A stretch of DNA of 56,937 bases, from NCBI GenBank assembly GCA_946182825.1, contig CAMGZH010000016.1:1-56937 (forward strand), given 5' to 3'. Source of the stretch: an uncultured Lachnospiraceae bacterium. Lineage in GTDB: Bacteria; Bacillota; Clostridia; Lachnospirales; Lachnospiraceae. Below the pieces are notes generated by a model. The model worked only from the letters and a program-made list of their open reading frames with translations, did no database searches and was not told the origin of the DNA. This document shows positions 1 through 56,937 of this stretch, piece by piece (within the stretch, counting starts at the first letter, position 1; each line of letters opens with the position of its first letter). Made by a program: the position numbers and the translations under genes.

Positions 1-29
1 GGCCAAGCGATTTCTTTCAAACTTCCTCC

Positions 30-70
30 AAGTGACCGCAAACTCTTCTTTTCGCCATTTGCGGTCACTT
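30..70. repeat. 13-bp perfect inverted repeat
   Basis: Arms AAGTGACCGCAAA (30-42) and TTTGCGGTCACTT (58-70) are perfect complements around a 15-base loop. No T-run follows on either strand closely enough to make it a clear terminator. It may end a gene lying before the window or be an operator. The stretch from here to 340 has no gene. Confidence 0.6.
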
Positions 71-148
71 TGGCTGAATTTCAGGGTATCTTCCCCCGCA
101 ACGCTCCTTCCCCAGCGCTTCCGACAGAATCCAATAGAACCCAAAGTT

Positions 149-211
149 CCCCCAAAAACCAGCACCTTCCATAGATCCCAAACATCCCCCAAAATCCAGC
201 ACCTTCCATAG
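149..211. repeat. Two direct copies of a 26-bp motif
   Basis: A near-identical C-run/A-run plus CCAGCACCTTCCATAG motif occurs at 149-174 and 186-211, 37 bp apart. It lies in non-coding DNA upstream of the response regulator. Function not visible; it could be a short intergenic repeat of the genome. Confidence 0.6.
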
Positions 212-233
212 CCTCCTAGCTCCCCTTCAAAAC

Positions 234-261
234 TTCTTAACGAATCTTAAAGAATTCTTAA
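234..261 (+). promoter_or_regulatory. Triple TTCTTAA direct repeat, possible response-regulator box
   Basis: Seven-base units TTCTTAA (234-240), ATCTTAA (244-250) and TTCTTAA (255-261) are phased by 10 and 11 bp, one helical turn, which is the geometry OmpR/PhoB-family regulators bind as tandem dimers. The AT-rich promoter region of the two-component operon follows directly. Autoregulation by the downstream regulator is inference. Confidence 0.5.
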
Positions 262-373
262 ACATTTCCCCTATTTAATGTTAAAATTTTTTATCTTAGA
301 ATATACATCGTAAAGGTTATAACCTACAAACAGACGGACAGTGGCCACAAATCCGTCAAACGAAGGAGAACGT

Positions 374-1099
374 ATGAATCGTATTTTGGTTGCAGACGAC
401 GAAAAGGATATTCGGAAAGCCTTAAGGATCTATCTTGAATCAGAAGGTTATGAGGTGATAGAAGCATCAAACGGTCAGGAGGTCTTAGACCTTTTAGCCA
501 AGACCGATACAGGACTTCTGCCCCAGATCCAGCTGATCCTTTTGGATGTTATGATGCCGGTGATGGACGGAATCATCTGCCTGCACAAGATCCGGGAGAC
601 CTACAATCTTCCGGTGATCCTGCTGACAGCCAAGTCCGAGAATTCCGACAAGGTACTGGGGCTCACCGTCGGGGCGGATGACTATGTCACCAAGCCCTTT
701 GATCCTGTGGAGCTGATTGCCCGGGTGAAAAGCCAGCTGCGGCGCTATCTACTGCTTGGAAATGCCAAGGCAGGAAACGACGAGGCGGAAGTATCCCATC
801 TGACCATCGGAGGCATCGACCTGTTTGATGATGAGAAGAAGGTTACTCTCGATGGGGTAAGCGTCGCACTAACGCCCACCGAATACGATATTTTGAAACT
901 GTTCATGCAGCACCCGGGGAAGGTTTTTGCACCGGCAGAGATCTACCGGAACGTTTGGGAGGATCCGGTCCCCGGTGCAGAAGGAACGGTAGCCGTACAT
1001 ATACGCCACCTTCGTGAGAAACTGGAAATCGATCCCGCTGACCCACGCTACATCATCGTTGTTTGGGGACAGGGATATAAAATGACTCAGGGAAATTGA
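374..1099 (+). CDS. OmpR-family response regulator (VanR-like)
   Basis: A 241-residue DNA-binding response regulator, the partner of the kinase that follows 16 bp later. The receiver domain (about 1-120) has acidic D8/D9, phosphoacceptor D58 in LILLDVMMP, T85 and K107 in KPF. A winged-helix effector domain fills about 145-241 (LTPTEYDILKLF, then HIRHLREKLE and GQGYKM). A GTG at 341 would add 11 residues, but the ATG at 374 has GAAGGAGAA directly upstream and starts exactly where the family starts. Upstream TTCTTAA repeats suggest autoregulation. The signal sensed is unknown; VanR-like describes architecture only, as no van resistance genes are nearby. Confidence 0.93.
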   Translation: MNRILVADDEKDIRKALRIYLESEGYEVIEASNGQEVLDLLAKTDTGLLPQIQLILLDVMMPVMDGIICLHKIRETYNLPVILLTAKSENSDKVLGLTVGADDYVTKPFDPVELIARVKSQLRRYLLLGNAKAGNDEAEVSHLTIGGIDLFDDEKKVTLDGVSVALTPTEYDILKLFMQHPGKVFAPAEIYRNVWEDPVPGAEGTVAVHIRHLREKLEIDPADPRYIIVVWGQGYKMTQGN

Positions 1100-1115
1100 G
1101 AGGACAGGGATTATT

Positions 1116-3482
1116 ATGAAAAAAAACTGGAAAAGTCGCACACTGTATAAGGTGCTGATACCATTTTTACAGATTGCCTGCATCACTTCTACGGTTGTAT
1201 TTGCGTTGCTTGCATGCTACTGCTTATCCAGAGGAGATATGTATCGGGCATCACACAAAAGCGTCGTACAGGAATCAAGAGCCGCCGTTACCAAGAACAA
1301 TAGCATGATCGCCGCAACCCATGTGGCTGACAAGAGTTACGGGAGGTCTGCCTTAACCGGCACAAACTTTCAGTACGGCGTTATTACAGGCCACAATACT
1401 GACATTGATGGCTATATTAACAAACTTAGTGCTGGTGATCTTTCTGATCCGAAATTATATGCATACCAGAACTTCAAAGACTTAAGCAAGTTGGATCCTA
1501 AGAACACAGAGGAAGTCACCATTTTGCACTACCCTTGTAATAAGGGCGCTCATTATGAGCATTACACCAACGGACCTTTTTCTGTGGGTGGGATCTACCT
1601 CAATTCGCAGACCGTAAAGCACACGGTGGAGGGCTTTGGACTTGAGATGAACAGCCGCAGTCCCTATGTCCGTTCCGACGGGATCTGGTATCCTCTCGCA
1701 GAAAACACCGCCTACGAGACCATCCTCAAAGAGAAAAACAAAGATCAGAATATCTATTCCACTTCAGAAAACGGAGATGATGACGGTCTCCTTACAAGAG
1801 ATGAGATCGGGCGCATGATCAAGCAACACCATTACGCAAAAGAGGATGTCGTTGCGTTTCACCGGATCTCCTATGGGGATTCTGATCAATATATCACGGT
1901 ATATCCGAAAGATATGAAAGAATTCAACGCCACCAAACTGGCAGCTTCCAAGATCTCAACACAGCCGGCTTCCCTTGACAACCTTGTATCCTTTTCTACC
2001 CAAAGTACGGATGCAACCGAAGAAGCCATTGTTGTCTCTTACGTTCCTAAGAAGCTGGATATGAGCCTGGATGACGGTTATGTCAAAAACCTGAATTTTA
2101 TCAATTTCTTTTTTGACCATCGTTATCTCTTTATTGTACTGTCCATTCTTTCCTTTTTGGGCTTTGTTGTTACAACTGCCATGTTCATCTGCCTTGCCGG
2201 ACACACCGTGGATCCCATGCCGACATCCGGTGAGGAGAATATTAGAAAGCTTTCCGACGGAACCTATCTGCAACGATGGGGCATCGCCCGCATGCCAATG
2301 GATCTCTGGTGCTTTTTCCTGCTCGTTTTCTTTGGGATCACTGGGGTCTGGGCTGAGTACACAGAACCCGGATACGAACATATCATGGTCAGCGGCGTGG
2401 CATACTGCATCTTCGGCGGGCTTTGCGCCGAGCTGCTGCTCTATGTTCTGGTGGTCAATCTGAAGCTGGGAAACATCTTAAAGCGGACGATCATAGGACG
2501 TGTCATCGATGCCCTTATCCATTTAAAAAGTGGAACCGAGATCAAGAAAAAAGCCCGGAGCGGATTCATCATCGTAACCGTGCTGGAATTCTTTGCTTTC
2601 CTTCTGATGTCCTCCACTTCCCTCGGAAACCTTCACTCCGATGTGTTCGGACTGCTTTTTGTATGTTGGGTCGCTCTTCGTGTTGTTGTTTATATCTGGT
2701 TGAAAAAGGGAACGGAGATCTTAAGTCAGACATTGGATCAGGCGGTTGCAGACCGCATGAAGTCCGAGCGGTTCCAGACACAGCTGATCACCAACGTGTC
2801 CCATGACATCAAGACACCGCTGACATCCATTATCAGCTACGTGGATCTTCTATCCAAGGAATCTCTGGACAATGAAAAGGCGGTAGAATATGTAGCGGTT
2901 CTGTCCCGACAGTCTGCCCGACTGAAAAAACTGATCCAGGATCTTATTGACGCCAGCAAGGCTTCCTCCGGCAATATTCCCCTTCACATGCAGCCGGTAA
3001 ACAGCTCTGTGATCCTGTCACAGGCTGCAGGGGAGTATAACGAGAGGCTTTCTGCTGCAGGAATCGAACTGCAGACCTTTGTACAGGCTTCCACCCCTGA
3101 GGGGGATCCCGACGCTGCCAATGACCTCCATGGAGTGTACATTCTGGCGGATCCGCAGCAGCTCTGGAGAGTCTTTAACAACCTGCTGTCCAATATCAGC
3201 AAGTACGCGCAGCACTCCACCAGAGCCTACGTGGATCTCGAAGAACAGAACGGAACAGCCCGCTTCATCTTCCGCAATATCTCAGCTGATCCTCTGCACG
3301 TCAGCGCGGAGGAACTGATGGAACGGTTCGTTCAGGGCGATACTTCCCGCAACACCGAGGGCAGCGGCCTTGGTCTATCCATCGCCAAAAGCCTGACCGA
3401 ACTCATGGGCGGTTCCTTCTCCATTGTCGTTGATGGAGATCTGTTCAAGGCCATTGTGGAATTTCCGGCTACCACGGTCTGA
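1116..3482 (+). CDS. Membrane sensor histidine kinase with EF-hand-like extracellular loop
   Basis: A 788-residue kinase, co-transcribed with the upstream regulator. One membrane segment near 13-36 is followed by a large extracytoplasmic domain (about 37-335), then roughly five more membrane segments between 337 and 535. The HisKA domain has its phospho-acceptor at H563 (NVSHDIKTPLTS); the ATPase domain shows the N-box (NNLLSNISKYA) and GSGLGLSIAKS. Inside the extracellular part, residues 219-230 (NGDDDGLLTRDE) match the 12-residue EF-hand calcium loop at positions 1, 3, 5, 6, 8 and 12 and are flanked by helix-like sequence, hinting at a calcium-binding sensor. It ends 4 bp from the convergent Nudix gene. 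The ligand is otherwise unknown. Confidence 0.92.
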   Translation: MKKNWKSRTLYKVLIPFLQIACITSTVVFALLACYCLSRGDMYRASHKSVVQESRAAVTKNNSMIAATHVADKSYGRSALTGTNFQYGVITGHNTDIDGYINKLSAGDLSDPKLYAYQNFKDLSKLDPKNTEEVTILHYPCNKGAHYEHYTNGPFSVGGIYLNSQTVKHTVEGFGLEMNSRSPYVRSDGIWYPLAENTAYETILKEKNKDQNIYSTSENGDDDGLLTRDEIGRMIKQHHYAKEDVVAFHRISYGDSDQYITVYPKDMKEFNATKLAASKISTQPASLDNLVSFSTQSTDATEEAIVVSYVPKKLDMSLDDGYVKNLNFINFFFDHRYLFIVLSILSFLGFVVTTAMFICLAGHTVDPMPTSGEENIRKLSDGTYLQRWGIARMPMDLWCFFLLVFFGITGVWAEYTEPGYEHIMVSGVAYCIFGGLCAELLLYVLVVNLKLGNILKRTIIGRVIDALIHLKSGTEIKKKARSGFIIVTVLEFFAFLLMSSTSLGNLHSDVFGLLFVCWVALRVVVYIWLKKGTEILSQTLDQAVADRMKSERFQTQLITNVSHDIKTPLTSIISYVDLLSKESLDNEKAVEYVAVLSRQSARLKKLIQDLIDASKASSGNIPLHMQPVNSSVILSQAAGEYNERLSAAGIELQTFVQASTPEGDPDAANDLHGVYILADPQQLWRVFNNLLSNISKYAQHSTRAYVDLEEQNGTARFIFRNISADPLHVSAEELMERFVQGDTSRNTEGSGLGLSIAKSLTELMGGSFSIVVDGDLFKAIVEFPATTV

Positions 3483-3486
3483 GGGA

Positions 3487-4107
3487 CTATGCCTCCAGAA
3501 AGGCGAAGGGCGCTTCTTCGCTGCTTCGCAGGTAGTTCATCATTAAAAAAGCTGCCCGGACGGAGACCTTCTCTTCGTTCAAAATGCGGCGAACCTCTTC
3601 TTTATCTGCAAGGATAACTGAGATCCACTCGCTGGCCTCATTCTCCGGCCTTGGTTTCTCTGTCAGCTGAACGGTTCCAAACACAGCGGAACCCGGCTCA
3701 TCAGAGAAACCGGGAGCCAGGAAGAACGGGCGGCGCATAAAGGCTTCTCCACCGGTATATTCACTAAATTCATAGCCGGTTTCTTCCAGCAATTCACGGG
3801 CTGCGGCAACACCTGCCGTCTCGCCTTCATCGATCAGTCCACAGGGGAGCGAATAGATCTCCTCATCCAGCGGGAAACGGTATTCCCTTATCACCACAAG
3901 TCTGGGCTGTTTCTCTTCTGTTATTGCGTAAACGCACACCCCTTCCGGTGTCAGTTCATGCGTCTTGATCTTCAAACTGTCTTCCGGATTCCTGGAGGCA
4001 AAAAAGTACTCTCTTTCACTTCCGCTCCGGTCATGAAAGCCCAGGCGATATAAATTCAAGAAACGGTTATCCGTCAGTTTTGTAATAGATTCAATGTGAG
4101 TTCCCAC
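3487..4107 (-). CDS. Nudix hydrolase, ADP-ribose pyrophosphatase-like
   Basis: A 206-residue Nudix enzyme that should hydrolyse a nucleoside diphosphate linked to another moiety. The Nudix box starts at G90 and contains GETAG, then REL at 104-106 and LEETGYE, all consensus positions present. Family resemblance is to ADP-sugar pyrophosphatases (NUDT5/NudF type), which keep an extended N-terminal sheet like the one here; substrate is not provable from sequence. Translation begins at GTG 4107 preceded by AAAGGGG. It converges on the sensor kinase gene and diverges from the hybrid kinase, so it is probably a single-gene unit. Confidence 0.88.
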   Translation of the reverse strand: MGTHIESITKLTDNRFLNLYRLGFHDRSGSEREYFFASRNPEDSLKIKTHELTPEGVCVYAITEEKQPRLVVIREYRFPLDEEIYSLPCGLIDEGETAGVAAARELLEETGYEFSEYTGGEAFMRRPFFLAPGFSDEPGSAVFGTVQLTEKPRPENEASEWISVILADKEEVRRILNEEKVSVRAAFLMMNYLRSSEEAPFAFLEA

Positions 4108-4246
4108 TGTCTACCCCTTTCTAAGTATGTCGATCTTCTGCCCTTTATGATAACGACGAAAACTTAAAAGTGCAATCAGTTGAAAAGAAAACGTCGGATA
4201 CGTTATGATAGGGGAGACACAGGGGTGTAAGAAAGAGGGATATGTT

Positions 4247-5563
4247 ATGACAGAGAAAAAAGTACAACCTGTTTTTCAGAAAATCGATCTGCTGGACCCG
4301 GAGGCATTTGCTCCGGAGCTGAGAAGCCAGATCGAACGGATCAACCTCCATCTGAAGGAAGTCGAGGATTCCAACCGGAAATACAAAGAGCAGATGGAAC
4401 AGGCCGTTGCCGAGGCGGAGGAGGCCAACAAGGCCAAGTCTACCTTTCTGTTCAACATGTCCCACGATATCCGTACGCCCCTTAACTCCATCATCGGTTT
4501 TACCGAACTGGAAATGCAGCATCCGGATGACAGGGTCAAGGTCACAGAGTACCGTAAGAAGGTCATGCTGGCCAGCCACCAGTTGCTGGACATCCTGAAC
4601 AATATCCTGGAAATGTCCCGCATCGAGAACAACCGTGTGGTCATCGAGGAAGAGCTGACCTACACCAAGGATTTTTTTAACACCTGGACCAGTGTTTTTG
4701 ATGGAGCCATCACGAAGAAGAACCTTCATGTCACCACGGACTGCGGCATCATCCACCCCTATCTGTACGTGGATAAGACCCATCTCTCCGAAGTGTACAT
4801 GAACGTTTTAAGCAACGCCATCAAATATACCCCGGAGGGCGGTTCCATTTCCCTTACCGCCAGAGAATTTCCGGGGGATGAGCCCGGCACCTGCATTGTG
4901 GAAGCCAAAGTCAGGGACACCGGCATCGGCATGAGCGAGGAATTCCTGGACGAGATCTATGACCGGTTCTCCCGCGCCCGCACCTCCTCACAGTGCGGAA
5001 TTCAGGGCACCGGCCTTGGCATGTCCATTGCCAAAGAGCTGATCACCATGATGCATGGCACCATCGACGTGAAGAGCAAACTGGGAGAAGGCACCGAAGT
5101 CACCTTCCGTCTCCCCCACCGCTATGGGGAAGACCCGCACCCGGATCATCAGGAGTTCACACCGAACAAGCTTGACTTCAAAGGAAAAAGGATCCTTCTG
5201 GCAGAGGACATTGATGTCAATGCCCTGCTTGCCATCGAGATCCTTTCTCTCCATGGATTTGAAGTTGACCGCGCCCGTGACGGGGTGGAATGTGTTGATA
5301 TGCTCGTTCATTCCCCAGCGGATTACTATGATCTGATCCTGATGGACATTCAGATGCCGAATCTGGACGGCTACGATGCCACCACCAAGATCCGTAAGCT
5401 GAATGATCCCGGCAGATCCGGCATTCCCATCATCGCCATGACGGCAAATGCCTTCAAGGAGGATCAGCAACGGGCCCTGGCCGTCGGCATGGACGCCCAT
5501 ATTGCCAAGCCCATCCAGATCAACCGCATGCTGGCCACCATTGGACGTTTTCTTCGCCCCTAG
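4247..5563 (+). CDS. Soluble hybrid histidine kinase with C-terminal receiver
   Basis: A 438-residue cytoplasmic hybrid kinase. An N-terminal charged stretch (about 15-65) is predicted coiled coil, then HisKA (FNMSHDIRTPLNSIIGF), an ATPase domain (NVLSNAIKYT, DTGIGM, GTGLGMSIAKEL) and a receiver domain (LLAEDIDVN, phosphoacceptor Asp in LILMDIQMPNLDGYD, conserved Lys in HIAKPI). There is no membrane segment and no recognisable sensory domain, so it may take its signal through the coiled coil or a partner protein. No DNA-binding output domain is attached and no cognate regulator lies next to it. An upstream ATG at 4205 is possible, but 4247 has AGAGGG at a good distance. It converges on the GTPase gene with 6 bp between stops. 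Confidence 0.9.
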   Translation: MTEKKVQPVFQKIDLLDPEAFAPELRSQIERINLHLKEVEDSNRKYKEQMEQAVAEAEEANKAKSTFLFNMSHDIRTPLNSIIGFTELEMQHPDDRVKVTEYRKKVMLASHQLLDILNNILEMSRIENNRVVIEEELTYTKDFFNTWTSVFDGAITKKNLHVTTDCGIIHPYLYVDKTHLSEVYMNVLSNAIKYTPEGGSISLTAREFPGDEPGTCIVEAKVRDTGIGMSEEFLDEIYDRFSRARTSSQCGIQGTGLGMSIAKELITMMHGTIDVKSKLGEGTEVTFRLPHRYGEDPHPDHQEFTPNKLDFKGKRILLAEDIDVNALLAIEILSLHGFEVDRARDGVECVDMLVHSPADYYDLILMDIQMPNLDGYDATTKIRKLNDPGRSGIPIIAMTANAFKEDQQRALAVGMDAHIAKPIQINRMLATIGRFLRP

Positions 5564-5569
5564 AGTTCC

Positions 5570-6673
5570 TTACCGGTCAATGCAGGCATTGACCCTGGCC
5601 AGGATGTCCTTTTTCTCGTAGTTTTTTCCGATGAAGACCACCTGATTGATGCGATCTCCATACTCAGTATCCCAGTCGTCGTAGATATCCGGGAACTCAT
5701 CCGCCAGGACATCCAGCTCCTTCTGGGGCCAGGCTGCCATCCACTCCGACAGTTCGGTGATGGAAGCGTTGCGGCCGGCCTGCTCAAAGAGCTGCACATG
5801 CTTATCGTCATCCGAGAACCAGATATAGCCTTTGGACCGGATCAGGTTCTCCGGATAATCCTCCACCAGTTTCTGGAAGGCCTTCCTGTTAAAAGGCGCT
5901 CTTTCCTCAAATACGAAGGAGGAGATCCCGTACTCGTCCACGCAGGCTTTTTCATCCTCCGGCTCACAGCCGTTTAAAGCCTGTTGCACACTGCTGGAGG
6001 CCAGAACCTCTTCAAAGTCAAAATCTTCCCCGTCCAGCAGAAGGCCAAGATCCACCTGCCCCTGAACACAGGGGATCATCTCCGCTTCTTTTTGAATGTC
6101 CCGCAGCGTCCTCTTGACTTTCTCAAGTTTTTCATCGGATAAAAGATCCGTCTTGTTCAAAAGCATAATATTGCAGAACTCGATCTGATCCACGATAAGA
6201 TTGATGATATCTCCATCCTCTGCATCATCCTCAGACTCCAGCTCATTCATAAACTCCCGGTCGATCCGATCCACATCCACAACGGACACAACGGTTTTCA
6301 GGTAGACCCTGGTATCCGTCGACTCCTCATAGGTCACAAAGGCACCGGCAATGGAGGATGGCTCACTGATACCGGAAGCCTCCACAAAGATCGCTTCCAC
6401 CGTAGGATCCTTTGCCAGGCGCTCGATCTCCGCCATAAACTCATCCTTTAAGGTACAACAGATGCAGCCGTTCTGCATCTCCACCATTTCTACCTGCGAC
6501 ACCTTATTCCCGGTCTGATCCAGGATGGAGGCGTCAATGTTGATGCTGCCCATATCATTTACGATCAGAGCGACCTTCCGCTTTTCCTGCGAAAGAATAT
6601 GTTGCATCAGGGTTGTTTTTCCGGATCCCAGGTAACCGGTGATCAGTACCACCGGAACTTCTCTTTTTGTCAT
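5570..6673 (-). CDS. G3E-family (CobW/COG0523) GTPase, probable zinc metallochaperone
   Basis: A 367-residue P-loop GTPase of the G3E family. Visible motifs are the Walker A GYLGSGKTT (13-21), the metal-binding CXCC motif (C70, C72, C73 in NGCICCTL), EASGISEP and the guanine-specificity NKTD. The C-terminal CobW domain starts near 265. Family members insert or sequester Zn, Ni or Co; as last gene of a znuACB operon, zinc is the likely metal, as for ZNG1/YciC-type proteins. The lipoprotein remnant's TAG stop lies inside this gene's ribosome site, so the genes were translationally coupled. Unlike many zinc chaperones it lacks a His-rich tail; it has acidic stretches instead. Confidence 0.88.
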   Translation of the reverse strand: MTKREVPVVLITGYLGSGKTTLMQHILSQEKRKVALIVNDMGSINIDASILDQTGNKVSQVEMVEMQNGCICCTLKDEFMAEIERLAKDPTVEAIFVEASGISEPSSIAGAFVTYEESTDTRVYLKTVVSVVDVDRIDREFMNELESEDDAEDGDIINLIVDQIEFCNIMLLNKTDLLSDEKLEKVKRTLRDIQKEAEMIPCVQGQVDLGLLLDGEDFDFEEVLASSSVQQALNGCEPEDEKACVDEYGISSFVFEERAPFNRKAFQKLVEDYPENLIRSKGYIWFSDDDKHVQLFEQAGRNASITELSEWMAAWPQKELDVLADEFPDIYDDWDTEYGDRINQVVFIGKNYEKKDILARVNACIDR

Positions 6674-6685
6674 CTTTTTCCTTTC

Positions 6686-7013
6686 CTACCACGTTAATCT
6701 GGCATGTTTCAATCTGCAATACAGGTTATCGTCCCCTTTTTCCTTATAGGTCTCATAGGTTCCCACCACAGTGATCCTGGTGTTTTCCTTCGGGTATTCC
6801 GATGGAAAGGCATGGGTTCCGTCCTCCCAGACAAATTCGATTCCGTTCTGGCAACAGCCCATGCTTCTTCGTCCTGCCGGTCTTCGATGCCTTTTGGGAG
6901 GAAGTCTGCTTCTGCACCGGCGTGGTCCCCTTTGTGGCGGCTGCCTTTCCGCAACCGGTCAAAAGGGACAGAGCCAGCGCAAGAGACATAAATCCTTTTA
7001 TATATGACTTCAT
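6686..7013 (-). pseudogene. Frameshifted, internally deleted lipoprotein of the zinc operon
   Basis: The start (ATG at 7013, GGAGG just upstream, overlapping the end of znuB) encodes a lipoprotein signal, MKSYIKG..LSLLTGCG, and a short linker. After roughly residue 50 this frame loses sense, while another frame becomes convincing protein (CCQNGIEFVWEDGTHAFP, VVGTYETYKEKGDDNLYCR, ending LKHARLTW) and stops at 6686. From memory of such operons, the intact relatives are longer lipoproteins carrying this C-terminal block after a domain missing here, so both an internal deletion and a frameshift are likely. Start-to-stop length is one base over a multiple of three. A sequencing error alone would not restore the missing domain. 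Confidence 0.72.
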
Positions 7014-7849
7014 GAAGCCCTCCAAACCTTTCCGATCCCCACATGGATCAGAAAAATAACAAGGTCAAATATAACGATGGTTGCTCCCACCGGTGTGGAT
7101 GCCACCATAGAGATCAGAATTCCGACCCCGGCTCCCAGCATAGAGATCAGCGCCGCATAGATCAGTGTTCCGCGGAAGCTTCTCAGGATCTGCATGGCCG
7201 AAAGAGCCGGGAACACCATCAGGGCCGTGATCAGGAGGGAACCCACCAGATTCATGGCCAGGACGATGATGATGGCGATCATAATGGCGATCACCGTCTG
7301 ATACAGCCGGACCCGAATCCCGGAGGCCCGGGCAAAGCTCTCATCGAAGGTCACCGAAAAGATCCGATGATAGAAAAGGCAGAACATCAGCAGTGTCACC
7401 ACCGACATGATGATGCAGACCCAGACTTCATGGATCGTCAGCGTCAGGATCGATGTGGATCCAAACAATGTGGTGCACACATCTCCGGAAATATTGGCGG
7501 AGGATGAGAACACGTTCATCAGCAGATACCCCACCGCAAGGGCGGATACCGAAAAGATCGCAAGAGCCGCATCTCCATGGAGCTTCTCCCCTGATCCAAA
7601 CCGAAGAAGGACGATGGCCGCAAGAATGGTCACCGGCATGATCAGATAGTTGTGATCCGAAAGCTTCAACACCGTTGCCAGAGCCAGTCCTCCAAAGGCG
7701 ACATGGGAAAGTCCGTCCCCGATATACGAAAAACGCTTCAAAACCAGGATCACCCCAAGGAGCGCCGCACACATGGCGATCAGAACTCCGGCAATCAGGG
7801 CATGCTGTACAAAGGGAAAGTTCAGATAAAACAGGATCTTGTCTAACAT
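7010..7849 (-). CDS. znuB: Zinc ABC transporter permease ZnuB
   Basis: A 279-residue integral membrane permease of the metal ABC-3 family, with about eight hydrophobic segments and the family signature around RFSYIGDGLSHVAFGG near the N-terminus. It forms the membrane channel with ZnuC as ATPase and ZnuA as binding protein. The start is ATG 7849, which overlaps the end of znuC by 7 bases and has GGAGGTGA five bases upstream; a longer start adding 14 residues would run into znuC and has no reason to be used. Manganese cannot be excluded by the permease alone, but the adjacent G3E GTPase favours zinc. Confidence 0.9.
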   Translation of the reverse strand: MLDKILFYLNFPFVQHALIAGVLIAMCAALLGVILVLKRFSYIGDGLSHVAFGGLALATVLKLSDHNYLIMPVTILAAIVLLRFGSGEKLHGDAALAIFSVSALAVGYLLMNVFSSSANISGDVCTTLFGSTSILTLTIHEVWVCIIMSVVTLLMFCLFYHRIFSVTFDESFARASGIRVRLYQTVIAIMIAIIIVLAMNLVGSLLITALMVFPALSAMQILRSFRGTLIYAALISMLGAGVGILISMVASTPVGATIVIFDLVIFLIHVGIGKVWRAS

Positions 7850-8553
7850 GCGCTCACCTCCCCCTGTTCCCATTCCCGGAACAGCTTCCACTGCCGGCTC
7901 TGGTAATAGCTCTCCCTTGTACCAAAGAACGGCTTCCTTGCATCCAGATGAAGCACATGGGTGGCATGGGAAATGGCATTCAGATCGTGAGTGATCATGA
8001 TCACCGTGATTCCCTTTTTATGCAGTTCATCCAGGATCCGGTACAACTGCTGCATCGCATGGGGATCCAGACCGGTCGCCGGCTCATCCAGAAGCAGGAT
8101 CTTCTGCGTCGCGCAAAGGGCTCTTGCCAGAAGCACCCTCTGCTGCTGTCCCCCGGAAAGGCTTCGATAGCTCTTTCCCTTAAGCTCAGCGATCCCAAGC
8201 TCCTGCAGTTTTTCCATGGCCAGGTCTTTCTGCTGTCTGTTATAAAAAAGTCCCCGGCGCTTCCCTAAGGTTCCCGACAAGACCACCTCCCAAACGGTCG
8301 CCGGGAAATCCTTCTGGTGTTCACTCTGCTGCGGCAGATAGCCGATCTCAAACCGTTCCAGCGTCTCCCCGAACAAGATCTCTCCACCGATGGGCTCCTG
8401 AAGGGAAAGCAACGTCCTCATCAACGTGCTTTTCCCTGCTCCGTTCATTCCGACAATACACAGGTAATCCCCTACATTCACCTCAAAATTGAGCTTCCCC
8501 GTAACAGAAGCCCCGTTATATCCAACCGACAGATTTTTACAACGAATATACAT
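7843..8553 (-). CDS. znuC: Zinc ABC transporter ATP-binding protein ZnuC
   Basis: A 236-residue ABC ATPase with Walker A GMNGAGKST, Q-loop region (IGYLPQQSE), signature LSGGQQQR, Walker B ILLLDEPATGLDP and switch histidine MITHDL. It energises metal import through ZnuB on the cytoplasmic face. The gene starts two bases after the znuA stop and its own end overlaps the znuB start, so the three transporter parts are tightly coupled. Its Shine-Dalgarno is weak and rather distant, suggesting it relies on ribosomes finishing znuA. Confidence 0.92.
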   Translation of the reverse strand: MYIRCKNLSVGYNGASVTGKLNFEVNVGDYLCIVGMNGAGKSTLMRTLLSLQEPIGGEILFGETLERFEIGYLPQQSEHQKDFPATVWEVVLSGTLGKRRGLFYNRQQKDLAMEKLQELGIAELKGKSYRSLSGGQQQRVLLARALCATQKILLLDEPATGLDPHAMQQLYRILDELHKKGITVIMITHDLNAISHATHVLHLDARKPFFGTRESYYQSRQWKLFREWEQGEVSAC

Positions 8554-8555
8554 AC

Positions 8556-9545
8556 TTAATCCAAAGCTTCCTTAAGAACAGAAAGGTTATCTTCCATTGC
8601 CTTAAGGTAGGTCTTTCCTCCTGCAATATCATCCCTGGATACCGACTGGAGCGAATCCAGTGTCAGGATCTTCTGATCCCCGTTCCTGGTATTCTTGCGG
8701 ATGGTCTTAGCGATCTTCTGATTGGAACGTTCAATGGTAAATATAGCCGGAAGCTTCTCTTCATCTACCTTCTTCGCAAGGAAGGTAATGGTCTTAAAGC
8801 TTGCCTCGGTCTCTGCACTGCACCCCACAAAGGCAGCGTAATATTTCAGGTTATAATCATCTACCAGGTAGCGGAATGGGAAACGGTCACCGAAAACAAC
8901 CGTATGCTTCTTTCCGTCCTTTACCGCTGTTTCGTACTGCTTATCCAAAGCATCTAGCTTTGTATTGTATCCTGCCGCCTGATCTGCGATCTTGTCCGCA
9001 TCTGCCGAATCGATCTTCTCCAGCTTTTCTGCGATTACATTCACAAGGGTCTGCGCATTCTTAAGAGACAGCCAGACATGCTCATCGTACTCGACCTCGT
9101 CTTCGCCATCCTCTTCTTCCTCTTCCGCCTGCATGCCTTCCACAACCTCTTCTTCCTTGATGGTATCGCCAAGGGCTCCTACCATGTTGACGGACGCAAT
9201 GTTTTTGTTGGTCGCATTTTTCAGTGCGTCATCCACCCATGCATCTGACTCACCACCGACATAGATAAAAAGGTCAGCCACTCCAATGGTTGCCATATCC
9301 TCGGCACTGGCCTGATAGCTGTGAAGATCCACGCCGTTGTCCATCAGGTATGTGATCTTAAACTTGTCCTTCAAATCTCCCACAATGTTGCAGACCCAGT
9401 CATACTGGGGATAGGTGGTACATACGATGCTGTAGGTTTCCTCCTTCTGCGCCTCCGTCTTTTTGGGCGCAGAACTACCACAGCCCGTAAGCATTCCAAG
9501 GAGCATACCGGCTGTAACCACAAGTGACATTATTCTGTTTTTCAT
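8556..9545 (-). CDS. znuA: Zinc-binding lipoprotein ZnuA (cluster 9 solute-binding protein)
   Basis: A 329-residue lipoprotein with lipobox LLGMLTGCGSS. It delivers metal to ZnuBC. Ligand-bearing segments are visible: GVDLHSYQAS, DEHVWLSLKNA and the FGDRFPFRYLVDDY region, where classical ZnuA has a third histidine; the GDRFPF version is the form I recall from Clostridia. The mobile loop before DEHVW is not His-rich but strongly acidic (AEEEEEDGEDEVEYDEH), an unusual metal-collecting loop. Start ATG 9545 is chosen because it gives a normal signal peptide; one upstream codon in frame is less suited. Confidence 0.9.
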   Translation of the reverse strand: MKNRIMSLVVTAGMLLGMLTGCGSSAPKKTEAQKEETYSIVCTTYPQYDWVCNIVGDLKDKFKITYLMDNGVDLHSYQASAEDMATIGVADLFIYVGGESDAWVDDALKNATNKNIASVNMVGALGDTIKEEEVVEGMQAEEEEEDGEDEVEYDEHVWLSLKNAQTLVNVIAEKLEKIDSADADKIADQAAGYNTKLDALDKQYETAVKDGKKHTVVFGDRFPFRYLVDDYNLKYYAAFVGCSAETEASFKTITFLAKKVDEEKLPAIFTIERSNQKIAKTIRKNTRNGDQKILTLDSLQSVSRDDIAGGKTYLKAMEDNLSVLKEALD

Positions 9546-9619
9546 TTTAAATCCTTCCTCTGACATTCAACTAAGTTCAAGTCTCGCTCACGAAACTTTG
9601 CATGGAATTGCCGAAGGAA

Positions 9620-9928
9620 TCAAGCCAGTAATTCAACCTTAAGGGAAACAAGTGTCCGTGATGTCTCTTCCTGTGAAGAACGGACAATAGAAAAAATCTT
9701 CGCAAACAACAACAGGATTCCCGCCACCGCAAAAACCGGCACGATCTGAATCGTTGTCATGGTCTGCCATGTTAAATGAATCTCCTCACAGACCGGGCAG
9801 TTCTCCCCGGAACATCTGTGATGGAGATTGGTAGAGATATAAAAAAGAGATGTTATGACCATCAAAAGAAACAGACAACTCACCAGTCCCGCAAACACTT
9901 TATCTTTGCGTGATCCAGACACAAACAT
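9620..9928 (-). CDS. Small two-helix membrane protein with His/Cys metal-binding-like loop
   Basis: About 102 residues, first gene of the zinc operon. A hydrophobic helix near 12-33 is followed by an outer loop HHRCSGENCPVCEEIH and a second helix near 60-82. The paired His plus C-x5-C-x2-C pattern between two membrane helices looks like an extracytoplasmic zinc site, which fits its place before znuA. I do not know a named family; similar small proteins appear beside metal-uptake operons in Clostridia, stated from general recollection. Start ATG 9928 is preceded by AAAGGAGAAGCGG. An upstream in-frame start would add 12 charged residues. Confidence 0.7.
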   Translation of the reverse strand: MFVSGSRKDKVFAGLVSCLFLLMVITSLFYISTNLHHRCSGENCPVCEEIHLTWQTMTTIQIVPVFAVAGILLLFAKIFSIVRSSQEETSRTLVSLKVELLA

Positions 9929-9953
9929 CCGCTTCTCCTTTCTCTCCTGATCA

Positions 9954-10004
9954 TAACTACCCAAGTTAGTTACACATAATAACCCAGAAGCATACCGCTG
10001 TCAA
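9954..10004 (-). promoter_or_regulatory. Zinc operon promoter with palindromic operator
   Basis: On the minus strand, -35 TTGACA (9999-10004) and -10 TATTAT (9976-9981) are 17 bp apart. Just downstream, across the expected transcription start, is an inverted repeat TAACTA-N7-TAGTTA (9954-9972), and GTTA/TAAC half sites also flank the -10. A metal-responsive repressor (Zur, AdcR or DtxR-type) binding here would block initiation. Which repressor is unknown; a DtxR-type regulator is encoded at 14270. Confidence 0.75.
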
Positions 10005-10023
10005 CTGCGATATGCTTCCCCTT

Positions 10024-10040
10024 CCGGCGGAATCCGCCGG
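10024..10040 (-). terminator. GC-rich stem-loop after the diguanylate cyclase gene
   Basis: CCGGCGGA (10024-10031) and TCCGCCGG (10033-10040) form a tight stem right after the cyclase stop on the minus strand. No T-run follows, so it is at best a pause or an mRNA-end-protecting structure. Confidence 0.4.
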
Positions 10041-10043
10041 CCA

Positions 10044-11840
10044 TCAGACCATTCTGACCTGATTCTTGCCGTGCTCCTTGGAGTAATAGAGGTTCTCATC
10101 CACTCTGGAGGTAAACTCCGTAAGAAGCTCTCCCTGCCGATACTCGGTGACACCAAAACTCATGGTGACCGTTTCATGCTGCTCAAAGATAAAATTGCGC
10201 ACCTCGTCGCAGATCCTCTCTGCGATCTCACCAGCCCTTCTCAGACTGGTCCTCGGTAAAAGAATCATAAATTCCTCGCCGCCCCAACGGCCCACAACGC
10301 CTTCTGCCGCTTCGTCCGTCAGTACATCCTTCATGATCTCGGCAACACAGCTTAAGACCAGGTCTCCTTCCTGGTGGGAATAGGTATCATTGATCATCTT
10401 AAAATCATCGATATCCCCCATGATGATGGAGCAGACCGATCCCTTGGTCTGGTTACAGATCGACACCATACGCTTTAACCGTCGCTCGATCTCGCCGCGG
10501 TTATAGATCCTGGTCAGATCGTCCACGGTTGCCCGCACCAGAAGCTCCTGCAGACGATTGTTGGCATCCATCATCTCCTCGGTCATGGTATTGATAAAAC
10601 TTGCCAGTCTGGAAGCCAGGGAAATAACGCCATCGGATGAATCAAAGCCTTCCTTCTTCTGTGTCCCCGCCTCCTCCGGGTCTTCCAGTACGGCCCTGAC
10701 ATTTCCTTCACGAAGAGCGATCACAACACAGGCCAGATTATTCAGCACTGTCTTACCGCGATACCGAAGGATCTCTCCCAGCGCGCAGTAACCCAGCATA
10801 TCCGTAATATCCGCCAATTCCTTGATATCGTTGTCCGCTTCACTTCCCCAGAACAGCTTCCGTCCCAGGCAGTTAAACACCATGATACCATCCGGCTGAA
10901 ACCGCCGCATGCACTTGGCTCCCTTGATCAGCTCGCTGCGGATCGCATTGGGATCCCCGTAACTCATACGCAGCAAACTGTTCTCCGGAACATGGGCAGA
11001 CATTATGATGGCTCCATTCTCGTTGCTGCTCTTGGCATGTCGAAGATAGGTATTGCCGTTCGGCGTCGTAACCTGAAACGGAAATTCCAGCGCATTATAG
11101 AAAAAATTCTTATCGTTCGGGATATGAAGATAGTGATTATACACGTCAAATGCCGGCTCATGATCCAACTCATACAAAACATCCTCTGAAGAACTGGTCA
11201 CATGGATCGGGAATCCAATGGGGCGCCAGCCATTGATCCGGGTAGTCTTAATGTGAAGATTCTCCCCACTGTAGACCACAATGGCAACATTATCGGATGA
11301 AGGGCTCTCTGCATGCGTAAAAGAAACCGGCGTATGAGCCTCGTCTCCCACTGCAATTCCGCCAAACACCTCGATCTCTTCCGGAAAACTGTCCACCGTC
11401 TCAGCGATCTCTAAGAACTCGTCGTGTGTTACCGCAGAAAGCACCTCGATCCCGCGTACATTCTCGATCTTGTTCAACTCATAGCGTACGATCTGCTTCC
11501 CCTGTCCGATGGCAATCCTGTGAAACGGATAGTCATAGACATGGATCTGTGTCGTGGGGTCATCAAAAATAGACAGGGTGATCACCACGTCCTCATCGGT
11601 AATATGTCCGTAATAGATCTGTCCGGAAGAACTGCAGCCCACAAAAGGAACCATGGGTAATTCCGTCTCAAAAAGCTTACGTATGATCTCATAAGAAAAA
11701 CGGTTGCTCTGATCTCCATCAAAACGAATGAAGACATGCGCAACGGCAGCACATGGCTTCTCCTCTATGATTCCCCGCCAACGTCTGAAAGTGCTGGCGA
11801 GATCCCGATTGTTCGTATACGTCGTCTGAAGCTGTCTCAT
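10044..11840 (-). CDS. FIST sensor domain-GGDEF diguanylate cyclase
   Basis: A 598-residue cytoplasmic protein. The N-terminal FIST domain (about 25-235) and FIST_C domain (about 240-375) form a proposed small-ligand sensor; after a linker a GGDEF domain (about 430-598) follows with active-site GGEEF at 520-524 in VVGRWGGEEFMILLP. The usual inhibitory RxxD site five residues before GGEEF is absent, so product inhibition through that site is unlikely. It should make cyclic di-GMP in response to the FIST ligand, often supposed to be an amino acid or similar metabolite. A -10-like TATAAT lies at 11883-11888 on the minus strand, next to the terminator of the upstream gene. No c-di-GMP effector is visible in the window. 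Confidence 0.92.
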   Translation of the reverse strand: MRQLQTTYTNNRDLASTFRRWRGIIEEKPCAAVAHVFIRFDGDQSNRFSYEIIRKLFETELPMVPFVGCSSSGQIYYGHITDEDVVITLSIFDDPTTQIHVYDYPFHRIAIGQGKQIVRYELNKIENVRGIEVLSAVTHDEFLEIAETVDSFPEEIEVFGGIAVGDEAHTPVSFTHAESPSSDNVAIVVYSGENLHIKTTRINGWRPIGFPIHVTSSSEDVLYELDHEPAFDVYNHYLHIPNDKNFFYNALEFPFQVTTPNGNTYLRHAKSSNENGAIIMSAHVPENSLLRMSYGDPNAIRSELIKGAKCMRRFQPDGIMVFNCLGRKLFWGSEADNDIKELADITDMLGYCALGEILRYRGKTVLNNLACVVIALREGNVRAVLEDPEEAGTQKKEGFDSSDGVISLASRLASFINTMTEEMMDANNRLQELLVRATVDDLTRIYNRGEIERRLKRMVSICNQTKGSVCSIIMGDIDDFKMINDTYSHQEGDLVLSCVAEIMKDVLTDEAAEGVVGRWGGEEFMILLPRTSLRRAGEIAERICDEVRNFIFEQHETVTMSFGVTEYRQGELLTEFTSRVDENLYYSKEHGKNQVRMV

Positions 11841-11889
11841 CTACCAACGGCCCTTCCATATATGTACTCAACTGTTGCACTTATTATAC

Positions 11890-11951
11890 AACACCTTTTT
11901 TAAAAAGAAAACGCAAGAGCCACGCACGAAGTCGTACTTCGTGCGTGGCTC
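11890..11951 (-). terminator. Strong rho-independent terminator of the NifX-FKBP gene
   Basis: A perfect 15-bp stem, arms 11917-11931 and 11937-11951 with a 5-base loop, followed on the minus strand by a T-rich stretch (TTTTCTTTTT) down to about 11897. It sits just after the stop at 11977. Confidence 0.9.
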
Positions 11952-11976
11952 CATGGAATGATATTGATTCAAATGA

Positions 11977-12879
11977 TTAGTCTTCTACTGAAACAAGCTC
12001 GATCTTAAAGTTCAATGCCTTACCTGCAAGATCATGGTTGGCATCAAAGGTGATGTCCGTCTCGGTCTTATCCTTAACCACAACCGGGAACTGCTGTCCG
12101 TATGGGTTGGAAAGAGCAACACGGTCGCCGATGGACAGCTCTTCTACCCCCGGCATCTGAGACATTGGAACGGTAAAGATCGCTTCCGGATCCACTTCCC
12201 CGTATGCCTCAGCCGGCTCTAAATGAACGTTGACGGTCTGCCCGACTTCCATATCCACAACGGCCTTGTCGAAACCGGCGATCATCATACCGACACCGGC
12301 AACGAACTCCAATGGCTCCCCACGGTCATAGGAAGAATCGAACTGGCTTCCGTCGTCTAAGGTTCCGCAATAGTGCGCCTTAACGGTCTTGCCTGCATTC
12401 TTGCCGTCGAAGATGACCGTAAGCTCGTGGGAACCACAGCCGCCACATCCGCCGCAGCCGCTTCCTTCCTCTTCATGATGACCGCAACCGCCGCAGCCGC
12501 CATCCTCGTGATGTCCACAGCCGCCTTCGCCGTGCTCATGCTCATGATCATGATGATCACAGTTCACACCGGCAGACTCCAGTGTACCGGCAAGATAAGC
12601 CTCCACTGCAGCGTCCGTCTCTCCCTGTGCTCCGGAAAAGACCTCAATGCCTGCCTCGGAAAGGGCTGCCTGAGCGCCACCGCCAAGACCACCGCAGATC
12701 AGAACAGATACACCCTGCTGTGCAAGAACGTCTGCCAAAGCCTCGTGTCCTACGCCCTGTGGATCAAGGATCTCGCTGGAAACCACCTTGTTATCACGAA
12801 CGTCATATAACTTGAACGCCTTACTCTTACCAAAATGCTGGAATACTTTTCCGTCTTCGTATGTTACTGCAATCTTCAT
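11977..12879 (-). CDS. NifX/NifB-like domain-His/Cys/Gly linker-SlyD-type FKBP fusion
   Basis: A 300-residue fusion. Residues 1-95 resemble the dinitrogenase iron-molybdenum cofactor (NifX/NafY) domain (MKIAVTYEDGKVFQHFGKS, LICGGLGGGAQ). Residues about 107-150 are a metal-binding linker rich in His, Cys and Gly (CDHHDHEHEHGEGG, CGGCGHHEEEGSGCGG). Residues about 152-300 are a SlyD-type FKBP peptidyl-prolyl isomerase with its IF chaperone insert (FDSSYDRGEPLEFVAG, PAEAYGEVDPEA, NHDLAGKALNF). SlyD proteins carry a metal-binding tail; here that segment sits between two domains. Role inferred: metallochaperone or metal-responsive foldase. Start ATG 12879 has GAGGT upstream. It is a single-gene unit with its own promoter and terminator. 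Confidence 0.88.
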   Translation of the reverse strand: MKIAVTYEDGKVFQHFGKSKAFKLYDVRDNKVVSSEILDPQGVGHEALADVLAQQGVSVLICGGLGGGAQAALSEAGIEVFSGAQGETDAAVEAYLAGTLESAGVNCDHHDHEHEHGEGGCGHHEDGGCGGCGHHEEEGSGCGGCGGCGSHELTVIFDGKNAGKTVKAHYCGTLDDGSQFDSSYDRGEPLEFVAGVGMMIAGFDKAVVDMEVGQTVNVHLEPAEAYGEVDPEAIFTVPMSQMPGVEELSIGDRVALSNPYGQQFPVVVKDKTETDITFDANHDLAGKALNFKIELVSVED

Positions 12880-12935
12880 GAAATATACCTCATTGAATTT
12901 GTTTTTTTCTACTGTTAAAATGAGCCCAGAGTTGC

Positions 12936-12965
12936 ATTATATAGTATGAAAGTATGCACAGTCAA
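12936..12965 (-). promoter_or_regulatory. Promoter of the NifX-FKBP gene
   Basis: Minus-strand TTGACT (12960-12965), 18-bp spacer, TATAAT (12936-12941), about 55 bp before the start codon. Confidence 0.7.
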
Positions 12966-12971
12966 TCTTAA

Positions 12972-13316
12972 AACCATCAGGAGATCCTTGACCTTTACCT
13001 GATAAGGGAAGGGGACGAATATGCCGTCCCCATGGAAGCCGGCGAGATCCTCAAGTATTTCTGGGGACACCGGGACTTTGAAGGGATCCTAAACTTCCAC
13101 AACCATCCCAGCGGCTGGTGCCGGGAAAGCAAGCGGGATGTCTCCTTCAATGCTCAGCTGCGGGAAGCGGTGCACCGGCAGCTGGGCAAGCAATACCTTG
13201 GAGGCTATATCGTGACCGACACCGAGCATGTAAGGATCCACGATCATCTCCACCAATACCGGCAGGTCTTCCTCCGGGACTATCTGGACTGGAAGGATCC
13301 AGACCCTATCCGTTAA
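12972..13316 (+). pseudogene. 5'-truncated RadC-type JAB/JAMM domain fragment
   Basis: An open frame runs from just after a TAA (12969-12971) to 13316 without an upstream start; the only ATG, at 13032, lacks a ribosome site and falls mid-domain. The protein contains FHNHPSGWCRESKRD, matching the RadC metal site HxHPSG-x4-S-x2-D, followed by LGKQYLGGYIVTD. RadC proteins are about 200 residues or more, so the N-terminal part is missing. The frame begins almost exactly at the promoter of the divergent NifX-FKBP gene, suggesting the 5' half was lost by rearrangement. Its last 11 bases overlap the convergent phosphatase gene. Confidence 0.65.
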
Positions 13317-14103
13317 ACACCGGCGAGAAAGCCGCATATCCGGACAAAGGAACCCCTGCCGCATACAGATGCGCTGTGTCTCCTAACGCCTGAATGCGGA
13401 AATGCGCCTGGTTATGAAGACGTTTCTCCGTGTTCACAACGGTAAGACCCGTTGGCGGAATACAGATGCCGTGCCAGATGGCCACCGGCGAGATCCCGAG
13501 AAGATGACTGAGGATGAGACCGGTCACCCCGAGATGACAAAAGATCACAATGGTCTTCTCGTCATCCTCATCCCGCACCACATAGTTGCTGGTTCCGTGA
13601 AGCATGATATCCTCACACTCAGCAGGGTTCACATGACCGCTGGGATCCACAAAGTCAAAATAATCCCCGTGACGGATGTAACCATACTCAGCCACCAGAT
13701 CATCGATCCCCTTGAATACCATCTTTGCCTTCTGCTCAATCTCAGGATACTGTGCGTAAAACTTTGCGTGCATCCATTCCTTTGGATCCATCATCACAGG
13801 ATCCGCTGTGTAATCCTGCGGCATAAGATCCCAGGCACAGTGCTCCTCATGGGTGGAAGGATCCAGAATGCGAGGGTCGAATTCCCGCAGCCAGTCATAC
13901 TCCACTGCTGTCTGTCCCAGCACTTCCAGCGTCGGAGCCGCTGTTTCCTTCGCGCGTCCCATGGTGGACACATAACACTTATCTACCTTCCAGTTCTTCT
14001 CCCGAACGCGGGCAGCAAGAGCCGCCGCCTCACGCTGGCCCTGAGGCGTCAGTGTGTCGGTGGAATAGTCAGGTTCTCCATGTCTAACAAAAATAATTCT
14101 CAT
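13306..14103 (-). CDS. Histidine phosphatase family protein
   Basis: A 265-residue member of the phosphoglycerate-mutase-like histidine phosphatase superfamily. The catalytic RHG is at 7-9 (IIFVRHGEPDY), TPQGQREAAAL follows, the second conserved Arg is in STMGRAKETA, and the second histidine is in IVIFCHLGVTG. It is longer than the usual 190-220 residues, with an insert in the middle (about 100-185). Substrate is unknown; many clostridial relatives are annotated loosely as phosphoglycerate mutases, and that specific reaction is not supported here. Monocistronic by context. Confidence 0.85.
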   Translation of the reverse strand: MRIIFVRHGEPDYSTDTLTPQGQREAAALAARVREKNWKVDKCYVSTMGRAKETAAPTLEVLGQTAVEYDWLREFDPRILDPSTHEEHCAWDLMPQDYTADPVMMDPKEWMHAKFYAQYPEIEQKAKMVFKGIDDLVAEYGYIRHGDYFDFVDPSGHVNPAECEDIMLHGTSNYVVRDEDDEKTIVIFCHLGVTGLILSHLLGISPVAIWHGICIPPTGLTVVNTEKRLHNQAHFRIQALGDTAHLYAAGVPLSGYAAFSPVFNG

Positions 14104-14210
14104 GATCTTATCCTGCCTTTTCTATTTCTATCAAATTCATGTCTCACACAACTTCCAACAGTATACCAAATGTTCCATTTTGACAAAACACCTGTATTCC
14201 GCAGGCAAGG

Positions 14211-14238
14211 TTGAACTAAACCGCTGATGTGTTATAAT
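14211..14238 (+). promoter_or_regulatory. Promoter of the DtxR-type regulator and folC
   Basis: TTGAAC (14211-14216), 16-bp spacer, TATAAT (14233-14238). A related 13-base element occurs at 14208-14220 (AGGTTGAACTAAA) and 14258-14270 (AGGTGAAACTAAA), one over the -35 and one over the start codon, which could be coincidence or an autoregulatory site. Confidence 0.65.
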
Positions 14239-14269
14239 TATCAAAAAGAAATTAGAAAGGTGAAACTAA

Positions 14270-14644
14270 ATGAAAGTTCAACAGTCCTCAGAGGATTACC
14301 TGGAAACAATTTTAGTCTTAAGCAAGCGTCTGCCGGTTGTCCGCGCAGTTGATATAGCCGAAGAAACGAACCACAAGAACTCCAGTATCAGCGTTGCCAT
14401 GAAGAAGCTTCGCACCTTGGGGCTTATCACTGTAACCGATGCCGGTTTTATCTACCTGACAGAAGTTGGCGCCAAAATCGCCAACAACATCTACGAGCGT
14501 CACACACTTTTTACCAAGTGGCTCATTGAACTGGGCGTCAACCCGGCTACGGCAGAGGAGGATGCCTGCCGGATCGAGCACGTGATCAGCGAAGAGAGTT
14601 TTCTTGCAATGAAAAAACACATGACAGAATTCGAGGAAAAATGA
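14270..14644 (+). CDS. DtxR/MntR-family metal-dependent regulator, short form
   Basis: A 124-residue regulator with an N-terminal winged helix (SSEDYLETILVL, VRAVDIAEETNHKNSSISVAMKKL) and the metal-binding dimerisation domain (ERHTLFTKWLIELG, CRIEHVISEES). It lacks the SH3-like third domain, like MntR. Residues matching the MntR/IdeR metal sites (E and H in ERH, E-x2-C, EH) are present; a Cys in the DACRIEH segment favours iron or zinc-type readout over MntR's manganese pattern, but that is inference. RBS AAAGGTG. It overlaps folC by 4 bases, an unexpected pairing of metal sensing with folate synthesis. The zinc operon at 5570-9928 is an obvious candidate target. Confidence 0.88.
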   Translation: MKVQQSSEDYLETILVLSKRLPVVRAVDIAEETNHKNSSISVAMKKLRTLGLITVTDAGFIYLTEVGAKIANNIYERHTLFTKWLIELGVNPATAEEDACRIEHVISEESFLAMKKHMTEFEEK

Positions 14645-15978
14645 CCTATAACGAGTGTTTACATTATCTACGACACCTGCCGGCCTTCACACCGGCAGGT
14701 GTTTTATCAGGAAAGATCACCTATGATCTGAATGCCATCACCGAACTGTGCGCGCGGCTGGGAGATCCCCAGAAGAAGCTTCGCTTCGTCCACATAACCG
14801 GAACCAACGGCAAGGGCTCCACTGCTGCCTTTTTGCGGTCCATCCTTACCACCGCCGGATTAAAGACCGGAAGCTTTACTTCTCCGGAACTCACGGATTT
14901 TGAGGAACAGGCCCGTATCGACGGCGTCATGATCTCAAAGGATGCCGTTGCAAGACACCTTTCTTCCGTCATCGCCTCTTCCGAGGACATGCGCCGGGAA
15001 GGCCGGTATTTTCCATCCCCCTTTGAAATGACCCTGGCCATGGCTTTCTTATATTTTGCCGAGGAGAACTGCGACATCGTGATCCTTGAAGTCGGCATGG
15101 GGGGAAGGACGGATGCCACCAACGTCATTGACGCACCCCTCCTGGCTCTTTTTGCACGGATCAGTCTGGATCACACCCAGATTCTGGGGAATACCATCGC
15201 CGACATCGCCCGGGAGAAGGCCGGCATCATCAAGCCCGGTTGCACCGTGCTGACCCTGCCACAGGAGGATGAGGCGAAGGCTGAACTGACCCAGGTCTGC
15301 CACGACCTGCAGGTTCCCATGGAGACCGTGGAGCCCCCTACCAGACTCATCAGCCGCAGCATGGAAGGACAGAGCTTTTACCTGCCCCTTCTGGATGCTC
15401 CGGTGACGATTCCCCTCCTTGGTACCTACCAGATGGAAAACGCTGCACTGGCAGCGCAGGCGGCATCGCACGTCCTTGGAAAATGCGGATATCATACATT
15501 ATGTAATATAAATGATATGATAATTGAAGGTCTTGCTCAGACCTCCTGGCCCTGCCGGTTTGAGCGCATCGCAAAGGATCCCTGTTTTCTGGTGGACGGC
15601 GGTCACAATGTCCAGGGCGCCAGGGTCCTCGCCGACAGCATCCGGGCCTACTTTCCGGATCGGAAGGTCACCTTCATCTTCGGGGTTCTAAAAGACAAGG
15701 AACATCAGAAGATCATCGAGATCGTCGGCCCCCGGGCGGATGAATTTTTTACGGTCGCACCGGATTCTCCCCGTGCTCTCCCCGCCGAAGAACTGGCTCG
15801 GGAGCTACAGGATCTGGGATACCGGGCCTGTGCCTGTGACAGCTATGAAACTGCCCTCTCTCTTGCCCTGAAAAAGGCTCAAAAAAAGCCGGACACCATT
15901 CTGGTGGCCTTTGGCTCCCTGTATTTTGTGGGAAAGATTCGTAGCCTTGCACAAAAAGCCCTTTACAGCCCCGAATAA
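14641..15978 (+). CDS. folC: Bifunctional dihydrofolate synthase/folylpolyglutamate synthase FolC
   Basis: A 445-residue Mur-ligase-family enzyme that adds glutamate to dihydropteroate and to folates. Landmarks are the P-loop HITGTNGKGSTAAF, FTSPEL, EVGMGGRTDATN, LDHTQILGNTIADIAREKAGI and the C-terminal domain entry VDGGHNVQGARVL. It starts inside the regulator gene (ATGA overlap), so both are translated together. A short AT-rich patch at about 15485-15525, with codons unlike the rest of the gene, encodes TLCNINDMIIEG and may mark a variable loop. A promoter for the riboswitch transcript lies in its last codons. Confidence 0.95.
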   Translation: MTYNECLHYLRHLPAFTPAGVLSGKITYDLNAITELCARLGDPQKKLRFVHITGTNGKGSTAAFLRSILTTAGLKTGSFTSPELTDFEEQARIDGVMISKDAVARHLSSVIASSEDMRREGRYFPSPFEMTLAMAFLYFAEENCDIVILEVGMGGRTDATNVIDAPLLALFARISLDHTQILGNTIADIAREKAGIIKPGCTVLTLPQEDEAKAELTQVCHDLQVPMETVEPPTRLISRSMEGQSFYLPLLDAPVTIPLLGTYQMENAALAAQAASHVLGKCGYHTLCNINDMIIEGLAQTSWPCRFERIAKDPCFLVDGGHNVQGARVLADSIRAYFPDRKVTFIFGVLKDKEHQKIIEIVGPRADEFFTVAPDSPRALPAEELARELQDLGYRACACDSYETALSLALKKAQKKPDTILVAFGSLYFVGKIRSLAQKALYSPE

Positions 15979-15990
15979 AAGGGCTATAGT
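15962..15990 (+). promoter_or_regulatory. Promoter for the riboswitch-folE transcript
   Basis: TTTACA (15962-15967), 17-bp spacer, TATAGT (15985-15990), overlapping the folC stop. Transcription would begin about 20 bp before the THF riboswitch. Confidence 0.7.
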
Positions 15991-16017
15991 GTCAGACAGA
16001 CAAAGTAATACATAAGA

Positions 16018-16137
16018 ACGCAGAGTAGGAATGAAAGCGTCGGGAGGATATCCTCCGGTAGTGCCTGTTGAACAGGGAGTTGTCAACGGGACGAATAGCA
16101 TAAGCTTACGATTTTGATTCCGCATCCCGCTGCTACA
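16018..16137 (+). promoter_or_regulatory. Tetrahydrofolate (THF) riboswitch, class I
   Basis: The leader shows the conserved THF-aptamer blocks in order: CGCAGAGTAGGAAT, GCGT, a hairpin (CGGGAGGATATCCTCCGG), GTGCCTG-x-CAGGGAGTTGTCAACG, GGGACGAA, and the closing GATTCCGCATCCCGCTGC. GGAAT pairs with ATTCC and the outer GCAG with CTGC. Class I THF aptamers bind reduced folates and repress folate genes. Here it is followed directly by a terminator and folE. Confidence 0.93.
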
Positions 16138-16158
16138 TAAGGACAAGGATATTGATCG

Positions 16159-16198
16159 ACTCCTGTGTGGTATGGATATGCTGCGCAGGAGTTTTTTT
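16159..16198 (+). terminator. Riboswitch-controlled terminator before folE
   Basis: ACTCCTG (16159-16165) pairs with CAGGAGT (16186-16192), followed by seven Ts (16192-16198). It ends 15 bases before the folE start, so folate binding is expected to stop transcription of the downstream operon. Confidence 0.85.
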
Positions 16199-16213
16199 AT
16201 TCAGGAGATGACT

Positions 16214-16774
16214 ATGGATACTCAGAAAATCGAAACTGCCATTACCATGCTTCTTGAAGCTGTGGGAGAAGATCCAAACCGCGAAGGACTGAAAGAGACA
16301 CCGGCCCGGGTTGCCCGGATGTATCAGGAACTTCTCGGCGGTATGCAAAAGGACGGATCCGAACATTTATCCAAGGTCTTTTCTGCCCCGGACAGTGAGA
16401 TCGTTGTGGAGAAGAACATTGAATTCTACTCTCTTTGCGAGCACCACATGCTGCCCTTCTTTGGCAACGTTCACATTGCCTACATTCCCAATGGCAAGGT
16501 GGTGGGCCTCAGCAAAATGGGCCGGCTCGTGGAGGTTTACGCCCGCCGGCTTCAGATCCAGGAACGTATGACAGGACAGATCGCCGATGAGCTCGAAAAG
16601 GCTCTGGATGCCAAGGGTGTCCTTGTGGTGGTGGAAGCAGAGCATCTCTGCATGACCATGCGAGGAATCAAAAAGCGCGGCGCCAAGACGGTTTCCTATG
16701 CCAGCCGGGGTGTTTTCCGTGAAGACAGCGCCCGGAAGCAGGAGGCTTTGGCTTTGATGGGAGTTACCGGATGA
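16214..16774 (+). CDS. folE: GTP cyclohydrolase I FolE
   Basis: A 186-residue enzyme that converts GTP to 7,8-dihydroneopterin triphosphate, first step of folate synthesis. The catalytic zinc ligands are C75 and H78 ([12 protein letters not shown]) and C146 ([11 protein letters not shown]); the GTP-binding run around [17 protein letters not shown] is intact. Start ATG 16214 is six bases after AGGAG; an ATG at 16208 is too close to it. The gene leads an operon with the HD protein (4-base overlap), folP and folB-folK, controlled by the THF riboswitch. Confidence 0.96.
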
Positions 16775-17298
16775 GCGACCGCTACCAGAAGATCCTGACC
16801 GATCCCCTCTTCCTCTCAGAACTGGAGAAAATCCGCTTCTACGAGAAGGAGCGAATCTACTGTGGCCATGACATTCACCATCTCCTGGATGTTGCCAGGG
16901 TCACCTACATTTCTGTCCTGGAGCAGAGACAGACCGACCCTCTGGCCTTTGGCGGACAGGATCTCTACGAACTGAAAGACATCATCTACGCCGCGGCCCT
17001 TCTTCACGATATCGGCCGGGGCAGGGAATACGAAGATCAAACGCCTCATCACGAGGCCTCCTCTGCTCTTGCTTCCCGGATTCTGACGGCCTGCGGTTTT
17101 CCCGCGGAGCAGATTCACCAGATCCGGGCTTTGATCTTGGAACATCGGGGACAAAGGATCACCCCGGCCACCAATGGCCCTGACCTGACCCAGCTTTTTA
17201 AGGAAGCAGACAAAACCTGCCGGCTTTGTTTTATCTGTCCCGCAGCTGACAGCTGTAAGTGGGACGAATCTACAAAAAATCAAACCGTCCGTCGATAA
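16771..17298 (+). CDS. HD-domain phosphohydrolase in the folate operon
   Basis: A 175-residue HD-superfamily protein with metal-ligand pattern H36/H37 ([11 protein letters not shown]), H79-D80 ([10 protein letters not shown]), and H93/H94 (TPHHEASS), then ALILEHRG. The C-terminus has a Cys-rich segment ([16 protein letters not shown]). HD proteins hydrolyse phosphate esters of nucleotides and related compounds. It sits between folE and folP with an overlap to folE, so it is a candidate for the dihydroneopterin triphosphate dephosphorylation step, for which no other enzyme is visible here. That role is inference; a nucleotide house-cleaning role is the alternative. Confidence 0.85.
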
Positions 17299-17340
17299 GC
17301 ATGGACAACATTGACAACATGGGAAAAGGGAGAAAACGTA

Positions 17341-18222
17341 ATGAACATCGGCTCAAGAAATTTTGATTTTACAAACGGCACTTCTTACATCATGGGAATC
17401 TTAAATATCACACCGGATTCCTTCTCAGACGGCGGATCCTACGCCGATCTGGACGCAGTCATCGACAAGGCTGCCCAGATGGAGCGAGACGGAGTGGACA
17501 TCTTTGACGTTGGGGGAGAATCCACAAGACCGGGCTATACCCTGATTTCCTGCGACGAAGAGCTTTCCCGTGTACTTCCGGTCATTGAAGCCTTAAAGGC
17601 AAGATTTGATATTCCAATCTCTGTCGACACCTATAAATACCAGGTCGCTGAACGCGTCCTTGCAGAAGGCGCCGATATGATCAACGATATCTGGGGACTT
17701 GACTATCCGGAAGATCCCCAGCACAACATGGCCCGAGTGGTTGCCGCTTCCAACAAGCCGGTCTGCATCATGCACAACCGCGGAGACATCATGTCTTCTG
17801 CCACCAAGGGTTCTCCTTATCTGAATCTGTCTTCCGATGACCCGAAATACGGCTTTCGGAACCAGCTTCTGGATGACCTGAAAGCCCAGCTGGACATTGC
17901 CTTCGCCGCCGGCATTTCCCGGGAGAATATCATGATCGATCCGGGTGTCGGCTTCGCCAAGGATCTTACCGGCAATGTTTTAGCCATGGCCTATCTTGAA
18001 GATCTAAAGGCCTTTGATCTTCCGATCCTCCTTGGTATCTCAAGAAAGTCCATCATTGGAAAATCCCTGGATCTTCCGGTGGATCAGCGTGAAGAGGCAA
18101 CGGTTGCTTTAAATGTACTCGGTCGCGCCGCCGGCTGCCAGATCTTCCGTGTCCACAATGTTCGCGCAAATAAGCGGGCTTTAGCTATGACCGATGTGAT
18201 TCGCAAAGAAATGGAAGCTTGA
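17341..18222 (+). CDS. folP: Dihydropteroate synthase FolP
   Basis: A 293-residue TIM-barrel enzyme joining 4-aminobenzoate to 6-hydroxymethyl-dihydropterin pyrophosphate; the target of sulfonamides. Signature segments are GILNITPDSFSDGG near the N-terminus, VGGESTRPG, MINDIWG, MIDPGVGFAKD and GISRKSIIG. Start 17341 is used because AAAGGGAG lies nine bases upstream and the protein then starts as in relatives; an ATG ten codons earlier is unlikely. It follows the HD gene by about 40 bp. Confidence 0.96.
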   Translation: MNIGSRNFDFTNGTSYIMGILNITPDSFSDGGSYADLDAVIDKAAQMERDGVDIFDVGGESTRPGYTLISCDEELSRVLPVIEALKARFDIPISVDTYKYQVAERVLAEGADMINDIWGLDYPEDPQHNMARVVAASNKPVCIMHNRGDIMSSATKGSPYLNLSSDDPKYGFRNQLLDDLKAQLDIAFAAGISRENIMIDPGVGFAKDLTGNVLAMAYLEDLKAFDLPILLGISRKSIIGKSLDLPVDQREEATVALNVLGRAAGCQIFRVHNVRANKRALAMTDVIRKEMEA

Positions 18223-18252
18223 CCTTTGACCGGGTCCTGAATGGAGAACACT

Positions 18253-19095
18253 ATGACAGATTCAATTACCATCAACGAACTTGAATGCTTCGGCTATCAC
18301 GGCGTTCTTGCCGAAGAGAAAAAGCTGGGGCAAAAATTCCTTATTACCATGGAATTATCCGTAGATACCTCTCTGGCTGGCGAGACGGATCAATGCGCCG
18401 ATACCGTGGACTATAGCCTGGTATGTACCAAGGTAAAACATCTGGTAGAGACTGAAGTCTACGATCTCATCGAGACCCTTGCCGAGCAGATTGCAAAGCT
18501 TGTTCTCCACACCTTTTCATCCGTTCAGGCAATCACCGTTACCGTGAAAAAACCTTGGGCTCCCATCATGACCTCCGTGGATACGGTATCTGTCCGCATC
18601 ACCCGGGGCTGGCACCGAATCTATTTAGGCGTCGGCTCCAACATCGGAGACTCCAAAGGTACAATTGAAAAGGCCGCCCACCTTCTTTCTCTGAACAAGG
18701 ACATCCGCAATCTTCGTCTGACCTCTCTGATTTCTACTAAACCTTACGGAGTAAAGGATCAGCCGGACTTTGTCAACGGCGCCATCTATCTTGAGACCCT
18801 TCTTGAACCGAAGGCTCTGCTTCGCGTCACCTCCTCCATCGAAAAGGAAATGGGAAGAGAACGCAAGCAACACTGGGGACCTAGAACTCTGGATCTGGAT
18901 ATTCTCTTCTACGACGACCGGATCAGTGACGATCCCCTGCTTCTGCTTCCCCATCCGGAGATCGCAAAGCGGGATTTTGTCCTGATACCGCTGGCAGAGC
19001 TGAATCCCTACCTGATCCATCCCGTCTACCATAAACAAGTGGTGGAACTGCTGGAAGAACTGAAAAAGAAAGAGTCCTACGAGAGGACGCTGTAA
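18253..19095 (+). CDS. folB-folK: FolB-FolK fusion (dihydroneopterin aldolase/HPPK)
   Basis: A 280-residue bifunctional enzyme. The FolB half (about 1-118) has the aldolase pattern ELECFGYHGVLAEEK and KKPWAPI; it cleaves dihydroneopterin. The FolK half (about 120-280) has GVGSNIGDS, TKPYGVKDQPDFVN, RERKQHWGPRTLDLDIL and LPHPEIAKRDF; it transfers pyrophosphate from ATP to 6-hydroxymethyl-dihydropterin. The fusion gives consecutive steps in one chain, as in several Firmicutes. Start 18253 has GGAG upstream; the ATG four codons earlier lacks a site. It closes the folate operon; the first 64-bp hairpin repeat 35 bp downstream may help end the transcript. Confidence 0.95.
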   Translation: MTDSITINELECFGYHGVLAEEKKLGQKFLITMELSVDTSLAGETDQCADTVDYSLVCTKVKHLVETEVYDLIETLAEQIAKLVLHTFSSVQAITVTVKKPWAPIMTSVDTVSVRITRGWHRIYLGVGSNIGDSKGTIEKAAHLLSLNKDIRNLRLTSLISTKPYGVKDQPDFVNGAIYLETLLEPKALLRVTSSIEKEMGRERKQHWGPRTLDLDILFYDDRISDDPLLLLPHPEIAKRDFVLIPLAELNPYLIHPVYHKQVVELLEELKKKESYERTL

Positions 19096-19129
19096 TTCCC
19101 TCTTCGGAGAGATCGGCTTTCTCTTATTT

Positions 19130-19577
19130 CCCCCGGAGATAGCAGTTTTACTGCTTCTCCGGGGGATTCCGACTTCCTCGGCTCTTTCCTTTTCCCCCGG
19201 AGATAGCGGTTTTTCTGCTTCTCCGGGGGATTTTGACTTCCTTGCTTCTTTCCTTTTCCCCCGGAGATAGCGGTTTTGCTGCTTCTCCGGGGGATTCTAG
19301 CTTTTATGGCTCTTTCCTTTTCCCCCGCAGATAGCGGTTTTGCTGCTTCTCCGGGGGATTTTGACTTCCTCGGCTCTTTCCTTTTCCCCCGCAGATAGCA
19401 GTTTTACTGCTTCTCCGGGGGATTTTGACTTCCTCGGCTCTTTCCTTTTCCCCCGGAGATGGTGGTTTTGCTGCTTCTCCGGGGGATTCCGGCTTCCTCG
19501 CCTATTCCTATTTCCCTCGCAGACCGCCCTTTCAAAGCTCTTCCGGGAGAAATACCACTGCCTCATTGCTTACCGGC
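19130..19577. repeat. Seven tandem 64-bp hairpin repeats
   Basis: Units begin at 19130, 19194, 19258, 19322, 19386, 19450 and 19514, a strict 64-bp period. Each has CCCCCGGAGA, an inner AGCRG-TTTT-CTGCT inverted repeat, then TCTCCGGGGG, so the transcript folds into one long hairpin; differences between units mostly keep pairing (for example A-T to G-T). A linker like ATTTTGACTTCCTCGGCTC completes each unit. The seventh copy is degenerate. The same family recurs inverted at 56731-56937. It fills the gap between convergent folB-folK and HAD genes; no gene is seen here. Confidence 0.95.
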
Positions 19578-19642
19578 GACAAACCTCCCCGACACACCAA
19601 ACGCCAGCCAATAGAAAGTAACAGACACTAACAGAAAAAATC

Positions 19643-20431
19643 CTAATCAACCGCTTCAAACAGACCAAGCTTCTCACAGATATTGTAGATCCCGTCCTGA
19701 TCCACCGCATCCGTCACATAATCGGCCTTTGCCTTCAGTTCCGGAATGGCGTTACCCATAGCAACCTTCACCCAGTCATCCACGAACATAGACATATCAT
19801 TCAATGCATCACCAAATACAATGGCATCCCCGTAATCTGCTCCAAAATGGTCCATCATCTGACGGATTCCATAGGCCTTGTCTGCCGGCTCTATAAAGAC
19901 ATATTCCTTCTGAAAACGGCACCACGGCAAATCCTTTAAGCTCTCAATGGACAGCTCGTAAGGATAATAGCAGGCCACATAGGCCTTGTAGATATGGTCA
20001 TAGTCCTTCGGATCCAGCCCCGGAACCACTTTGGTATCCATATAAATATCGTGGGTCGCCTCCTCGAAGCGTTCATCCGGAACGAACCTGACATTCGAAT
20101 TCTCCGGCTGAATTCCCCAGGGAAGATTCTTTTCCTTGCATTCGTTGACGAATGCGATAATCTTATCCTTGTCCAGCGGCCTGATTCCCAGCAGCTTTCT
20201 GTCAATGGTGATTCCATAGCCACCGTCACTGACCATATTGTCAAAGCCAAGCTCTTCCAGAAACGATACTGCAAGTGCCTGGGCTCTTCCCGTGCAGATA
20301 CACAGGAAATGACCGGCCTGCCTTAACTTCTCAAGGGCAATCTTGGTCGACTCCGGTATGTAGGTATTCCCGTATCCACCGGCTGCCAGTGTTCCATCGA
20401 TATCAAAAAACAAATATCTCTTTTTTGCCAT
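19643..20431 (-). CDS. Cof-type HAD-superfamily phosphatase
   Basis: A 262-residue HAD hydrolase of the Cof/IIB type. Motif I is FFDIDGTLA (nucleophile Asp at 10), motif II CICTGRA, a conserved Lys lies in the C2-cap-containing middle, and motif IV is VFGDALNDMSMF. Such enzymes dephosphorylate sugar phosphates or flavin/PLP-type phosphates; specificity is not visible. It lies downstream of the PTS operon, separated by an inverted repeat that looks like that operon's terminator, so it may be independently transcribed. Confidence 0.88.
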   Translation of the reverse strand: MAKKRYLFFDIDGTLAAGGYGNTYIPESTKIALEKLRQAGHFLCICTGRAQALAVSFLEELGFDNMVSDGGYGITIDRKLLGIRPLDKDKIIAFVNECKEKNLPWGIQPENSNVRFVPDERFEEATHDIYMDTKVVPGLDPKDYDHIYKAYVACYYPYELSIESLKDLPWCRFQKEYVFIEPADKAYGIRQMMDHFGADYGDAIVFGDALNDMSMFVDDWVKVAMGNAIPELKAKADYVTDAVDQDGIYNICEKLGLFEAVD

Positions 20432-20481
20432 AAAGCATCCCCTCCATCCTCTATTATATCTTTATCCTCTTCTGAAATATA

Positions 20482-20527
20482 GAAGAGAGGCAGAGAAAAA
20501 GCACCTGTCTTCTCTCTGCCTCTCTTC
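20482..20527 (-). terminator. 15-bp inverted repeat after the PTS operon
   Basis: Arms 20482-20496 and 20513-20527 (GAAGAGAGGCAGAGA and its complement) are perfect. The run after it on the minus strand is only weakly T-rich, so termination may be partial. Confidence 0.55.
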
Positions 20528-20542
20528 CCTTTCGATTCACAT

Positions 20543-20830
20543 CTATGCTGTTTCCAGCAGGTTGAGAATCTTTTCAACATTTCTTCTTCCGTTTCGAATG
20601 GCTATATTGATGCACCATGATGCAAGAACGCCTGCAAGAATCATCAGGATACCAATTGCACCTGTAAAATACCCAAAAGGCTTTTGCGTTGCTGTAAAAC
20701 TGTAATAGCTGACGGCAACTCCCACGGCAGATATGGCTAAGGAATAAGTTCTCCAGCGGGCGATCCGTTTCAGCGCTTTCTCCTGAAGTCTTGCCTCCTG
20801 CAAATGCATGGCTTTTTCCTGACGATTCAT
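20543..20830 (-). CDS. Small two-helix membrane protein at the end of the PTS operon
   Basis: A 95-residue protein not recognised by family. A charged, Arg/Lys-rich N-terminus (1-28, probably cytoplasmic and helical) precedes two hydrophobic segments at about 29-47 and 53-73, then a basic helix (RNGRRNVEKILNLL). It starts 17 bp after the IID gene stop, so it is likely transcribed with the PTS. A role in PTS assembly or membrane anchoring would be a guess. Coding status rests on position, length and a clean membrane pattern. Confidence 0.6.
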   Translation of the reverse strand: MNRQEKAMHLQEARLQEKALKRIARWRTYSLAISAVGVAVSYYSFTATQKPFGYFTGAIGILMILAGVLASWCINIAIRNGRRNVEKILNLLETA

Positions 20831-20847
20831 ATACAGTCCTTTCTTTT

Positions 20848-21684
20848 TTAGTACTTTAAGCCCGGATCGAAGAATCCAACAAGTACACCGAGTAATGCGA
20901 TGACAACCAGAAGAAGCATAACCTTAAGCGGGCTGAGTTTCTTCTTGGCCATGAGCCACCAGCAGAAGAATACTACCAGAGCGGTTAACATTCCCGGGAA
21001 TACAGAATCCAGTTTCTCCTGAAGGACCATGTAAGGCTCTCCATTGGAATTTACCAGCTGGAAGCTTGTCTTTACGCTGATCCAGGTTGCACTTACGGCA
21101 CCGATTACGATTCCACCAAGAGTGGATACAGCCTCACGGATTGCTACACCAACATCACCAACAAGGAACTCAACGGCTTTGGTTCCCATTTCATAACCTT
21201 TTTTATACAGGAACTTCATGCCAAAGTAGGCAAACAGGTTCCAAACGATAATGTAGAAAATTGCTCCAAGAGGTGAACCACCGGTTGACATACCCATTGC
21301 AATACCAAGAAGGATTGGGATTACAGTCCCTACTACCAGGGAATCACCGATTCCGGCAATCGGACCCATGAGTCCGGCACGAAGTCCATTGATTGCCTCT
21401 GCATCAACTTCCTCATTACCATTCGCACGAGCTTCTTCCAGACCCGCTGTAATTCCTACTACTACTGCACCGAGCTGAGGTTCTGTATTGAAAAACGCCC
21501 GGTAGGTGTCCATTGCCTCGGCCTTCTTGTCCTCATCATCATAGAGCTCTTCTACGAGAGGAAGCATAGAACATAAATATCCAAATGTCTGCATATGCTC
21601 CTGAGAGAAGCATGTCAGATTTCCGTAATACCAGTTGTGAAATGACTTAGATAAAGCCTTTTTTGATAACTTCTTTTCAGCCAT
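20848..21684 (-). CDS. PTS mannose/fructose/sorbose-family IID component
   Basis: A 278-residue membrane component of a mannose-family phosphotransferase system, with an N-terminal amphipathic part (KKALSKSFHNWYYGNLTCFSQ), GRR-like GLMGPIAGIGDSLVVGTVIPI signature and C-terminal hydrophobic segments. IIC and IID together form the sugar channel. Start ATG 21684 is chosen because GAGGAGG, located inside the last codons of the IIC gene, serves as its ribosome site; the upstream in-frame ATG overlaps IIC. Substrate is discussed with the neighbouring fructan genes and remains inferred. Confidence 0.93.
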   Translation of the reverse strand: MAEKKLSKKALSKSFHNWYYGNLTCFSQEHMQTFGYLCSMLPLVEELYDDEDKKAEAMDTYRAFFNTEPQLGAVVVGITAGLEEARANGNEEVDAEAINGLRAGLMGPIAGIGDSLVVGTVIPILLGIAMGMSTGGSPLGAIFYIIVWNLFAYFGMKFLYKKGYEMGTKAVEFLVGDVGVAIREAVSTLGGIVIGAVSATWISVKTSFQLVNSNGEPYMVLQEKLDSVFPGMLTALVVFFCWWLMAKKKLSPLKVMLLLVVIALLGVLVGFFDPGLKY

Positions 21685-21685
21685 A

Positions 21686-22537
21686 TTAAATATCCTCCTC
21701 ATCATCGTCGTCTAATGACTGTCCGCCTGCAGCCACTGCCGGCTTCTTGAGCTGAAGCATCTTAAGCTCGAAGATCACAATGGCGAACATGCCTGCAACA
21801 ACTGTTGCACTTACAAGGTTCAGTCCCATAGATGCTGCCAGTGCAAAACCGAACAGATATGGAACGAAGTCCTTTGCGCTACGTACGATCTGCTTAAGAA
21901 GGATCGCAATACCTACGCAAGGAAGAAGTGCACCTACGGTAAAGAGGGTCTTCATTGGAATTCCATCCATTGGAAGTGTCTTCTTGATGGTCTCTACCAC
22001 GTCAGAACCAAGCATACACATGATAACGGTTGGAACAAGTGAGAAAATAATGTGTGAGATCCATGGGAATACCATGTCTACAAGGTAAAGCTTCTTGTAC
22101 TCTCTCTTATCAACCCATTTCCAGCCCATATGCTGCCAGATCAGGTTCATGGTTGCTGTTCCGTAGAATAAAACAGTTCCCACAGTACCTACCATGGTTC
22201 CGAAAGATGTTGCAAGGGCAACACCCTTTGCAGATGCAGGATCCAGTCCGTAAGACTTTACAGCAAGCATTGCCAGTGGAATACCGATGTAGGATACCGC
22301 ACGCACATCAGCGGATACGGTTCCGCCCGGTGTAACCAGTGCGATGTATACGACCTGCATTGCTGCACCGACCATGATTCCGGTTGGAACGTCTCCCAAT
22401 ACCAGTCCACAGATCAATCCACCGATCAATGGTCTTCCTAATGTATAGTTACCAATGGATGTGCCACCTAATCCCGGCATACTTGACAGTGATGCAAACA
22501 GTCCAAGGATAATGGCCTGAAATATACTAATCGTCAT
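21686..22537 (-). CDS. PTS mannose/fructose/sorbose-family IIC component
   Basis: A 283-residue membrane permease with repeated glycine-rich hydrophobic segments (GLFASLSSMPGLGGTSIG, RPLIGGLICGLVLGDVPTGI). It forms the translocation path with IID. The C-terminus is a striking acidic tail SLDDDDEEDI, echoed by the tail of the IIA protein; the tail codons also supply GAGGAGG as ribosome site for IID. Start ATG 22537 has GGGGGAG seven bases upstream; an alternative TTG two codons earlier is unlikely. Confidence 0.93.
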   Translation of the reverse strand: MTISIFQAIILGLFASLSSMPGLGGTSIGNYTLGRPLIGGLICGLVLGDVPTGIMVGAAMQVVYIALVTPGGTVSADVRAVSYIGIPLAMLAVKSYGLDPASAKGVALATSFGTMVGTVGTVLFYGTATMNLIWQHMGWKWVDKREYKKLYLVDMVFPWISHIIFSLVPTVIMCMLGSDVVETIKKTLPMDGIPMKTLFTVGALLPCVGIAILLKQIVRSAKDFVPYLFGFALAASMGLNLVSATVVAGMFAIVIFELKMLQLKKPAVAAGGQSLDDDDEEDI

Positions 22538-22551
22538 ATTCAAACTCCCCC

Positions 22552-23052
22552 CTAGTCATTGAAGCCAAACTGGCCTCTGAATTTTTTCCAGTTACCGATC
22601 GCAGTTTCCTTTAAAAGTGCAAATTCCACATCATAGCCGGCCTTTGCAATCGCCTCTAAAGCCTCGGCCTCTTCCTGTGTGATCGACTGATTGTTGCCAA
22701 GCTTTGTTGTTCCCGGACGATCGTTACAAGGTCCAACGATGACCTCTTTTACGTCGCTTGGGACAAATCCGGCATCCACAAGAATTTTCTTCATATCCAG
22801 CGGATTCTTTGTGATCACAAAATATCTTGTGTCGGAATCCAGTACCTTCTGGCTCTTTTTAATGAACTCATCCACACCCCATACAAATGTCTTCTTGTCG
22901 GAAGCGCTCTTATAAGCTGCCTTCAGCACCGGATTGGAAGCTGCTGCGTCATTAACAGCAATCAACCCATCACATGGGTACTCTAATGACCATCTGGTTA
23001 CAGTCTGTCCGTGAATCATTCTGTCATCGATTCTTACAAATGAAACTGACAT
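22552..23052 (-). CDS. PTS mannose/fructose/sorbose-family IIB component
   Basis: A 166-residue cytoplasmic phosphocarrier. The active histidine is H14 in FVRIDDRMIHGQTVTRW, the hallmark of this IIB family. It receives phosphate from IIA and phosphorylates the sugar as it enters through IIC/IID. Start ATG 23052 has AGAGGAGG upstream. IIA and IIB are separate proteins here, rather than the IIAB fusion of Escherichia coli ManX. Confidence 0.94.
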   Translation of the reverse strand: MSVSFVRIDDRMIHGQTVTRWSLEYPCDGLIAVNDAAASNPVLKAAYKSASDKKTFVWGVDEFIKKSQKVLDSDTRYFVITKNPLDMKKILVDAGFVPSDVKEVIVGPCNDRPGTTKLGNNQSITQEEAEALEAIAKAGYDVEFALLKETAIGNWKKFRGQFGFND

Positions 23053-23093
23053 ATTTCCTCCTCTTTCCTTCGTTGCAGGTTGCAAAACCGCAA

Positions 23094-23525
23094 CTATAAA
23101 TCCTCCTCGTCATCGTCATCGCCGGCCACTTCAAACGGACGGATCTGCTCAATTCCCCCTTCCATGGCATCTTTTAACACCTCATCAAGATCCATGAAAT
23201 CCTTACTCATTACGGTGGTGAGCACCATCGGCAGATTCATTCCACCGATCATTGTCGTCTGATTTAAGATCCCCAGCTCGGCAATCACATTGGCTGTTGT
23301 GGTAAGCGGTGATCCACCAACGATATCCGCGAAAAGGATCAGCTCATCCTCTTCTTTCATTTCCGGAATCTGCTTCTTTAACTCCTCGGCAAAATCGTTG
23401 GATCCCATTCCGTTTTTCAAACCAACAGCAATGACATCATCCCGGTCAGCGCCGGCTAACATGCAGACAGCATTCCGAAGACCCTGTGCAAACTCACCGT
23501 GACTGACTAGCATTACATATTTCAT
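23094..23525 (-). CDS. PTS mannose-family IIA component
   Basis: A 143-residue cytoplasmic phosphocarrier, phosphorylated by HPr on H9 in YVMLVSHGEFAQGL. The fold core (ELILFADIVGGSPLTTTANVI) is intact. The C-terminal GDDDDEEDL tail resembles that of the IIC protein and is not part of the catalytic domain. First gene of the PTS operon; AAGGAGGGG precedes the start. A terminator-like hairpin lies only about 30 bp upstream, see the separate entries. Confidence 0.93.
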   Translation of the reverse strand: MKYVMLVSHGEFAQGLRNAVCMLAGADRDDVIAVGLKNGMGSNDFAEELKKQIPEMKEEDELILFADIVGGSPLTTTANVIAELGILNQTTMIGGMNLPMVLTTVMSKDFMDLDEVLKDAMEGGIEQIRPFEVAGDDDDEEDL

Positions 23526-23557
23526 TTTCGCCCCTCCTTTCTAACTGATATAACTAT

Positions 23558-23581
23558 AAAAAAAATGCCCCATCGGGGCAT
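23558..23581 (-). terminator. Terminator between sensor module and PTS operon
   Basis: ATGCCCC/GGGGCAT stem (23565-23571, 23575-23581) followed on the minus strand by eight Ts (23558-23565). Only about 30 bp separate it from the PTS start and its ribosome site, leaving no room for a full promoter after it. Confidence 0.88.
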
Positions 23582-23609
23582 CTCACAATTGTAATGACGT
23601 CGTTAAGAA

Positions 23610-23640
23610 ATTTGTCACTTGTTCCCATGACAAATGTCAT
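23610..23640 (-). promoter_or_regulatory. Palindromic regulator sites upstream of the PTS operon
   Basis: Inverted repeat ATTTGTCA (23610-23617) and TGACAAAT (23628-23635), plus an overlapping palindrome ATGACAAATGTCAT (23627-23640). On the minus strand a possible -10 (TACAAT) lies downstream near 23588-23593. If so, the PTS leader would contain the terminator, making attenuation possible. The LuxR-type regulator encoded at 24991 is a candidate binder. Confidence 0.55.
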
Positions 23641-23650
23641 TCCTCCGTAT

Positions 23651-24988
23651 TTATTGAAGTTTTTGCAGGTATTGATTGATCCTCTTATCCCACAGGATCT
23701 GTTCCATCTGGATATTGGCAGTCGTGTTGATGATATCGTTCACCGCTGTGTCGATCTCGTCCTGAACCTCGGTATAATTGCTGTACCGCTCACGGATGGC
23801 AGAATCCTTCATGACCTGAGAGATCACATCCACATCCAGGTTCACACCAGTCTGAGCCTTCAAGTGAAACACCGTCTGCAGGGATTCTGTCACCGACCGG
23901 AGAGGTGAAATTCCCTCCCGGAAATCAAACAGTTCCGCCTGAATCTTGGGATCATAGGTCAATGTCTTCAGAAGCTCCCAGGCCTCCTTTGGATACCGGG
24001 ACTGGGAACTGATGGCAAGGGAGAGCACGTCCACCATGGCGCAGTTGGAGCCGGAGGGACCGCTTGGCATGGCGGTGTAACCCCAGTCAAAGCTGCCTTC
24101 CTTTTTCAGGTGGTACTCCGTTGTCTTTTTGGCACGATAGGCAGAAAAAAGCATGGGTTCAAAGACTACATTTCCTTTGAAAAAGTCGCCCTTTACATCC
24201 CTCGTCTTCTCTTCCATCTCCTGGAGTTTCTCCAGAAAAGAGATGGACTGGTAGACCCTTCTGCCGGTGAAATTACACTTCGTCCCTTCCTTATTGATCA
24301 CATGGACCCGGTTCGCCAGAAAAGCGTCCTTCCACTCATAGTTTTCCACATAACAGATGTTTTTCAACTGTTTGTTCCCGGCGATCTTCTGACAGATGTC
24401 ATACATGTCATCCCAGGTCCATCGGCTGCCGATGGAGCTGATCCCCGCCTTTTTCAAAAGGGTCTGATTGACCATCATCACCGTAGGAGAACACTCGTAA
24501 GGGATGGCATACTGATGCCCTTCCCACTGTCCGCTCTTTATGGTTTTCTCATAGAAATCTCCACTGTGAAAGGAGGTATCCTGCCGGATGATATCGTCCA
24601 GATTCATCATGGACTTGGTCTGTACAAAGGTTCCAAACTCCTCATTGGGTACGAAAAACAGGTCCGGCGACTTGCCTTTGACCATCTTCTCCGCCAGCCA
24701 CTCGGTATAATCCTCTCTTGTGATTCCGCTGGTGTATCGCACCTCAACATCCGGGTGTTCCTTCTCAAAACGCTTGATGGCATCATCCAGAATATGATAG
24801 GAAAAACCATTCTGGTAATCCCAGTAACTACCGGTGAAGGCACCAATGGTCAGTATCTTTTTCCCTGTCTCATGATCTGTATTTCCGGCCTGCTTTCCCA
24901 ACAGCATAACGCCGAAAAGCACAAGGATCGCCGCCAGCATGACCTTATTGATCCTTATCTCAAAAAATCCTCGTATCTGTTCCCACAT
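23651..24988 (-). CDS. Membrane-anchored extracellular solute-binding protein of the sensor module
   Basis: A 445-residue protein of the family 1 sugar-binding type. Instead of a lipobox it has an uncleaved-looking membrane anchor near 13-32 (INKVMLAAILVLFGVMLL), then a binding domain (RFEKEHPDVEVRYTSG, YAIPYECSPTVMMVNQTLLKKAG, EAWELLKTLTY). It is the last gene of a unit with a kinase and regulator and no permease, so it probably presents a sugar to the kinase, or acts as an accessory receptor, instead of feeding a transporter. Start ATG 24988 follows AGGAAG, two bases after the regulator stop. Confidence 0.82.
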   Translation of the reverse strand: MWEQIRGFFEIRINKVMLAAILVLFGVMLLGKQAGNTDHETGKKILTIGAFTGSYWDYQNGFSYHILDDAIKRFEKEHPDVEVRYTSGITREDYTEWLAEKMVKGKSPDLFFVPNEEFGTFVQTKSMMNLDDIIRQDTSFHSGDFYEKTIKSGQWEGHQYAIPYECSPTVMMVNQTLLKKAGISSIGSRWTWDDMYDICQKIAGNKQLKNICYVENYEWKDAFLANRVHVINKEGTKCNFTGRRVYQSISFLEKLQEMEEKTRDVKGDFFKGNVVFEPMLFSAYRAKKTTEYHLKKEGSFDWGYTAMPSGPSGSNCAMVDVLSLAISSQSRYPKEAWELLKTLTYDPKIQAELFDFREGISPLRSVTESLQTVFHLKAQTGVNLDVDVISQVMKDSAIRERYSNYTEVQDEIDTAVNDIINTTANIQMEQILWDKRINQYLQKLQ

Positions 24989-24990
24989 CT

Positions 24991-25665
24991 TTAATCTTCC
25001 TGAATATCCTGATTGACTGCCCCTGTCTGAACTGCCCAGATCGCGAGCTGGGTACGATCCCGAAGACACAGCTTGCTAAGGATCGTGCTAAGGTTATTGC
25101 GCACCGTTCCCTCGGAAAGGTTCAGCTTCGTGGCGATCTCCTTGTTGGACAGTCCTCTTCCGATCTGTACCACGATCTTCCACTCGTTTTCCTTTAAGGT
25201 CTCCTGAGAATCCTCCGGCACCTGGATGGTGACGTTGGACTGGGCCATTTTTGAAAAAAGCTTCACGACCTTGGAGGCAATATCCTCATTGATCATGGCG
25301 GTTCCGTTGTAGACCTTGCGAATGGCCTTTGACAGTTCCTGAATGGAAATTCCCTTGAGGAGGTAGCCACTGGCACCGAATTTTAACGCATTGAACACAT
25401 ACTCATCGTCGTCGAAGGTGGTCAGAATGATGATCTTGATATCCGGATACTGGTCCTTGATGATCTGTGTGCAGACCACCCCATCCATTCCCGGCATACG
25501 GATATCCATTAAGATCACGTCGGGCTTTTCCTCCCGAACCGCCCGGATCACCTCATGACCGTCACAAGCGGCTCCCAACACATGAAAATCCGGTATATTC
25601 TCCAGAATCAGCGTCAGACTCTGTCTCATCAGTTCCTGATCATCTGCAATTAAAATATTAATCAT
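24991..25665 (-). CDS. NarL/LuxR-type response regulator
   Basis: A 224-residue regulator: receiver domain 1-120 (ILIADDQELMRQSL, phosphoacceptor Asp in VILMDIRMPGMDG, Lys in YLLKGIS) and LuxR-type helix-turn-helix about 155-215 (GLSNKEIATKLNLSEGTVRNNLSTILSKL). It overlaps the kinase gene by 8 bases and is its evident partner. Likely targets are the PTS operon just downstream, and perhaps the GH32-ABC operon; this is inferred from position. Confidence 0.92.
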   Translation of the reverse strand: MINILIADDQELMRQSLTLILENIPDFHVLGAACDGHEVIRAVREEKPDVILMDIRMPGMDGVVCTQIIKDQYPDIKIIILTTFDDDEYVFNALKFGASGYLLKGISIQELSKAIRKVYNGTAMINEDIASKVVKLFSKMAQSNVTIQVPEDSQETLKENEWKIVVQIGRGLSNKEIATKLNLSEGTVRNNLSTILSKLCLRDRTQLAIWAVQTGAVNQDIQED

Positions 25666-27052
25666 GCTCTCCTCTTTCTACCACTTCGTTTCCCCAGCGG
25701 ACCGGGAACCATGTCTCCAGTAAAAAGCCGTGGCCTCCCTCGTAATGCAAATCTCCGCCCAAAAGGTGCAGTCTTTCCTCCATATGGTGAAGACCGAATC
25801 CCTTGGTGACATCACCGCAGCCGATTCCGTTGTCCCGCACCTTTACCTTCAGGAACTGTTTCTCCCTGGTGATCTCGATCTGGATCTTCGTCGCCTTTCC
25901 ATGTCGGATGGAATTGGTGGTGCTCTCCTGAACGATACGGTAGATCACGTCCTCTTCATCCTGATTCAGGTGCTTAAGATCCGCCTGACAGATGTAACCG
26001 ATGGAAATACCCGTTGATTTTTTCATCTCATCCAGCATTTTCACGATGGCATCGTCCAGATCCATTTTCTCAAGCATATCCGGGCGCAACGCCTTCACCG
26101 ACTGCCGAACGTCGGTGATGCCCTGTCGGCCCACCTCTTCGATGGCCTTCAGCTGCTCCTTGGCCGCATCCGGGGCGATGTCCATCAGGATAATGCTTGC
26201 CTCGATACCGGTTACCATACCCGTAAGGGAATGTCCCAGTGTATCGTGGATCTCCCGGGCAAGTCGGTTTCGCTCCCTGGTCTGGGCCACCTTTACCGAT
26301 TCCTTGGCGTATTCCTCCAGCTTCCGGTTGGCATCCTCCAGCTGGCTGTTCGCCTCCGTCAACTGATTGTTCGTGTTCTCCAGACGGACGTTCAGGACAC
26401 GGATCCTTTCCTTTTCACTCATCTGTTCCAACGTCAGGAATACCATGAACATAATAAACAGGAAGGTATTGATCAGGGAAATGGCATTGACACCGCTTTC
26501 CAGAGCCGATGCAATATCGCTGCGGTAATAGCTCCAGGTCTCGCTCACCGAGGTGACCATAAACATCTTCCGGATGAACACACTGTTCATGGCGATATCA
26601 AACAGCGAGATCAGGATAATATAGACCAGTCGTTTGTTCCAGTTCACCGAACAGCGCATGGTATCCGCCATCAGAAGGAATACCAGCCCCGTATAGGAAA
26701 AACCGATAAGAGAACTGATCGCACCCACCAGAAGTACCTCAAACAGCAGCTTAATGGCCAGCTCCACATGATTGTTGCACCCCGTCACCAGCATAAGAGC
26801 CAGGGCAATGTAAAACAGGCTGATGGCCAGAGGCACCTTGTAGTAGTAATAGGGGATCTTCCCAATCACCATCATATAATCCAGAATGTTGCCCTCCCGG
26901 ATAAAACCGGAAATGGCATGCTTGGTAGCCAGCGCCTGCCCCACCACGGTGATCCCATTGATGAAGATCATCAGATACAACAGCTGATACGAGATCCGGT
27001 CGATCATCCCCGCTTCATTTCTATTCTTGAACGCTTCCATCTCTACTGCCAT
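25658..27052 (-). CDS. HisKA_3-type membrane sensor histidine kinase
   Basis: A 464-residue kinase with about six hydrophobic segments in the first 230 residues and little extracellular sequence, then a coiled-coil linker (TNNQLTEANSQLEDANRKLEE), the HisKA_3 acceptor histidine in RLAREIHDTLGHSLTG, and a compact ATPase domain (ESTTNSIRHGKATKIQ, DNGIGCG, GFGLHHMEERL). The membrane-embedded input suits sensing through a partner; the neighbouring anchored binding proteins on either side are obvious candidates. It overlaps the upstream gene by 10 bases and the regulator by 8. Confidence 0.9.
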   Translation of the reverse strand: MAVEMEAFKNRNEAGMIDRISYQLLYLMIFINGITVVGQALATKHAISGFIREGNILDYMMVIGKIPYYYYKVPLAISLFYIALALMLVTGCNNHVELAIKLLFEVLLVGAISSLIGFSYTGLVFLLMADTMRCSVNWNKRLVYIILISLFDIAMNSVFIRKMFMVTSVSETWSYYRSDIASALESGVNAISLINTFLFIMFMVFLTLEQMSEKERIRVLNVRLENTNNQLTEANSQLEDANRKLEEYAKESVKVAQTRERNRLAREIHDTLGHSLTGMVTGIEASIILMDIAPDAAKEQLKAIEEVGRQGITDVRQSVKALRPDMLEKMDLDDAIVKMLDEMKKSTGISIGYICQADLKHLNQDEEDVIYRIVQESTTNSIRHGKATKIQIEITREKQFLKVKVRDNGIGCGDVTKGFGLHHMEERLHLLGGDLHYEGGHGFLLETWFPVRWGNEVVERGEHD

Positions 27053-28056
27053 CGATCCACCCTGTACCTCTTTACATTGGACTGGTTGACCAGTTCCACA
27101 TTAACGAAAATCTTGGGTTGTACCCGCTCTCCATCCAACAGGCGATACAACGCCTCGGCTGCCTTTTCCCCGATCTCTGTGGGGAACTGGGCGGCAGTGG
27201 CCTGCATGATGCCTTCGTTGATCATTTCCTTTGCGCTGGGAGAAGCGTCCACGCCGTAGAGCTGTACCTTGTGAAGAAGACTGCGGGATTCCAATGCCGA
27301 AGCCGCCCCCGTTGCCGCCAGATCATTCAGGCAGAACACACTGTCAAAGTTGTTGCCTGCATCAATAAACTTTTTTAAAGAAGGTGCGGCGATCTCCATC
27401 TGCCCTTCGCAGGGGATCTTGCCCACGATACGGATCTTCTTATTGGCGTTGATGGAATCGCAGAAACCGTCGATCCGTTCCTTACCGGAAATGGTCTCGT
27501 CATGGGTCATCAGCACCACCTTCGCTCCATTGGGGTGCTGCTTCACATAATAATCTCCCATGATACAGCCGGCCTTGTAATTGTCGGAAACGATGGTGAC
27601 ATCCGCCAGGGAATTGTCCCTTAACTCCGTATCCACCACAATGATCTTGACGCCCTTCTTCCGGGCTCTCACCAGCACATTCGTTAAGGCGGTGGCCTCC
27701 ACCGGAGTCAGGATCAGAGCATCGATGCCGTCATCCAGCATCTCCCGGATCTGCTCCTGCTGGCGTCGAACGTCAAGCGCAGGATCCCGCAGGATCACCC
27801 GATCTCCTCTTGTCTGCACCTTATACTGGATCTGTTGGTTGATGATCTTGTAGAATTCATTGTTCATGGTCATATAGCTGACGCCGATGGTCCTGGCCTT
27901 TTCCATATTCCGGTCGGACAGATCCGGTCGAAATGCAATATAGATGCCGGCACAGATCCCGCAGGTCAAAGCTCCCACCAGGATCACCAGATGGATCGCC
28001 CGTATATAAAACCGGATCACATGTTCATCGTTTAAGTCTCGAAATAGGTGACGCAT
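27043..28056 (-). CDS. Membrane-anchored periplasmic-binding-protein-like sugar receptor
   Basis: A 337-residue protein with an N-terminal membrane anchor (about 18-42) and a Peripla_BP_4 (ribose/galactose-binding LacI-like) domain: TIGVSYMTMNNEFY, GIDALILTPVEATAL, KKGVKIIVVDTELRD, VVLMTHDETISGKERIDGF and YGVDASPSAKEM. It lacks a lipobox and lies directly before a membrane histidine kinase, so it is probably the ligand-binding half of a sugar-sensing two-component system. Start ATG 28056 has GGGGAG upstream. It begins the four-gene sensor module. Confidence 0.85.
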   Translation of the reverse strand: MRHLFRDLNDEHVIRFYIRAIHLVILVGALTCGICAGIYIAFRPDLSDRNMEKARTIGVSYMTMNNEFYKIINQQIQYKVQTRGDRVILRDPALDVRRQQEQIREMLDDGIDALILTPVEATALTNVLVRARKKGVKIIVVDTELRDNSLADVTIVSDNYKAGCIMGDYYVKQHPNGAKVVLMTHDETISGKERIDGFCDSINANKKIRIVGKIPCEGQMEIAAPSLKKFIDAGNNFDSVFCLNDLAATGAASALESRSLLHKVQLYGVDASPSAKEMINEGIMQATAAQFPTEIGEKAAEALYRLLDGERVQPKIFVNVELVNQSNVKRYRVDRWQ

Positions 28057-28083
28057 TCTTTTACTCCCCTGCACACAAAGAAA

Positions 28084-28104
28084 GAGGTCCGCAAAGCGAA
28101 CCTC
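28084..28104 (-). terminator. Terminator of the 28122 gene
   Basis: GAGGTCCGC (28084-28092) and GCGAACCTC (28096-28104) form a 9-bp stem with one G-T pair; on the minus strand TTTCTTTG follows. Confidence 0.65.
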
Positions 28105-28121
28105 CTTCTCTTACATTTAAG

Positions 28122-28538
28122 TTACATCTGATGATAATAATCGTATTCAACGATTCCTTCCATACACATACGGGCAGAAGCTGCCACCTTGGTATACAAT
28201 TCATCGTCCGGAAGTAAATTCAAAGCTGTGCGGCAAGCCTCTCGCTCTGAGAAGGTTGTAATGAGCTTGGACTCTGTCACAATCTCCTTCCGAGGCTGTA
28301 TCAATGACTGATAAATCGCCTGCGGCTCAGCCCTTCCTGTCTCCATACGTGTAATGACGATTGCCATACGAATCAGTGCAAAGCGCTCGACCTGATATTC
28401 TTCGATCCCCGCCTGCAACTCTATGTTACGCGAAATATCATTGTACGTATCAATACTCCACGTCGTGGCAGAGTTCTTCAAAACGCATACAATATCGGAT
28501 ACTTCCATGACTTTCTTAGGTGGATTGGCAAATTTCAT
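28122..28538 (-). CDS. Hypothetical cytoplasmic protein
   Basis: A 138-residue protein I do not recognise. It has no membrane segment or signal, and reads as mixed alpha/beta, rich in helix (YQVERFALIRMAIVITRMETG, EACRTALNLLPDDELYTKVAASARMCMEG). AGGAGG precedes the ATG, and a TATAAT-like -10 lies at 28583-28588 on the minus strand, so it appears to be a real, separately expressed gene with its own terminator. It stands between the GH32 operon and the sugar-sensor module in the same orientation. Confidence 0.7.
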   Translation of the reverse strand: MKFANPPKKVMEVSDIVCVLKNSATTWSIDTYNDISRNIELQAGIEEYQVERFALIRMAIVITRMETGRAEPQAIYQSLIQPRKEIVTESKLITTFSEREACRTALNLLPDDELYTKVAASARMCMEGIVEYDYYHQM

Positions 28539-28655
28539 GTTGGTCCTCCTTATAAAAGAAAAATGCGCAAAACGATAACTGCATTATACCATATAGCTAC
28601 ACATGATTCACTCGTATTTTTGCACAAATCCGACCTACATGTTACTGAACTCTTT

Positions 28656-30152
28656 TCATTTTACCGATTCATCTAATTCATACTTACAGAGATCCATCTT
28701 CACCCCGCCTTTGGCATGGAAGGAGATTCCATCAGCCTCCGGATCTGCAAAAACAATGGCGGACATGACCTTCTCTCCATCATTGATGAAGACCTCCACA
28801 CTGCGTCTGTCAAGAATCAGACGAAGCTTCAGATCACCGTTGCCGCTGCCCTCGATGCTGCAGGTCCTCTGGTGAATTCCCGCATGACGAATCAGGCTGA
28901 ACCGACGATCGATGGTAAGGGTCTGCTCCTGCGGATCAAAATCCAGAGCGGTATAGTGGCCGTCCTTCTCTGCGAAATGAACGGAAAACTTCTGATACAC
29001 CTTCTGCGGATCCGCTGCACGAAGGGAAATGGTAAGATCGATGATCTGACCTGCAATACCGGAGAATGCCTTAGATCCGGTAAACCCTTCGTTCTCATAG
29101 GTCACAGGGGCATGACGCAGATCCTCCAGCTCCTTCGTAGGCTTCTGACAGAGGATACCATCTTTTACAAAGAGTTCTCTCGGAAGTGTCATCTGTCCAA
29201 ACCATGGCAGCTCCTCTTCTCCCCGCACCTCGGTGGAATCCCAGTTCTGCATCCAACCGATCATGATGCGACGACCGTCCGGTGTGAGAACCGTCTGTGG
29301 CGCATAGAAGTCGATTCCATAGTCAATGGATCTGTGATGACCTGCCTCAACAAATTCGCCGGTCTCTTCGTCAAAGGATCCGTCCAGCCAAAGGGTACCG
29401 TTGCCGCTGATAAACTCATAGCCCTCCGCCAGAATAAACTGAGGACTTGTGATCAGATACCACATGCCGTCGATCTCGAAGAAATCCGGGCACTCCCACA
29501 TCTTACCGTAGCGATTCTGATTCTTAGCTAAAACCTTCCAGAATTTCCAGCTGAGGCAGTCCTCGCTCCGATACATCAGGATCTGTCCGGAACCATCCGC
29601 TGACAGATTGGCGCACAGCGCCACATAGGTGTTATCCTTGAGACGGATGATCTTAGGATCACGGAAATCGATCTTATCATCCCCCGCCGGTATGTCGGAA
29701 ACACTCAGAACCGGATTGTTCGCCACCTTCTCGTAGTCTCTTCCGTCACCGATGGCAATGCACTGATGCTGCGCATCCCGCTTCGGATCCTCATCGCTGG
29801 GATGAACACCGGTGTACATCAGAAGATGTCTTCCATCCTCTAATGTAATAGCGCTTCCGGAAAAGCAGCCGTGCTGATCGTAGGACTCGTCCGGTGCCAG
29901 GGCAACCGGCCGGTACTCCCAGTGCAGCAGATCCCTGCTCACTGCGTGTCCCCAGTACATGCTGTTCCATCTCACGTCATAGGGGTGATACTGGTAGAAC
30001 ATATGGTAATAACCATCGTGGTAGGAAAAACCGTTGGGGTCATTGATCCAGCCCACCCAGGGTGTCAGATGAAACGCCGGCCGTAATTCTGCCGGGATCT
30101 TATCATACTGTTCCTTCTCGTAGTCTCTTGCTTTATCCAGAAGCTTACTCAT
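28656..30152 (-). CDS. GH32 glycoside hydrolase (sucrose/fructan beta-fructofuranosidase)
   Basis: A 498-residue family GH32 enzyme. The nucleophile Asp is D38 in WINDPNG (35-41), the stabiliser is in IDFRDPKI and the acid/base Glu in MWECPDFF; the C-terminal beta-sandwich (ISLRAADPQKVYQKFSVHF, DRRSVEVFINDGE) is present. No signal peptide, so it acts in the cytoplasm on imported sucrose, sucrose 6-phosphate or fructo-oligosaccharides. Genetic linkage to an ABC importer rather than a sucrose PTS favours oligosaccharides. It is the last gene of a LacI-controlled operon, 39 bp after the binding-protein gene. Confidence 0.95.
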   Translation of the reverse strand: MSKLLDKARDYEKEQYDKIPAELRPAFHLTPWVGWINDPNGFSYHDGYYHMFYQYHPYDVRWNSMYWGHAVSRDLLHWEYRPVALAPDESYDQHGCFSGSAITLEDGRHLLMYTGVHPSDEDPKRDAQHQCIAIGDGRDYEKVANNPVLSVSDIPAGDDKIDFRDPKIIRLKDNTYVALCANLSADGSGQILMYRSEDCLSWKFWKVLAKNQNRYGKMWECPDFFEIDGMWYLITSPQFILAEGYEFISGNGTLWLDGSFDEETGEFVEAGHHRSIDYGIDFYAPQTVLTPDGRRIMIGWMQNWDSTEVRGEEELPWFGQMTLPRELFVKDGILCQKPTKELEDLRHAPVTYENEGFTGSKAFSGIAGQIIDLTISLRAADPQKVYQKFSVHFAEKDGHYTALDFDPQEQTLTIDRRFSLIRHAGIHQRTCSIEGSGNGDLKLRLILDRRSVEVFINDGEKVMSAIVFADPEADGISFHAKGGVKMDLCKYELDESVK

Positions 30153-30191
30153 AACTTAAATCCTTATCTGAAAAAAATCTGTCTGACTGCC

Positions 30192-31859
30192 TTATTTAGC
30201 CTTATTATACTCCTCAAGGTATTTCTGGAAAATACCAAGATATTCCTTCATGCCGTAGGAATCCAACTTTTTCACATACTTGTCCCAATCCTTATCTGTG
30301 AATCCGTTCATGATCCAGTCAGACTTCTTGGCATTGATGGTCTTGCTGATATCTGCTGTAAGATCGGAGATCTTCTTGGTGTCATCTACGGTCATAAATA
30401 CATTCGGATACATGTTGTCATGAATCATATCCGGAACATAGATATCCTTGATCCAGTCCATACGATACTTGGCATCGTCCGGGCAGGTCACATACTTACC
30501 GTAGTAGGAATCCAGCACAGCCAGAGGTCCGCCCACGCACTCAGCCTCACGTACCTCTACCGGAGATGCATCTCCCAGATCGGCATGCTTTAACATCTTC
30601 TCGCCGTCTGCGTTCTTTCCTAATTCAAAGATATCAAAGTCGTCCTTCTCTCCGTAGGTTCCCCAGTTGTTCTGTGGAGACTGGAACGGATCGTACATCT
30701 GGTCAAGCCATGCGCATACCAGTGCCGGATTCTTGGCCATAGCGGTTACAACACAGCGGCCACGGTCATATCCACCGGTGAAGGAGGAATTACATGGTGT
30801 AATGCTGCGTACATCTGCCTTCAGTGCAGGAAGTGGAACCCAGTCCTTCAGGTTGTCGATGTTTGCCACATCCCAGGAGAAGCACACGCCGTAACGGCCT
30901 GCCTTACCCTTGGATACGTATGTGGACCAGTCCTGTGTAAAAGCTTCCGGATCGATAAGCTTCTCCTGATAGAGCTGGTGAAGCCAGGTGATACCCTTCT
31001 TATAGCCATCCTGTGTTGCGGAGCAGATTACCTTGTTGTCATCATTGACTGCAATATGACGTCCGCAGTCTGTATCACCATAGCCCTCGCCGAATCCGTT
31101 GATGATGATGGAAGGATCCTGGCTTCCATCGTTAACGATGCAGGACATAGGGATGATGCTTCCGTCGATATGGAACTCCTTCTGAAGCTTATCCGCATTA
31201 TCACGGAAAGCGATGAGGACCTTCTCGAATTCCTCTGTTGTCTTCGGAATCTCAAGACCAAGGAAATCCAGCCATTTCTTGTTGATAAAACTCATATCGC
31301 TGACAGACTGGATGGCTTCCTTACCGCTGCCCAGCTGCTCGATCCATGGAAGTGCCCAGATATGTCCCTGGAAATCGGTACTCATAGCGCGATACTCCGG
31401 ATTCTCATCCAGAACCTTTTTCAGATTCGGCATATAGTTGTCGATGTAGTCTTCCAGAGGGATGATCACACCCTGCTTTCCATATTTTAACAGGCTGCTG
31501 TCGTCAAATCCGGCTGTGAAGATAAAGTCCGGAAGCTTATTCGGATCGGACATGGTAAGACCGATCTTGTCTCCCCACTGGTCGGACTGTACTGCTGTCC
31601 AATCCACATGAACGTTGGTCTCTTTTTCAAGACGCTTGAAAATCGTCCGCTTGTTCGGATCCGATTCAGAGCCTGCCGGAAAGCTTGTCATTCCGGAGAT
31701 GGTCTCCTGCTCCTTCAATGGGAACTGTAAGGTAGACTTATCCACCTTCTGCATCTTCTTACCGGCTGCCGTTCCCTGGCTGCCGCAAGCGGTGATCCCT
31801 GCTGTCATTGCAGCGATCATTGTCATTGCCAACACCTTTTTTACAACTTGTTTTTTCAT
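30192..31859 (-). CDS. Extracellular oligosaccharide-binding lipoprotein (LplA type)
   Basis: A 555-residue solute-binding lipoprotein with lipobox AMTAGITACGSQ. Large binding proteins of this length, with paired LplB/LplC-like permeases and no ATPase gene in the operon, belong to the carbohydrate-uptake group that borrows a shared MsmX-type ATPase. Segments such as TNVHVDWTAVQSDQWGDK and YGVCFSWDVAN fit the family. Probable ligand is the sugar cleaved by the neighbouring GH32 enzyme. Confidence 0.92.
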   Translation of the reverse strand: MKKQVVKKVLAMTMIAAMTAGITACGSQGTAAGKKMQKVDKSTLQFPLKEQETISGMTSFPAGSESDPNKRTIFKRLEKETNVHVDWTAVQSDQWGDKIGLTMSDPNKLPDFIFTAGFDDSSLLKYGKQGVIIPLEDYIDNYMPNLKKVLDENPEYRAMSTDFQGHIWALPWIEQLGSGKEAIQSVSDMSFINKKWLDFLGLEIPKTTEEFEKVLIAFRDNADKLQKEFHIDGSIIPMSCIVNDGSQDPSIIINGFGEGYGDTDCGRHIAVNDDNKVICSATQDGYKKGITWLHQLYQEKLIDPEAFTQDWSTYVSKGKAGRYGVCFSWDVANIDNLKDWVPLPALKADVRSITPCNSSFTGGYDRGRCVVTAMAKNPALVCAWLDQMYDPFQSPQNNWGTYGEKDDFDIFELGKNADGEKMLKHADLGDASPVEVREAECVGGPLAVLDSYYGKYVTCPDDAKYRMDWIKDIYVPDMIHDNMYPNVFMTVDDTKKISDLTADISKTINAKKSDWIMNGFTDKDWDKYVKKLDSYGMKEYLGIFQKYLEEYNKAK

Positions 31860-31933
31860 TTCCCTTTCCTTTCATATCTTTTATATAACAACCTGCATGA
31901 CCGGGATCCCATACCCCCGTCATGCAAAGTCTG

Positions 31934-32857
31934 TTACCCCTTCACGGAACCGATCATTATGCCATCCTCAAAGTACTTCTGGAAAAACGGATACATTACA
32001 AAGAGAGGAATACTTGAAATAATGATTGTTGCGTACTTCAATAATTCCGCCAGCTGTGCTCTGGCTGCCGTACTTTGCATATCAGAGATCATGCCAGGCT
32101 GCGGCTGACTTTGAATCAAGATGGCTCTAAGAACCAGCTGTAAAGGCTGCTTTGACTCGGAATTGAGGTAGATCATAGCATCAAAATAGCTGTTCCACAT
32201 TCCGACAAATACCCATAACACAAGCACCATGATCAGCGGCTTGCTCAAGGGAATCAAAATTTTGAAAAAATAGGTCACATCATCTGCTCCGTCAACTTCC
32301 GCTGCCTCTCGAAGTTCCCTTGGCAGATTGCCAAAATAAGTTCTTGCGATGATCATATTCCATACGCTGAATGCTCCCGGCAGGATCAGTGCCCACATGC
32401 TGTCCACAAGACCCATGTTACTGATCAGAAGGTAGGTCGGGATCAGTCCGCCGTTGAAGAACATGGTGATCACAAAGATCACATTGAAAAACTTTCTGCC
32501 GCGGAAATCTGCTCTGGACATAGGATAGGCACAAAGCAGTGTGACAAAAACCGAGATCAGGGTGAAGACGGTGGAATACAGAATGGCATTTCCGAAGCCC
32601 ACCCAGATCATTTTATTGGCCATAACACGCTTGTAGGCCGTCAGTGTCCAGTCCTTCAGATCAAAACTGATTCCGCTGTTCTGCAGCGTTACCGGATTCA
32701 TAAAGGATGCAATCACGATGTAGATCATGGGAACGACAATGGCGATGACAAACAGTGCCAGCAGCAGATTGCCCACAATGGTAAAGGTCTTGTCAAACCC
32801 ACTCATATTTCTAAACTTATATCGTTTTGAGGTAGCGGCTCCTTTTCCCTTTGTCAT
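31934..32857 (-). CDS. Carbohydrate ABC transporter permease (LplC/YtcP type)
   Basis: A 307-residue permease with six hydrophobic segments and the EAA loop (ELREAAEVDGADDVTYFFKI) that contacts the ATPase. The N-terminal segment starts after a basic stretch (KGKGAATSKRYKFRN). It pairs with the permease encoded immediately upstream, whose stop is one base away from this start. No ATP-binding gene accompanies the pair. Confidence 0.94.
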   Translation of the reverse strand: MTKGKGAATSKRYKFRNMSGFDKTFTIVGNLLLALFVIAIVVPMIYIVIASFMNPVTLQNSGISFDLKDWTLTAYKRVMANKMIWVGFGNAILYSTVFTLISVFVTLLCAYPMSRADFRGRKFFNVIFVITMFFNGGLIPTYLLISNMGLVDSMWALILPGAFSVWNMIIARTYFGNLPRELREAAEVDGADDVTYFFKILIPLSKPLIMVLVLWVFVGMWNSYFDAMIYLNSESKQPLQLVLRAILIQSQPQPGMISDMQSTAARAQLAELLKYATIIISSIPLFVMYPFFQKYFEDGIMIGSVKG

Positions 32858-32858
32858 C

Positions 32859-33791
32859 TTAAATCCCCTTTCCGTCGTTCATTCTCGCAACGATCTTGTT
32901 CACCAGTACAAGAAGAACCACATTGATTACCGTGTTAAAAAGTCCCACTGCTGTGGAGAAACTGTAGTCTCCGTCCAGAAGACCCTTCTTATATACGTAG
33001 GTCGCGATGATCTCGGAAGACTGCATGTTCATATCCGTCTGTAACGCATAGGCCTTCTCAAATCCGATGCTCATAATATTACCGGCGGAGAGAATGAACT
33101 GAATGACAACCATATCCCGGATCGCCGGCCAGTCCACTGCCTTCATCTGCTGCCAGATGTTGGCTCCATCGATGATGGCTGCCTCACGAAGCTCCTGGCT
33201 TGCATTGGCAAGTGATGCCGTGTACATGATGGATGCCCAACCGGCTCCCTGCCAGATTCCGCTGATGATGTAGATCGGTCGGAAGAACTCCGGAACCGTC
33301 ATAAAGTTAATGGAAGTTCCAAGCATTCCGTTCAATGGTCCGGTTACGGATAAAAGGATTCGTACCATACCACAGAGAACGATGACCGATACAAAGTTCG
33401 GCATGTAGAGGATGAGCTGGATCTTTTTCTTCAGTCCGGTGCTCTGGATCCGATTCAGCAGCAGCGCCAGAATGATGGGAACCGGAAAGCCCCACAACAG
33501 TCCATACACCGCAAGCTTCAGTGTGTTCAAAAGGTACTGGATAAAATCCGGTGAGTGAAGGAATCTTGTAAAGTTTGCAAATCCGATCCATTCACTTCCT
33601 GTGATCCCCAAAAACGGACTGTATTCTTCAAATGCGATCAGGATTCCCCCCATGGGAATGTATTTGAAGATGATCGTCAACGCCAATGCGGGTAAGAGGA
33701 AGATGAAGTACAGCTGCCAATGCTTCCTCACGTATTGCAGGAAGCTTTCACTCTGATTCACGCCTGTGCTCCTTAATTTCCCGGCTTTCAT
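32859..33791 (-). CDS. Carbohydrate ABC transporter permease (LplB type)
   Basis: A 310-residue permease, first gene of the GH32 operon. Six membrane segments, and the EAA loop ELREAAIIDGANIWQQMKAV is clear. It begins about 40 bp downstream of a consensus promoter and has GGGGG at the ribosome site. Together with the second permease, the binding protein and an ATPase encoded elsewhere it would import a fructo-oligosaccharide-type sugar. Confidence 0.94.
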   Translation of the reverse strand: MKAGKLRSTGVNQSESFLQYVRKHWQLYFIFLLPALALTIIFKYIPMGGILIAFEEYSPFLGITGSEWIGFANFTRFLHSPDFIQYLLNTLKLAVYGLLWGFPVPIILALLLNRIQSTGLKKKIQLILYMPNFVSVIVLCGMVRILLSVTGPLNGMLGTSINFMTVPEFFRPIYIISGIWQGAGWASIMYTASLANASQELREAAIIDGANIWQQMKAVDWPAIRDMVVIQFILSAGNIMSIGFEKAYALQTDMNMQSSEIIATYVYKKGLLDGDYSFSTAVGLFNTVINVVLLVLVNKIVARMNDGKGI

Positions 33792-33828
33792 AAAAAATAA
33801 CCCCCTTTTCTGTTGCTATCTATTCTGG

Positions 33829-33857
33829 ATTATAGCTTCACGCTTTACATTTGTCAA
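33829..33857 (-). promoter_or_regulatory. Consensus promoter of the GH32-ABC operon
   Basis: Minus-strand TTGACA (33852-33857), 17-bp spacer, TATAAT (33829-33834): a full consensus promoter, so tight repression is expected. Confidence 0.9.
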
Positions 33858-33864
33858 TTATAAA

Positions 33865-33880
33865 TTGTGCATTTGCACAA
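33865..33880. promoter_or_regulatory. LacI-type operator palindrome
   Basis: TTGTGCA-TT-TGCACAA is a palindrome between the two divergent promoters, 8 bp from the -35 of the ABC operon. A second partial copy (ATTTGCACA) overlaps the lacI -35 near 33906-33914. Binding by the adjacent LacI-family protein is inferred. Confidence 0.7.
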
Positions 33881-33907
33881 TCATGAACAGAAAATGCAAT
33901 GTTACAT

Positions 33908-33936
33908 TTGCACATTTTTCTGACAAATGCTATACT
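33908..33936 (+). promoter_or_regulatory. Promoter of the lacI-family gene
   Basis: TTGCAC (33908-33913), 17-bp spacer, TATACT (33931-33936). The -35 falls within an operator-like half site, suggesting autoregulation. Confidence 0.75.
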
Positions 33937-33964
33937 TTTTTTGAACAACATTTGGAGGTATTCT

Positions 33965-35026
33965 ATGGGAAAAAGAGTCACCATACAGGATATTGCAGAT
34001 GCTCTCGGCATCTCTCGCAATACCGTTTCAAAAGCAATCAATAACAACGGATCTCTGGCGGAGACCACCCGACAGAAGATTCTTGAGACCGCAATACAGA
34101 TGGGATACAAGCAATTCAGCTATATGGAGATGGATCCGCAGATCCGCCTGATGAAGGCAAAAGAAAAGAACGGAATCGCCTTTTTCTCCTCCAGCTTTAT
34201 CAGCGAATCCCATTTCTCATCAACCATGATGGATCGGGTGGAGCAAGAGCTTTCCGTTCTCAACTATCATTTAAATTATTATCGGGTGTCAAAGGATAAT
34301 CTTAAGAATAACACACTGCCGCCGTCCTTTAAGGAAGACAACTGTGCAGCCATTATCTGTGTTGAAGTGTTCAACTATGAATATAGCAAAATGCTGACAG
34401 AACTGGACACACCTGTCCTTTTCATTGACTCTCCGGTGGAGCTTGGACAAAAACCACTGAAGGCAGATAAGCTGTATATGAACAATACGGATTGTATTCT
34501 GGAACTGATCGCCACCATGAAGGAGCGAGGTGTCAAAGAGATTGGCTTTGTGGGAGAAATGATGCACTGTCAGTCCTTCTGCGAACGCTACCTTGCCTTC
34601 CGCAACGGTATGCACCTCTCCGGCCTGACCATTCATGAAGAGCTTTGTATCAGCGAAAATCTCCCCGCCGGCACGTTGGACATCGGAACGCCCTACCGGG
34701 ATTATCTCGAAGAAAGACTCCGGGGCTTTTCGCATCTACCGGAACTGTTTATCTGTGCCAATGACTTTGTGGCCATTGACCTGATGCAGGCTATGAAACG
34801 GCTGAACCTGTCTGCACCAAAGGATGTGATGATCTGCGGATTTGATGACTCCTCCGAAGCAAGGATCGTCACCCCGCCTCTGTCCAGCATCCACATCCAC
34901 AGCCAGAGCATGGGGGTATCCGCCGTTTCCCTGCTCCTCTCCCGCATCAAGGATCCGTCTCTGGATTATCGTACCCTGTACGTGGAGACAGACCTTGTGC
35001 TTCGGGATTCCACAAAGGATTACTAG
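33965..35026 (+). CDS. LacI-family transcriptional regulator
   Basis: A 353-residue regulator: helix-turn-helix at 3-30 (RVTIQDIADALGISRNTVSKAIN) and a periplasmic-binding-protein-like effector domain (NGIAFFSSSF, ICGFDDSSEARIVTPPLSSIHI). It is divergent from the ABC-GH32 operon and presumably represses it until a sugar binds. Start ATG 33965 has GGAGG 7 bases upstream; a longer frame beginning at 33899 starts inside the promoter and is rejected. Its TAG stop interlocks with the convergent gene's stop in CTAG. Confidence 0.93.
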   Translation: MGKRVTIQDIADALGISRNTVSKAINNNGSLAETTRQKILETAIQMGYKQFSYMEMDPQIRLMKAKEKNGIAFFSSSFISESHFSSTMMDRVEQELSVLNYHLNYYRVSKDNLKNNTLPPSFKEDNCAAIICVEVFNYEYSKMLTELDTPVLFIDSPVELGQKPLKADKLYMNNTDCILELIATMKERGVKEIGFVGEMMHCQSFCERYLAFRNGMHLSGLTIHEELCISENLPAGTLDIGTPYRDYLEERLRGFSHLPELFICANDFVAIDLMQAMKRLNLSAPKDVMICGFDDSSEARIVTPPLSSIHIHSQSMGVSAVSLLLSRIKDPSLDYRTLYVETDLVLRDSTKDY

Positions 35027-36459
35027 ACCTTGACCTTCCGGTAGGCCGTCCAGGCGGAATAGTTTTTCTCACCCAGTATCACCAGATAGGTCCGGATCCG
35101 GGCCTTTACGGTCTTACCCTTTGTGAGCTTTGTGATCTTTTTGGAGAGGACTCCCCGTGTTGCCACGGCAACTGTCTTCTCCTTGGTTCCAACCTTATAG
35201 GAGATCTGGTAACCCTGGATCTCACCGGAGGTACTGCCGGTCACCTTCATCTGACCGGCGGCAACCTTTTTCAGCTTCAATGTCACCGGCTTGGGAACCG
35301 CATAATCCTTACTGCAGGCCGGACGGATCGTGTAAAAATACTCCGGCACATGCATATAGTAGGAATGTCCGTCACGTGACCTCATGGTCGCATCACTGAT
35401 ATTAAAGTACTGTCTTGCCGACTGGCTTGCAGCTGTGGCATCCAGCCCGGTATTCTTGTCCTTATCATCCCATGTCACATCTACGTTATACCACCCACCG
35501 TCGATCATAACTTCATTCCACGCGTGAGAGAGGCTGGTCACAGCCACCGTAGGAACTCCCAGAGCATTCATCAGCATGGAAAATCCCTTGGCATATCCGG
35601 CACAGACCGTGGTTCCGAAAAGAAAGGTGCTGGCGGATGTCTGGTACAGATTACCCCAGTCCGTATCCCCGTTCTCATCATACTTATAGCAGATATTCTC
35701 GATCATTTTATTGTGGATGATGGTCTCTTTCTCCAGAACACTTCCTGCGCCCTCAGCCGCCTCAAGATAATCGGAGGCCGCCTCCATGATCTGATACGCC
35801 GCCTCTGCCCTAGTGGAACCGGAGCGAAACTCCTCCAGGATCACCGGATACACATAATCCACCCGCGTCCCGTCTGTGGTATGAGCCGCATAGGAAAAGT
35901 GAAAGAAATACTGCGGATTCTCATACTCGACCAGCGTGGCGATCTCATCCAGCTTTTCATCACTGACCGTTGCCGGAACATCCACCTTACGGGAGGCATA
36001 CAGGGTGATCATTTGGTTATCCTCGTTGTAACTCTGGATCTGGTAGGCATCCAGATCGGTGATCAGAAATTCATTCAGAGAATCACAGTAGGCATCATAG
36101 AATTTCTTCTCATCCGCAGACAGATCCTGATAATAGTACCGGGAGGAAAATGCATTCCAGTACTTCTGATCCGTGATCTCCGGCAGCTCGCCGGAAGATC
36201 CCCTGACTGACTTGCGCTTCGGCTTCTTGACCTTGATATCCCCGGACAGATCCAGCACCCGGCGATGGATGATCTCCTCACCGGTGGAGGCAGCCTCCGT
36301 CCTGCTCTTCTGACCTGTGTCTGCATATCCCGTCTGACAAACCATAAAAAAAGCCATGCAACCTGCCAATAACCCTGTGATCCATTTCGCTCCAATTGCC
36401 TTCATCAGACACTGCATTGCATGTTCTTCATCGGTTATTTCAAATTCCCTTCTCGTCAC
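35023..36459 (-). CDS. Exported transglutaminase-like cysteine protease-fold protein
   Basis: A 478-residue protein with a transmembrane/signal segment at about 27-45 (WITGLLAGCMAFFMVCQTGYA). The transglutaminase-like core lies at about 265-345 with the Cys-His-Asp triad in TTVCAGYAKGFSML, LSHAWNEVMIDGGWY and VDVTWDD. A C-terminal fibronectin-III-like domain (about 395-478) follows. Likely a cell-surface protein-modifying or peptidase enzyme; target unknown. The GTG start overlaps the MFS stop (GTGA) and has GGAGG eight bases upstream, giving an unusually long region before the signal segment; an internal ATG at 36405 would give a normal signal peptide but lacks a ribosome site. Confidence 0.85.
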   Translation of the reverse strand: MTRREFEITDEEHAMQCLMKAIGAKWITGLLAGCMAFFMVCQTGYADTGQKSRTEAASTGEEIIHRRVLDLSGDIKVKKPKRKSVRGSSGELPEITDQKYWNAFSSRYYYQDLSADEKKFYDAYCDSLNEFLITDLDAYQIQSYNEDNQMITLYASRKVDVPATVSDEKLDEIATLVEYENPQYFFHFSYAAHTTDGTRVDYVYPVILEEFRSGSTRAEAAYQIMEAASDYLEAAEGAGSVLEKETIIHNKMIENICYKYDENGDTDWGNLYQTSASTFLFGTTVCAGYAKGFSMLMNALGVPTVAVTSLSHAWNEVMIDGGWYNVDVTWDDKDKNTGLDATAASQSARQYFNISDATMRSRDGHSYYMHVPEYFYTIRPACSKDYAVPKPVTLKLKKVAAGQMKVTGSTSGEIQGYQISYKVGTKEKTVAVATRGVLSKKITKLTKGKTVKARIRTYLVILGEKNYSAWTAYRKVKV

Positions 36460-37622
36460 GCTGCTTTCCTCCCATGGTCAACGAATAATTTCAGGCCGAT
36501 GGCGATCAGAATGTCCACCATGAATAATATCGCAAGCAATACCATTGCCATACTGTAGCCAAGGTGATCCGCCATAATACCCATAAGTCCCGTACCAATA
36601 ACGCCGCCGATACCGGTGGCTGTGGTAATAATGCCGACAGCGGTTGCTGAAAAACGTCCGGAATACTTCATGGCAAGGGTCAGGCAGTTGGGGTAGATGG
36701 CACCACAGGCAAAACCTAACGCACCTCCCAAAACAATCTCCAGCCATACATCCGAAGTAAAGGTCATAGCAATGGTCAAAAACGGAATCGCCACCGTCGC
36801 CGCCAAAAGGTTCCTTATGGCGTGCCGGCTGAACTTACCGGAAACAAGTCGCGACGGGATCATCATCATCCAGTACACAGACAGTGCCAGCTCACCGGAA
36901 TCGGACTTTAACTCATCGATAAAGTAACTGTTCACAAAAAAGGCAAAGCCGTTCTCAAACCCTACATAGACCAGCATGATCAGACTTAACATCATGATGG
37001 CAGGAATCACCAGCTCTCCCTGGGGGGTCAGACTATGCTCCACTTCCTTCTTCATGGTCCAGTCCGCATGCTTATCATTAAGTCCGATCAGACTGAGAAG
37101 GGAGATTCCCAGGATCAGCCAGAACATAAGGCGCCAATCGATGTTGGCCTTCAGATAGGCCCCCACCATCAGAGGAGCCACAACAGATCCTAAGGCATAC
37201 ATGGAGGTAATGGCTCCGATCTTAAATCCGGAATCCTTATAGATATCTCCCACAGCGGCAATTCCCACAAACTGTGTTGTGCTCGTGGAAATTCCAAGAA
37301 TAAAGATACCAATCAGAAATGCGATCTGCGACGTTCCGATACCGATAAAGGCACAACTTAGGATCTGCAGATACACCATAAGGATCAGGCTCTTTTTCTT
37401 ACCGACATGATCCGCCCAGCTTCCCAGAATGATAGGTGCCAGCATGGTAGAAAAAAGCTCTACCGTTGCGAATAGCCCCATGGAAGTGATACTCAGATCA
37501 TAGACCTTGCCTATGGTATGCAGGCTGGCCTGGTAACCACCGGACTCAAAACCGTTAATAAAGATCAGAATGAACAAGGCTAGACATAGCAGATCAGGAA
37601 CTCTCTTCTTATGCTTCAACAT
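36456..37622 (-). CDS. MFS transporter
   Basis: A 388-residue major facilitator with about twelve membrane segments. Between segments 2 and 3 is GSWADHVGKKKSLI, the typical MFS loop motif, and the second half repeats it weakly (IMADHLGYSMAM). Substrate cannot be read. Start ATG 37622 follows AGGAGAGG; an upstream ATG would add eight residues without a site. It overlaps the transglutaminase-like gene, so the two are co-translated, perhaps pairing export or uptake of a small molecule with cell-surface processing. Confidence 0.88.
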   Translation of the reverse strand: MLKHKKRVPDLLCLALFILIFINGFESGGYQASLHTIGKVYDLSITSMGLFATVELFSTMLAPIILGSWADHVGKKKSLILMVYLQILSCAFIGIGTSQIAFLIGIFILGISTSTTQFVGIAAVGDIYKDSGFKIGAITSMYALGSVVAPLMVGAYLKANIDWRLMFWLILGISLLSLIGLNDKHADWTMKKEVEHSLTPQGELVIPAIMMLSLIMLVYVGFENGFAFFVNSYFIDELKSDSGELALSVYWMMMIPSRLVSGKFSRHAIRNLLAATVAIPFLTIAMTFTSDVWLEIVLGGALGFACGAIYPNCLTLAMKYSGRFSATAVGIITTATGIGGVIGTGLMGIMADHLGYSMAMVLLAILFMVDILIAIGLKLFVDHGRKAA

Positions 37623-37753
37623 AATACCTCTCCTTCGCTCTGCCATCCCCCAATGACATCAGCCGTGCGATGCTACTCTTTCGCTGTTCCTTCACCTCGA
37701 ATTATACCCCACCGGAAGATTTTTGCCTATAAAAACAAGTATATATCCCTGTA

Positions 37754-39115
37754 TCAGAGCTTAATAATTCCAAAGGCATCCAGAATAGAGGATACCAGAA
37801 TGATCAGACAGAACAGCGGGCACAGGTAGCGGATCATAAAACGGAAGATCGGTCTACGGCGGAACTTGTGTCCGTCTCTTGTGATCTCTTCTTCGATCTT
37901 ATCCAGTCCGATGACACGATTGATCAGGATACAGGTCGATACTGCAGCCAGCGGCATCATAACGGAGTTTGTCAAAAAGTCGAAGAAATCCAAAAACTGC
38001 ATGCCGATGATCTTAACGCTGGAAAGGATACCATAGCCAAGAGCTGACAGGCTGCCCAGTCCCAGCATGATCGCCGCCATAAGGACCGTGCCCTTTTTAC
38101 GGCTCCAGTGAAGCTCATCCTCAAAGGTAGACACCGCAGACTCTGTCAGTGCAATGGAGGATGTCAGTGCCGCAAACAGCACCAGGGCAAAAAAGGCGAT
38201 ACCGATGATCCGTCCAAATCCCATGGAATTGAAGATGGCCGGCATGGTGATAAACATCAGAGACGGTCCTTTTCCAAGGTTCTCACCGGCATTGGGTCCG
38301 GAAAAAGCGAAGACCGCCGGAATGATCATAAGTCCTGCCAGAACCGCAATGGCGGTATCAAATACCTCCACCTGGTCGGTACTTTCCTCGATGGAAACAT
38401 CCTTTTTCATATAGCTTCCGAAGGTGATCAGAATTCCCATGGCAATGGAAAGGGAATAAAACATCTGTCCCATGGCTGCCACCACGGTCATCCAGCTGAA
38501 ATTCTTGATCTCAGGTACAAACATATACCGGATGCCCGCAACGGCTCCCGGACGGGTCGCAGAATAAATACTGATAATAATTGCAAGAACCACAAGGATC
38601 GGCATCAGGATCTTCGATACTCTCTCGATACCTCCCTTTACGCCCATGAAAATAATGGCCACCGTTGCCAGACAGAATACCACGAACCAGATCTCCGGCT
38701 GTACACCGGTAATAAAGGTGGTAAAGTAGTCGTTCTTCGCCGGTGTTTTCGCTCCGCTAAAAATATAATCGATCAGGTACTTTAAGACCCAGCCGCCGAT
38801 AACGGAATAATACGGAACGATAAGGATCGGAATGATGGCGTTCAGCCAGCCTCCCGTTTTGATCAGGGGATGCTTGCCAATGGTATTGAAGGCTCCCACC
38901 GGACTCCTATGTGTCATTCGTCCCAGGGATGTCTCTGCCATGATCATGGTATAACCAAAGGTCAGAGCCAACAGAATATATATGAGAAGGAAGATTCCTC
39001 CTCCATACTTTGCCAATAGATATGGAAATCTCCAAATGTTACCGAGTCCCACCGAAGCGCCAGCCGCCGATAGGACAAATCCCAATTTTCCTGAGAAACT
39101 GCTTCTTTTTTTCAT
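37754..39115 (-). CDS. Neurotransmitter:sodium symporter family (NSS/SNF) transporter
   Basis: A 453-residue LeuT-fold symporter. The diagnostic first helix reads GFVLSAAGASVGLGNIWRFPYL with the GNIWRFP sodium/substrate motif, and later segments such as MGQMFYSLSIAMGILITFGSY and FALVLFAALTSSIALTES match the family. Bacterial members import amino acids with sodium. At about 450 residues with eleven to twelve helices it is normal for bacterial NSS. Stands alone between the MFS and the replication initiator genes. Confidence 0.93.
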   Translation of the reverse strand: MKKRSSFSGKLGFVLSAAGASVGLGNIWRFPYLLAKYGGGIFLLIYILLALTFGYTMIMAETSLGRMTHRSPVGAFNTIGKHPLIKTGGWLNAIIPILIVPYYSVIGGWVLKYLIDYIFSGAKTPAKNDYFTTFITGVQPEIWFVVFCLATVAIIFMGVKGGIERVSKILMPILVVLAIIISIYSATRPGAVAGIRYMFVPEIKNFSWMTVVAAMGQMFYSLSIAMGILITFGSYMKKDVSIEESTDQVEVFDTAIAVLAGLMIIPAVFAFSGPNAGENLGKGPSLMFITMPAIFNSMGFGRIIGIAFFALVLFAALTSSIALTESAVSTFEDELHWSRKKGTVLMAAIMLGLGSLSALGYGILSSVKIIGMQFLDFFDFLTNSVMMPLAAVSTCILINRVIGLDKIEEEITRDGHKFRRRPIFRFMIRYLCPLFCLIILVSSILDAFGIIKL

Positions 39116-39217
39116 AATACACCTACAACTCTTCTAAAAATTTCCCATAGCCAAAGAAAGCCCCCTCCTATAAACAACAACTTGATTCTATTGGAAAAAA
39201 GATGATCCTTACAACGA

Positions 39218-40513
39218 TTATTCTTGTCTGAGCATCCGTGCTTCAATGGCGTCAATATCATACTCCAGGTCAGAATCCATGCGCTTTCTGCCCTTTGCGG
39301 TCTTCTTCGTCTTAACAGAAGAGCTCTTATAGTCGTTCTTAAGAGCTGCCACCATCCAGGCTACCAGGTTATCCACATCCTGTGACTTTGACATTTCATA
39401 CTTCTCGTTAATATAATCCGGATCGAAATTTCCGGCTTCTGCTATGGACTTGATACCGTCAAGATCCAGATCCGGCGGAAGGGTCCTCGCAATGGAAAGC
39501 ACCACATTCATCTGCTCGGCCGTCAGCTCGATCTTACCCGTGGTCTTCGCCTTCTTCGGTGCCTTCTTCACAACCGGTACCACCTCGGCATCCACCACAT
39601 CAATGGGAAGTTCTGTCTGCTCTCCCTGGATAAATCCGGCATTCAGATGCTTGTCCTTATGAAGCTGAACGTAGAAGATCAGACCGTAGACACGGCCGCC
39701 CTTTCCACCCTTCTTAGGCTTATATTCCACTGCCATATCCGTGATCTTATTGATCTCTTTGACCGCAACATCGACCACATGTCTCTTAAAGTCACCCCAA
39801 TCGGCGTACATCTTCTCCGGAGAAGCCTCCACCGCCCGATCGTAATCCGGAAAATCCGGGTTCTCCAGCAGAATATTCCGGACCGAATCAAGGTTCGCAT
39901 TGACAATTCCCATCAAAAGCCGCAGCTCCGACAACTGGAAGGTGATCTCGAAGAACTCGTCTGCCCGCTCCTCGCCCTTCCGGTAATATGCCTTGGATCG
40001 CAGCAATTCGTACAAACGGAAGGAATAAACATTCTTAAACTGGAGCATGGTAACCAGAGACAGGGTCGTATAATTCCCGCGGATCCCATCAATATATTCC
40101 TGCAGATCCTGGTTGAATTTGATCCTAAAGGTTCCGTTCTCGTAAGAGGCACGGGTAACGACCGCTATATAATCAAACTTATTGGACTTCGGATCCGTCC
40201 ATCCAACCGAACGGTTGGTCAGATTCTTACTGATACGATCCAGCTTCTTGTAGATGGAGTGGTTATCCTCCGCCCCCAGGGCGATCTTAAGATCCTTGGC
40301 CTTGAATTTACAGATAATGCTTCCCTGATCGATCTCATAATCCTTCTGTCGGATCTTACTCAACGCAATGGCTATGATCTTATTCTCCTGAATTGAGGAT
40401 TTGTACTTGGCACCGATCAGAAAGTTCGACTTCTGATAATCGCCATTACGATCTCTGTTTTTGTCATAACCGGGCTCTGCTACCACCAGAACCTTATCCT
40501 GTTCTTTCTTCAC
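39218..40513 (-). CDS. repB: Rep_3-family replication initiator (RepB)
   Basis: A 431-residue initiator of the Rep_3 (RepB/RepA) superfamily. Two winged-helix modules are expected: WH1 around 30-160 (NKIIAIALSKIRQKD, KAKDLKIALG, TDPKSNKFDYIAVVTRASYENG) and WH2 from about 165 (YSFRLYELLRSKAYYR, FEITFQLSELRLLMG, WGDFKRHVVDVAVKEINKITDM). A C-terminal extension of about 120 residues, rich in Lys (VKKAPKKAKTTGK, KTKKTAKGRKRMD), is longer than in typical small-plasmid Reps. GTG start with GAGGAGAG upstream. It is divergent from and adjacent to the iteron region, to which it should bind. With ParA at 45711 it marks this as a separately replicating element. Confidence 0.9.
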   Translation of the reverse strand: MKKEQDKVLVVAEPGYDKNRDRNGDYQKSNFLIGAKYKSSIQENKIIAIALSKIRQKDYEIDQGSIICKFKAKDLKIALGAEDNHSIYKKLDRISKNLTNRSVGWTDPKSNKFDYIAVVTRASYENGTFRIKFNQDLQEYIDGIRGNYTTLSLVTMLQFKNVYSFRLYELLRSKAYYRKGEERADEFFEITFQLSELRLLMGIVNANLDSVRNILLENPDFPDYDRAVEASPEKMYADWGDFKRHVVDVAVKEINKITDMAVEYKPKKGGKGGRVYGLIFYVQLHKDKHLNAGFIQGEQTELPIDVVDAEVVPVVKKAPKKAKTTGKIELTAEQMNVVLSIARTLPPDLDLDGIKSIAEAGNFDPDYINEKYEMSKSQDVDNLVAWMVAALKNDYKSSSVKTKKTAKGRKRMDSDLEYDIDAIEARMLRQE

Positions 40514-40624
40514 AGCTCTCTCCTCTTGTATCCCTTATCCTGCGTCTTCCTCTTACATCGTGACGCAGACGCAGGCTTATATCTATATCTTCATGTGCCC
40601 GGCAGGGCTTCCATGTCTGTCTTC

Positions 40625-41400
40625 GTTAGCCGAATTTTTCCATGATATGCCGTAACAGGCGCCTAATTCTGGAACTTATGGAAAAATTCGGACAATCCTA
40701 CATGTGAAAGAATATCACACTACCCTTGTCTTTACAATACTTGAAGTTGATTTTAGCCGATTTTTTCCATGATATCAATATACGGCTCAAATCGGGTACT
40801 TATGGAAAAAATCGGCTGATTTTTTTCTGTCGCTCCGGCTTTTGTGAGCGATTAACTTCTGGAAAAAATAGGACAACCCATGCAAATACTGTCCTAATTT
40901 TTCCAGAAGTTCCAAGATTCCATTTCACTTTTCCGGCAGATTACCCTCATTTTTCCATGATTTCCTCCAATCCCCCGTCTTTATCCAGGAAAAATTAGGA
41001 CAATCACACGCAATCTCCGTTCTCCCACTGCGAAGTTCTGGAATAATTAGGACAATAGAGGCTGACTTCTGGAAAAAATAGGATAATTTCCCCTTATAAC
41101 TGTCCTAATTTTTCCATACAAATGGGGAGATATCCTTGTTTTTCCGTTAGTTTACCGCATTTTTCCAGACCTTTGTCCTAATTCTTCCATACCTATTGCC
41201 CGTTTTTTTCCGTTTCTTTGCCGTTTTTTACCAGACCTTTATCCGCATTTTTCCAGTTCTTTGTCCTTCTTTTTCCATGAAAAAAGTGCGCAACCTCTGT
41301 AAAATCAAGGGTTTGCGCACTTCCTAAACTAAATATAAGTTAAAACTAGTTAATAAAATATAACAACAACAAGAGCTGTTGTCCTAAATTTTCCGGAAGT
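40625..41400. other. Iteron-rich replication origin region
   Basis: About ten copies of a 20-22-bp motif of type TTCTGGAAAAAATAGGACAA occur in both orientations, for example at 40674-40695, 40855-40876, 40890-40910 (inverted), 40985-41003, 41034-41054, 41065-41086, 41100-41117 (inverted), 41172-41192 (inverted) and 41379-41400 (inverted). Near repB two variants form long inverted pairs: 40631-40643 with 40678-40690 and 40755-40770 with 40802-40817. An AT-rich block (41322-41376) could be the unwinding element; TTATCCGCA near 41239 resembles a DnaA box. No gene lies here. Confidence 0.85.
41284..41322. repeat. Inverted repeat beside the AT-rich block of the origin
   Basis: AAGTGCGCAA (41284-41293) and TTGCGCACTT (41313-41322) are perfect complements around 19 bases, between the iterons and the AT-rich block. 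It could be a terminator-like boundary or an initiator-binding palindrome. Confidence 0.65.
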
Positions 41401-41432
41401 ATTGGAAAGATCCGGGAAATAGCAAGGATACA

Positions 41433-41999
41433 TCAACAGAACGGGAGCTGTTCCAGATCAATTACGTACCGTGTTTGTCTTGCTCCTGTTGGGTTGCCAT
41501 TTCCGTCAACTAAGCTGAAAAGTGGCATATTTTCGCCGTTTAGCACTGCTTTTTGTATGTGATCCTCTTTGTCGTATTCCAGTTTCAGGGAGAAAAAATT
41601 GCCGTTTTTTTCCAGAAGATGAAGGAAGATTCGATCACCGTCCCACAGATTGAGGTTAAATAATTGATCCTTTGGAATCCAATGGAGTTCTCCCTCATTA
41701 CAGGTGATCTGCTCCCCATGGAAAGATGCGGAGGTGAACAAATAAATGTACTCCGTAATGTCGTTGCCGTATACAAACGTTATGATGCCTCGGAAGCTTA
41801 GTTGGTCTAAAAGTAAACCAGTCTCTTCCCGGACTTCCCTGCGTATGCATTCTTCCGGAGATTCCCCGTTTTCGCAGTGTCCACCGACTCCGATCCACTT
41901 TCCCTTGTTCACATCCTTCTTCTTTTTGTTGCGAAGAAGCATAAGGTACTTGTCATCTTTTTCTATATAACAGATGGTGCTGTTGCTTATTTCTGCCAT
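41433..41999 (-). CDS. Nudix hydrolase, MutT/8-oxo-dGTPase-like
   Basis: A 188-residue Nudix protein with the complete box at 40-62 (GHCENGESPEECIRREVREETGL). The N-terminus (NSTICYIEKDDKYLMLLRN) resembles MutT/MTH1-type nucleotide pyrophosphohydrolases that remove oxidised dNTPs, and the extended C-terminus (about 140-188) is of the kind found with a second small domain. Substrate is inferred. It lies between the iterons and a run of decamer repeats, that is, inside the replication-partition segment. Confidence 0.85.
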   Translation of the reverse strand: MAEISNSTICYIEKDDKYLMLLRNKKKKDVNKGKWIGVGGHCENGESPEECIRREVREETGLLLDQLSFRGIITFVYGNDITEYIYLFTSASFHGEQITCNEGELHWIPKDQLFNLNLWDGDRIFLHLLEKNGNFFSLKLEYDKEDHIQKAVLNGENMPLFSLVDGNGNPTGARQTRYVIDLEQLPFC

Positions 42000-42010
42000 G
42001 AAATATCCTT

Positions 42011-42060
42011 TCCTGAAACCTTCCTGAATCTTCCTGAATTTTCCTAAATTTTCCAGAATT
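42011..42060. repeat. Five tandem decamers of TTCCTGAATT type
   Basis: Successive ten-base units TCCTGAAACC, TTCCTGAATC, TTCCTGAATT, TTCCTAAATT and TTCCAGAATT, in exact helical phase, lie immediately before the Nudix start codon. The last two together resemble the origin iteron core (TCCTAATTTTTCCAGAA), so they may be a degenerate iteron cluster or a regulator-binding array. Confidence 0.8.
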
Positions 42061-42168
42061 CCTTCCTGTCTGAGGACTGCTGTACTGCTCTTCTATTATT
42101 TGCTTTCCCCGGAAATTTGTCCATTCTATTTTTTTCAGGGAATTTTTGCCAGAATGTGGAAAATGATT

Positions 42169-42197
42169 TTGTAAAGTTATCCCAAAACACTTATAAT
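42169..42197 (+). promoter_or_regulatory. Promoter of the HAD hydrolase gene
   Basis: TTGTAA (42169-42174), 17-bp spacer, TATAAT (42192-42197); AAAGGAG precedes the start. Confidence 0.7.
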
Positions 42198-42231
42198 TAT
42201 TGAGACTTTAACGTATTATAAAGGAGTTTGT

Positions 42232-42882
42232 ATGCCTAAGTATTCAGAGTTTCTAATTGATCTGGATGGTACGATCACGGATTCCGGTGACGCCATCATG
42301 TCTTCCGCTCAGTACGCCCTCACCGAGCTTGGCTATGAAGAGCAGCCCCGGGAGCTTCTGCGTAAGTTTGTGGGCCCATCTCTGATGGATTCCTACCGTA
42401 ATCTTATGGGAATGTCCGAGGAGCAGGCCAAGGAGGCGGTACGACTGTACCGTAAGGTCTATGAAGCCGGGAAAATGTTCGAGGTCACCCTCTACCCCGG
42501 TGTGGTGGATATTTTGAAGAAAAATAAGGAAATGGGCCTTCGCAACGTGCTTGTGACATCCAAGCCTCATGTTTTTGCAGCTCAAATCCTGGAAAAATTA
42601 GGACTCGATCAGTATTTTGACTATCAGACCGGACCGGAAATGAAGGATCCCTCTTCTGAGAAGGTTCGTTTGATCCGAAAGGCCATGGAGGATCTTTCCC
42701 TTGCCCCGGAACAATGTGTAATGATCGGGGACACGAAGTTTGATATCATCGGTGCCAACAAGGCAGGCATCGACTCCGTTGGTGTGACCTACGGCTACGG
42801 AACACGGGACGAACTGGTTGCCAACAGGGCAACCTATATAGTAGATGACCTTTTTGCATGGTTTCAGGAGCAGATCTGGTAG
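42232..42882 (+). CDS. HAD hydrolase, phosphoglycolate phosphatase-like
   Basis: A 216-residue HAD subfamily IA phosphatase. Motif I is LIDLDGTITDSG, motif II VTSKPH, the conserved Lys lies around SEKVRLIRKA, and motif IV is MIGDTKFDIIGA. The alpha-helical cap follows motif I. Gph-like enzymes remove phosphoglycolate or other small phosphates; exact substrate is unknown. An iteron-like 15-mer (TGGAAAAATTAGGAC) sits inside the gene near 42589-42604. Confidence 0.88.
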   Translation: MPKYSEFLIDLDGTITDSGDAIMSSAQYALTELGYEEQPRELLRKFVGPSLMDSYRNLMGMSEEQAKEAVRLYRKVYEAGKMFEVTLYPGVVDILKKNKEMGLRNVLVTSKPHVFAAQILEKLGLDQYFDYQTGPEMKDPSSEKVRLIRKAMEDLSLAPEQCVMIGDTKFDIIGANKAGIDSVGVTYGYGTRDELVANRATYIVDDLFAWFQEQIW

Positions 42883-42900
42883 GACTGCTCCTGCTTTTTT
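42865..42900 (+). terminator. Terminator overlapping the HAD gene end
   Basis: CAGGAGCAG (42865-42873) pairs with CTGCTCCTG (42885-42893), followed by CTTTTTT. The left arm encodes the last residues of the protein. Confidence 0.88.
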
Positions 42901-42959
42901 ATATTCTTTTTCCTGTAAATCTGTTTTCTTTTATAGAAAAAGAAGATTCTCCTTGCATA

Positions 42960-42975
42960 TCGGTAACGTTTCCAA
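42960..42975. promoter_or_regulatory. cre-like catabolite operator before the GH13 gene
   Basis: On the minus strand TTGGAAACGTTACCG matches the CcpA consensus WTGNAANCGNWNNCW at all but the last position. It lies about 45 bp before the amylase start. Binding by CcpA or a MalR-type LacI protein is inferred. Confidence 0.5.
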
Positions 42976-43018
42976 TAAAGTAAAAGAGGACATATCATTC
43001 ATTTAGGAGGGTTGAAAA

Positions 43019-44770
43019 ATGAATTTAGCTGCCATCTCACATTACGCAGACCAGCGCAACTGTTTTTGTCTGCATGGAGGACTTTTCCGTATTCGGATTC
43101 AGGTTGCAAAAGGGGATATGGAGAAGGTTTTTCTTCATTATCAAGATAAATATATTCCGGTGGATCGTTCTGATACAAGGGGCTGCACCTCAATGAAGCT
43201 GGTTGCATCCGATGAATATCATGATTATTACGAGGCAGATGTTACCATTGACATGCTCTGCCTTCGTTATTTCTTTGAGCTTGTCGGAGTTGATGGTGAC
43301 TGCCATTATTATGGAGATTATCGGTTTTTTGACCATGCACCACAGGATGTGGAGGCAATGTTTGATATGCCCCAGATCCTTCGTGAGGAAGAATGCTTTA
43401 ATACGCCGGGATGGGCCGTGGGCAAAACCGTTTACCAGATTTTTCCAACGCGTTTTGCAACCACAAAGGAAGTGGATCCGAAGCTCTGGTACAAAGCTCC
43501 CATCGGTGCCATGGACGATTTAGGCGGAAATCTGAAGGGAATTACGGAGCATTTGCCCTATCTGAAGGACCTGGGGGTGGATATTTTGTATCTGACACCG
43601 ATTTTCCGCTCCAATTCTTCTCATAAGTACGACACCATCGATTATTATGAGATCGATCCATCCCTTGGTACGGCGGACGATCTTCATGAATTGATCGATA
43701 CGGCACACTCCATGGATATGTATGTGATGTTGGATGCGGTATTTAACCACACCTCTCCGGACTTCTTCGCCTTCCGCAATATCAAGCAGAACGGCAAAAG
43801 TTCACCCTATATCAACTGGTACTATATGGAAGATTTTCCGATCTTCTACGGAACAAAGGATAAAAAGCCGAACTTCAAGAGCTTTGCCTACTATGGCGGC
43901 ATGCCGAAGCTGAACATGGCTAACCCTGCCACGGCAGACTATTTTGTCCAGGTGGGGCTTCACTACGTGCGCGAGTTCCACATTGACGGCTGGCGTCTGG
44001 ATGTGGCAGACGAAGTCGGTCATGCTTTCTGGAAAAAATTCCGTTACTGTCTGAAGTCTGAGAATCCGAACCTATTGATCGTCGGTGAAAACTGGCACTA
44101 TGCGCCGGACTTTTTAACCGGTGACGAGTGGGATTCTTTGATGAATTACCCGTTTTACAAGGCTTTGACCGGTTTGATCTGCTACCATCGTCTGTCTGCC
44201 CGTGGTTTTTTGAATGAGCTGTCTTTCCTGAAGGGTCAATATCAGAGTCCGGTGATTCCGCTTCTTTGGAATATGATCGACAGCCACGATGTGGAGCGTT
44301 TCATTCACACCGCCGGTCATGACAAACGGAAACAAAAGCTGGCTGCTGCTCTCATGCTGCTTCTTCCCGGCATGCCAATGATCTATTACGGTGATGAGGT
44401 TGGCCTGGAAGGTGGTTTTGATCCGGATAACCGCCGCGGCATGATCTGGGACGAGGAAAAGGCCGACTGGGATATGTTCTCCTGGTATAAGAAGCTTCTT
44501 TCCATCCGTCGACAGTACGCATCTGTCGCGCGAGGTGATTGTGAGATCCTGGCGGACGACGATCTGGGTGTGATCACAATTCAGTTGAATGACAAGACCC
44601 TTGCTGTCTTAAATGTAACAGATCAGGAGGTTTCTTTTGATGCATTTTCTGCCAGTGGTCAAATCCCGGAGAATCTTGCCCGTTTTAAGGACTCTTGTGA
44701 TCTTCTGAAAAATGAGCAGTTTTCCGCTAAAATAGCGGCTTTCGGGGCTGTTGTTCTTCAGCTTAAATAA
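43019..44770 (+). CDS. GH13 alpha-amylase family enzyme (neopullulanase/maltogenic type)
   Basis: A 583-residue cytoplasmic GH13 enzyme with an N-terminal beta domain (about 1-115, CBM34-like) and the catalytic barrel. Catalytic residues are the Asp in GWRLDVADEVGHAFW, the Glu in IVGENWHYA and the Asp in MIDSHDVERF; region I is VMLDAVFNHTS. No signal peptide, so it would act on imported maltodextrins, cyclodextrins or pullulan fragments. GGAGGG precedes ATG. A cre-like site upstream and a terminator downstream make it a single-gene unit inside the rep-par segment. Confidence 0.93.
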   Translation: MNLAAISHYADQRNCFCLHGGLFRIRIQVAKGDMEKVFLHYQDKYIPVDRSDTRGCTSMKLVASDEYHDYYEADVTIDMLCLRYFFELVGVDGDCHYYGDYRFFDHAPQDVEAMFDMPQILREEECFNTPGWAVGKTVYQIFPTRFATTKEVDPKLWYKAPIGAMDDLGGNLKGITEHLPYLKDLGVDILYLTPIFRSNSSHKYDTIDYYEIDPSLGTADDLHELIDTAHSMDMYVMLDAVFNHTSPDFFAFRNIKQNGKSSPYINWYYMEDFPIFYGTKDKKPNFKSFAYYGGMPKLNMANPATADYFVQVGLHYVREFHIDGWRLDVADEVGHAFWKKFRYCLKSENPNLLIVGENWHYAPDFLTGDEWDSLMNYPFYKALTGLICYHRLSARGFLNELSFLKGQYQSPVIPLLWNMIDSHDVERFIHTAGHDKRKQKLAAALMLLLPGMPMIYYGDEVGLEGGFDPDNRRGMIWDEEKADWDMFSWYKKLLSIRRQYASVARGDCEILADDDLGVITIQLNDKTLAVLNVTDQEVSFDAFSASGQIPENLARFKDSCDLLKNEQFSAKIAAFGAVVLQLK

Positions 44771-44848
44771 GAAAAAAACGTTTTTTTGTCATTGAATTTG
44801 TGGGATTCCACGTTTTTGACCTCTGAAAATTGAATTTTTGAAGGGGAT

Positions 44849-44892
44849 GACACGTAGATCGGCAGGTAGCGGCGATCTGCGTGTCTAATTTT
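44849..44892 (+). terminator. Terminator after the GH13 gene
   Basis: Stem 44849-44861 with 44873-44885 (GACACG..GATCG and its complement with one G-T pair), then TAATTTTTTT. About 80 bases after the stop. Confidence 0.75.
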
Positions 44893-44921
44893 TTTGTTTC
44901 ATGTTCCGGGGAAAGTTTTCT

Positions 44922-44960
44922 AGACACGCAAAAGTCCGGGAACAGTCGATTTGCGTGTCT
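44922..44960. repeat. Second GACACG palindrome upstream of parA
   Basis: AGACACGCAAA (44922-44932) and TTTGCGTGTCT (44950-44960) are perfect complements. The GACACG/CGTGTC ends are the same as in the preceding terminator stem, making two related palindromes in a row. Confidence 0.7.
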
Positions 44961-45532
44961 GGACTGCTGCGACCGGGGTCTGGAAATAGGAAAAGGCCTT
45001 TTTTTACTCATATGCGATAATATATGATAAAATATAATATATAATATATACATCCTACAAATATCATATGAAGATAATATTTTTCCTCATAGTAATGCAG
45101 CGGCTTTCTAAGGATCAGCTTTTATGATGTATATTCTGCGCTACGCCTTTTGCACTGATACTTGCTCCCCTCTTTGATTTTATATGTTAAATATCATACA
45201 AAGATAACACATTTATACTATAAATATCCTATAAACACTTATAATCTATGTATATGAAATAATATAGTATAGAATATATTACATAAGATGATATATAACA
45301 CAATACATAACAACACATGAAATCTGTTATATATTGCAATAGGAATATCCTTTATAGTATAATACATAAGAACTACAGATGGTATAATGTAATGATGGTG
45401 ATATGATTAGAAGAAATACAAAACATCCCACCTAACATGTGCAAAACATATTACATAATATATTACAAAGGAGAATGTATAACATATTATAAAAAGTAAT
45501 ATAGACTCAAGTGGTCATCTCAGGGATGTATT
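44961..45532. other. AT-rich non-coding region upstream of parA
   Basis: About 570 bases with no gene. From 45020 it is extremely AT-rich and full of short alternating ATAT runs and near-repeated TATTACATAA-like words. It resembles centromere or origin-flanking DNA in base composition. Small open frames on both strands have no ribosome sites and low-complexity products. Confidence 0.6.
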
Positions 45533-45710
45533 ACAAAGATAAGATAAAAGTAATACAAAGATAAGATAAAAGTATTATAAAGATGGGTGGATGTATCATA
45601 AAGAATAGGATGAAAATAGGATAAAATGTATTACATATATGGGATAAATATAATACAAGTAACCAAACAGGAAGTAACCAACAGGAAATAACCAACAGGA
45701 AGGGAAGTAA
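45533..45710 (+). repeat. Direct repeats before parA, candidate centromere
   Basis: Two exact-phase 22-bp units (45533-45554 and 45555-45576; ACAAAGATAAGATAAAAGT then AAT or ATT) are followed by degenerate copies (ATAAAGATGGG at 45577, ATAAAGAATAGG near 45598). Closer to parA, TAACCAACAGGAA-like units repeat at about 45660-45705. A ribbon-helix-helix partner binding such iterons would give both partition and autoregulation. Confidence 0.75.
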
Positions 45711-46469
45711 ATGAAAGTAATAGCAATTGCAAACCAAAAGGGTGGTGTCGGCAAGACCACAACCACATGGGAAATTGGATCATGTCTTGCAGCAGAGCAT
45801 AAGAGAGTACTGGTCATCGACCTGGATCAGCAGGCGAACCTGTCAGACTATGTGGATGCCGATCCGAAGAAGGCTACCATCTATGATCTACTGAAGGCAG
45901 ATAATGCGGTGGAGGATGCACTGCAGCACTTGGATGAATTTGATTTTATCGCGGCATCGGAGAAATTATCCAAGGCGGATAAGGAGTTTTCAGCGCCGGA
46001 GGATATCTATCTTCTGAAAAGTTTGCTGGAGTTTGTGGAGAACGACTATGACTATGTGCTGGTTGATAGCAATCCGGCGCGTAATACACTGCTGAATATG
46101 TGCTATATCGCATCGGATTATATTCTGATTCCAACGGAGTGTGATGCCGGATCCATTACCGGAATTGATGCGATTTACGGTGACCTGATGAAATACCGTA
46201 AGCTTAAATGGTCCAATGCCGAGGTTCTTGGACTAATTTTGAATAAGTATGAGAAGACCTCCATGCATACGCTGGCGATTGAGACGCTTGAGGAGAAGGC
46301 AAGCGAGATGGGAAGTGATCCGTTCATTCTGACAGTCCGCAAGAGCATCAAGGCTTCCGAGAGCAAGCTGGCTTTGCAGTCCATGCAGAAGTACAACAAA
46401 TACGGTAATCCTGCGATGGACTATCGTAAGGTGGCAGCGGAGATCATTGAGAGGACACAGGAGGCATAA
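45711..46469 (+). CDS. parA: ParA/Soj-type partition ATPase
   Basis: A 252-residue ParA-family ATPase with the deviant Walker A KGGVGKTT (10-17), Walker A' VLVIDLDQQANLS and Walker B YDYVLVDSNPA. There is no N-terminal helix-turn-helix, so it is of the small, type Ib kind, which pairs with a ribbon-helix-helix centromere-binding partner. That partner follows 2 bases downstream. In the Walker B region Asn replaces the more common Pro-like context (DSNPA), which is acceptable in Soj relatives. GGAAGGGAAG precedes the ATG. Confidence 0.94.
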   Translation: MKVIAIANQKGGVGKTTTTWEIGSCLAAEHKRVLVIDLDQQANLSDYVDADPKKATIYDLLKADNAVEDALQHLDEFDFIAASEKLSKADKEFSAPEDIYLLKSLLEFVENDYDYVLVDSNPARNTLLNMCYIASDYILIPTECDAGSITGIDAIYGDLMKYRKLKWSNAEVLGLILNKYEKTSMHTLAIETLEEKASEMGSDPFILTVRKSIKASESKLALQSMQKYNKYGNPAMDYRKVAAEIIERTQEA

Positions 46470-46471
46470 AG

Positions 46472-47062
46472 ATGGCAAACAACAGTCTTTCTAAGTTACA
46501 GAAGATGCGTGAGATGAATCGGAAACGCTTTGAGGAAAAGGAAGAACTCCGGGAAGAACTCGATAAAAAAGAAGGAAATCTTGTGGATGATCTGGTTCGT
46601 GAGGGGAAATCCTACGAGGAAGTAACCAAGGAAGTGGATCAAAAGACGAAGGCAGCCAAAGAAGCAGAGCGGGCAAAGGAAGCAGTCAAAGGCAAGGAGA
46701 AGGAGCATTCCGAGGCCCAAACAGAAGATAAAATAGAAGATAATACCAAAGATAATATCGAAGGTAATATAAAAGATACTCTAAAAGATAATACAAAAGA
46801 TATTACAAAAAATAATGCAGAAGATGCCGGAATCAAGAAGGATACAGGGGCTCAAAAGGAGACAGACAAGAAAAGTTCACAGGTGGAAAGCTCCATTTCC
46901 GCACGATTTAAGAACAATCGTAAGGAAAAGAAGACGGTCCGCAAGAGCTTTTTGATTAAGGGATCTTACAACGAAAAGCTCAAGGCTCTGGCGGAAGAGC
47001 TGGGAACTTCTGAGAATGACCTGATCAATCAGATGCTTGAAATGATTTTTGATCAGGAATAA
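46472..47062 (+). CDS. Centromere-binding partner with C-terminal ribbon-helix-helix (ParB-like)
   Basis: A 196-residue, highly charged protein. Residues about 5-85 are predicted coiled coil; 86-125 is a low-complexity run of short DN/TK/D repeats (EDNTKDNIEGNIKDTLKDN); the C-terminal 45 residues (KTVRKSFLIKGSYNEKLKALAEELG...) read as a ribbon-helix-helix DNA-binding dimer. Size and place after parA identify it as the partition partner; it is unrelated to chromosomal ParB. The long disordered arm may contact ParA. DNA encoding the low-complexity run itself resembles the upstream centromere-like repeats. Confidence 0.8.
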   Translation: MANNSLSKLQKMREMNRKRFEEKEELREELDKKEGNLVDDLVREGKSYEEVTKEVDQKTKAAKEAERAKEAVKGKEKEHSEAQTEDKIEDNTKDNIEGNIKDTLKDNTKDITKNNAEDAGIKKDTGAQKETDKKSSQVESSISARFKNNRKEKKTVRKSFLIKGSYNEKLKALAEELGTSENDLINQMLEMIFDQE

Positions 47063-47101
47063 AACGGAAAGATTCAGAAAAGATCAAAAAGCCAGGATAG
47101 A

Positions 47102-47635
47102 TCAAATAAGCCGGGAAGGATCGACTAAGCCGGCGTCCCACTGAGAAAGAATTTGAAGGAGTTCGTCTCCGAGGATGTCTGCCATTTTTATCTTATATTC
47201 ATAACGACTGGCAAGGGTGTCAAGACGGGCAAAGCCTGTCTTGACGCCCTTTTCTGTTGCGATGGCATAATAGACTTCGCCGGGGATAGAGTCTTCGTTG
47301 GCGGGGTCGGTATTGCCGAAGGAGCCGGTTACTCCAACGCCAAGGTCAGCGCCGAAGGCGTTGCGGCAGCATGCGGCCATGGCGGCGGCAGTTTCTGTGG
47401 AATAGACGCCGAATTCCTCGATGATGTGGGAAGGCACACCGCAACGGATCTTGGTGCGGTTGGAATAAGTGATATAGCTTCCCTCAAAGACGGCGGAAGA
47501 GCCTTCTGTGTCAGTGATAAGCGAAGCAATTGCTCCGGCGGTGCAGCTTTCCATGGTGGAAATTTTGAGGCCGAGAGCAATCAGGGACTTTGTGATGGAT
47601 TCGTATTTATCGTGAATGGACATGGAGTTGGCCAT
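47102..47635 (-). CDS. CinA C-terminal-domain protein (nicotinamide-nucleotide amidase)
   Basis: A 177-residue protein made of the CinA C-terminal domain alone. Landmarks are LKISTMESCTAGAIASLIT, FEGSYITYSNRTKIRCG, VYSTETAAAMA and GVGVTGSFGNTDPAN. Such PncC-like proteins deamidate nicotinamide mononucleotide to nicotinate mononucleotide. The longer competence-linked CinA has an additional N-terminal domain, absent here. Start ATG 47635 has AGGAGG upstream; the open frame continues 29 codons further without a start of equal quality. Confidence 0.88.
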   Translation of the reverse strand: MANSMSIHDKYESITKSLIALGLKISTMESCTAGAIASLITDTEGSSAVFEGSYITYSNRTKIRCGVPSHIIEEFGVYSTETAAAMAACCRNAFGADLGVGVTGSFGNTDPANEDSIPGEVYYAIATEKGVKTGFARLDTLASRYEYKIKMADILGDELLQILSQWDAGLVDPSRLI

Positions 47636-47766
47636 GGTATTCCTCCTTGCATTTTTATAGTTAAAAGAAACGTTCCCGTGCATTCTTGCGGGCGATCCCG
47701 ATAAAAACCATGGAAACTTCACTTTCTATGCTCTATATTCTATGCTGTTTAATAGCATAAGCGGAA

Positions 47767-47795
47767 TTGACCGTAAAATCAAATGGGAGTAGAAT
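47767..47795 (+). promoter_or_regulatory. Promoter of the Mbeg1-like gene
   Basis: TTGACC (47767-47772), 17-bp spacer, TAGAAT (47790-47795), about 110 bp before the start codon. Confidence 0.6.
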
Positions 47796-47903
47796 TTATC
47801 TCAGTCGGGGTCTCGATCTCTGGTCGAAACAAGCGCTCCGCGAGGATGTGCAGGAAGTTAAATAGGAATTTGCGTCAACGGCACGTTTGAAGGGGGAGGA
47901 TGT

Positions 47904-49040
47904 ATGGCGAATTTGTCGGATTATCTGGATTGGCGAAGTGATATCACCATGGAGCAGGATCCGTTTAATGAAGTGGATAATCTTATTTTATCTTATCTGG
48001 CCTATACGGATTTTACAGATCTTGTGCCTACGGGAACGCTTTCGGAAGCGGTGAGCATAACGGAGGTGACGAAGCAGTACTTTCAGAGGTACAGCGAGGA
48101 AGAGATCCTCTCATCGCCTGAATTTACCAAGACTGCAGTATATTTGCTGAAGAAAATGGTTCATACCAAGCGGTTTGGCCGGGTGAAGCTTGCAGCCTAC
48201 CGACAGACGACAGAGGTGGACAGTGTTGCGCAGTTTGCGGCGCTTACCTTTCTTTTGCCGGATCGGACCTGCTTTGCAGCGTTTCGAGGCACGGATACTT
48301 CCATTGTGGGATGGAAGGAGGACTTCAATTTTTTCCTGGAAAAAGAGACCCAGGGGCAGATCTATGCCCGGGACTATCTGAACGAAGTTTTTGCACATAA
48401 GATCAGAAAGCTGCGGGTGGGAGGACACTCCAAGGGAGGGAACCTGGCCGTGTATGCCTCCGCTTTCTGTAAGCCTTCCATTCAGAAAAGGATCCTGGCT
48501 GTCTATTCCAATGATGGACCGGGATTTCGGAAGAATGTGCTGGAATCGGAGGAATATCAGAATATCCGGAGTCGGATCTACAGTTATATACCGGAGGAAT
48601 CGGTGGTGGGGATCCTGCTGGAACAGAGGAATAAGAAGAAACTGATCAAGACGTCGGCCGCTGGAATCATGGCGCATAGCCCGGAGACCTGGGAGGTTTG
48701 GAAGAATCGATTTGTGGCGGGAGAAAAGCGAAGCAAGAGCAGTCTCATCGTGGATAAAACCATCCGTCGTCTGTTGTATGATCTGGATGATGATCGAAGG
48801 AAAATTTTTATCGACGCCTTTTTTGGTGTTGTGGAAAGTACCGGGGCTACCCATCTGATGGATCTGGTGGATATTAAGGAGAAGGCGAAGACACTTTCCA
48901 CCATTCGAGAGACACTTGGAAGCATGTCAAAGGAAGAACAGAAGATCTTCTGGGGCGTGATCCGCAAGTTTATTTCTTCGGGAACTACGACGTTTATGGA
49001 AGAAATGTTTAAGAAACAGGGAGAAAAAAATGACATATAA
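47904..49040 (+). CDS. Mbeg1-like (DUF2974) alpha/beta hydrolase
   Basis: A 378-residue lipase-like protein. The nucleophile elbow is VGGHSKGGNLAVYAS (Ser in G-H-S-K-G-G), preceded by FAAFRGTDTSIVGWKEDFN, a pattern typical of this family. Family members in Clostridia are numerous and of unknown substrate. GAAGGGGGAGG precedes ATG 47904. Its end overlaps the next gene by 11 bases, so the pair is an operon. Confidence 0.85.
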   Translation: MANLSDYLDWRSDITMEQDPFNEVDNLILSYLAYTDFTDLVPTGTLSEAVSITEVTKQYFQRYSEEEILSSPEFTKTAVYLLKKMVHTKRFGRVKLAAYRQTTEVDSVAQFAALTFLLPDRTCFAAFRGTDTSIVGWKEDFNFFLEKETQGQIYARDYLNEVFAHKIRKLRVGGHSKGGNLAVYASAFCKPSIQKRILAVYSNDGPGFRKNVLESEEYQNIRSRIYSYIPEESVVGILLEQRNKKKLIKTSAAGIMAHSPETWEVWKNRFVAGEKRSKSSLIVDKTIRRLLYDLDDDRRKIFIDAFFGVVESTGATHLMDLVDIKEKAKTLSTIRETLGSMSKEEQKIFWGVIRKFISSGTTTFMEEMFKKQGEKNDI

Positions 49041-49641
49041 AAATATAGTTTTTGATATCGGGCGTGTATTGTTTGATTATCGCTGGAAGGAAATGTTCAT
49101 GGACTGCGGCCTTGAAGAAGAAGAGGCTCTTCGGGTAGGTAATCTTATTTTTGCAGATCCGGAAGAATTATGGCACGAGATGGATCTGGGCAACCGAAGT
49201 GTGGCGGATATCACCGAAGAGTATGTAAGACGTTTTCCGGAGGAAGAGGAGTATCTTCGATGGTTTATTGCCCATGGAGAGTATATGCAGGTTCCAAGGC
49301 CGCGGGTGTGGAAGATGGTACATCGTCTGAAGGAAAAGGGGTATAACATTTATCTGCTGTCCAACTATCCTAAGGACCATTTTTACAAGCACACGGAGTA
49401 TGCGGATTTCATGAAAGACGTGGACGGATATATGGTCTCCTTCATGATTCATGAGACAAAGCCGTCACCGGCGATCTATCAGGCTTTGATGGATAAGTAT
49501 CGGTTAAAGCCAGAGGAATGCCTGTTTTTCGATGATCGTAAAGAGAATGTAGAGGGGGCCATTGCACTTGGCATGGCTTCAAAGCAGGTGTTTTCTCAGG
49601 AAGGGTTGCTGGAGGATCTGAAGCTGCTGGTGGAAGAATAG
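49030..49641 (+). CDS. HAD-IA hydrolase of the DIGxVL type
   Basis: A 203-residue HAD protein. Motif I is IVFDIGRVLFDY: the nucleophile Asp is kept, but the usual second Asp is Gly, as in the YihX-like D-I/L-G-N/x-V subgroup. Motif II is LLSNYPK, the Lys lies in HETKPSPAIY and motif IV is FFDDRKENVEGA. Probably a phosphatase for a sugar phosphate such as glucose 1-phosphate, by analogy with YihX. It overlaps the preceding lipase-like gene. Confidence 0.87.
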   Translation: MTYKNIVFDIGRVLFDYRWKEMFMDCGLEEEEALRVGNLIFADPEELWHEMDLGNRSVADITEEYVRRFPEEEEYLRWFIAHGEYMQVPRPRVWKMVHRLKEKGYNIYLLSNYPKDHFYKHTEYADFMKDVDGYMVSFMIHETKPSPAIYQALMDKYRLKPEECLFFDDRKENVEGAIALGMASKQVFSQEGLLEDLKLLVEE

Positions 49642-49763
49642 CTGCTTTTACACGCCGTCAGATGCATTGAGTTTGTTTTGATGAGGGTGTGTCCTTTCTG
49701 TGACCTTTCCTGTGATAGGATATCACCAGAAACACAAATGTGTTACTTTTTTACTCCCCTCAC

Positions 49764-49829
49764 TGAAGGATGTAGTCCCCTCTGCATCCTTCAAAAAGGA
49801 CAGGACTCGTTCGAGTACCTGTCCTTTTT
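49764..49829. terminator. Two consecutive hairpins, bidirectional terminator
   Basis: The first hairpin pairs 49764-49772 with 49785-49793 (TGAAGGATG). The second pairs 49793-49804 with 49818-49829 (AAAAAGGACAGG with its complement) and is flanked by A-runs and T-runs, so it can stop transcription from both sides; it separates the + strand HAD gene from the - strand small gene. Confidence 0.85.
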
Positions 49830-49832
49830 CTT

Positions 49833-50135
49833 TTATCTTTTTGATGAAAACCAATGGGTATCACCGGTTCTATGCCGTTCTTTTCTGGCTAGCGCAAAAA
49901 GATGGTTGAGGTTCTCTTCTTCCGCCTTTTTCTTCTTCAGCTCTTCTGCTTTGGCATCGACCCTCGCCTGCTGTTCCAAAAGAAATGCCTTTTCTTCCGG
50001 GGTATAGGCTTCGAACGCAATGCGTTCATTGATGAAGCGGCCGTCCTCATTTCCTTCCCAGATTACCTTCTGTTCTTCGGTCATCATGCTTGTACGAAGC
50101 TGATTGATCAAATCTGATTTCGTGCTATAATCCAT
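49833..50135 (-). CDS. Small charged protein of unknown function
   Basis: A 100-residue protein I do not recognise, starting with MDYSTKSDLINQLRTS and rich in Glu/Lys helices (EKAFLLEQQARVDAKAEELKKKKAEEE), probably coiled coil, with a His/Arg tail (LARKERHRTGDTHWFSSKR). The start ATG lacks an obvious strong ribosome site. It has its own terminator (shared) and faces the phosphoglucomutase gene divergently. Coding status is plausible because of length, single-domain composition and the well-placed terminator. Confidence 0.55.
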   Translation of the reverse strand: MDYSTKSDLINQLRTSMMTEEQKVIWEGNEDGRFINERIAFEAYTPEEKAFLLEQQARVDAKAEELKKKKAEEENLNHLFALARKERHRTGDTHWFSSKR

Positions 50136-50256
50136 TTTCTACAACCTCTCACGTATATATTATGGAAACTATTATACCACGGGTAGTTTCCGATGGGTAG
50201 ATAAAAAAAGTTTTTCGTGAGATTAACTAAATGGTAAAAGGAAATGAAATTCTTTA

Positions 50257-50286
50257 TTGGCGGGATAGCTAAGGGAGTTGTATAGT
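50257..50286 (+). promoter_or_regulatory. Promoter of the phosphoglucomutase gene
   Basis: TTGGCG (50257-50262), 18-bp spacer, TATAGT (50281-50286); AAGGAGGG precedes the ATG. Confidence 0.55.
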
Positions 50287-50326
50287 AATAGTACCGAAAG
50301 AAGCAGAGACATAAGGAGGGTGGCAT

Positions 50327-52027
50327 ATGGACTATCAGGAAAATTACAGGCAGTGGCTTACATGCCTGAGAGAAGAGGATCCACTATACGGACAGCTGGT
50401 CGCTATGGAGCATAATGAATCTGAAAAAGAAGAGAGCTTTTATCAGGATCTGTCCTTTGGAACGGCAGGGCTTCGCGGCAAAGTGGGTGCGGGAACCAAT
50501 CGGATGAATGTCTATACGGTTGGTCGTGCAACACAGGGAATTGCGGATTTTATTGTAAGCTGCGGAGAACAGGCCATGGAGAAGGGGGTCGTGATCGCCC
50601 ACGATCCAAGACATATGTCTAAGGAGTTTGCTGCCCTTGCGGCAAAGATTTTTTCAGCCAACGGTATTAAGGTCTATACGTTCCCGGATCTTCGTCCGAC
50701 ACCGGAGCTTGCCTTTATGATTCGTCATTTGGGAACGGTATCCGGAATCAACATTACAGCCTCACATAATCCAAAGGAATATAACGGATATAAGGCATAT
50801 TGGGAGGATGGATGTCAGGTGAGTTCCGAGGTTGCCAATGCCATGACGAAGTGTATTCAAGCGGTGGACACCTGGACCGATATCATAGGTCTGACGGCGG
50901 AGCCGGATGAAGAGACCCTGCCGGGAGAGATCATTCTGCTGGGAGAAGCGTACGACAGGAAGTACCTGGATCGAATCGAAGCATTAGCGATCCATAGTGG
51001 AGACGAGTTGGATCTGGACATTCCAATTGTCTATACACCGCTGAACGGTTGCGGATCCAAGCCCTTCCGCCAAATGATGGAAGACAGAGGTTTTACAAAC
51101 TGTCAGATCGTGCCGGAACAGGCGGACCCGGATCCGGATTTTACAACAGTGGGGTATCCGAATCCGGAGGATCCGAAGGCTTTTGCCCTGAGTGAGACCT
51201 ACGGCAAAAAGATGGGAGCAGAGTTTTTGATGGCGACGGATCCGGATGCGGACCGTTTTGCCATTGAGATCCGGACCGACGAGGGAGACTATGTTCCTTT
51301 GAATGGCAACCAGACCGGTTACCTTTTGGTTAATTATATTCTGGAGGGACATAAAACGGCCGGAACACTTCCGGTCAAAGGTGCAATGGCGAAGTCCATT
51401 GTGACCTCTGACCTTTCCACACGGATGGCGGCTGCCTACGGGGTGGAGATGTTTGAGACCCTGACAGGCTTCAAGAATATCTGTGGAATCATCCCGAAAC
51501 TTCACAGGGAGGGCTACACCTATCTGTTTGGTTACGAGGAGTCTGTGGGGTATGCAGCCTGTGAAGATATCCGGGATAAGGACGGAATTTCTGCGGGTAT
51601 GCTTGTGGCAGAGGCAGCAGCCTATTATAAAAAGCAGGGTAAGACGCTGTGGAACGTTTTACAGGAGATCTATGAAACTTATGGCTGTTACTGTGAACTG
51701 GAGCCAAATCTTGTGCTGGAGGGCATTGCAGGTGCCAAGAGGATCGGTCGGATGATGACGGCTTTGAGGGAGGATCCGTTTACCGAAGTTGCCGGAATCC
51801 GGGTGAAAAAGGCCATCGATTATACCAATGGATATGAAGAGATTCCGCCACAGAATGCATTGCGCTATCATCTGGAGGATGGTAGCTGGTTCGCGGTTCG
51901 CCCAAGCGGAACAGAACCGAAGATCAAGTTCTATTTTTACAGCGTAGCAGAAAATAAAAAGGCGGCTGATGAGAAGGGCTCTGCCATCAAGGATTATGTT
52001 TTGGAGCGCATCTCATCGGTTGAGTAA
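50327..52027 (+). CDS. pgm: Phosphoglucomutase/phosphomannomutase family
   Basis: A 566-residue alpha-D-phosphohexomutase. The catalytic serine is S146 in NITASHNPKEYNGYK, the metal loop is ATDPDADRFAIE, the sugar loop GYEESVGYA and the phosphate-binding loop FAVRPSGTEPKIKFY; GTAGLRGKVGAGTNRMN marks the N-terminus. It interconverts hexose 6- and 1-phosphates, linking PTS or GH13 sugar intake with cell-envelope precursors. The metallophosphoesterase gene follows 20 bp downstream. Confidence 0.94.
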   Translation: MDYQENYRQWLTCLREEDPLYGQLVAMEHNESEKEESFYQDLSFGTAGLRGKVGAGTNRMNVYTVGRATQGIADFIVSCGEQAMEKGVVIAHDPRHMSKEFAALAAKIFSANGIKVYTFPDLRPTPELAFMIRHLGTVSGINITASHNPKEYNGYKAYWEDGCQVSSEVANAMTKCIQAVDTWTDIIGLTAEPDEETLPGEIILLGEAYDRKYLDRIEALAIHSGDELDLDIPIVYTPLNGCGSKPFRQMMEDRGFTNCQIVPEQADPDPDFTTVGYPNPEDPKAFALSETYGKKMGAEFLMATDPDADRFAIEIRTDEGDYVPLNGNQTGYLLVNYILEGHKTAGTLPVKGAMAKSIVTSDLSTRMAAAYGVEMFETLTGFKNICGIIPKLHREGYTYLFGYEESVGYAACEDIRDKDGISAGMLVAEAAAYYKKQGKTLWNVLQEIYETYGCYCELEPNLVLEGIAGAKRIGRMMTALREDPFTEVAGIRVKKAIDYTNGYEEIPPQNALRYHLEDGSWFAVRPSGTEPKIKFYFYSVAENKKAADEKGSAIKDYVLERISSVE

Positions 52028-52047
52028 CCGATGGCAGAGGAGCTGAT

Positions 52048-52788
52048 ATGGCGTTATTTGCAATGGGAGATTTTCACCTGAGTTTTCAGACGGACAAGTC
52101 CATGGATATTTTTGGAAACGTATGGAAGCATCACGAGAAGAAAATCGAGAAGAATATGAAAAAGCTGGTTGCCCCGGAGGACACCATCGTGATCACCGGG
52201 GACCATTCCTGGGGGCGGAATCTGGAGGAGTGCCGGTTGGATCTGGAATTTATTGAGAAGCTGCCGGGACGGAAGATTCTGCTTCGCGGAAATCATGATA
52301 TGTTCTGGGATGCGAAAAAGACAAAAGCTCTGAACGAGCGATTTAATCCAAAGTTGTTTTTCCTTCAGGATAATTTCTATTCCTATGAGGACTATGCTCT
52401 GGTGGGAACGAAGGGGTTCACCTTTGAGGGCCCCTTCTATTATGATCCCTGGGGGAACTTAATGGGCTGGGATGAGGCAAAGGAGCAGCACGCCCAAAAG
52501 CTGGTGGAGCGGGAAATGCAGCGGCTTCGCAAGTCCTTTGAGGCGGCAAGTTCCGAAGGTTACAGGAAGTTCATTATGTTTCTTCATTATCCTCCTACCA
52601 ATATCCTTGAGAAAGAGAGTCCTTTCACGCAGATCGCTAAGGAATACGGGGTCAGCCGGGTGGTGTATTCCCACTGCCATGGTGAAAGCCGCTACGGGGA
52701 CAGTATCCGGGGCGAGCACGAAGGAATCCGGTATGAATTGGTCTCCGGAGATTATCTGGATTTTTGCCCGGTGAAGCTTCTGTCTTAG
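52048..52788 (+). CDS. Metallophosphoesterase
   Basis: A 246-residue calcineurin-like phosphoesterase. Metal-ligand motifs are GDFHLS (D8, H10), VITGDHSWG, LLRGNHDMFWD, FLHYPP and YSHCHGES. The last two carry the histidines of the second metal. Cytosolic, without signal peptide. Substrate (phosphodiester, nucleotide or protein) is unknown. Its position after pgm, 20 bp away, suggests co-transcription. Confidence 0.9.
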   Translation: MALFAMGDFHLSFQTDKSMDIFGNVWKHHEKKIEKNMKKLVAPEDTIVITGDHSWGRNLEECRLDLEFIEKLPGRKILLRGNHDMFWDAKKTKALNERFNPKLFFLQDNFYSYEDYALVGTKGFTFEGPFYYDPWGNLMGWDEAKEQHAQKLVEREMQRLRKSFEAASSEGYRKFIMFLHYPPTNILEKESPFTQIAKEYGVSRVVYSHCHGESRYGDSIRGEHEGIRYELVSGDYLDFCPVKLLS

Positions 52789-52900
52789 ACTTCCCCTCAC
52801 TCCCAACTATGTATATAATGAAACAGGCAAAACCTATTCAAAGCAAAGGCCCCAAACGAAAAAGGGTGGAAAGACCCCAGCGGAGATAATGGTGGCAAAG

Positions 52901-53557
52901 TCAGTACAGCTTAAAATGATTCTTCCAGTAATCCAATAGCCCATCCTTCTTCATTTTAGACAATTCCTTGGACAGTGCTGTGCGGTCGATATTCAAATAA
53001 TCTGCCAACTGTTGCCGATCAAAAGGAATGTCAAAGCTTTTACTGTGGCTCTGCAGGGACACGGTGTTCAGGTAGGACAGGATCTTGCCTCTCATATTGT
53101 GGGAGGCGGTATGGAAGCTGCGGGTGGAAAGATCCATATTCTTTTGCAGAGAGATCTTCAGAAGGTTTGCAGTAAGCCGATGGATCACATGGTGATCATT
53201 ACAGGTGCTACAGTGGGTCAGATGACCGATCTTTAAAAAGAGGATCTGACAGTCGGAGTTCGCCACGATATCCACCGGAACAACGCTGTCCGGGTACATG
53301 GCATAGGCTTCTGCAAAATAATTTCCTTTCTCAAAATGGGTGAGAATGGTGCGGTTTCCCCACATGTCATTACATTCTACGATGACAGATCCCTCCAGGA
53401 TCAGACCCATGGCGGAAATAACAGAGCCGGAGGCAAAGATTACTTCACCCTTATGAAAGTTCTTCTGGTAGCTGGAAAGGCAGCCGAGAGCCTCTTGAAT
53501 TTCCGGCAGAGTCATTCCCTCGAAGAGTGTTGTGTTGATAAGTAATTCCTGATCCAT
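52901..53557 (-). CDS. Crp/Fnr-family transcriptional regulator
   Basis: A 218-residue regulator with a cyclic-nucleotide-binding-type sensory beta roll (about 10-120; HKGEVIFASGSVISAMGLILEG) and a winged helix near 150-218 (DIPFDRQQLADYLNIDRTALSKELSKMKKDG). Cys-x2-Cys in LTHCSTCNDHHV near 121-124 is unusual in this fold and could be redox- or metal-sensitive; it is not an Fnr-type iron-sulfur motif. A perfect hairpin-forming repeat lies before its start. No obvious partner gene; probably self-standing. Confidence 0.88.
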   Translation of the reverse strand: MDQELLINTTLFEGMTLPEIQEALGCLSSYQKNFHKGEVIFASGSVISAMGLILEGSVIVECNDMWGNRTILTHFEKGNYFAEAYAMYPDSVVPVDIVANSDCQILFLKIGHLTHCSTCNDHHVIHRLTANLLKISLQKNMDLSTRSFHTASHNMRGKILSYLNTVSLQSHSKSFDIPFDRQQLADYLNIDRTALSKELSKMKKDGLLDYWKNHFKLY

Positions 53558-53598
53558 GAATTCTCCTTATGCTGGCAGTCATGATGTGTATCTGTATA

Positions 53599-53631
53599 CA
53601 ACGCAAGTCTCGTCTCTCGAGACTTGTTGTC
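53599..53631. repeat. Inverted repeat upstream of the Crp/Fnr gene
   Basis: CAAGTCTCG (53604-53612) and CGAGACTTG (53618-53626), loop of five, with flanking ACAA/TTGT extending the symmetry. It lies about 45 bp before the start and could be the regulator's own operator or a leader hairpin. Confidence 0.6.
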
Positions 53632-53738
53632 CGAATTTGCGCCAGAGAAACTGACATAATACGTTCATGGTAACACCAAATTCCCTCCGGGTCATCTGAA
53701 AAATTCAAAAATCTTGAAAAACACAGCTCGATATCCAA

Positions 53739-53942
53739 TCAGGATACAAAGCTACCATTCTTCATCATGATACAGCGGCTTCCGTATTCGGCAAAATCCT
53801 TATTGGGTAGATAGATCTGTGAGTTGGTTCTTCCGAAGGTTCCGCTTTCCATCTGCTGGATGATTCGGCTTAGAGAAAAGTGGTGGAGGACCAGCAGACA
53901 GATGAGTGGAAGCAGGATGTGGGCGTTATTACTGATAATTTC
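53739..53942 (-). pseudogene. Start-less open frame, probable gene remnant
   Basis: A frame of 67 codons with no start ends in TGA at 53739. It encodes a hydrophobic helix (NNAHILLPLICLLVLHHF) and then GRTNSQIYLPNKDFAEYGS, RCIMMKNGSFVS. The closing EYGSRCIMMKNGSF resembles the end of ABC-type ATPases, weakly. With no ribosome site it looks like a decayed gene tail. The rest of the 53558-54088 gap holds the hairpin at 53599 and the aroB promoter. Confidence 0.4.
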
Positions 53943-54014
53943 TTAAAAAACATGTTACATGTGTTCTTGAATTAGTACAATGTTTGGGGGATATAAAAAG
54001 CAGAGGCACAAAAC

Positions 54015-54043
54015 TTTAAGAAGTTAAAGTGATGTGGTATTAT
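54015..54043 (+). promoter_or_regulatory. Promoter of aroB
   Basis: TTTAAG (54015-54020), 17-bp spacer, TATTAT (54038-54043). An ACATGT-T-ACATGT palindrome at 53950-53962 lies upstream and may be a regulator site. Confidence 0.55.
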
Positions 54044-54088
54044 ACTTGCATGAAGAAATGAGATAAGCGAAACATTAGGAGAATTGCT

Positions 54089-55204
54089 ATGAGTATAATC
54101 AATCTGGAACTGAAAAAGGTGGTAGATGACAGCTATGACATTGAAATCGGTCGTCATCTTGAGGATACTTTAATCCGGGATATTAAAAACGGACTGGTTG
54201 GGAAGATTAAGCGGTTTGCTGTCATTACAGACAGCATTGTGAATGGGCTGTACGCAGAGCCGATCTGTGAGAGACTTCGTCAGGAAGGTTTTACCGTATC
54301 TTCCTTTGTGATCCCGGAGGGAGAGAAGAGTAAGACAAGAGAAGTAAAGGCCTGCATTGAGGATGCCATGCTGGAGGCCGGTTTCCGGAGAGACTGTTGT
54401 GTGATTAATGTGGGAGGCGGCGTGGTCTCCGACCTGGGAGGATTTCTTGCAGGAACCTATGGAAGAGGCGTTCCTTTCCTGAATTACTCAACGACTCTGC
54501 TTTCAGCGGCGGATGCTTCTGTAGGAGGTAAGACAGCCGTTGACACAAAGCTTGCTACCAACCTGATTGGCCTTTTTAATCAGCCGAAGAAGGTCTACAT
54601 TGATCTGGCCACCTGGGAGACACTTGACAAAAGACAGCTTTCCAGTGGTATGGCGGAGACCATCAAGCATGCCTGCCTTGGCGATTTCGAAATGTTTGAG
54701 TATTTAGAAGCGCATATGGAGGATATTCTGTCTGGAGATGCAGCAAGTTGTGAATATATTGCTGAGAAGAACTGCGGCATCAAATACAAGGTCGTTATGA
54801 AAGATGAGAGGGAAAGCGGACTCCGCGAGGTCTTAAATCTTGGTCATACGGTGGGCCGTGCTATCGAGACGGTCAGTGATTATCGTCTTTTGCATGGAGA
54901 AGCCCTTGCCATTGGAATGGCGGCGCAGGTTCGCCTGGCTGTCAAATTTAAAACCATGACACAGGAAGAGGCGGATCGTGTGGTCGCCCTCTATGAAAAG
55001 GCAGGTCTATCCACAAAGATTCCGTCTTACATTGATCGGGAAGCGCTGGTAAAGAAGCTTTATACCGATAAGAAGGTTCGCGACGGTCATCTGCGATTCG
55101 TGCTTCAGAAGGGAATTGGTGCCATTGATGAGCCTGTCCCGGGAGAGTATGCCCGTCCGGTATCCGAAGAGGATGCCAGAGAGATCATCCTGGAGATGCC
55201 TTAG
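54089..55204 (+). CDS. aroB: 3-dehydroquinate synthase AroB
   Basis: A 371-residue enzyme of the shikimate pathway, converting DAHP to 3-dehydroquinate with NAD and a divalent metal. Family segments are VIPEGEKSKT, VGGGVVSDLGGFLAGTYGRGV, LSAADASVGGKTAVDTKLATNLIG, SGMAETIKHA (metal-site Glu), LNLGHTVGRAIE (metal-site His) and HGEALAIGMAAQ (metal-site His). No other shikimate gene is in the window. TTAGGAG precedes ATG. The gene ends against a stretch of decayed sequence. Confidence 0.94.
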   Translation: MSIINLELKKVVDDSYDIEIGRHLEDTLIRDIKNGLVGKIKRFAVITDSIVNGLYAEPICERLRQEGFTVSSFVIPEGEKSKTREVKACIEDAMLEAGFRRDCCVINVGGGVVSDLGGFLAGTYGRGVPFLNYSTTLLSAADASVGGKTAVDTKLATNLIGLFNQPKKVYIDLATWETLDKRQLSSGMAETIKHACLGDFEMFEYLEAHMEDILSGDAASCEYIAEKNCGIKYKVVMKDERESGLREVLNLGHTVGRAIETVSDYRLLHGEALAIGMAAQVRLAVKFKTMTQEEADRVVALYEKAGLSTKIPSYIDREALVKKLYTDKKVRDGHLRFVLQKGIGAIDEPVPGEYARPVSEEDAREIILEMP

Positions 55205-55448
55205 ACTTTGACAAAACGACAGTTTTACTGGAAGAAGATAATAGATGGAATTATTCTTGGAGTCCAAATACGGAGTCTGAAGAAAAAACTATTATCAGAT
55301 TGAACTGGTAAAAAATGAAAATGAGTGGAACATTGTTGGATTAAGAAAAGTTAGATGTTCTGATGGTGAAAAAGGAGATTTTGATTTTTCAATAAGTGAA
55401 AGAGAATTAAACACTCGATTGGATGAAGAGAAGGAAAATATGCGCTAA
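55201..55448 (+). pseudogene. Frameshifted, 5'-truncated gene remnant (Cna-B-like segment)
   Basis: Frame one reads LDFDKTTVLLEEDNRWNYSW, SPNTESEEK and stops at 55311; frame two from 55281 reads NYYQIELVKNENEWNIVGLR, KVRCSDGEKGDFDF.., ending at 55448. Adding one A to the A-run at 55283-55288 joins them smoothly. The VLLEEDNRWNYSWSP part resembles a Cna-B-type surface repeat. There is no start, and the frame runs into aroB, so the 5' part was lost. Confidence 0.55.
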
Positions 55449-55680
55449 AGTATAATCCGTTATATCCTGACTTATGCTTTTCTATCGGATCAGGATTGTT
55501 ATGCAGTGATCGATGTGAAGAAGGGATCCGTAGAACGAACGGTTGGGGAGCAGTATACAGACTTATACCAGCCGAAAATTGATGAAGAATAGCAGAATTC
55601 CTATTCAGATGTCTACATTGATGGAAGCGGTAATCGGATATGGATGCAGATCGATCAGAAAGGTAATAAGAATAAAAAAA
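55449..55680 (+). pseudogene. Second gene remnant with in-frame stop
   Basis: A coding-like frame (YAFLSDQDCYAVIDVKKGS, VERTVGEQYTDLYQPKIDEE) reaches TAG at 55590-55592 and then continues in frame as QNSYSDVYIDGSGNRIWMQI. No start codon with a ribosome site. It seems a tail of a decayed gene; unrecognised. Between this and the CIRCE element nothing else is seen. Confidence 0.4.
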
Positions 55681-55683
55681 TTA

Positions 55684-55725
55684 TTAGCACTCGGGCTTGA
55701 CGAGTGCTAATAATGGTGGTATAAC
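55684..55725 (+). promoter_or_regulatory. CIRCE operator and promoter of hsp20
   Basis: TTAGCACTC (55684-55692), nine bases, GAGTGCTAA (55702-55710): a perfect CIRCE element, the HrcA repressor site. The -35 TTGACG (55697-55702) lies inside it and the -10 TATAAC (55720-55725) follows after 17 bp, so HrcA binding would block RNA polymerase. Confidence 0.95.
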
Positions 55726-55792
55726 ATAATTGTTCAAAGGATACAAGGTTTGCAGAGTTCGTTGACCCTGCCAAAGATTGGAGGAATGACTT

Positions 55793-56257
55793 ATGTTAAT
55801 GCCTAGTATTTTTGGAGAAGATTTATTTGATGAGGACATGTTCCATGACAGTTGGTTTGATTTCCGGATGCCGAAACTTCCGGATGTTGATAAGACACTG
55901 TATGGTAAGCATGCGAAGAATCTTATGAAGACCGATGTTCGTGAGAAGGATGGCAAGTATGAAGTGGCTGTCGATCTCCCCGGTTTTAACAAGGATGAGA
56001 TCAAGGCATCTCTTGAGAACGGTTATCTGACCATTTCTACGGAGAAGGCGCTGAATAAGGAGGATAAGAACGAGGACAAGAAGTATCTGCGCAGGGAACG
56101 CTATGTTGGTTCTATGACACGGAGCTTTTACGTAGGTGATTCTGTTAAGCAGGAAGACATCAAGGCCGAGTTTAAGAACGGTGTTCTGAACCTTACGATT
56201 CCAAAAGAGGAACCGAAGAAGATCGAACAGCAGACGAAGTACTTAACGATCCAGTAA
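55793..56257 (+). CDS. Small heat shock protein (Hsp20/alpha-crystallin family)
   Basis: A 154-residue sHsp with a short N-terminal arm (1-45), the alpha-crystallin domain (about 46-145; KYEVAVDLPGFNKDEIKASLENGYLTI and FKNGVLNLTIPK) and a short tail. The I/V-x-I/V anchoring motif appears in YLTIQ at the end. It holds unfolded proteins under stress. GGAGGAATGACTT precedes ATG. Control by HrcA through CIRCE is unusual, since CIRCE most often governs groESL and dnaK. Confidence 0.95.
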   Translation: MLMPSIFGEDLFDEDMFHDSWFDFRMPKLPDVDKTLYGKHAKNLMKTDVREKDGKYEVAVDLPGFNKDEIKASLENGYLTISTEKALNKEDKNEDKKYLRRERYVGSMTRSFYVGDSVKQEDIKAEFKNGVLNLTIPKEEPKKIEQQTKYLTIQ

Positions 56258-56268
56258 GGATCTGCGGG

Positions 56269-56298
56269 GCGTGGCAGCTAAGCTGCCACGCTTTTTTT
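56269..56298 (+). terminator. Terminator of hsp20
   Basis: GCGTGGCAGC (56269-56278) pairs with GCTGCCACGC (56282-56291), followed by seven Ts. Confidence 0.95.
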
Positions 56299-56334
56299 CG
56301 TTCTTTTGTGTGTGGGGGGGTGGTTGCTTGTGGT

Positions 56335-56530
56335 TGTCGCTGCCGCAGGTTGCTTGCCGGTTGCCGTTGGCGGGCTGCTGTTATCGCTCTCTGTTGTTGC
56401 CACCGCAGGTTGCTTGCCGCTGTCGTTGGCGGGCTGCTGTTATCGTCTTGCTGAGTTGTCGCTGCCGCAGGTTGCTTGCCGCTGTCGTTGGCGGGCTGCT
56501 GTTATCGTTCTCTGTTGTTGCCACCGTCGC
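56335..56530. repeat. Three imperfect tandem repeats of about 60 bp
   Basis: The word CCGCAGGTTGCTTGCCG occurs at 56343, 56403 and 56465, inside units that also share GTTGGCGGGCTGCTGTTATCG. Spacing is 60 and 62 bp. Open frames through it give low-complexity products and are not real genes. Confidence 0.85.
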
Positions 56531-56657
56531 TTCTTCTATGCGCTCCGGGTGACGCCTCGCGGCTCTGGAACTCGCTCGTTGCGTTACATAAGCCTCCGGC
56601 GAAGCCGTCGGCAAGTAACGACGGCTCGTTAAGCACCCTGTGCGCATAGAAGGCGAC
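56528..56657. repeat. Element with inverted ends (about 130 bp)
   Basis: CTTCTATGCGC (56533-56543) and GCGCATAGAAG (56642-56652) are perfect complements; the symmetry extends outward through GTCGC/GCGAC with a two-base bulge. Inside, GACGGCTCG occurs and recurs at the right end. It has the form of a small non-coding MITE-like or folded repeat; no transposase. Confidence 0.6.
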
Positions 56658-56670
56658 GGCTCGTAGAGCT

Positions 56671-56719
56671 GCTGGGGCGGCGGTGAACCATGCTGGGGCG
56701 GTAAACCATGCGGGGGCGG
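56671..56719. repeat. Three short GC-rich direct repeats
   Basis: GCTGGGGCGG at 56671 and 56692, GCGGGGGCGG at 56710, with related flanks (GTGAACCAT, GTAAACCAT). They lead into the 64-bp array. Confidence 0.6.
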
Positions 56720-56730
56720 TATTTCCCATT

Positions 56731-56937
56731 TCCCCGGAGGAGCAGTGAAATGGCGGTTTGCGGGGGAAATAGGAATGGGGGAGGAAGCCAGATTCCCCCG
56801 GAGAAGCAGTGAAATAGCGGTTTGCGGGGGAAATAGGAATGGGAGAAGAAGCCAGATTCCCCCGGAGAAGCAGTGAAATAGCGGTTTGCGGGGGAAATAG
56901 GAATGGGAGAAGAAGCCAGATTCCCCCGGAGAAGCAG
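56731..56937. repeat. Second 64-bp repeat array, inverted, running off the window
   Basis: CCCCCGGAGAAGCAGTGAAA units start at 56731, 56795, 56859 and 56923, again exactly 64 bp apart; the last is cut by the window end. The reverse complement matches the array at 19130 (TCTCCGGGGGA, CTATTTCCCCCGC). The orientation is opposite to that array. The three complete units are much more alike than those of the first array, suggesting recent amplification. Confidence 0.92.

Follow-up and report, generated by a model that had tools for sequence, protein, structure and literature searches.

The plasmids F (RepE), R6K (pi), pPS10, P1, and RK2 are replicated by initiators with two winged-helix domains, with direct iterons approximately 22 bp apart, an AT-rich block beside the iterons, and further initiator sites at the rep promoter. 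The locus described here likewise has the initiator type, the direct iterons, and the AT-rich block, and its layout fits initiator sites at a putative rep promoter. The operators of F and P1 use half-iterons, and RctB, the initiator of Vibrio cholerae chromosome 2, is a different initiator from Rep_3. For Rep_3-type plasmids, 2-7 iterons per origin are given in the available text of PMC4980987. A Gram-positive Rep_3 initiator with proposed autoregulation is found on the staphylococcal pSK639 (PMC5703833), an 8-kb plasmid with a 287-residue protein, for which the available text of that paper contains no long mixed field. In ori2 of V. cholerae, a minimal origin of direct iterons and an AT-rich block adjoins an inhibitory field, and RctB represses its own promoter, while iteron chromids are placed in the beta- and gammaproteobacteria (PMC6090056, available text). 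Most of what is known about the restriction of secondary chromosomes to a single round per cell cycle comes from chromosome 2 of Vibrio and the repABC replicons.

Chromids and megaplasmids of Butyrivibrio have been published (PMC2914790, PMC5716241, PMC6249431), and BPc2 of B316, pCY360, pCY186, BhuII of MB2003, pINBov266, and pNP243 belong to the same family as the window. A GC-skew switch at repA/parB was reported for pINBov266 (PMC6249431). The word “iteron” occurs 0 times in the available text of these three papers, and literature searches, limited to partly available sources, returned no description of such Lachnospiraceae iteron origins, which may be treated in the paper on the B316 episomes.

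The window, i.e., the whole stretch of DNA that was analyzed (56,937 bp), is the entire contig C16 of an assembly of 52 contigs and 2.36 Mb. With a probability of about 0.86, the region upstream of its rep gene is the oriV of a large, low-copy Rep_3 iteron replicon, with melting, bidirectional forks, an iteron regulatory field, and autorepression. In contrast to the 2-7 iterons of known theta plasmids, about 19 occur here over 0.8 kb and in both orientations, and the putative operator consists of full-length iterons in two inverted pairs instead of the half-iterons of F and P1. The locus further differs from the classic Rep_3 theta plasmids by the lack of an exact DnaA box and by an extra C-terminal domain of Rep.

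Iteron field, promoter region, and initiator

The following features were identified around the origin:
39218..40513, minus strand: rep, Rep_3 initiator of 431 aa with WH1 and WH2 (Pfam Rep3_N 4e-24, Rep3_C 8e-12)
40626..40695: putative operator pair 1, inverted full-length iterons at 40626-40642 (minus) and 40679-40695 (plus), from repeats and word scan
40709..40737, minus strand: putative rep promoter TTGTAA-17-TATTCT with extended -10 TG, from conservation, read by eye
40753..40819: putative operator pair 2, inverted iterons at 40753-40769 (minus) and 40803-40819 (plus), from repeats and word scan
40860..40905, no strand: inverted pair 3 at 40860-40876 (plus) and 40889-40905 (minus), from repeat search and word scan
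40941..41116: mixed-orientation iterons starting at 40941 (minus), 40987 (plus), 41039 (plus), 41070 (plus), and 41100 (minus), from word scan
41130..41277, minus strand: core direct array of seven 17-bp iterons starting at 41130, 41151, 41173, 41196, 41217, 41239, and 41261
41325..41374, no strand: AT-rich putative DNA unwinding element, 16% GC, the lowest 50-bp GC in 40.5-42.3 kb
41379..41419: outer iterons at 41379-41395 (minus, 2 mismatches) and 41403-41419 (plus, 5 mismatches), from word scan
42590..42605, plus strand: iteron core with 1 mismatch within HAD hydrolase coding sequence, at a distance of 1.2 kb from the array

The initial annotation had named inverted pairs, an AT-rich block, and a Rep_3 gene pointing away from the field, and all of these were recovered by repeat search, GC scan, and Pfam. 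The first inverted repeat, 40630-40643/40678-40691, has arms of 14 bp that are perfect by reading, and it belongs to I2. In the second, 40755-40770/40802-40817, the arms of 16 nt are 100% identical and separated by 31 nt, and in the third, 40854-40875/40890-40911, the arms of 22 nt are 95% identical and separated by 14 nt. The repeats in both orientations were real as well, while their number, given there as about ten, rose to about 19. The 17-bp word TGGAAAAATTAGGACAA occurred 19 times at ≤5 mismatches within 40625-41420 in both orientations, with 10, 13, and 15 copies at ≤2, ≤3, and ≤4 mismatches, respectively. The averages over 60 dinucleotide shuffles were 0, 0.02, 0.12, and 0.78 at ≤2, ≤3, ≤4, and ≤5 mismatches, for a word that was chosen from these very copies.

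The word is concentrated beside rep and not scattered over the genome. Its 16-bp core at ≤2 mismatches had 15 matches in 2.36 Mb, of which the 12 on C16 all lie between 40.6 and 42.6 kb (10 inside 40.6-41.4 kb, plus 42040 and 42590). The off-contig matches were single 2-mismatch ones on contigs C10, C13, and C29, compared with 4 matches of a reversed-pattern control, which gives no support to a crtS-like copy anywhere else in the assembly. The core at 42590 is identical at 16 of 16 bases in G402, where its flanks differ, and such an iteron match appeared in 10 of 4000 synonymous reshuffles of the HAD gene.

A description of the field as unlike simple tandem iterons applies to its mixed inverted part, but a conserved tandem array of seven iterons at 41130-41277 had been missed. 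Six of these iterons match the word at ≤5 mismatches and the copy at 41217 at 6. The steps of 21, 22, 23, 21, 22, and 22 bp are exactly the same in three species, including the orthologous loci L043 and L044. The AT-rich block adjoins the array, and its sequence is kept in L044 (L043 ends short of the AT block). The direct array and the putative unwinding element thus give an origin with a tandem core plus a long mixed field. Exact DnaA boxes (TTATNCACA) were absent from the origin, and the only one of the window lies inside rep. Matches with 1 mismatch occurred at 41239, inside an iteron, and at 42155, and the specificity of the host DnaA may differ from TTATNCACA.

On the rep side, the two iterons of pair 1 are separated by 53 bp in the window and, shorter by one helical turn, by 42 bp in L043 and L044. 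The internal spacing of pair 2 is 50 bp here, 40 bp in L044, and about 39 bp in L043, while the distance from the inner iteron of one pair to that of the other is 74 bp in all three species. The sequence TTGTAA-17-TGnTATnCT, bracketed by these inner iterons, is kept in the three species (alignments by eye). A plain promoter scan yielded 3 promoters compared with 2.2 expected, i.e., chance level, and near rep on the minus strand it only found 40750-40778, which has an iteron in its spacer, loses its -35 in the orthologues, and keeps its -10 in L043 alone. By a separate promoter scorer, the TTGTAA promoter was chosen in L044 and others in L005 and L043. In a second replicon type of the genus, with a different word, TTGACA stands between convergent sites in nine of nine aligned loci, five of which have 9-10 extra bp between site and -35. 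The two sites are separated by 52-54 bp in four of these loci and by 61-64 bp in another four, and the downstream site of L052 was uncalled.

Because of this layout and the conservation of the pairs around a promoter-like sequence, the inverted pairs nearest rep are best read as an operator for autorepression of rep. The bracketed promoter with two inverted pairs looks like a trait of the window's genus. Inverted pairs beside rep recur in the genus, while much of the family is without them and many loci have sites on one strand only.

A profile of 17 Reps matched RepE (1rep, 4e-16) and the pi protein of R6K (2nra, 3e-12), and both Rep_3 winged-helix domains were matched in 17 of 17 aligned Reps. 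Relatives of the window's Rep of any type were found in 11 of 13 genomes of the genus and in 22 of 397 genomes of the family, with the window's own genome counted in both. Orthologous Reps occur in the same genus in L043 (G407, 95% identical) and L044 (G402, 93%). Further relatives are located on pNP243, pCY360, pCY186, and a 243-kb Roseburia plasmid. The only named records matched in the scan with the window's Rep were an uncultured Lachnospiraceae MAG (RUG14892) and Lachnospiraceae bacterium C10, a cultured relative with the orthologue on its contig L062. One scan of viral_contigs yielded no relatives.

After WH2, a C-terminal domain of approximately 70 aa (window 39323-39535) with the motif N..GW...AI...Y is kept in Lachnospiraceae Reps. 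It was aligned in 29 of 33 Reps, is without a Pfam match, and seems duplicated in L019, L021, and L030 (by eye). A DnaD-like nature of this domain was not supported, with probabilities of 2.7 and 0.5% in a profile comparison with two DnaB_2 domains, which found each other at 96.9% as the positive control. The comparison covered the same 29 of 33 Reps, with L022 and L054 (no cutting-pattern match), L012, and L046 left out.

Helical register and GC skew

Iterons were called with a single procedure upstream of 42 Lachnospiraceae rep loci, and 41 were retained after L022 failed motif refinement. For the phase test, 29 of these 41 loci were used, leaving out ten near-orthologues as well as L011 and L045, in which the motif calls drifted; some of the 29 are still related to each other. 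Among 254 gaps of 15-70 bp between neighbors on the same strand, 87% were within a quarter turn of whole turns, compared with 50% expected. The best period was 10.75 bp with V of 0.61, while the null maxima were 0.26 (jitter) and 0.23 (random placement). All 27 loci that contributed at least four gaps in the 15-70-bp range showed a positive register. Among the 87 gaps of 36-70 bp, the proportion in register was 82% (V 0.48, null maximum 0.36), and among the 127 gaps of 36-130 bp it was 71%, with V of 0.32 compared with a null maximum of 0.28, a sign that the register weakens with distance. Two iterons that stand half a turn apart no longer bind Rep cooperatively (PMC4980987, available text), which makes selection for this cooperativity a natural reading of the register. 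Part of it could also have been produced without selection by the duplication of 21-22- and 31-32-bp units.

The GC-skew minimum that the initial annotation had proposed as a check of this site was recovered. In 2-kb bins, negative skew covers approximately the first 42 kb of the contig and positive skew the remainder, with -0.117 and +0.148 in the 15-kb flanks on the rep side and the other side, respectively. The sign changes at the origin, and the cumulative minimum is located 1.7 kb upstream of rep. Twelve Rep_3 loci, including that of the window, had enough flank for the same test. Negative skew on the rep side and positive skew on the other was found at ten of these, with the minimum 0.8-2.6 kb upstream of rep, although weakly in G267 (-0.036/+0.044). 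No flip was present in G232 and G143. The complete circular plasmids in the iteron calls were that of Roseburia 831b, pNP243, pCY360, and pCY186, and the skew was computed for the first two. As indirect evidence, the sign change at the window's origin fits bidirectional replication.

In L017 (G232:C1 3244308-3245411), a Rep_3 gene with iterons lies inside a single contig of 3.37 Mb without a skew flip. This locus is possibly an integrated or inactive replicon.

Replicon identity and cargo

Three further features, downstream of the iteron field, belong to a plasmid-type partition system:
45009..45660, no strand: AT-rich repeats, putative centromere of the partition system, within 0.65 kb before parA
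45711..46469, plus strand: parA (Pfam AAA_31 2e-41), approximately 5 kb from the iteron field
46472..47062, plus strand: ORF directly after parA, by its position a candidate for the centromere-binding protein

The ORF after parA had no Pfam match at 0.001 and no NCBIfam match at 0.1, and an orthologue with 62% identity adjoins parA in G402. Words resembling the AT-rich repeats before parA also appear within its coding sequence at 46720-46810 (by eye).

The proposal of a secondary replicon was supported by several lines of evidence: the skew flip, the clustering of the word beside rep, the location of dnaA on another contig (C6), and ParA with centromere-like repeats 5 kb away, which place plasmid-type replication and partition genes together on C16. 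The end-overlap check found no recurrence of the first and last 25 bp of C16 at the opposite end. The contig has a GC content of 0.483 compared with 0.446-0.487 in six 20-kb samples from other contigs, and its dinucleotide delta* of 29 falls within the range of the samples (11-37), of which C6 alone is known to carry dnaA and the other five were assumed to be chromosomal. The rep side has 41 kb of single-sign skew, so with arms assumed to be approximately equal the replicon would measure at least about 80 kb. The orthologous contig of G402 by itself measures 69.5 kb. The replicon is most likely large, ParA-bearing, and chromosome-like in composition, with a bidirectional iteron origin.

The single aroB of the assembly and its sole stand-alone folP are located on C16, and the only further pterin-binding domain belongs to an 813-aa ORF on contig C3. 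The folate block at 14641-19095 comprises a Mur ligase/folC-like gene, folE, folP, and folBK. Within the genus, folP occurred in 3 of 13 genomes, exactly those with the window's Rep type (G000, G402, and G407). Among the eight genomes at least 90% complete it was present in two and absent from six, while several of the other genomes are incomplete. This distribution makes part of the cargo look accessory and clade-specific, and folate synthesis may travel with the window's replicon type. The suggested origin of a chromid or megaplasmid therefore stood as far as the Rep_3 iteron origin, parA, composition, and aroB are concerned, but not for a strict chromid, against which the folP distribution speaks; “chromid-like” is a fair description.

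In the window, the block of znu and folate genes (7000-19100) is found on the rep side of the origin, but in G402 (G402:C45 3400-17700) it is on the parA side, beside aroB, amounting to an exchange between the two replicon arms.

A second Rep_3 gene with its own word, about TGGCAnAAnnTACT, is located on contig C10 and indicates a second replicon in the same cell. Both Rep types are also present in G402 and G407. In G398 (82% complete, 4% contamination), five Rep_3 genes were found (L045, L054, L056, L057, and L058), the best words of which differ, the call for L045 being unreliable. This suggests several co-resident replicons.

Proposed function and breadth of the design

In the proposed mechanism, Rep monomers would bind the seven direct iterons, two helical turns apart, and the occupied core array would melt the adjoining AT-rich block, from which two forks would depart bidirectionally. 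A regulatory field would be formed by the remaining dozen iterons, which are distributed on either strand over 0.5 kb and are largely in helical register. At the two inverted pairs nearest rep, which flank the putative promoter, Rep would shut off its own gene, probably as a dimer or through a short loop. Together with the scattered sites, these pairs are predicted to titrate Rep and to couple origins, holding the copy number near that of the chromosome.

The inverted pairs could alternatively be RNA hairpins in the rep leader, acting as an attenuator or antisense target instead of as protein sites, as pair 1, with a possible 14-bp stem, is situated downstream of the putative promoter. This reading is improbable given that the stem of pair 1 has one mismatch in the orthologue L043 and two in L044 although the iteron word is preserved in each arm (by eye), that pair 2 lies upstream of the preferred promoter, and that the same word occurs in both orientations far beyond the leader. 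With its stems broken in the orthologues, a hairpin was rejected as the main reading of pair 1. The draft state of the assembly, and the G232 relative with its rep inside a 3.37-Mb contig without skew flip, would be compatible with a decayed or integrated plasmid origin that lies inside the chromosome and is out of use. The clear sign change of the skew, a rep that is intact and 93-95% conserved in two species, the exactly kept spacing, and the location of dnaA elsewhere make this unlikely.

Partition proteins rather than Rep might bind the scattered iterons as a centromere or incompatibility locus. The parA gene is 5 kb from the iterons, and the competition of ParB2 with RctB near the origin in V. 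cholerae (PMC6090056, available text) lends this idea some plausibility. However, the word beside rep differs from one rep type to the next, and the repeats on the parA side (45.0-45.7 kb) are different AT-rich words, so a partition locus is very improbable.

As proposed, this origin would share with ori2 of V. cholerae the logic of a minimal origin, an inhibitory field, and a self-repressing initiator. In ori2, 12-mers are combined with separate 39-mers and 29-mers, while in the window all of these roles would fall to a single word. No crtS-like site was seen, as the word is not above chance elsewhere in the assembly.

A distinct origin class in Lachnospiraceae had also been suggested, of which the recurrence of inverted pairs by rep within the genus was retained. 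A class restricted to Lachnospiraceae is undercut by long mixed fields on large Rep_3 plasmids of other taxa. In a comparison with 41 Lachnospiraceae loci (L027 was too short for it), 12 outside plasmids had a median of 7 sites and a span of 196 bp compared with 10 sites and 703 bp (Mann-Whitney p 0.0015 for the number). Across 19 outside Rep_3 plasmids, picked by hand and thus non-randomly from 447 matching records, the number of sites rose with replicon size (rho 0.52, p 0.02), as did their span (rho 0.55, p 0.015), so that taxon and size are confounded. L125 was left out, as it has the same repM protein as L124. Small outside Rep_3 plasmids mostly had few, compact, direct iterons, while large plasmids of Hymenobacter, Acinetobacter, and Priestia carried 10-13 sites within fields of 0.4-1.0 kb, some of which were of mixed orientation. 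The plasmids of Shewanella (211 kb, 5 sites) and Paraclostridium (109 kb, 7 sites over 144 bp) were exceptions to this trend, and the fit to size is also loose within the family, as L018 on a 485-kb contig had only 7 sites over 315 bp. Extended iteron fields look like a general trait of large Rep_3 replicons.

A tentative extension, which may well not hold, is that large Rep_3 replicons keep a long field of copies of a single iteron word, in register and in either orientation, which assemble with Rep into one looped body that senses copy number and represses rep, a task for which V. cholerae chromosome 2 employs three types of sites. The field would lengthen as the replicon grows, and the two co-resident types of the genus would share the design with different words. 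The large Rep_3 replicons of Lachnospiraceae, often with two types per assembly in the genus, provide a naturally occurring set of origins that follow one plan but differ in their words. The interest of this origin lies in an architecture that is conserved, quantitatively regular, and easy to test, with the helical-register rule and the promoter bracket being directly testable. The iteron word could help to assign unbinned contigs to their replicons and to construct vectors for this group of bacteria.

A layout that differs from the rest of the family was observed in L021 (G039) and less clearly in L030, where iterons form inverted doublets with an offset of 23-24 bp, repeated every 52-53 bp in part of L021.
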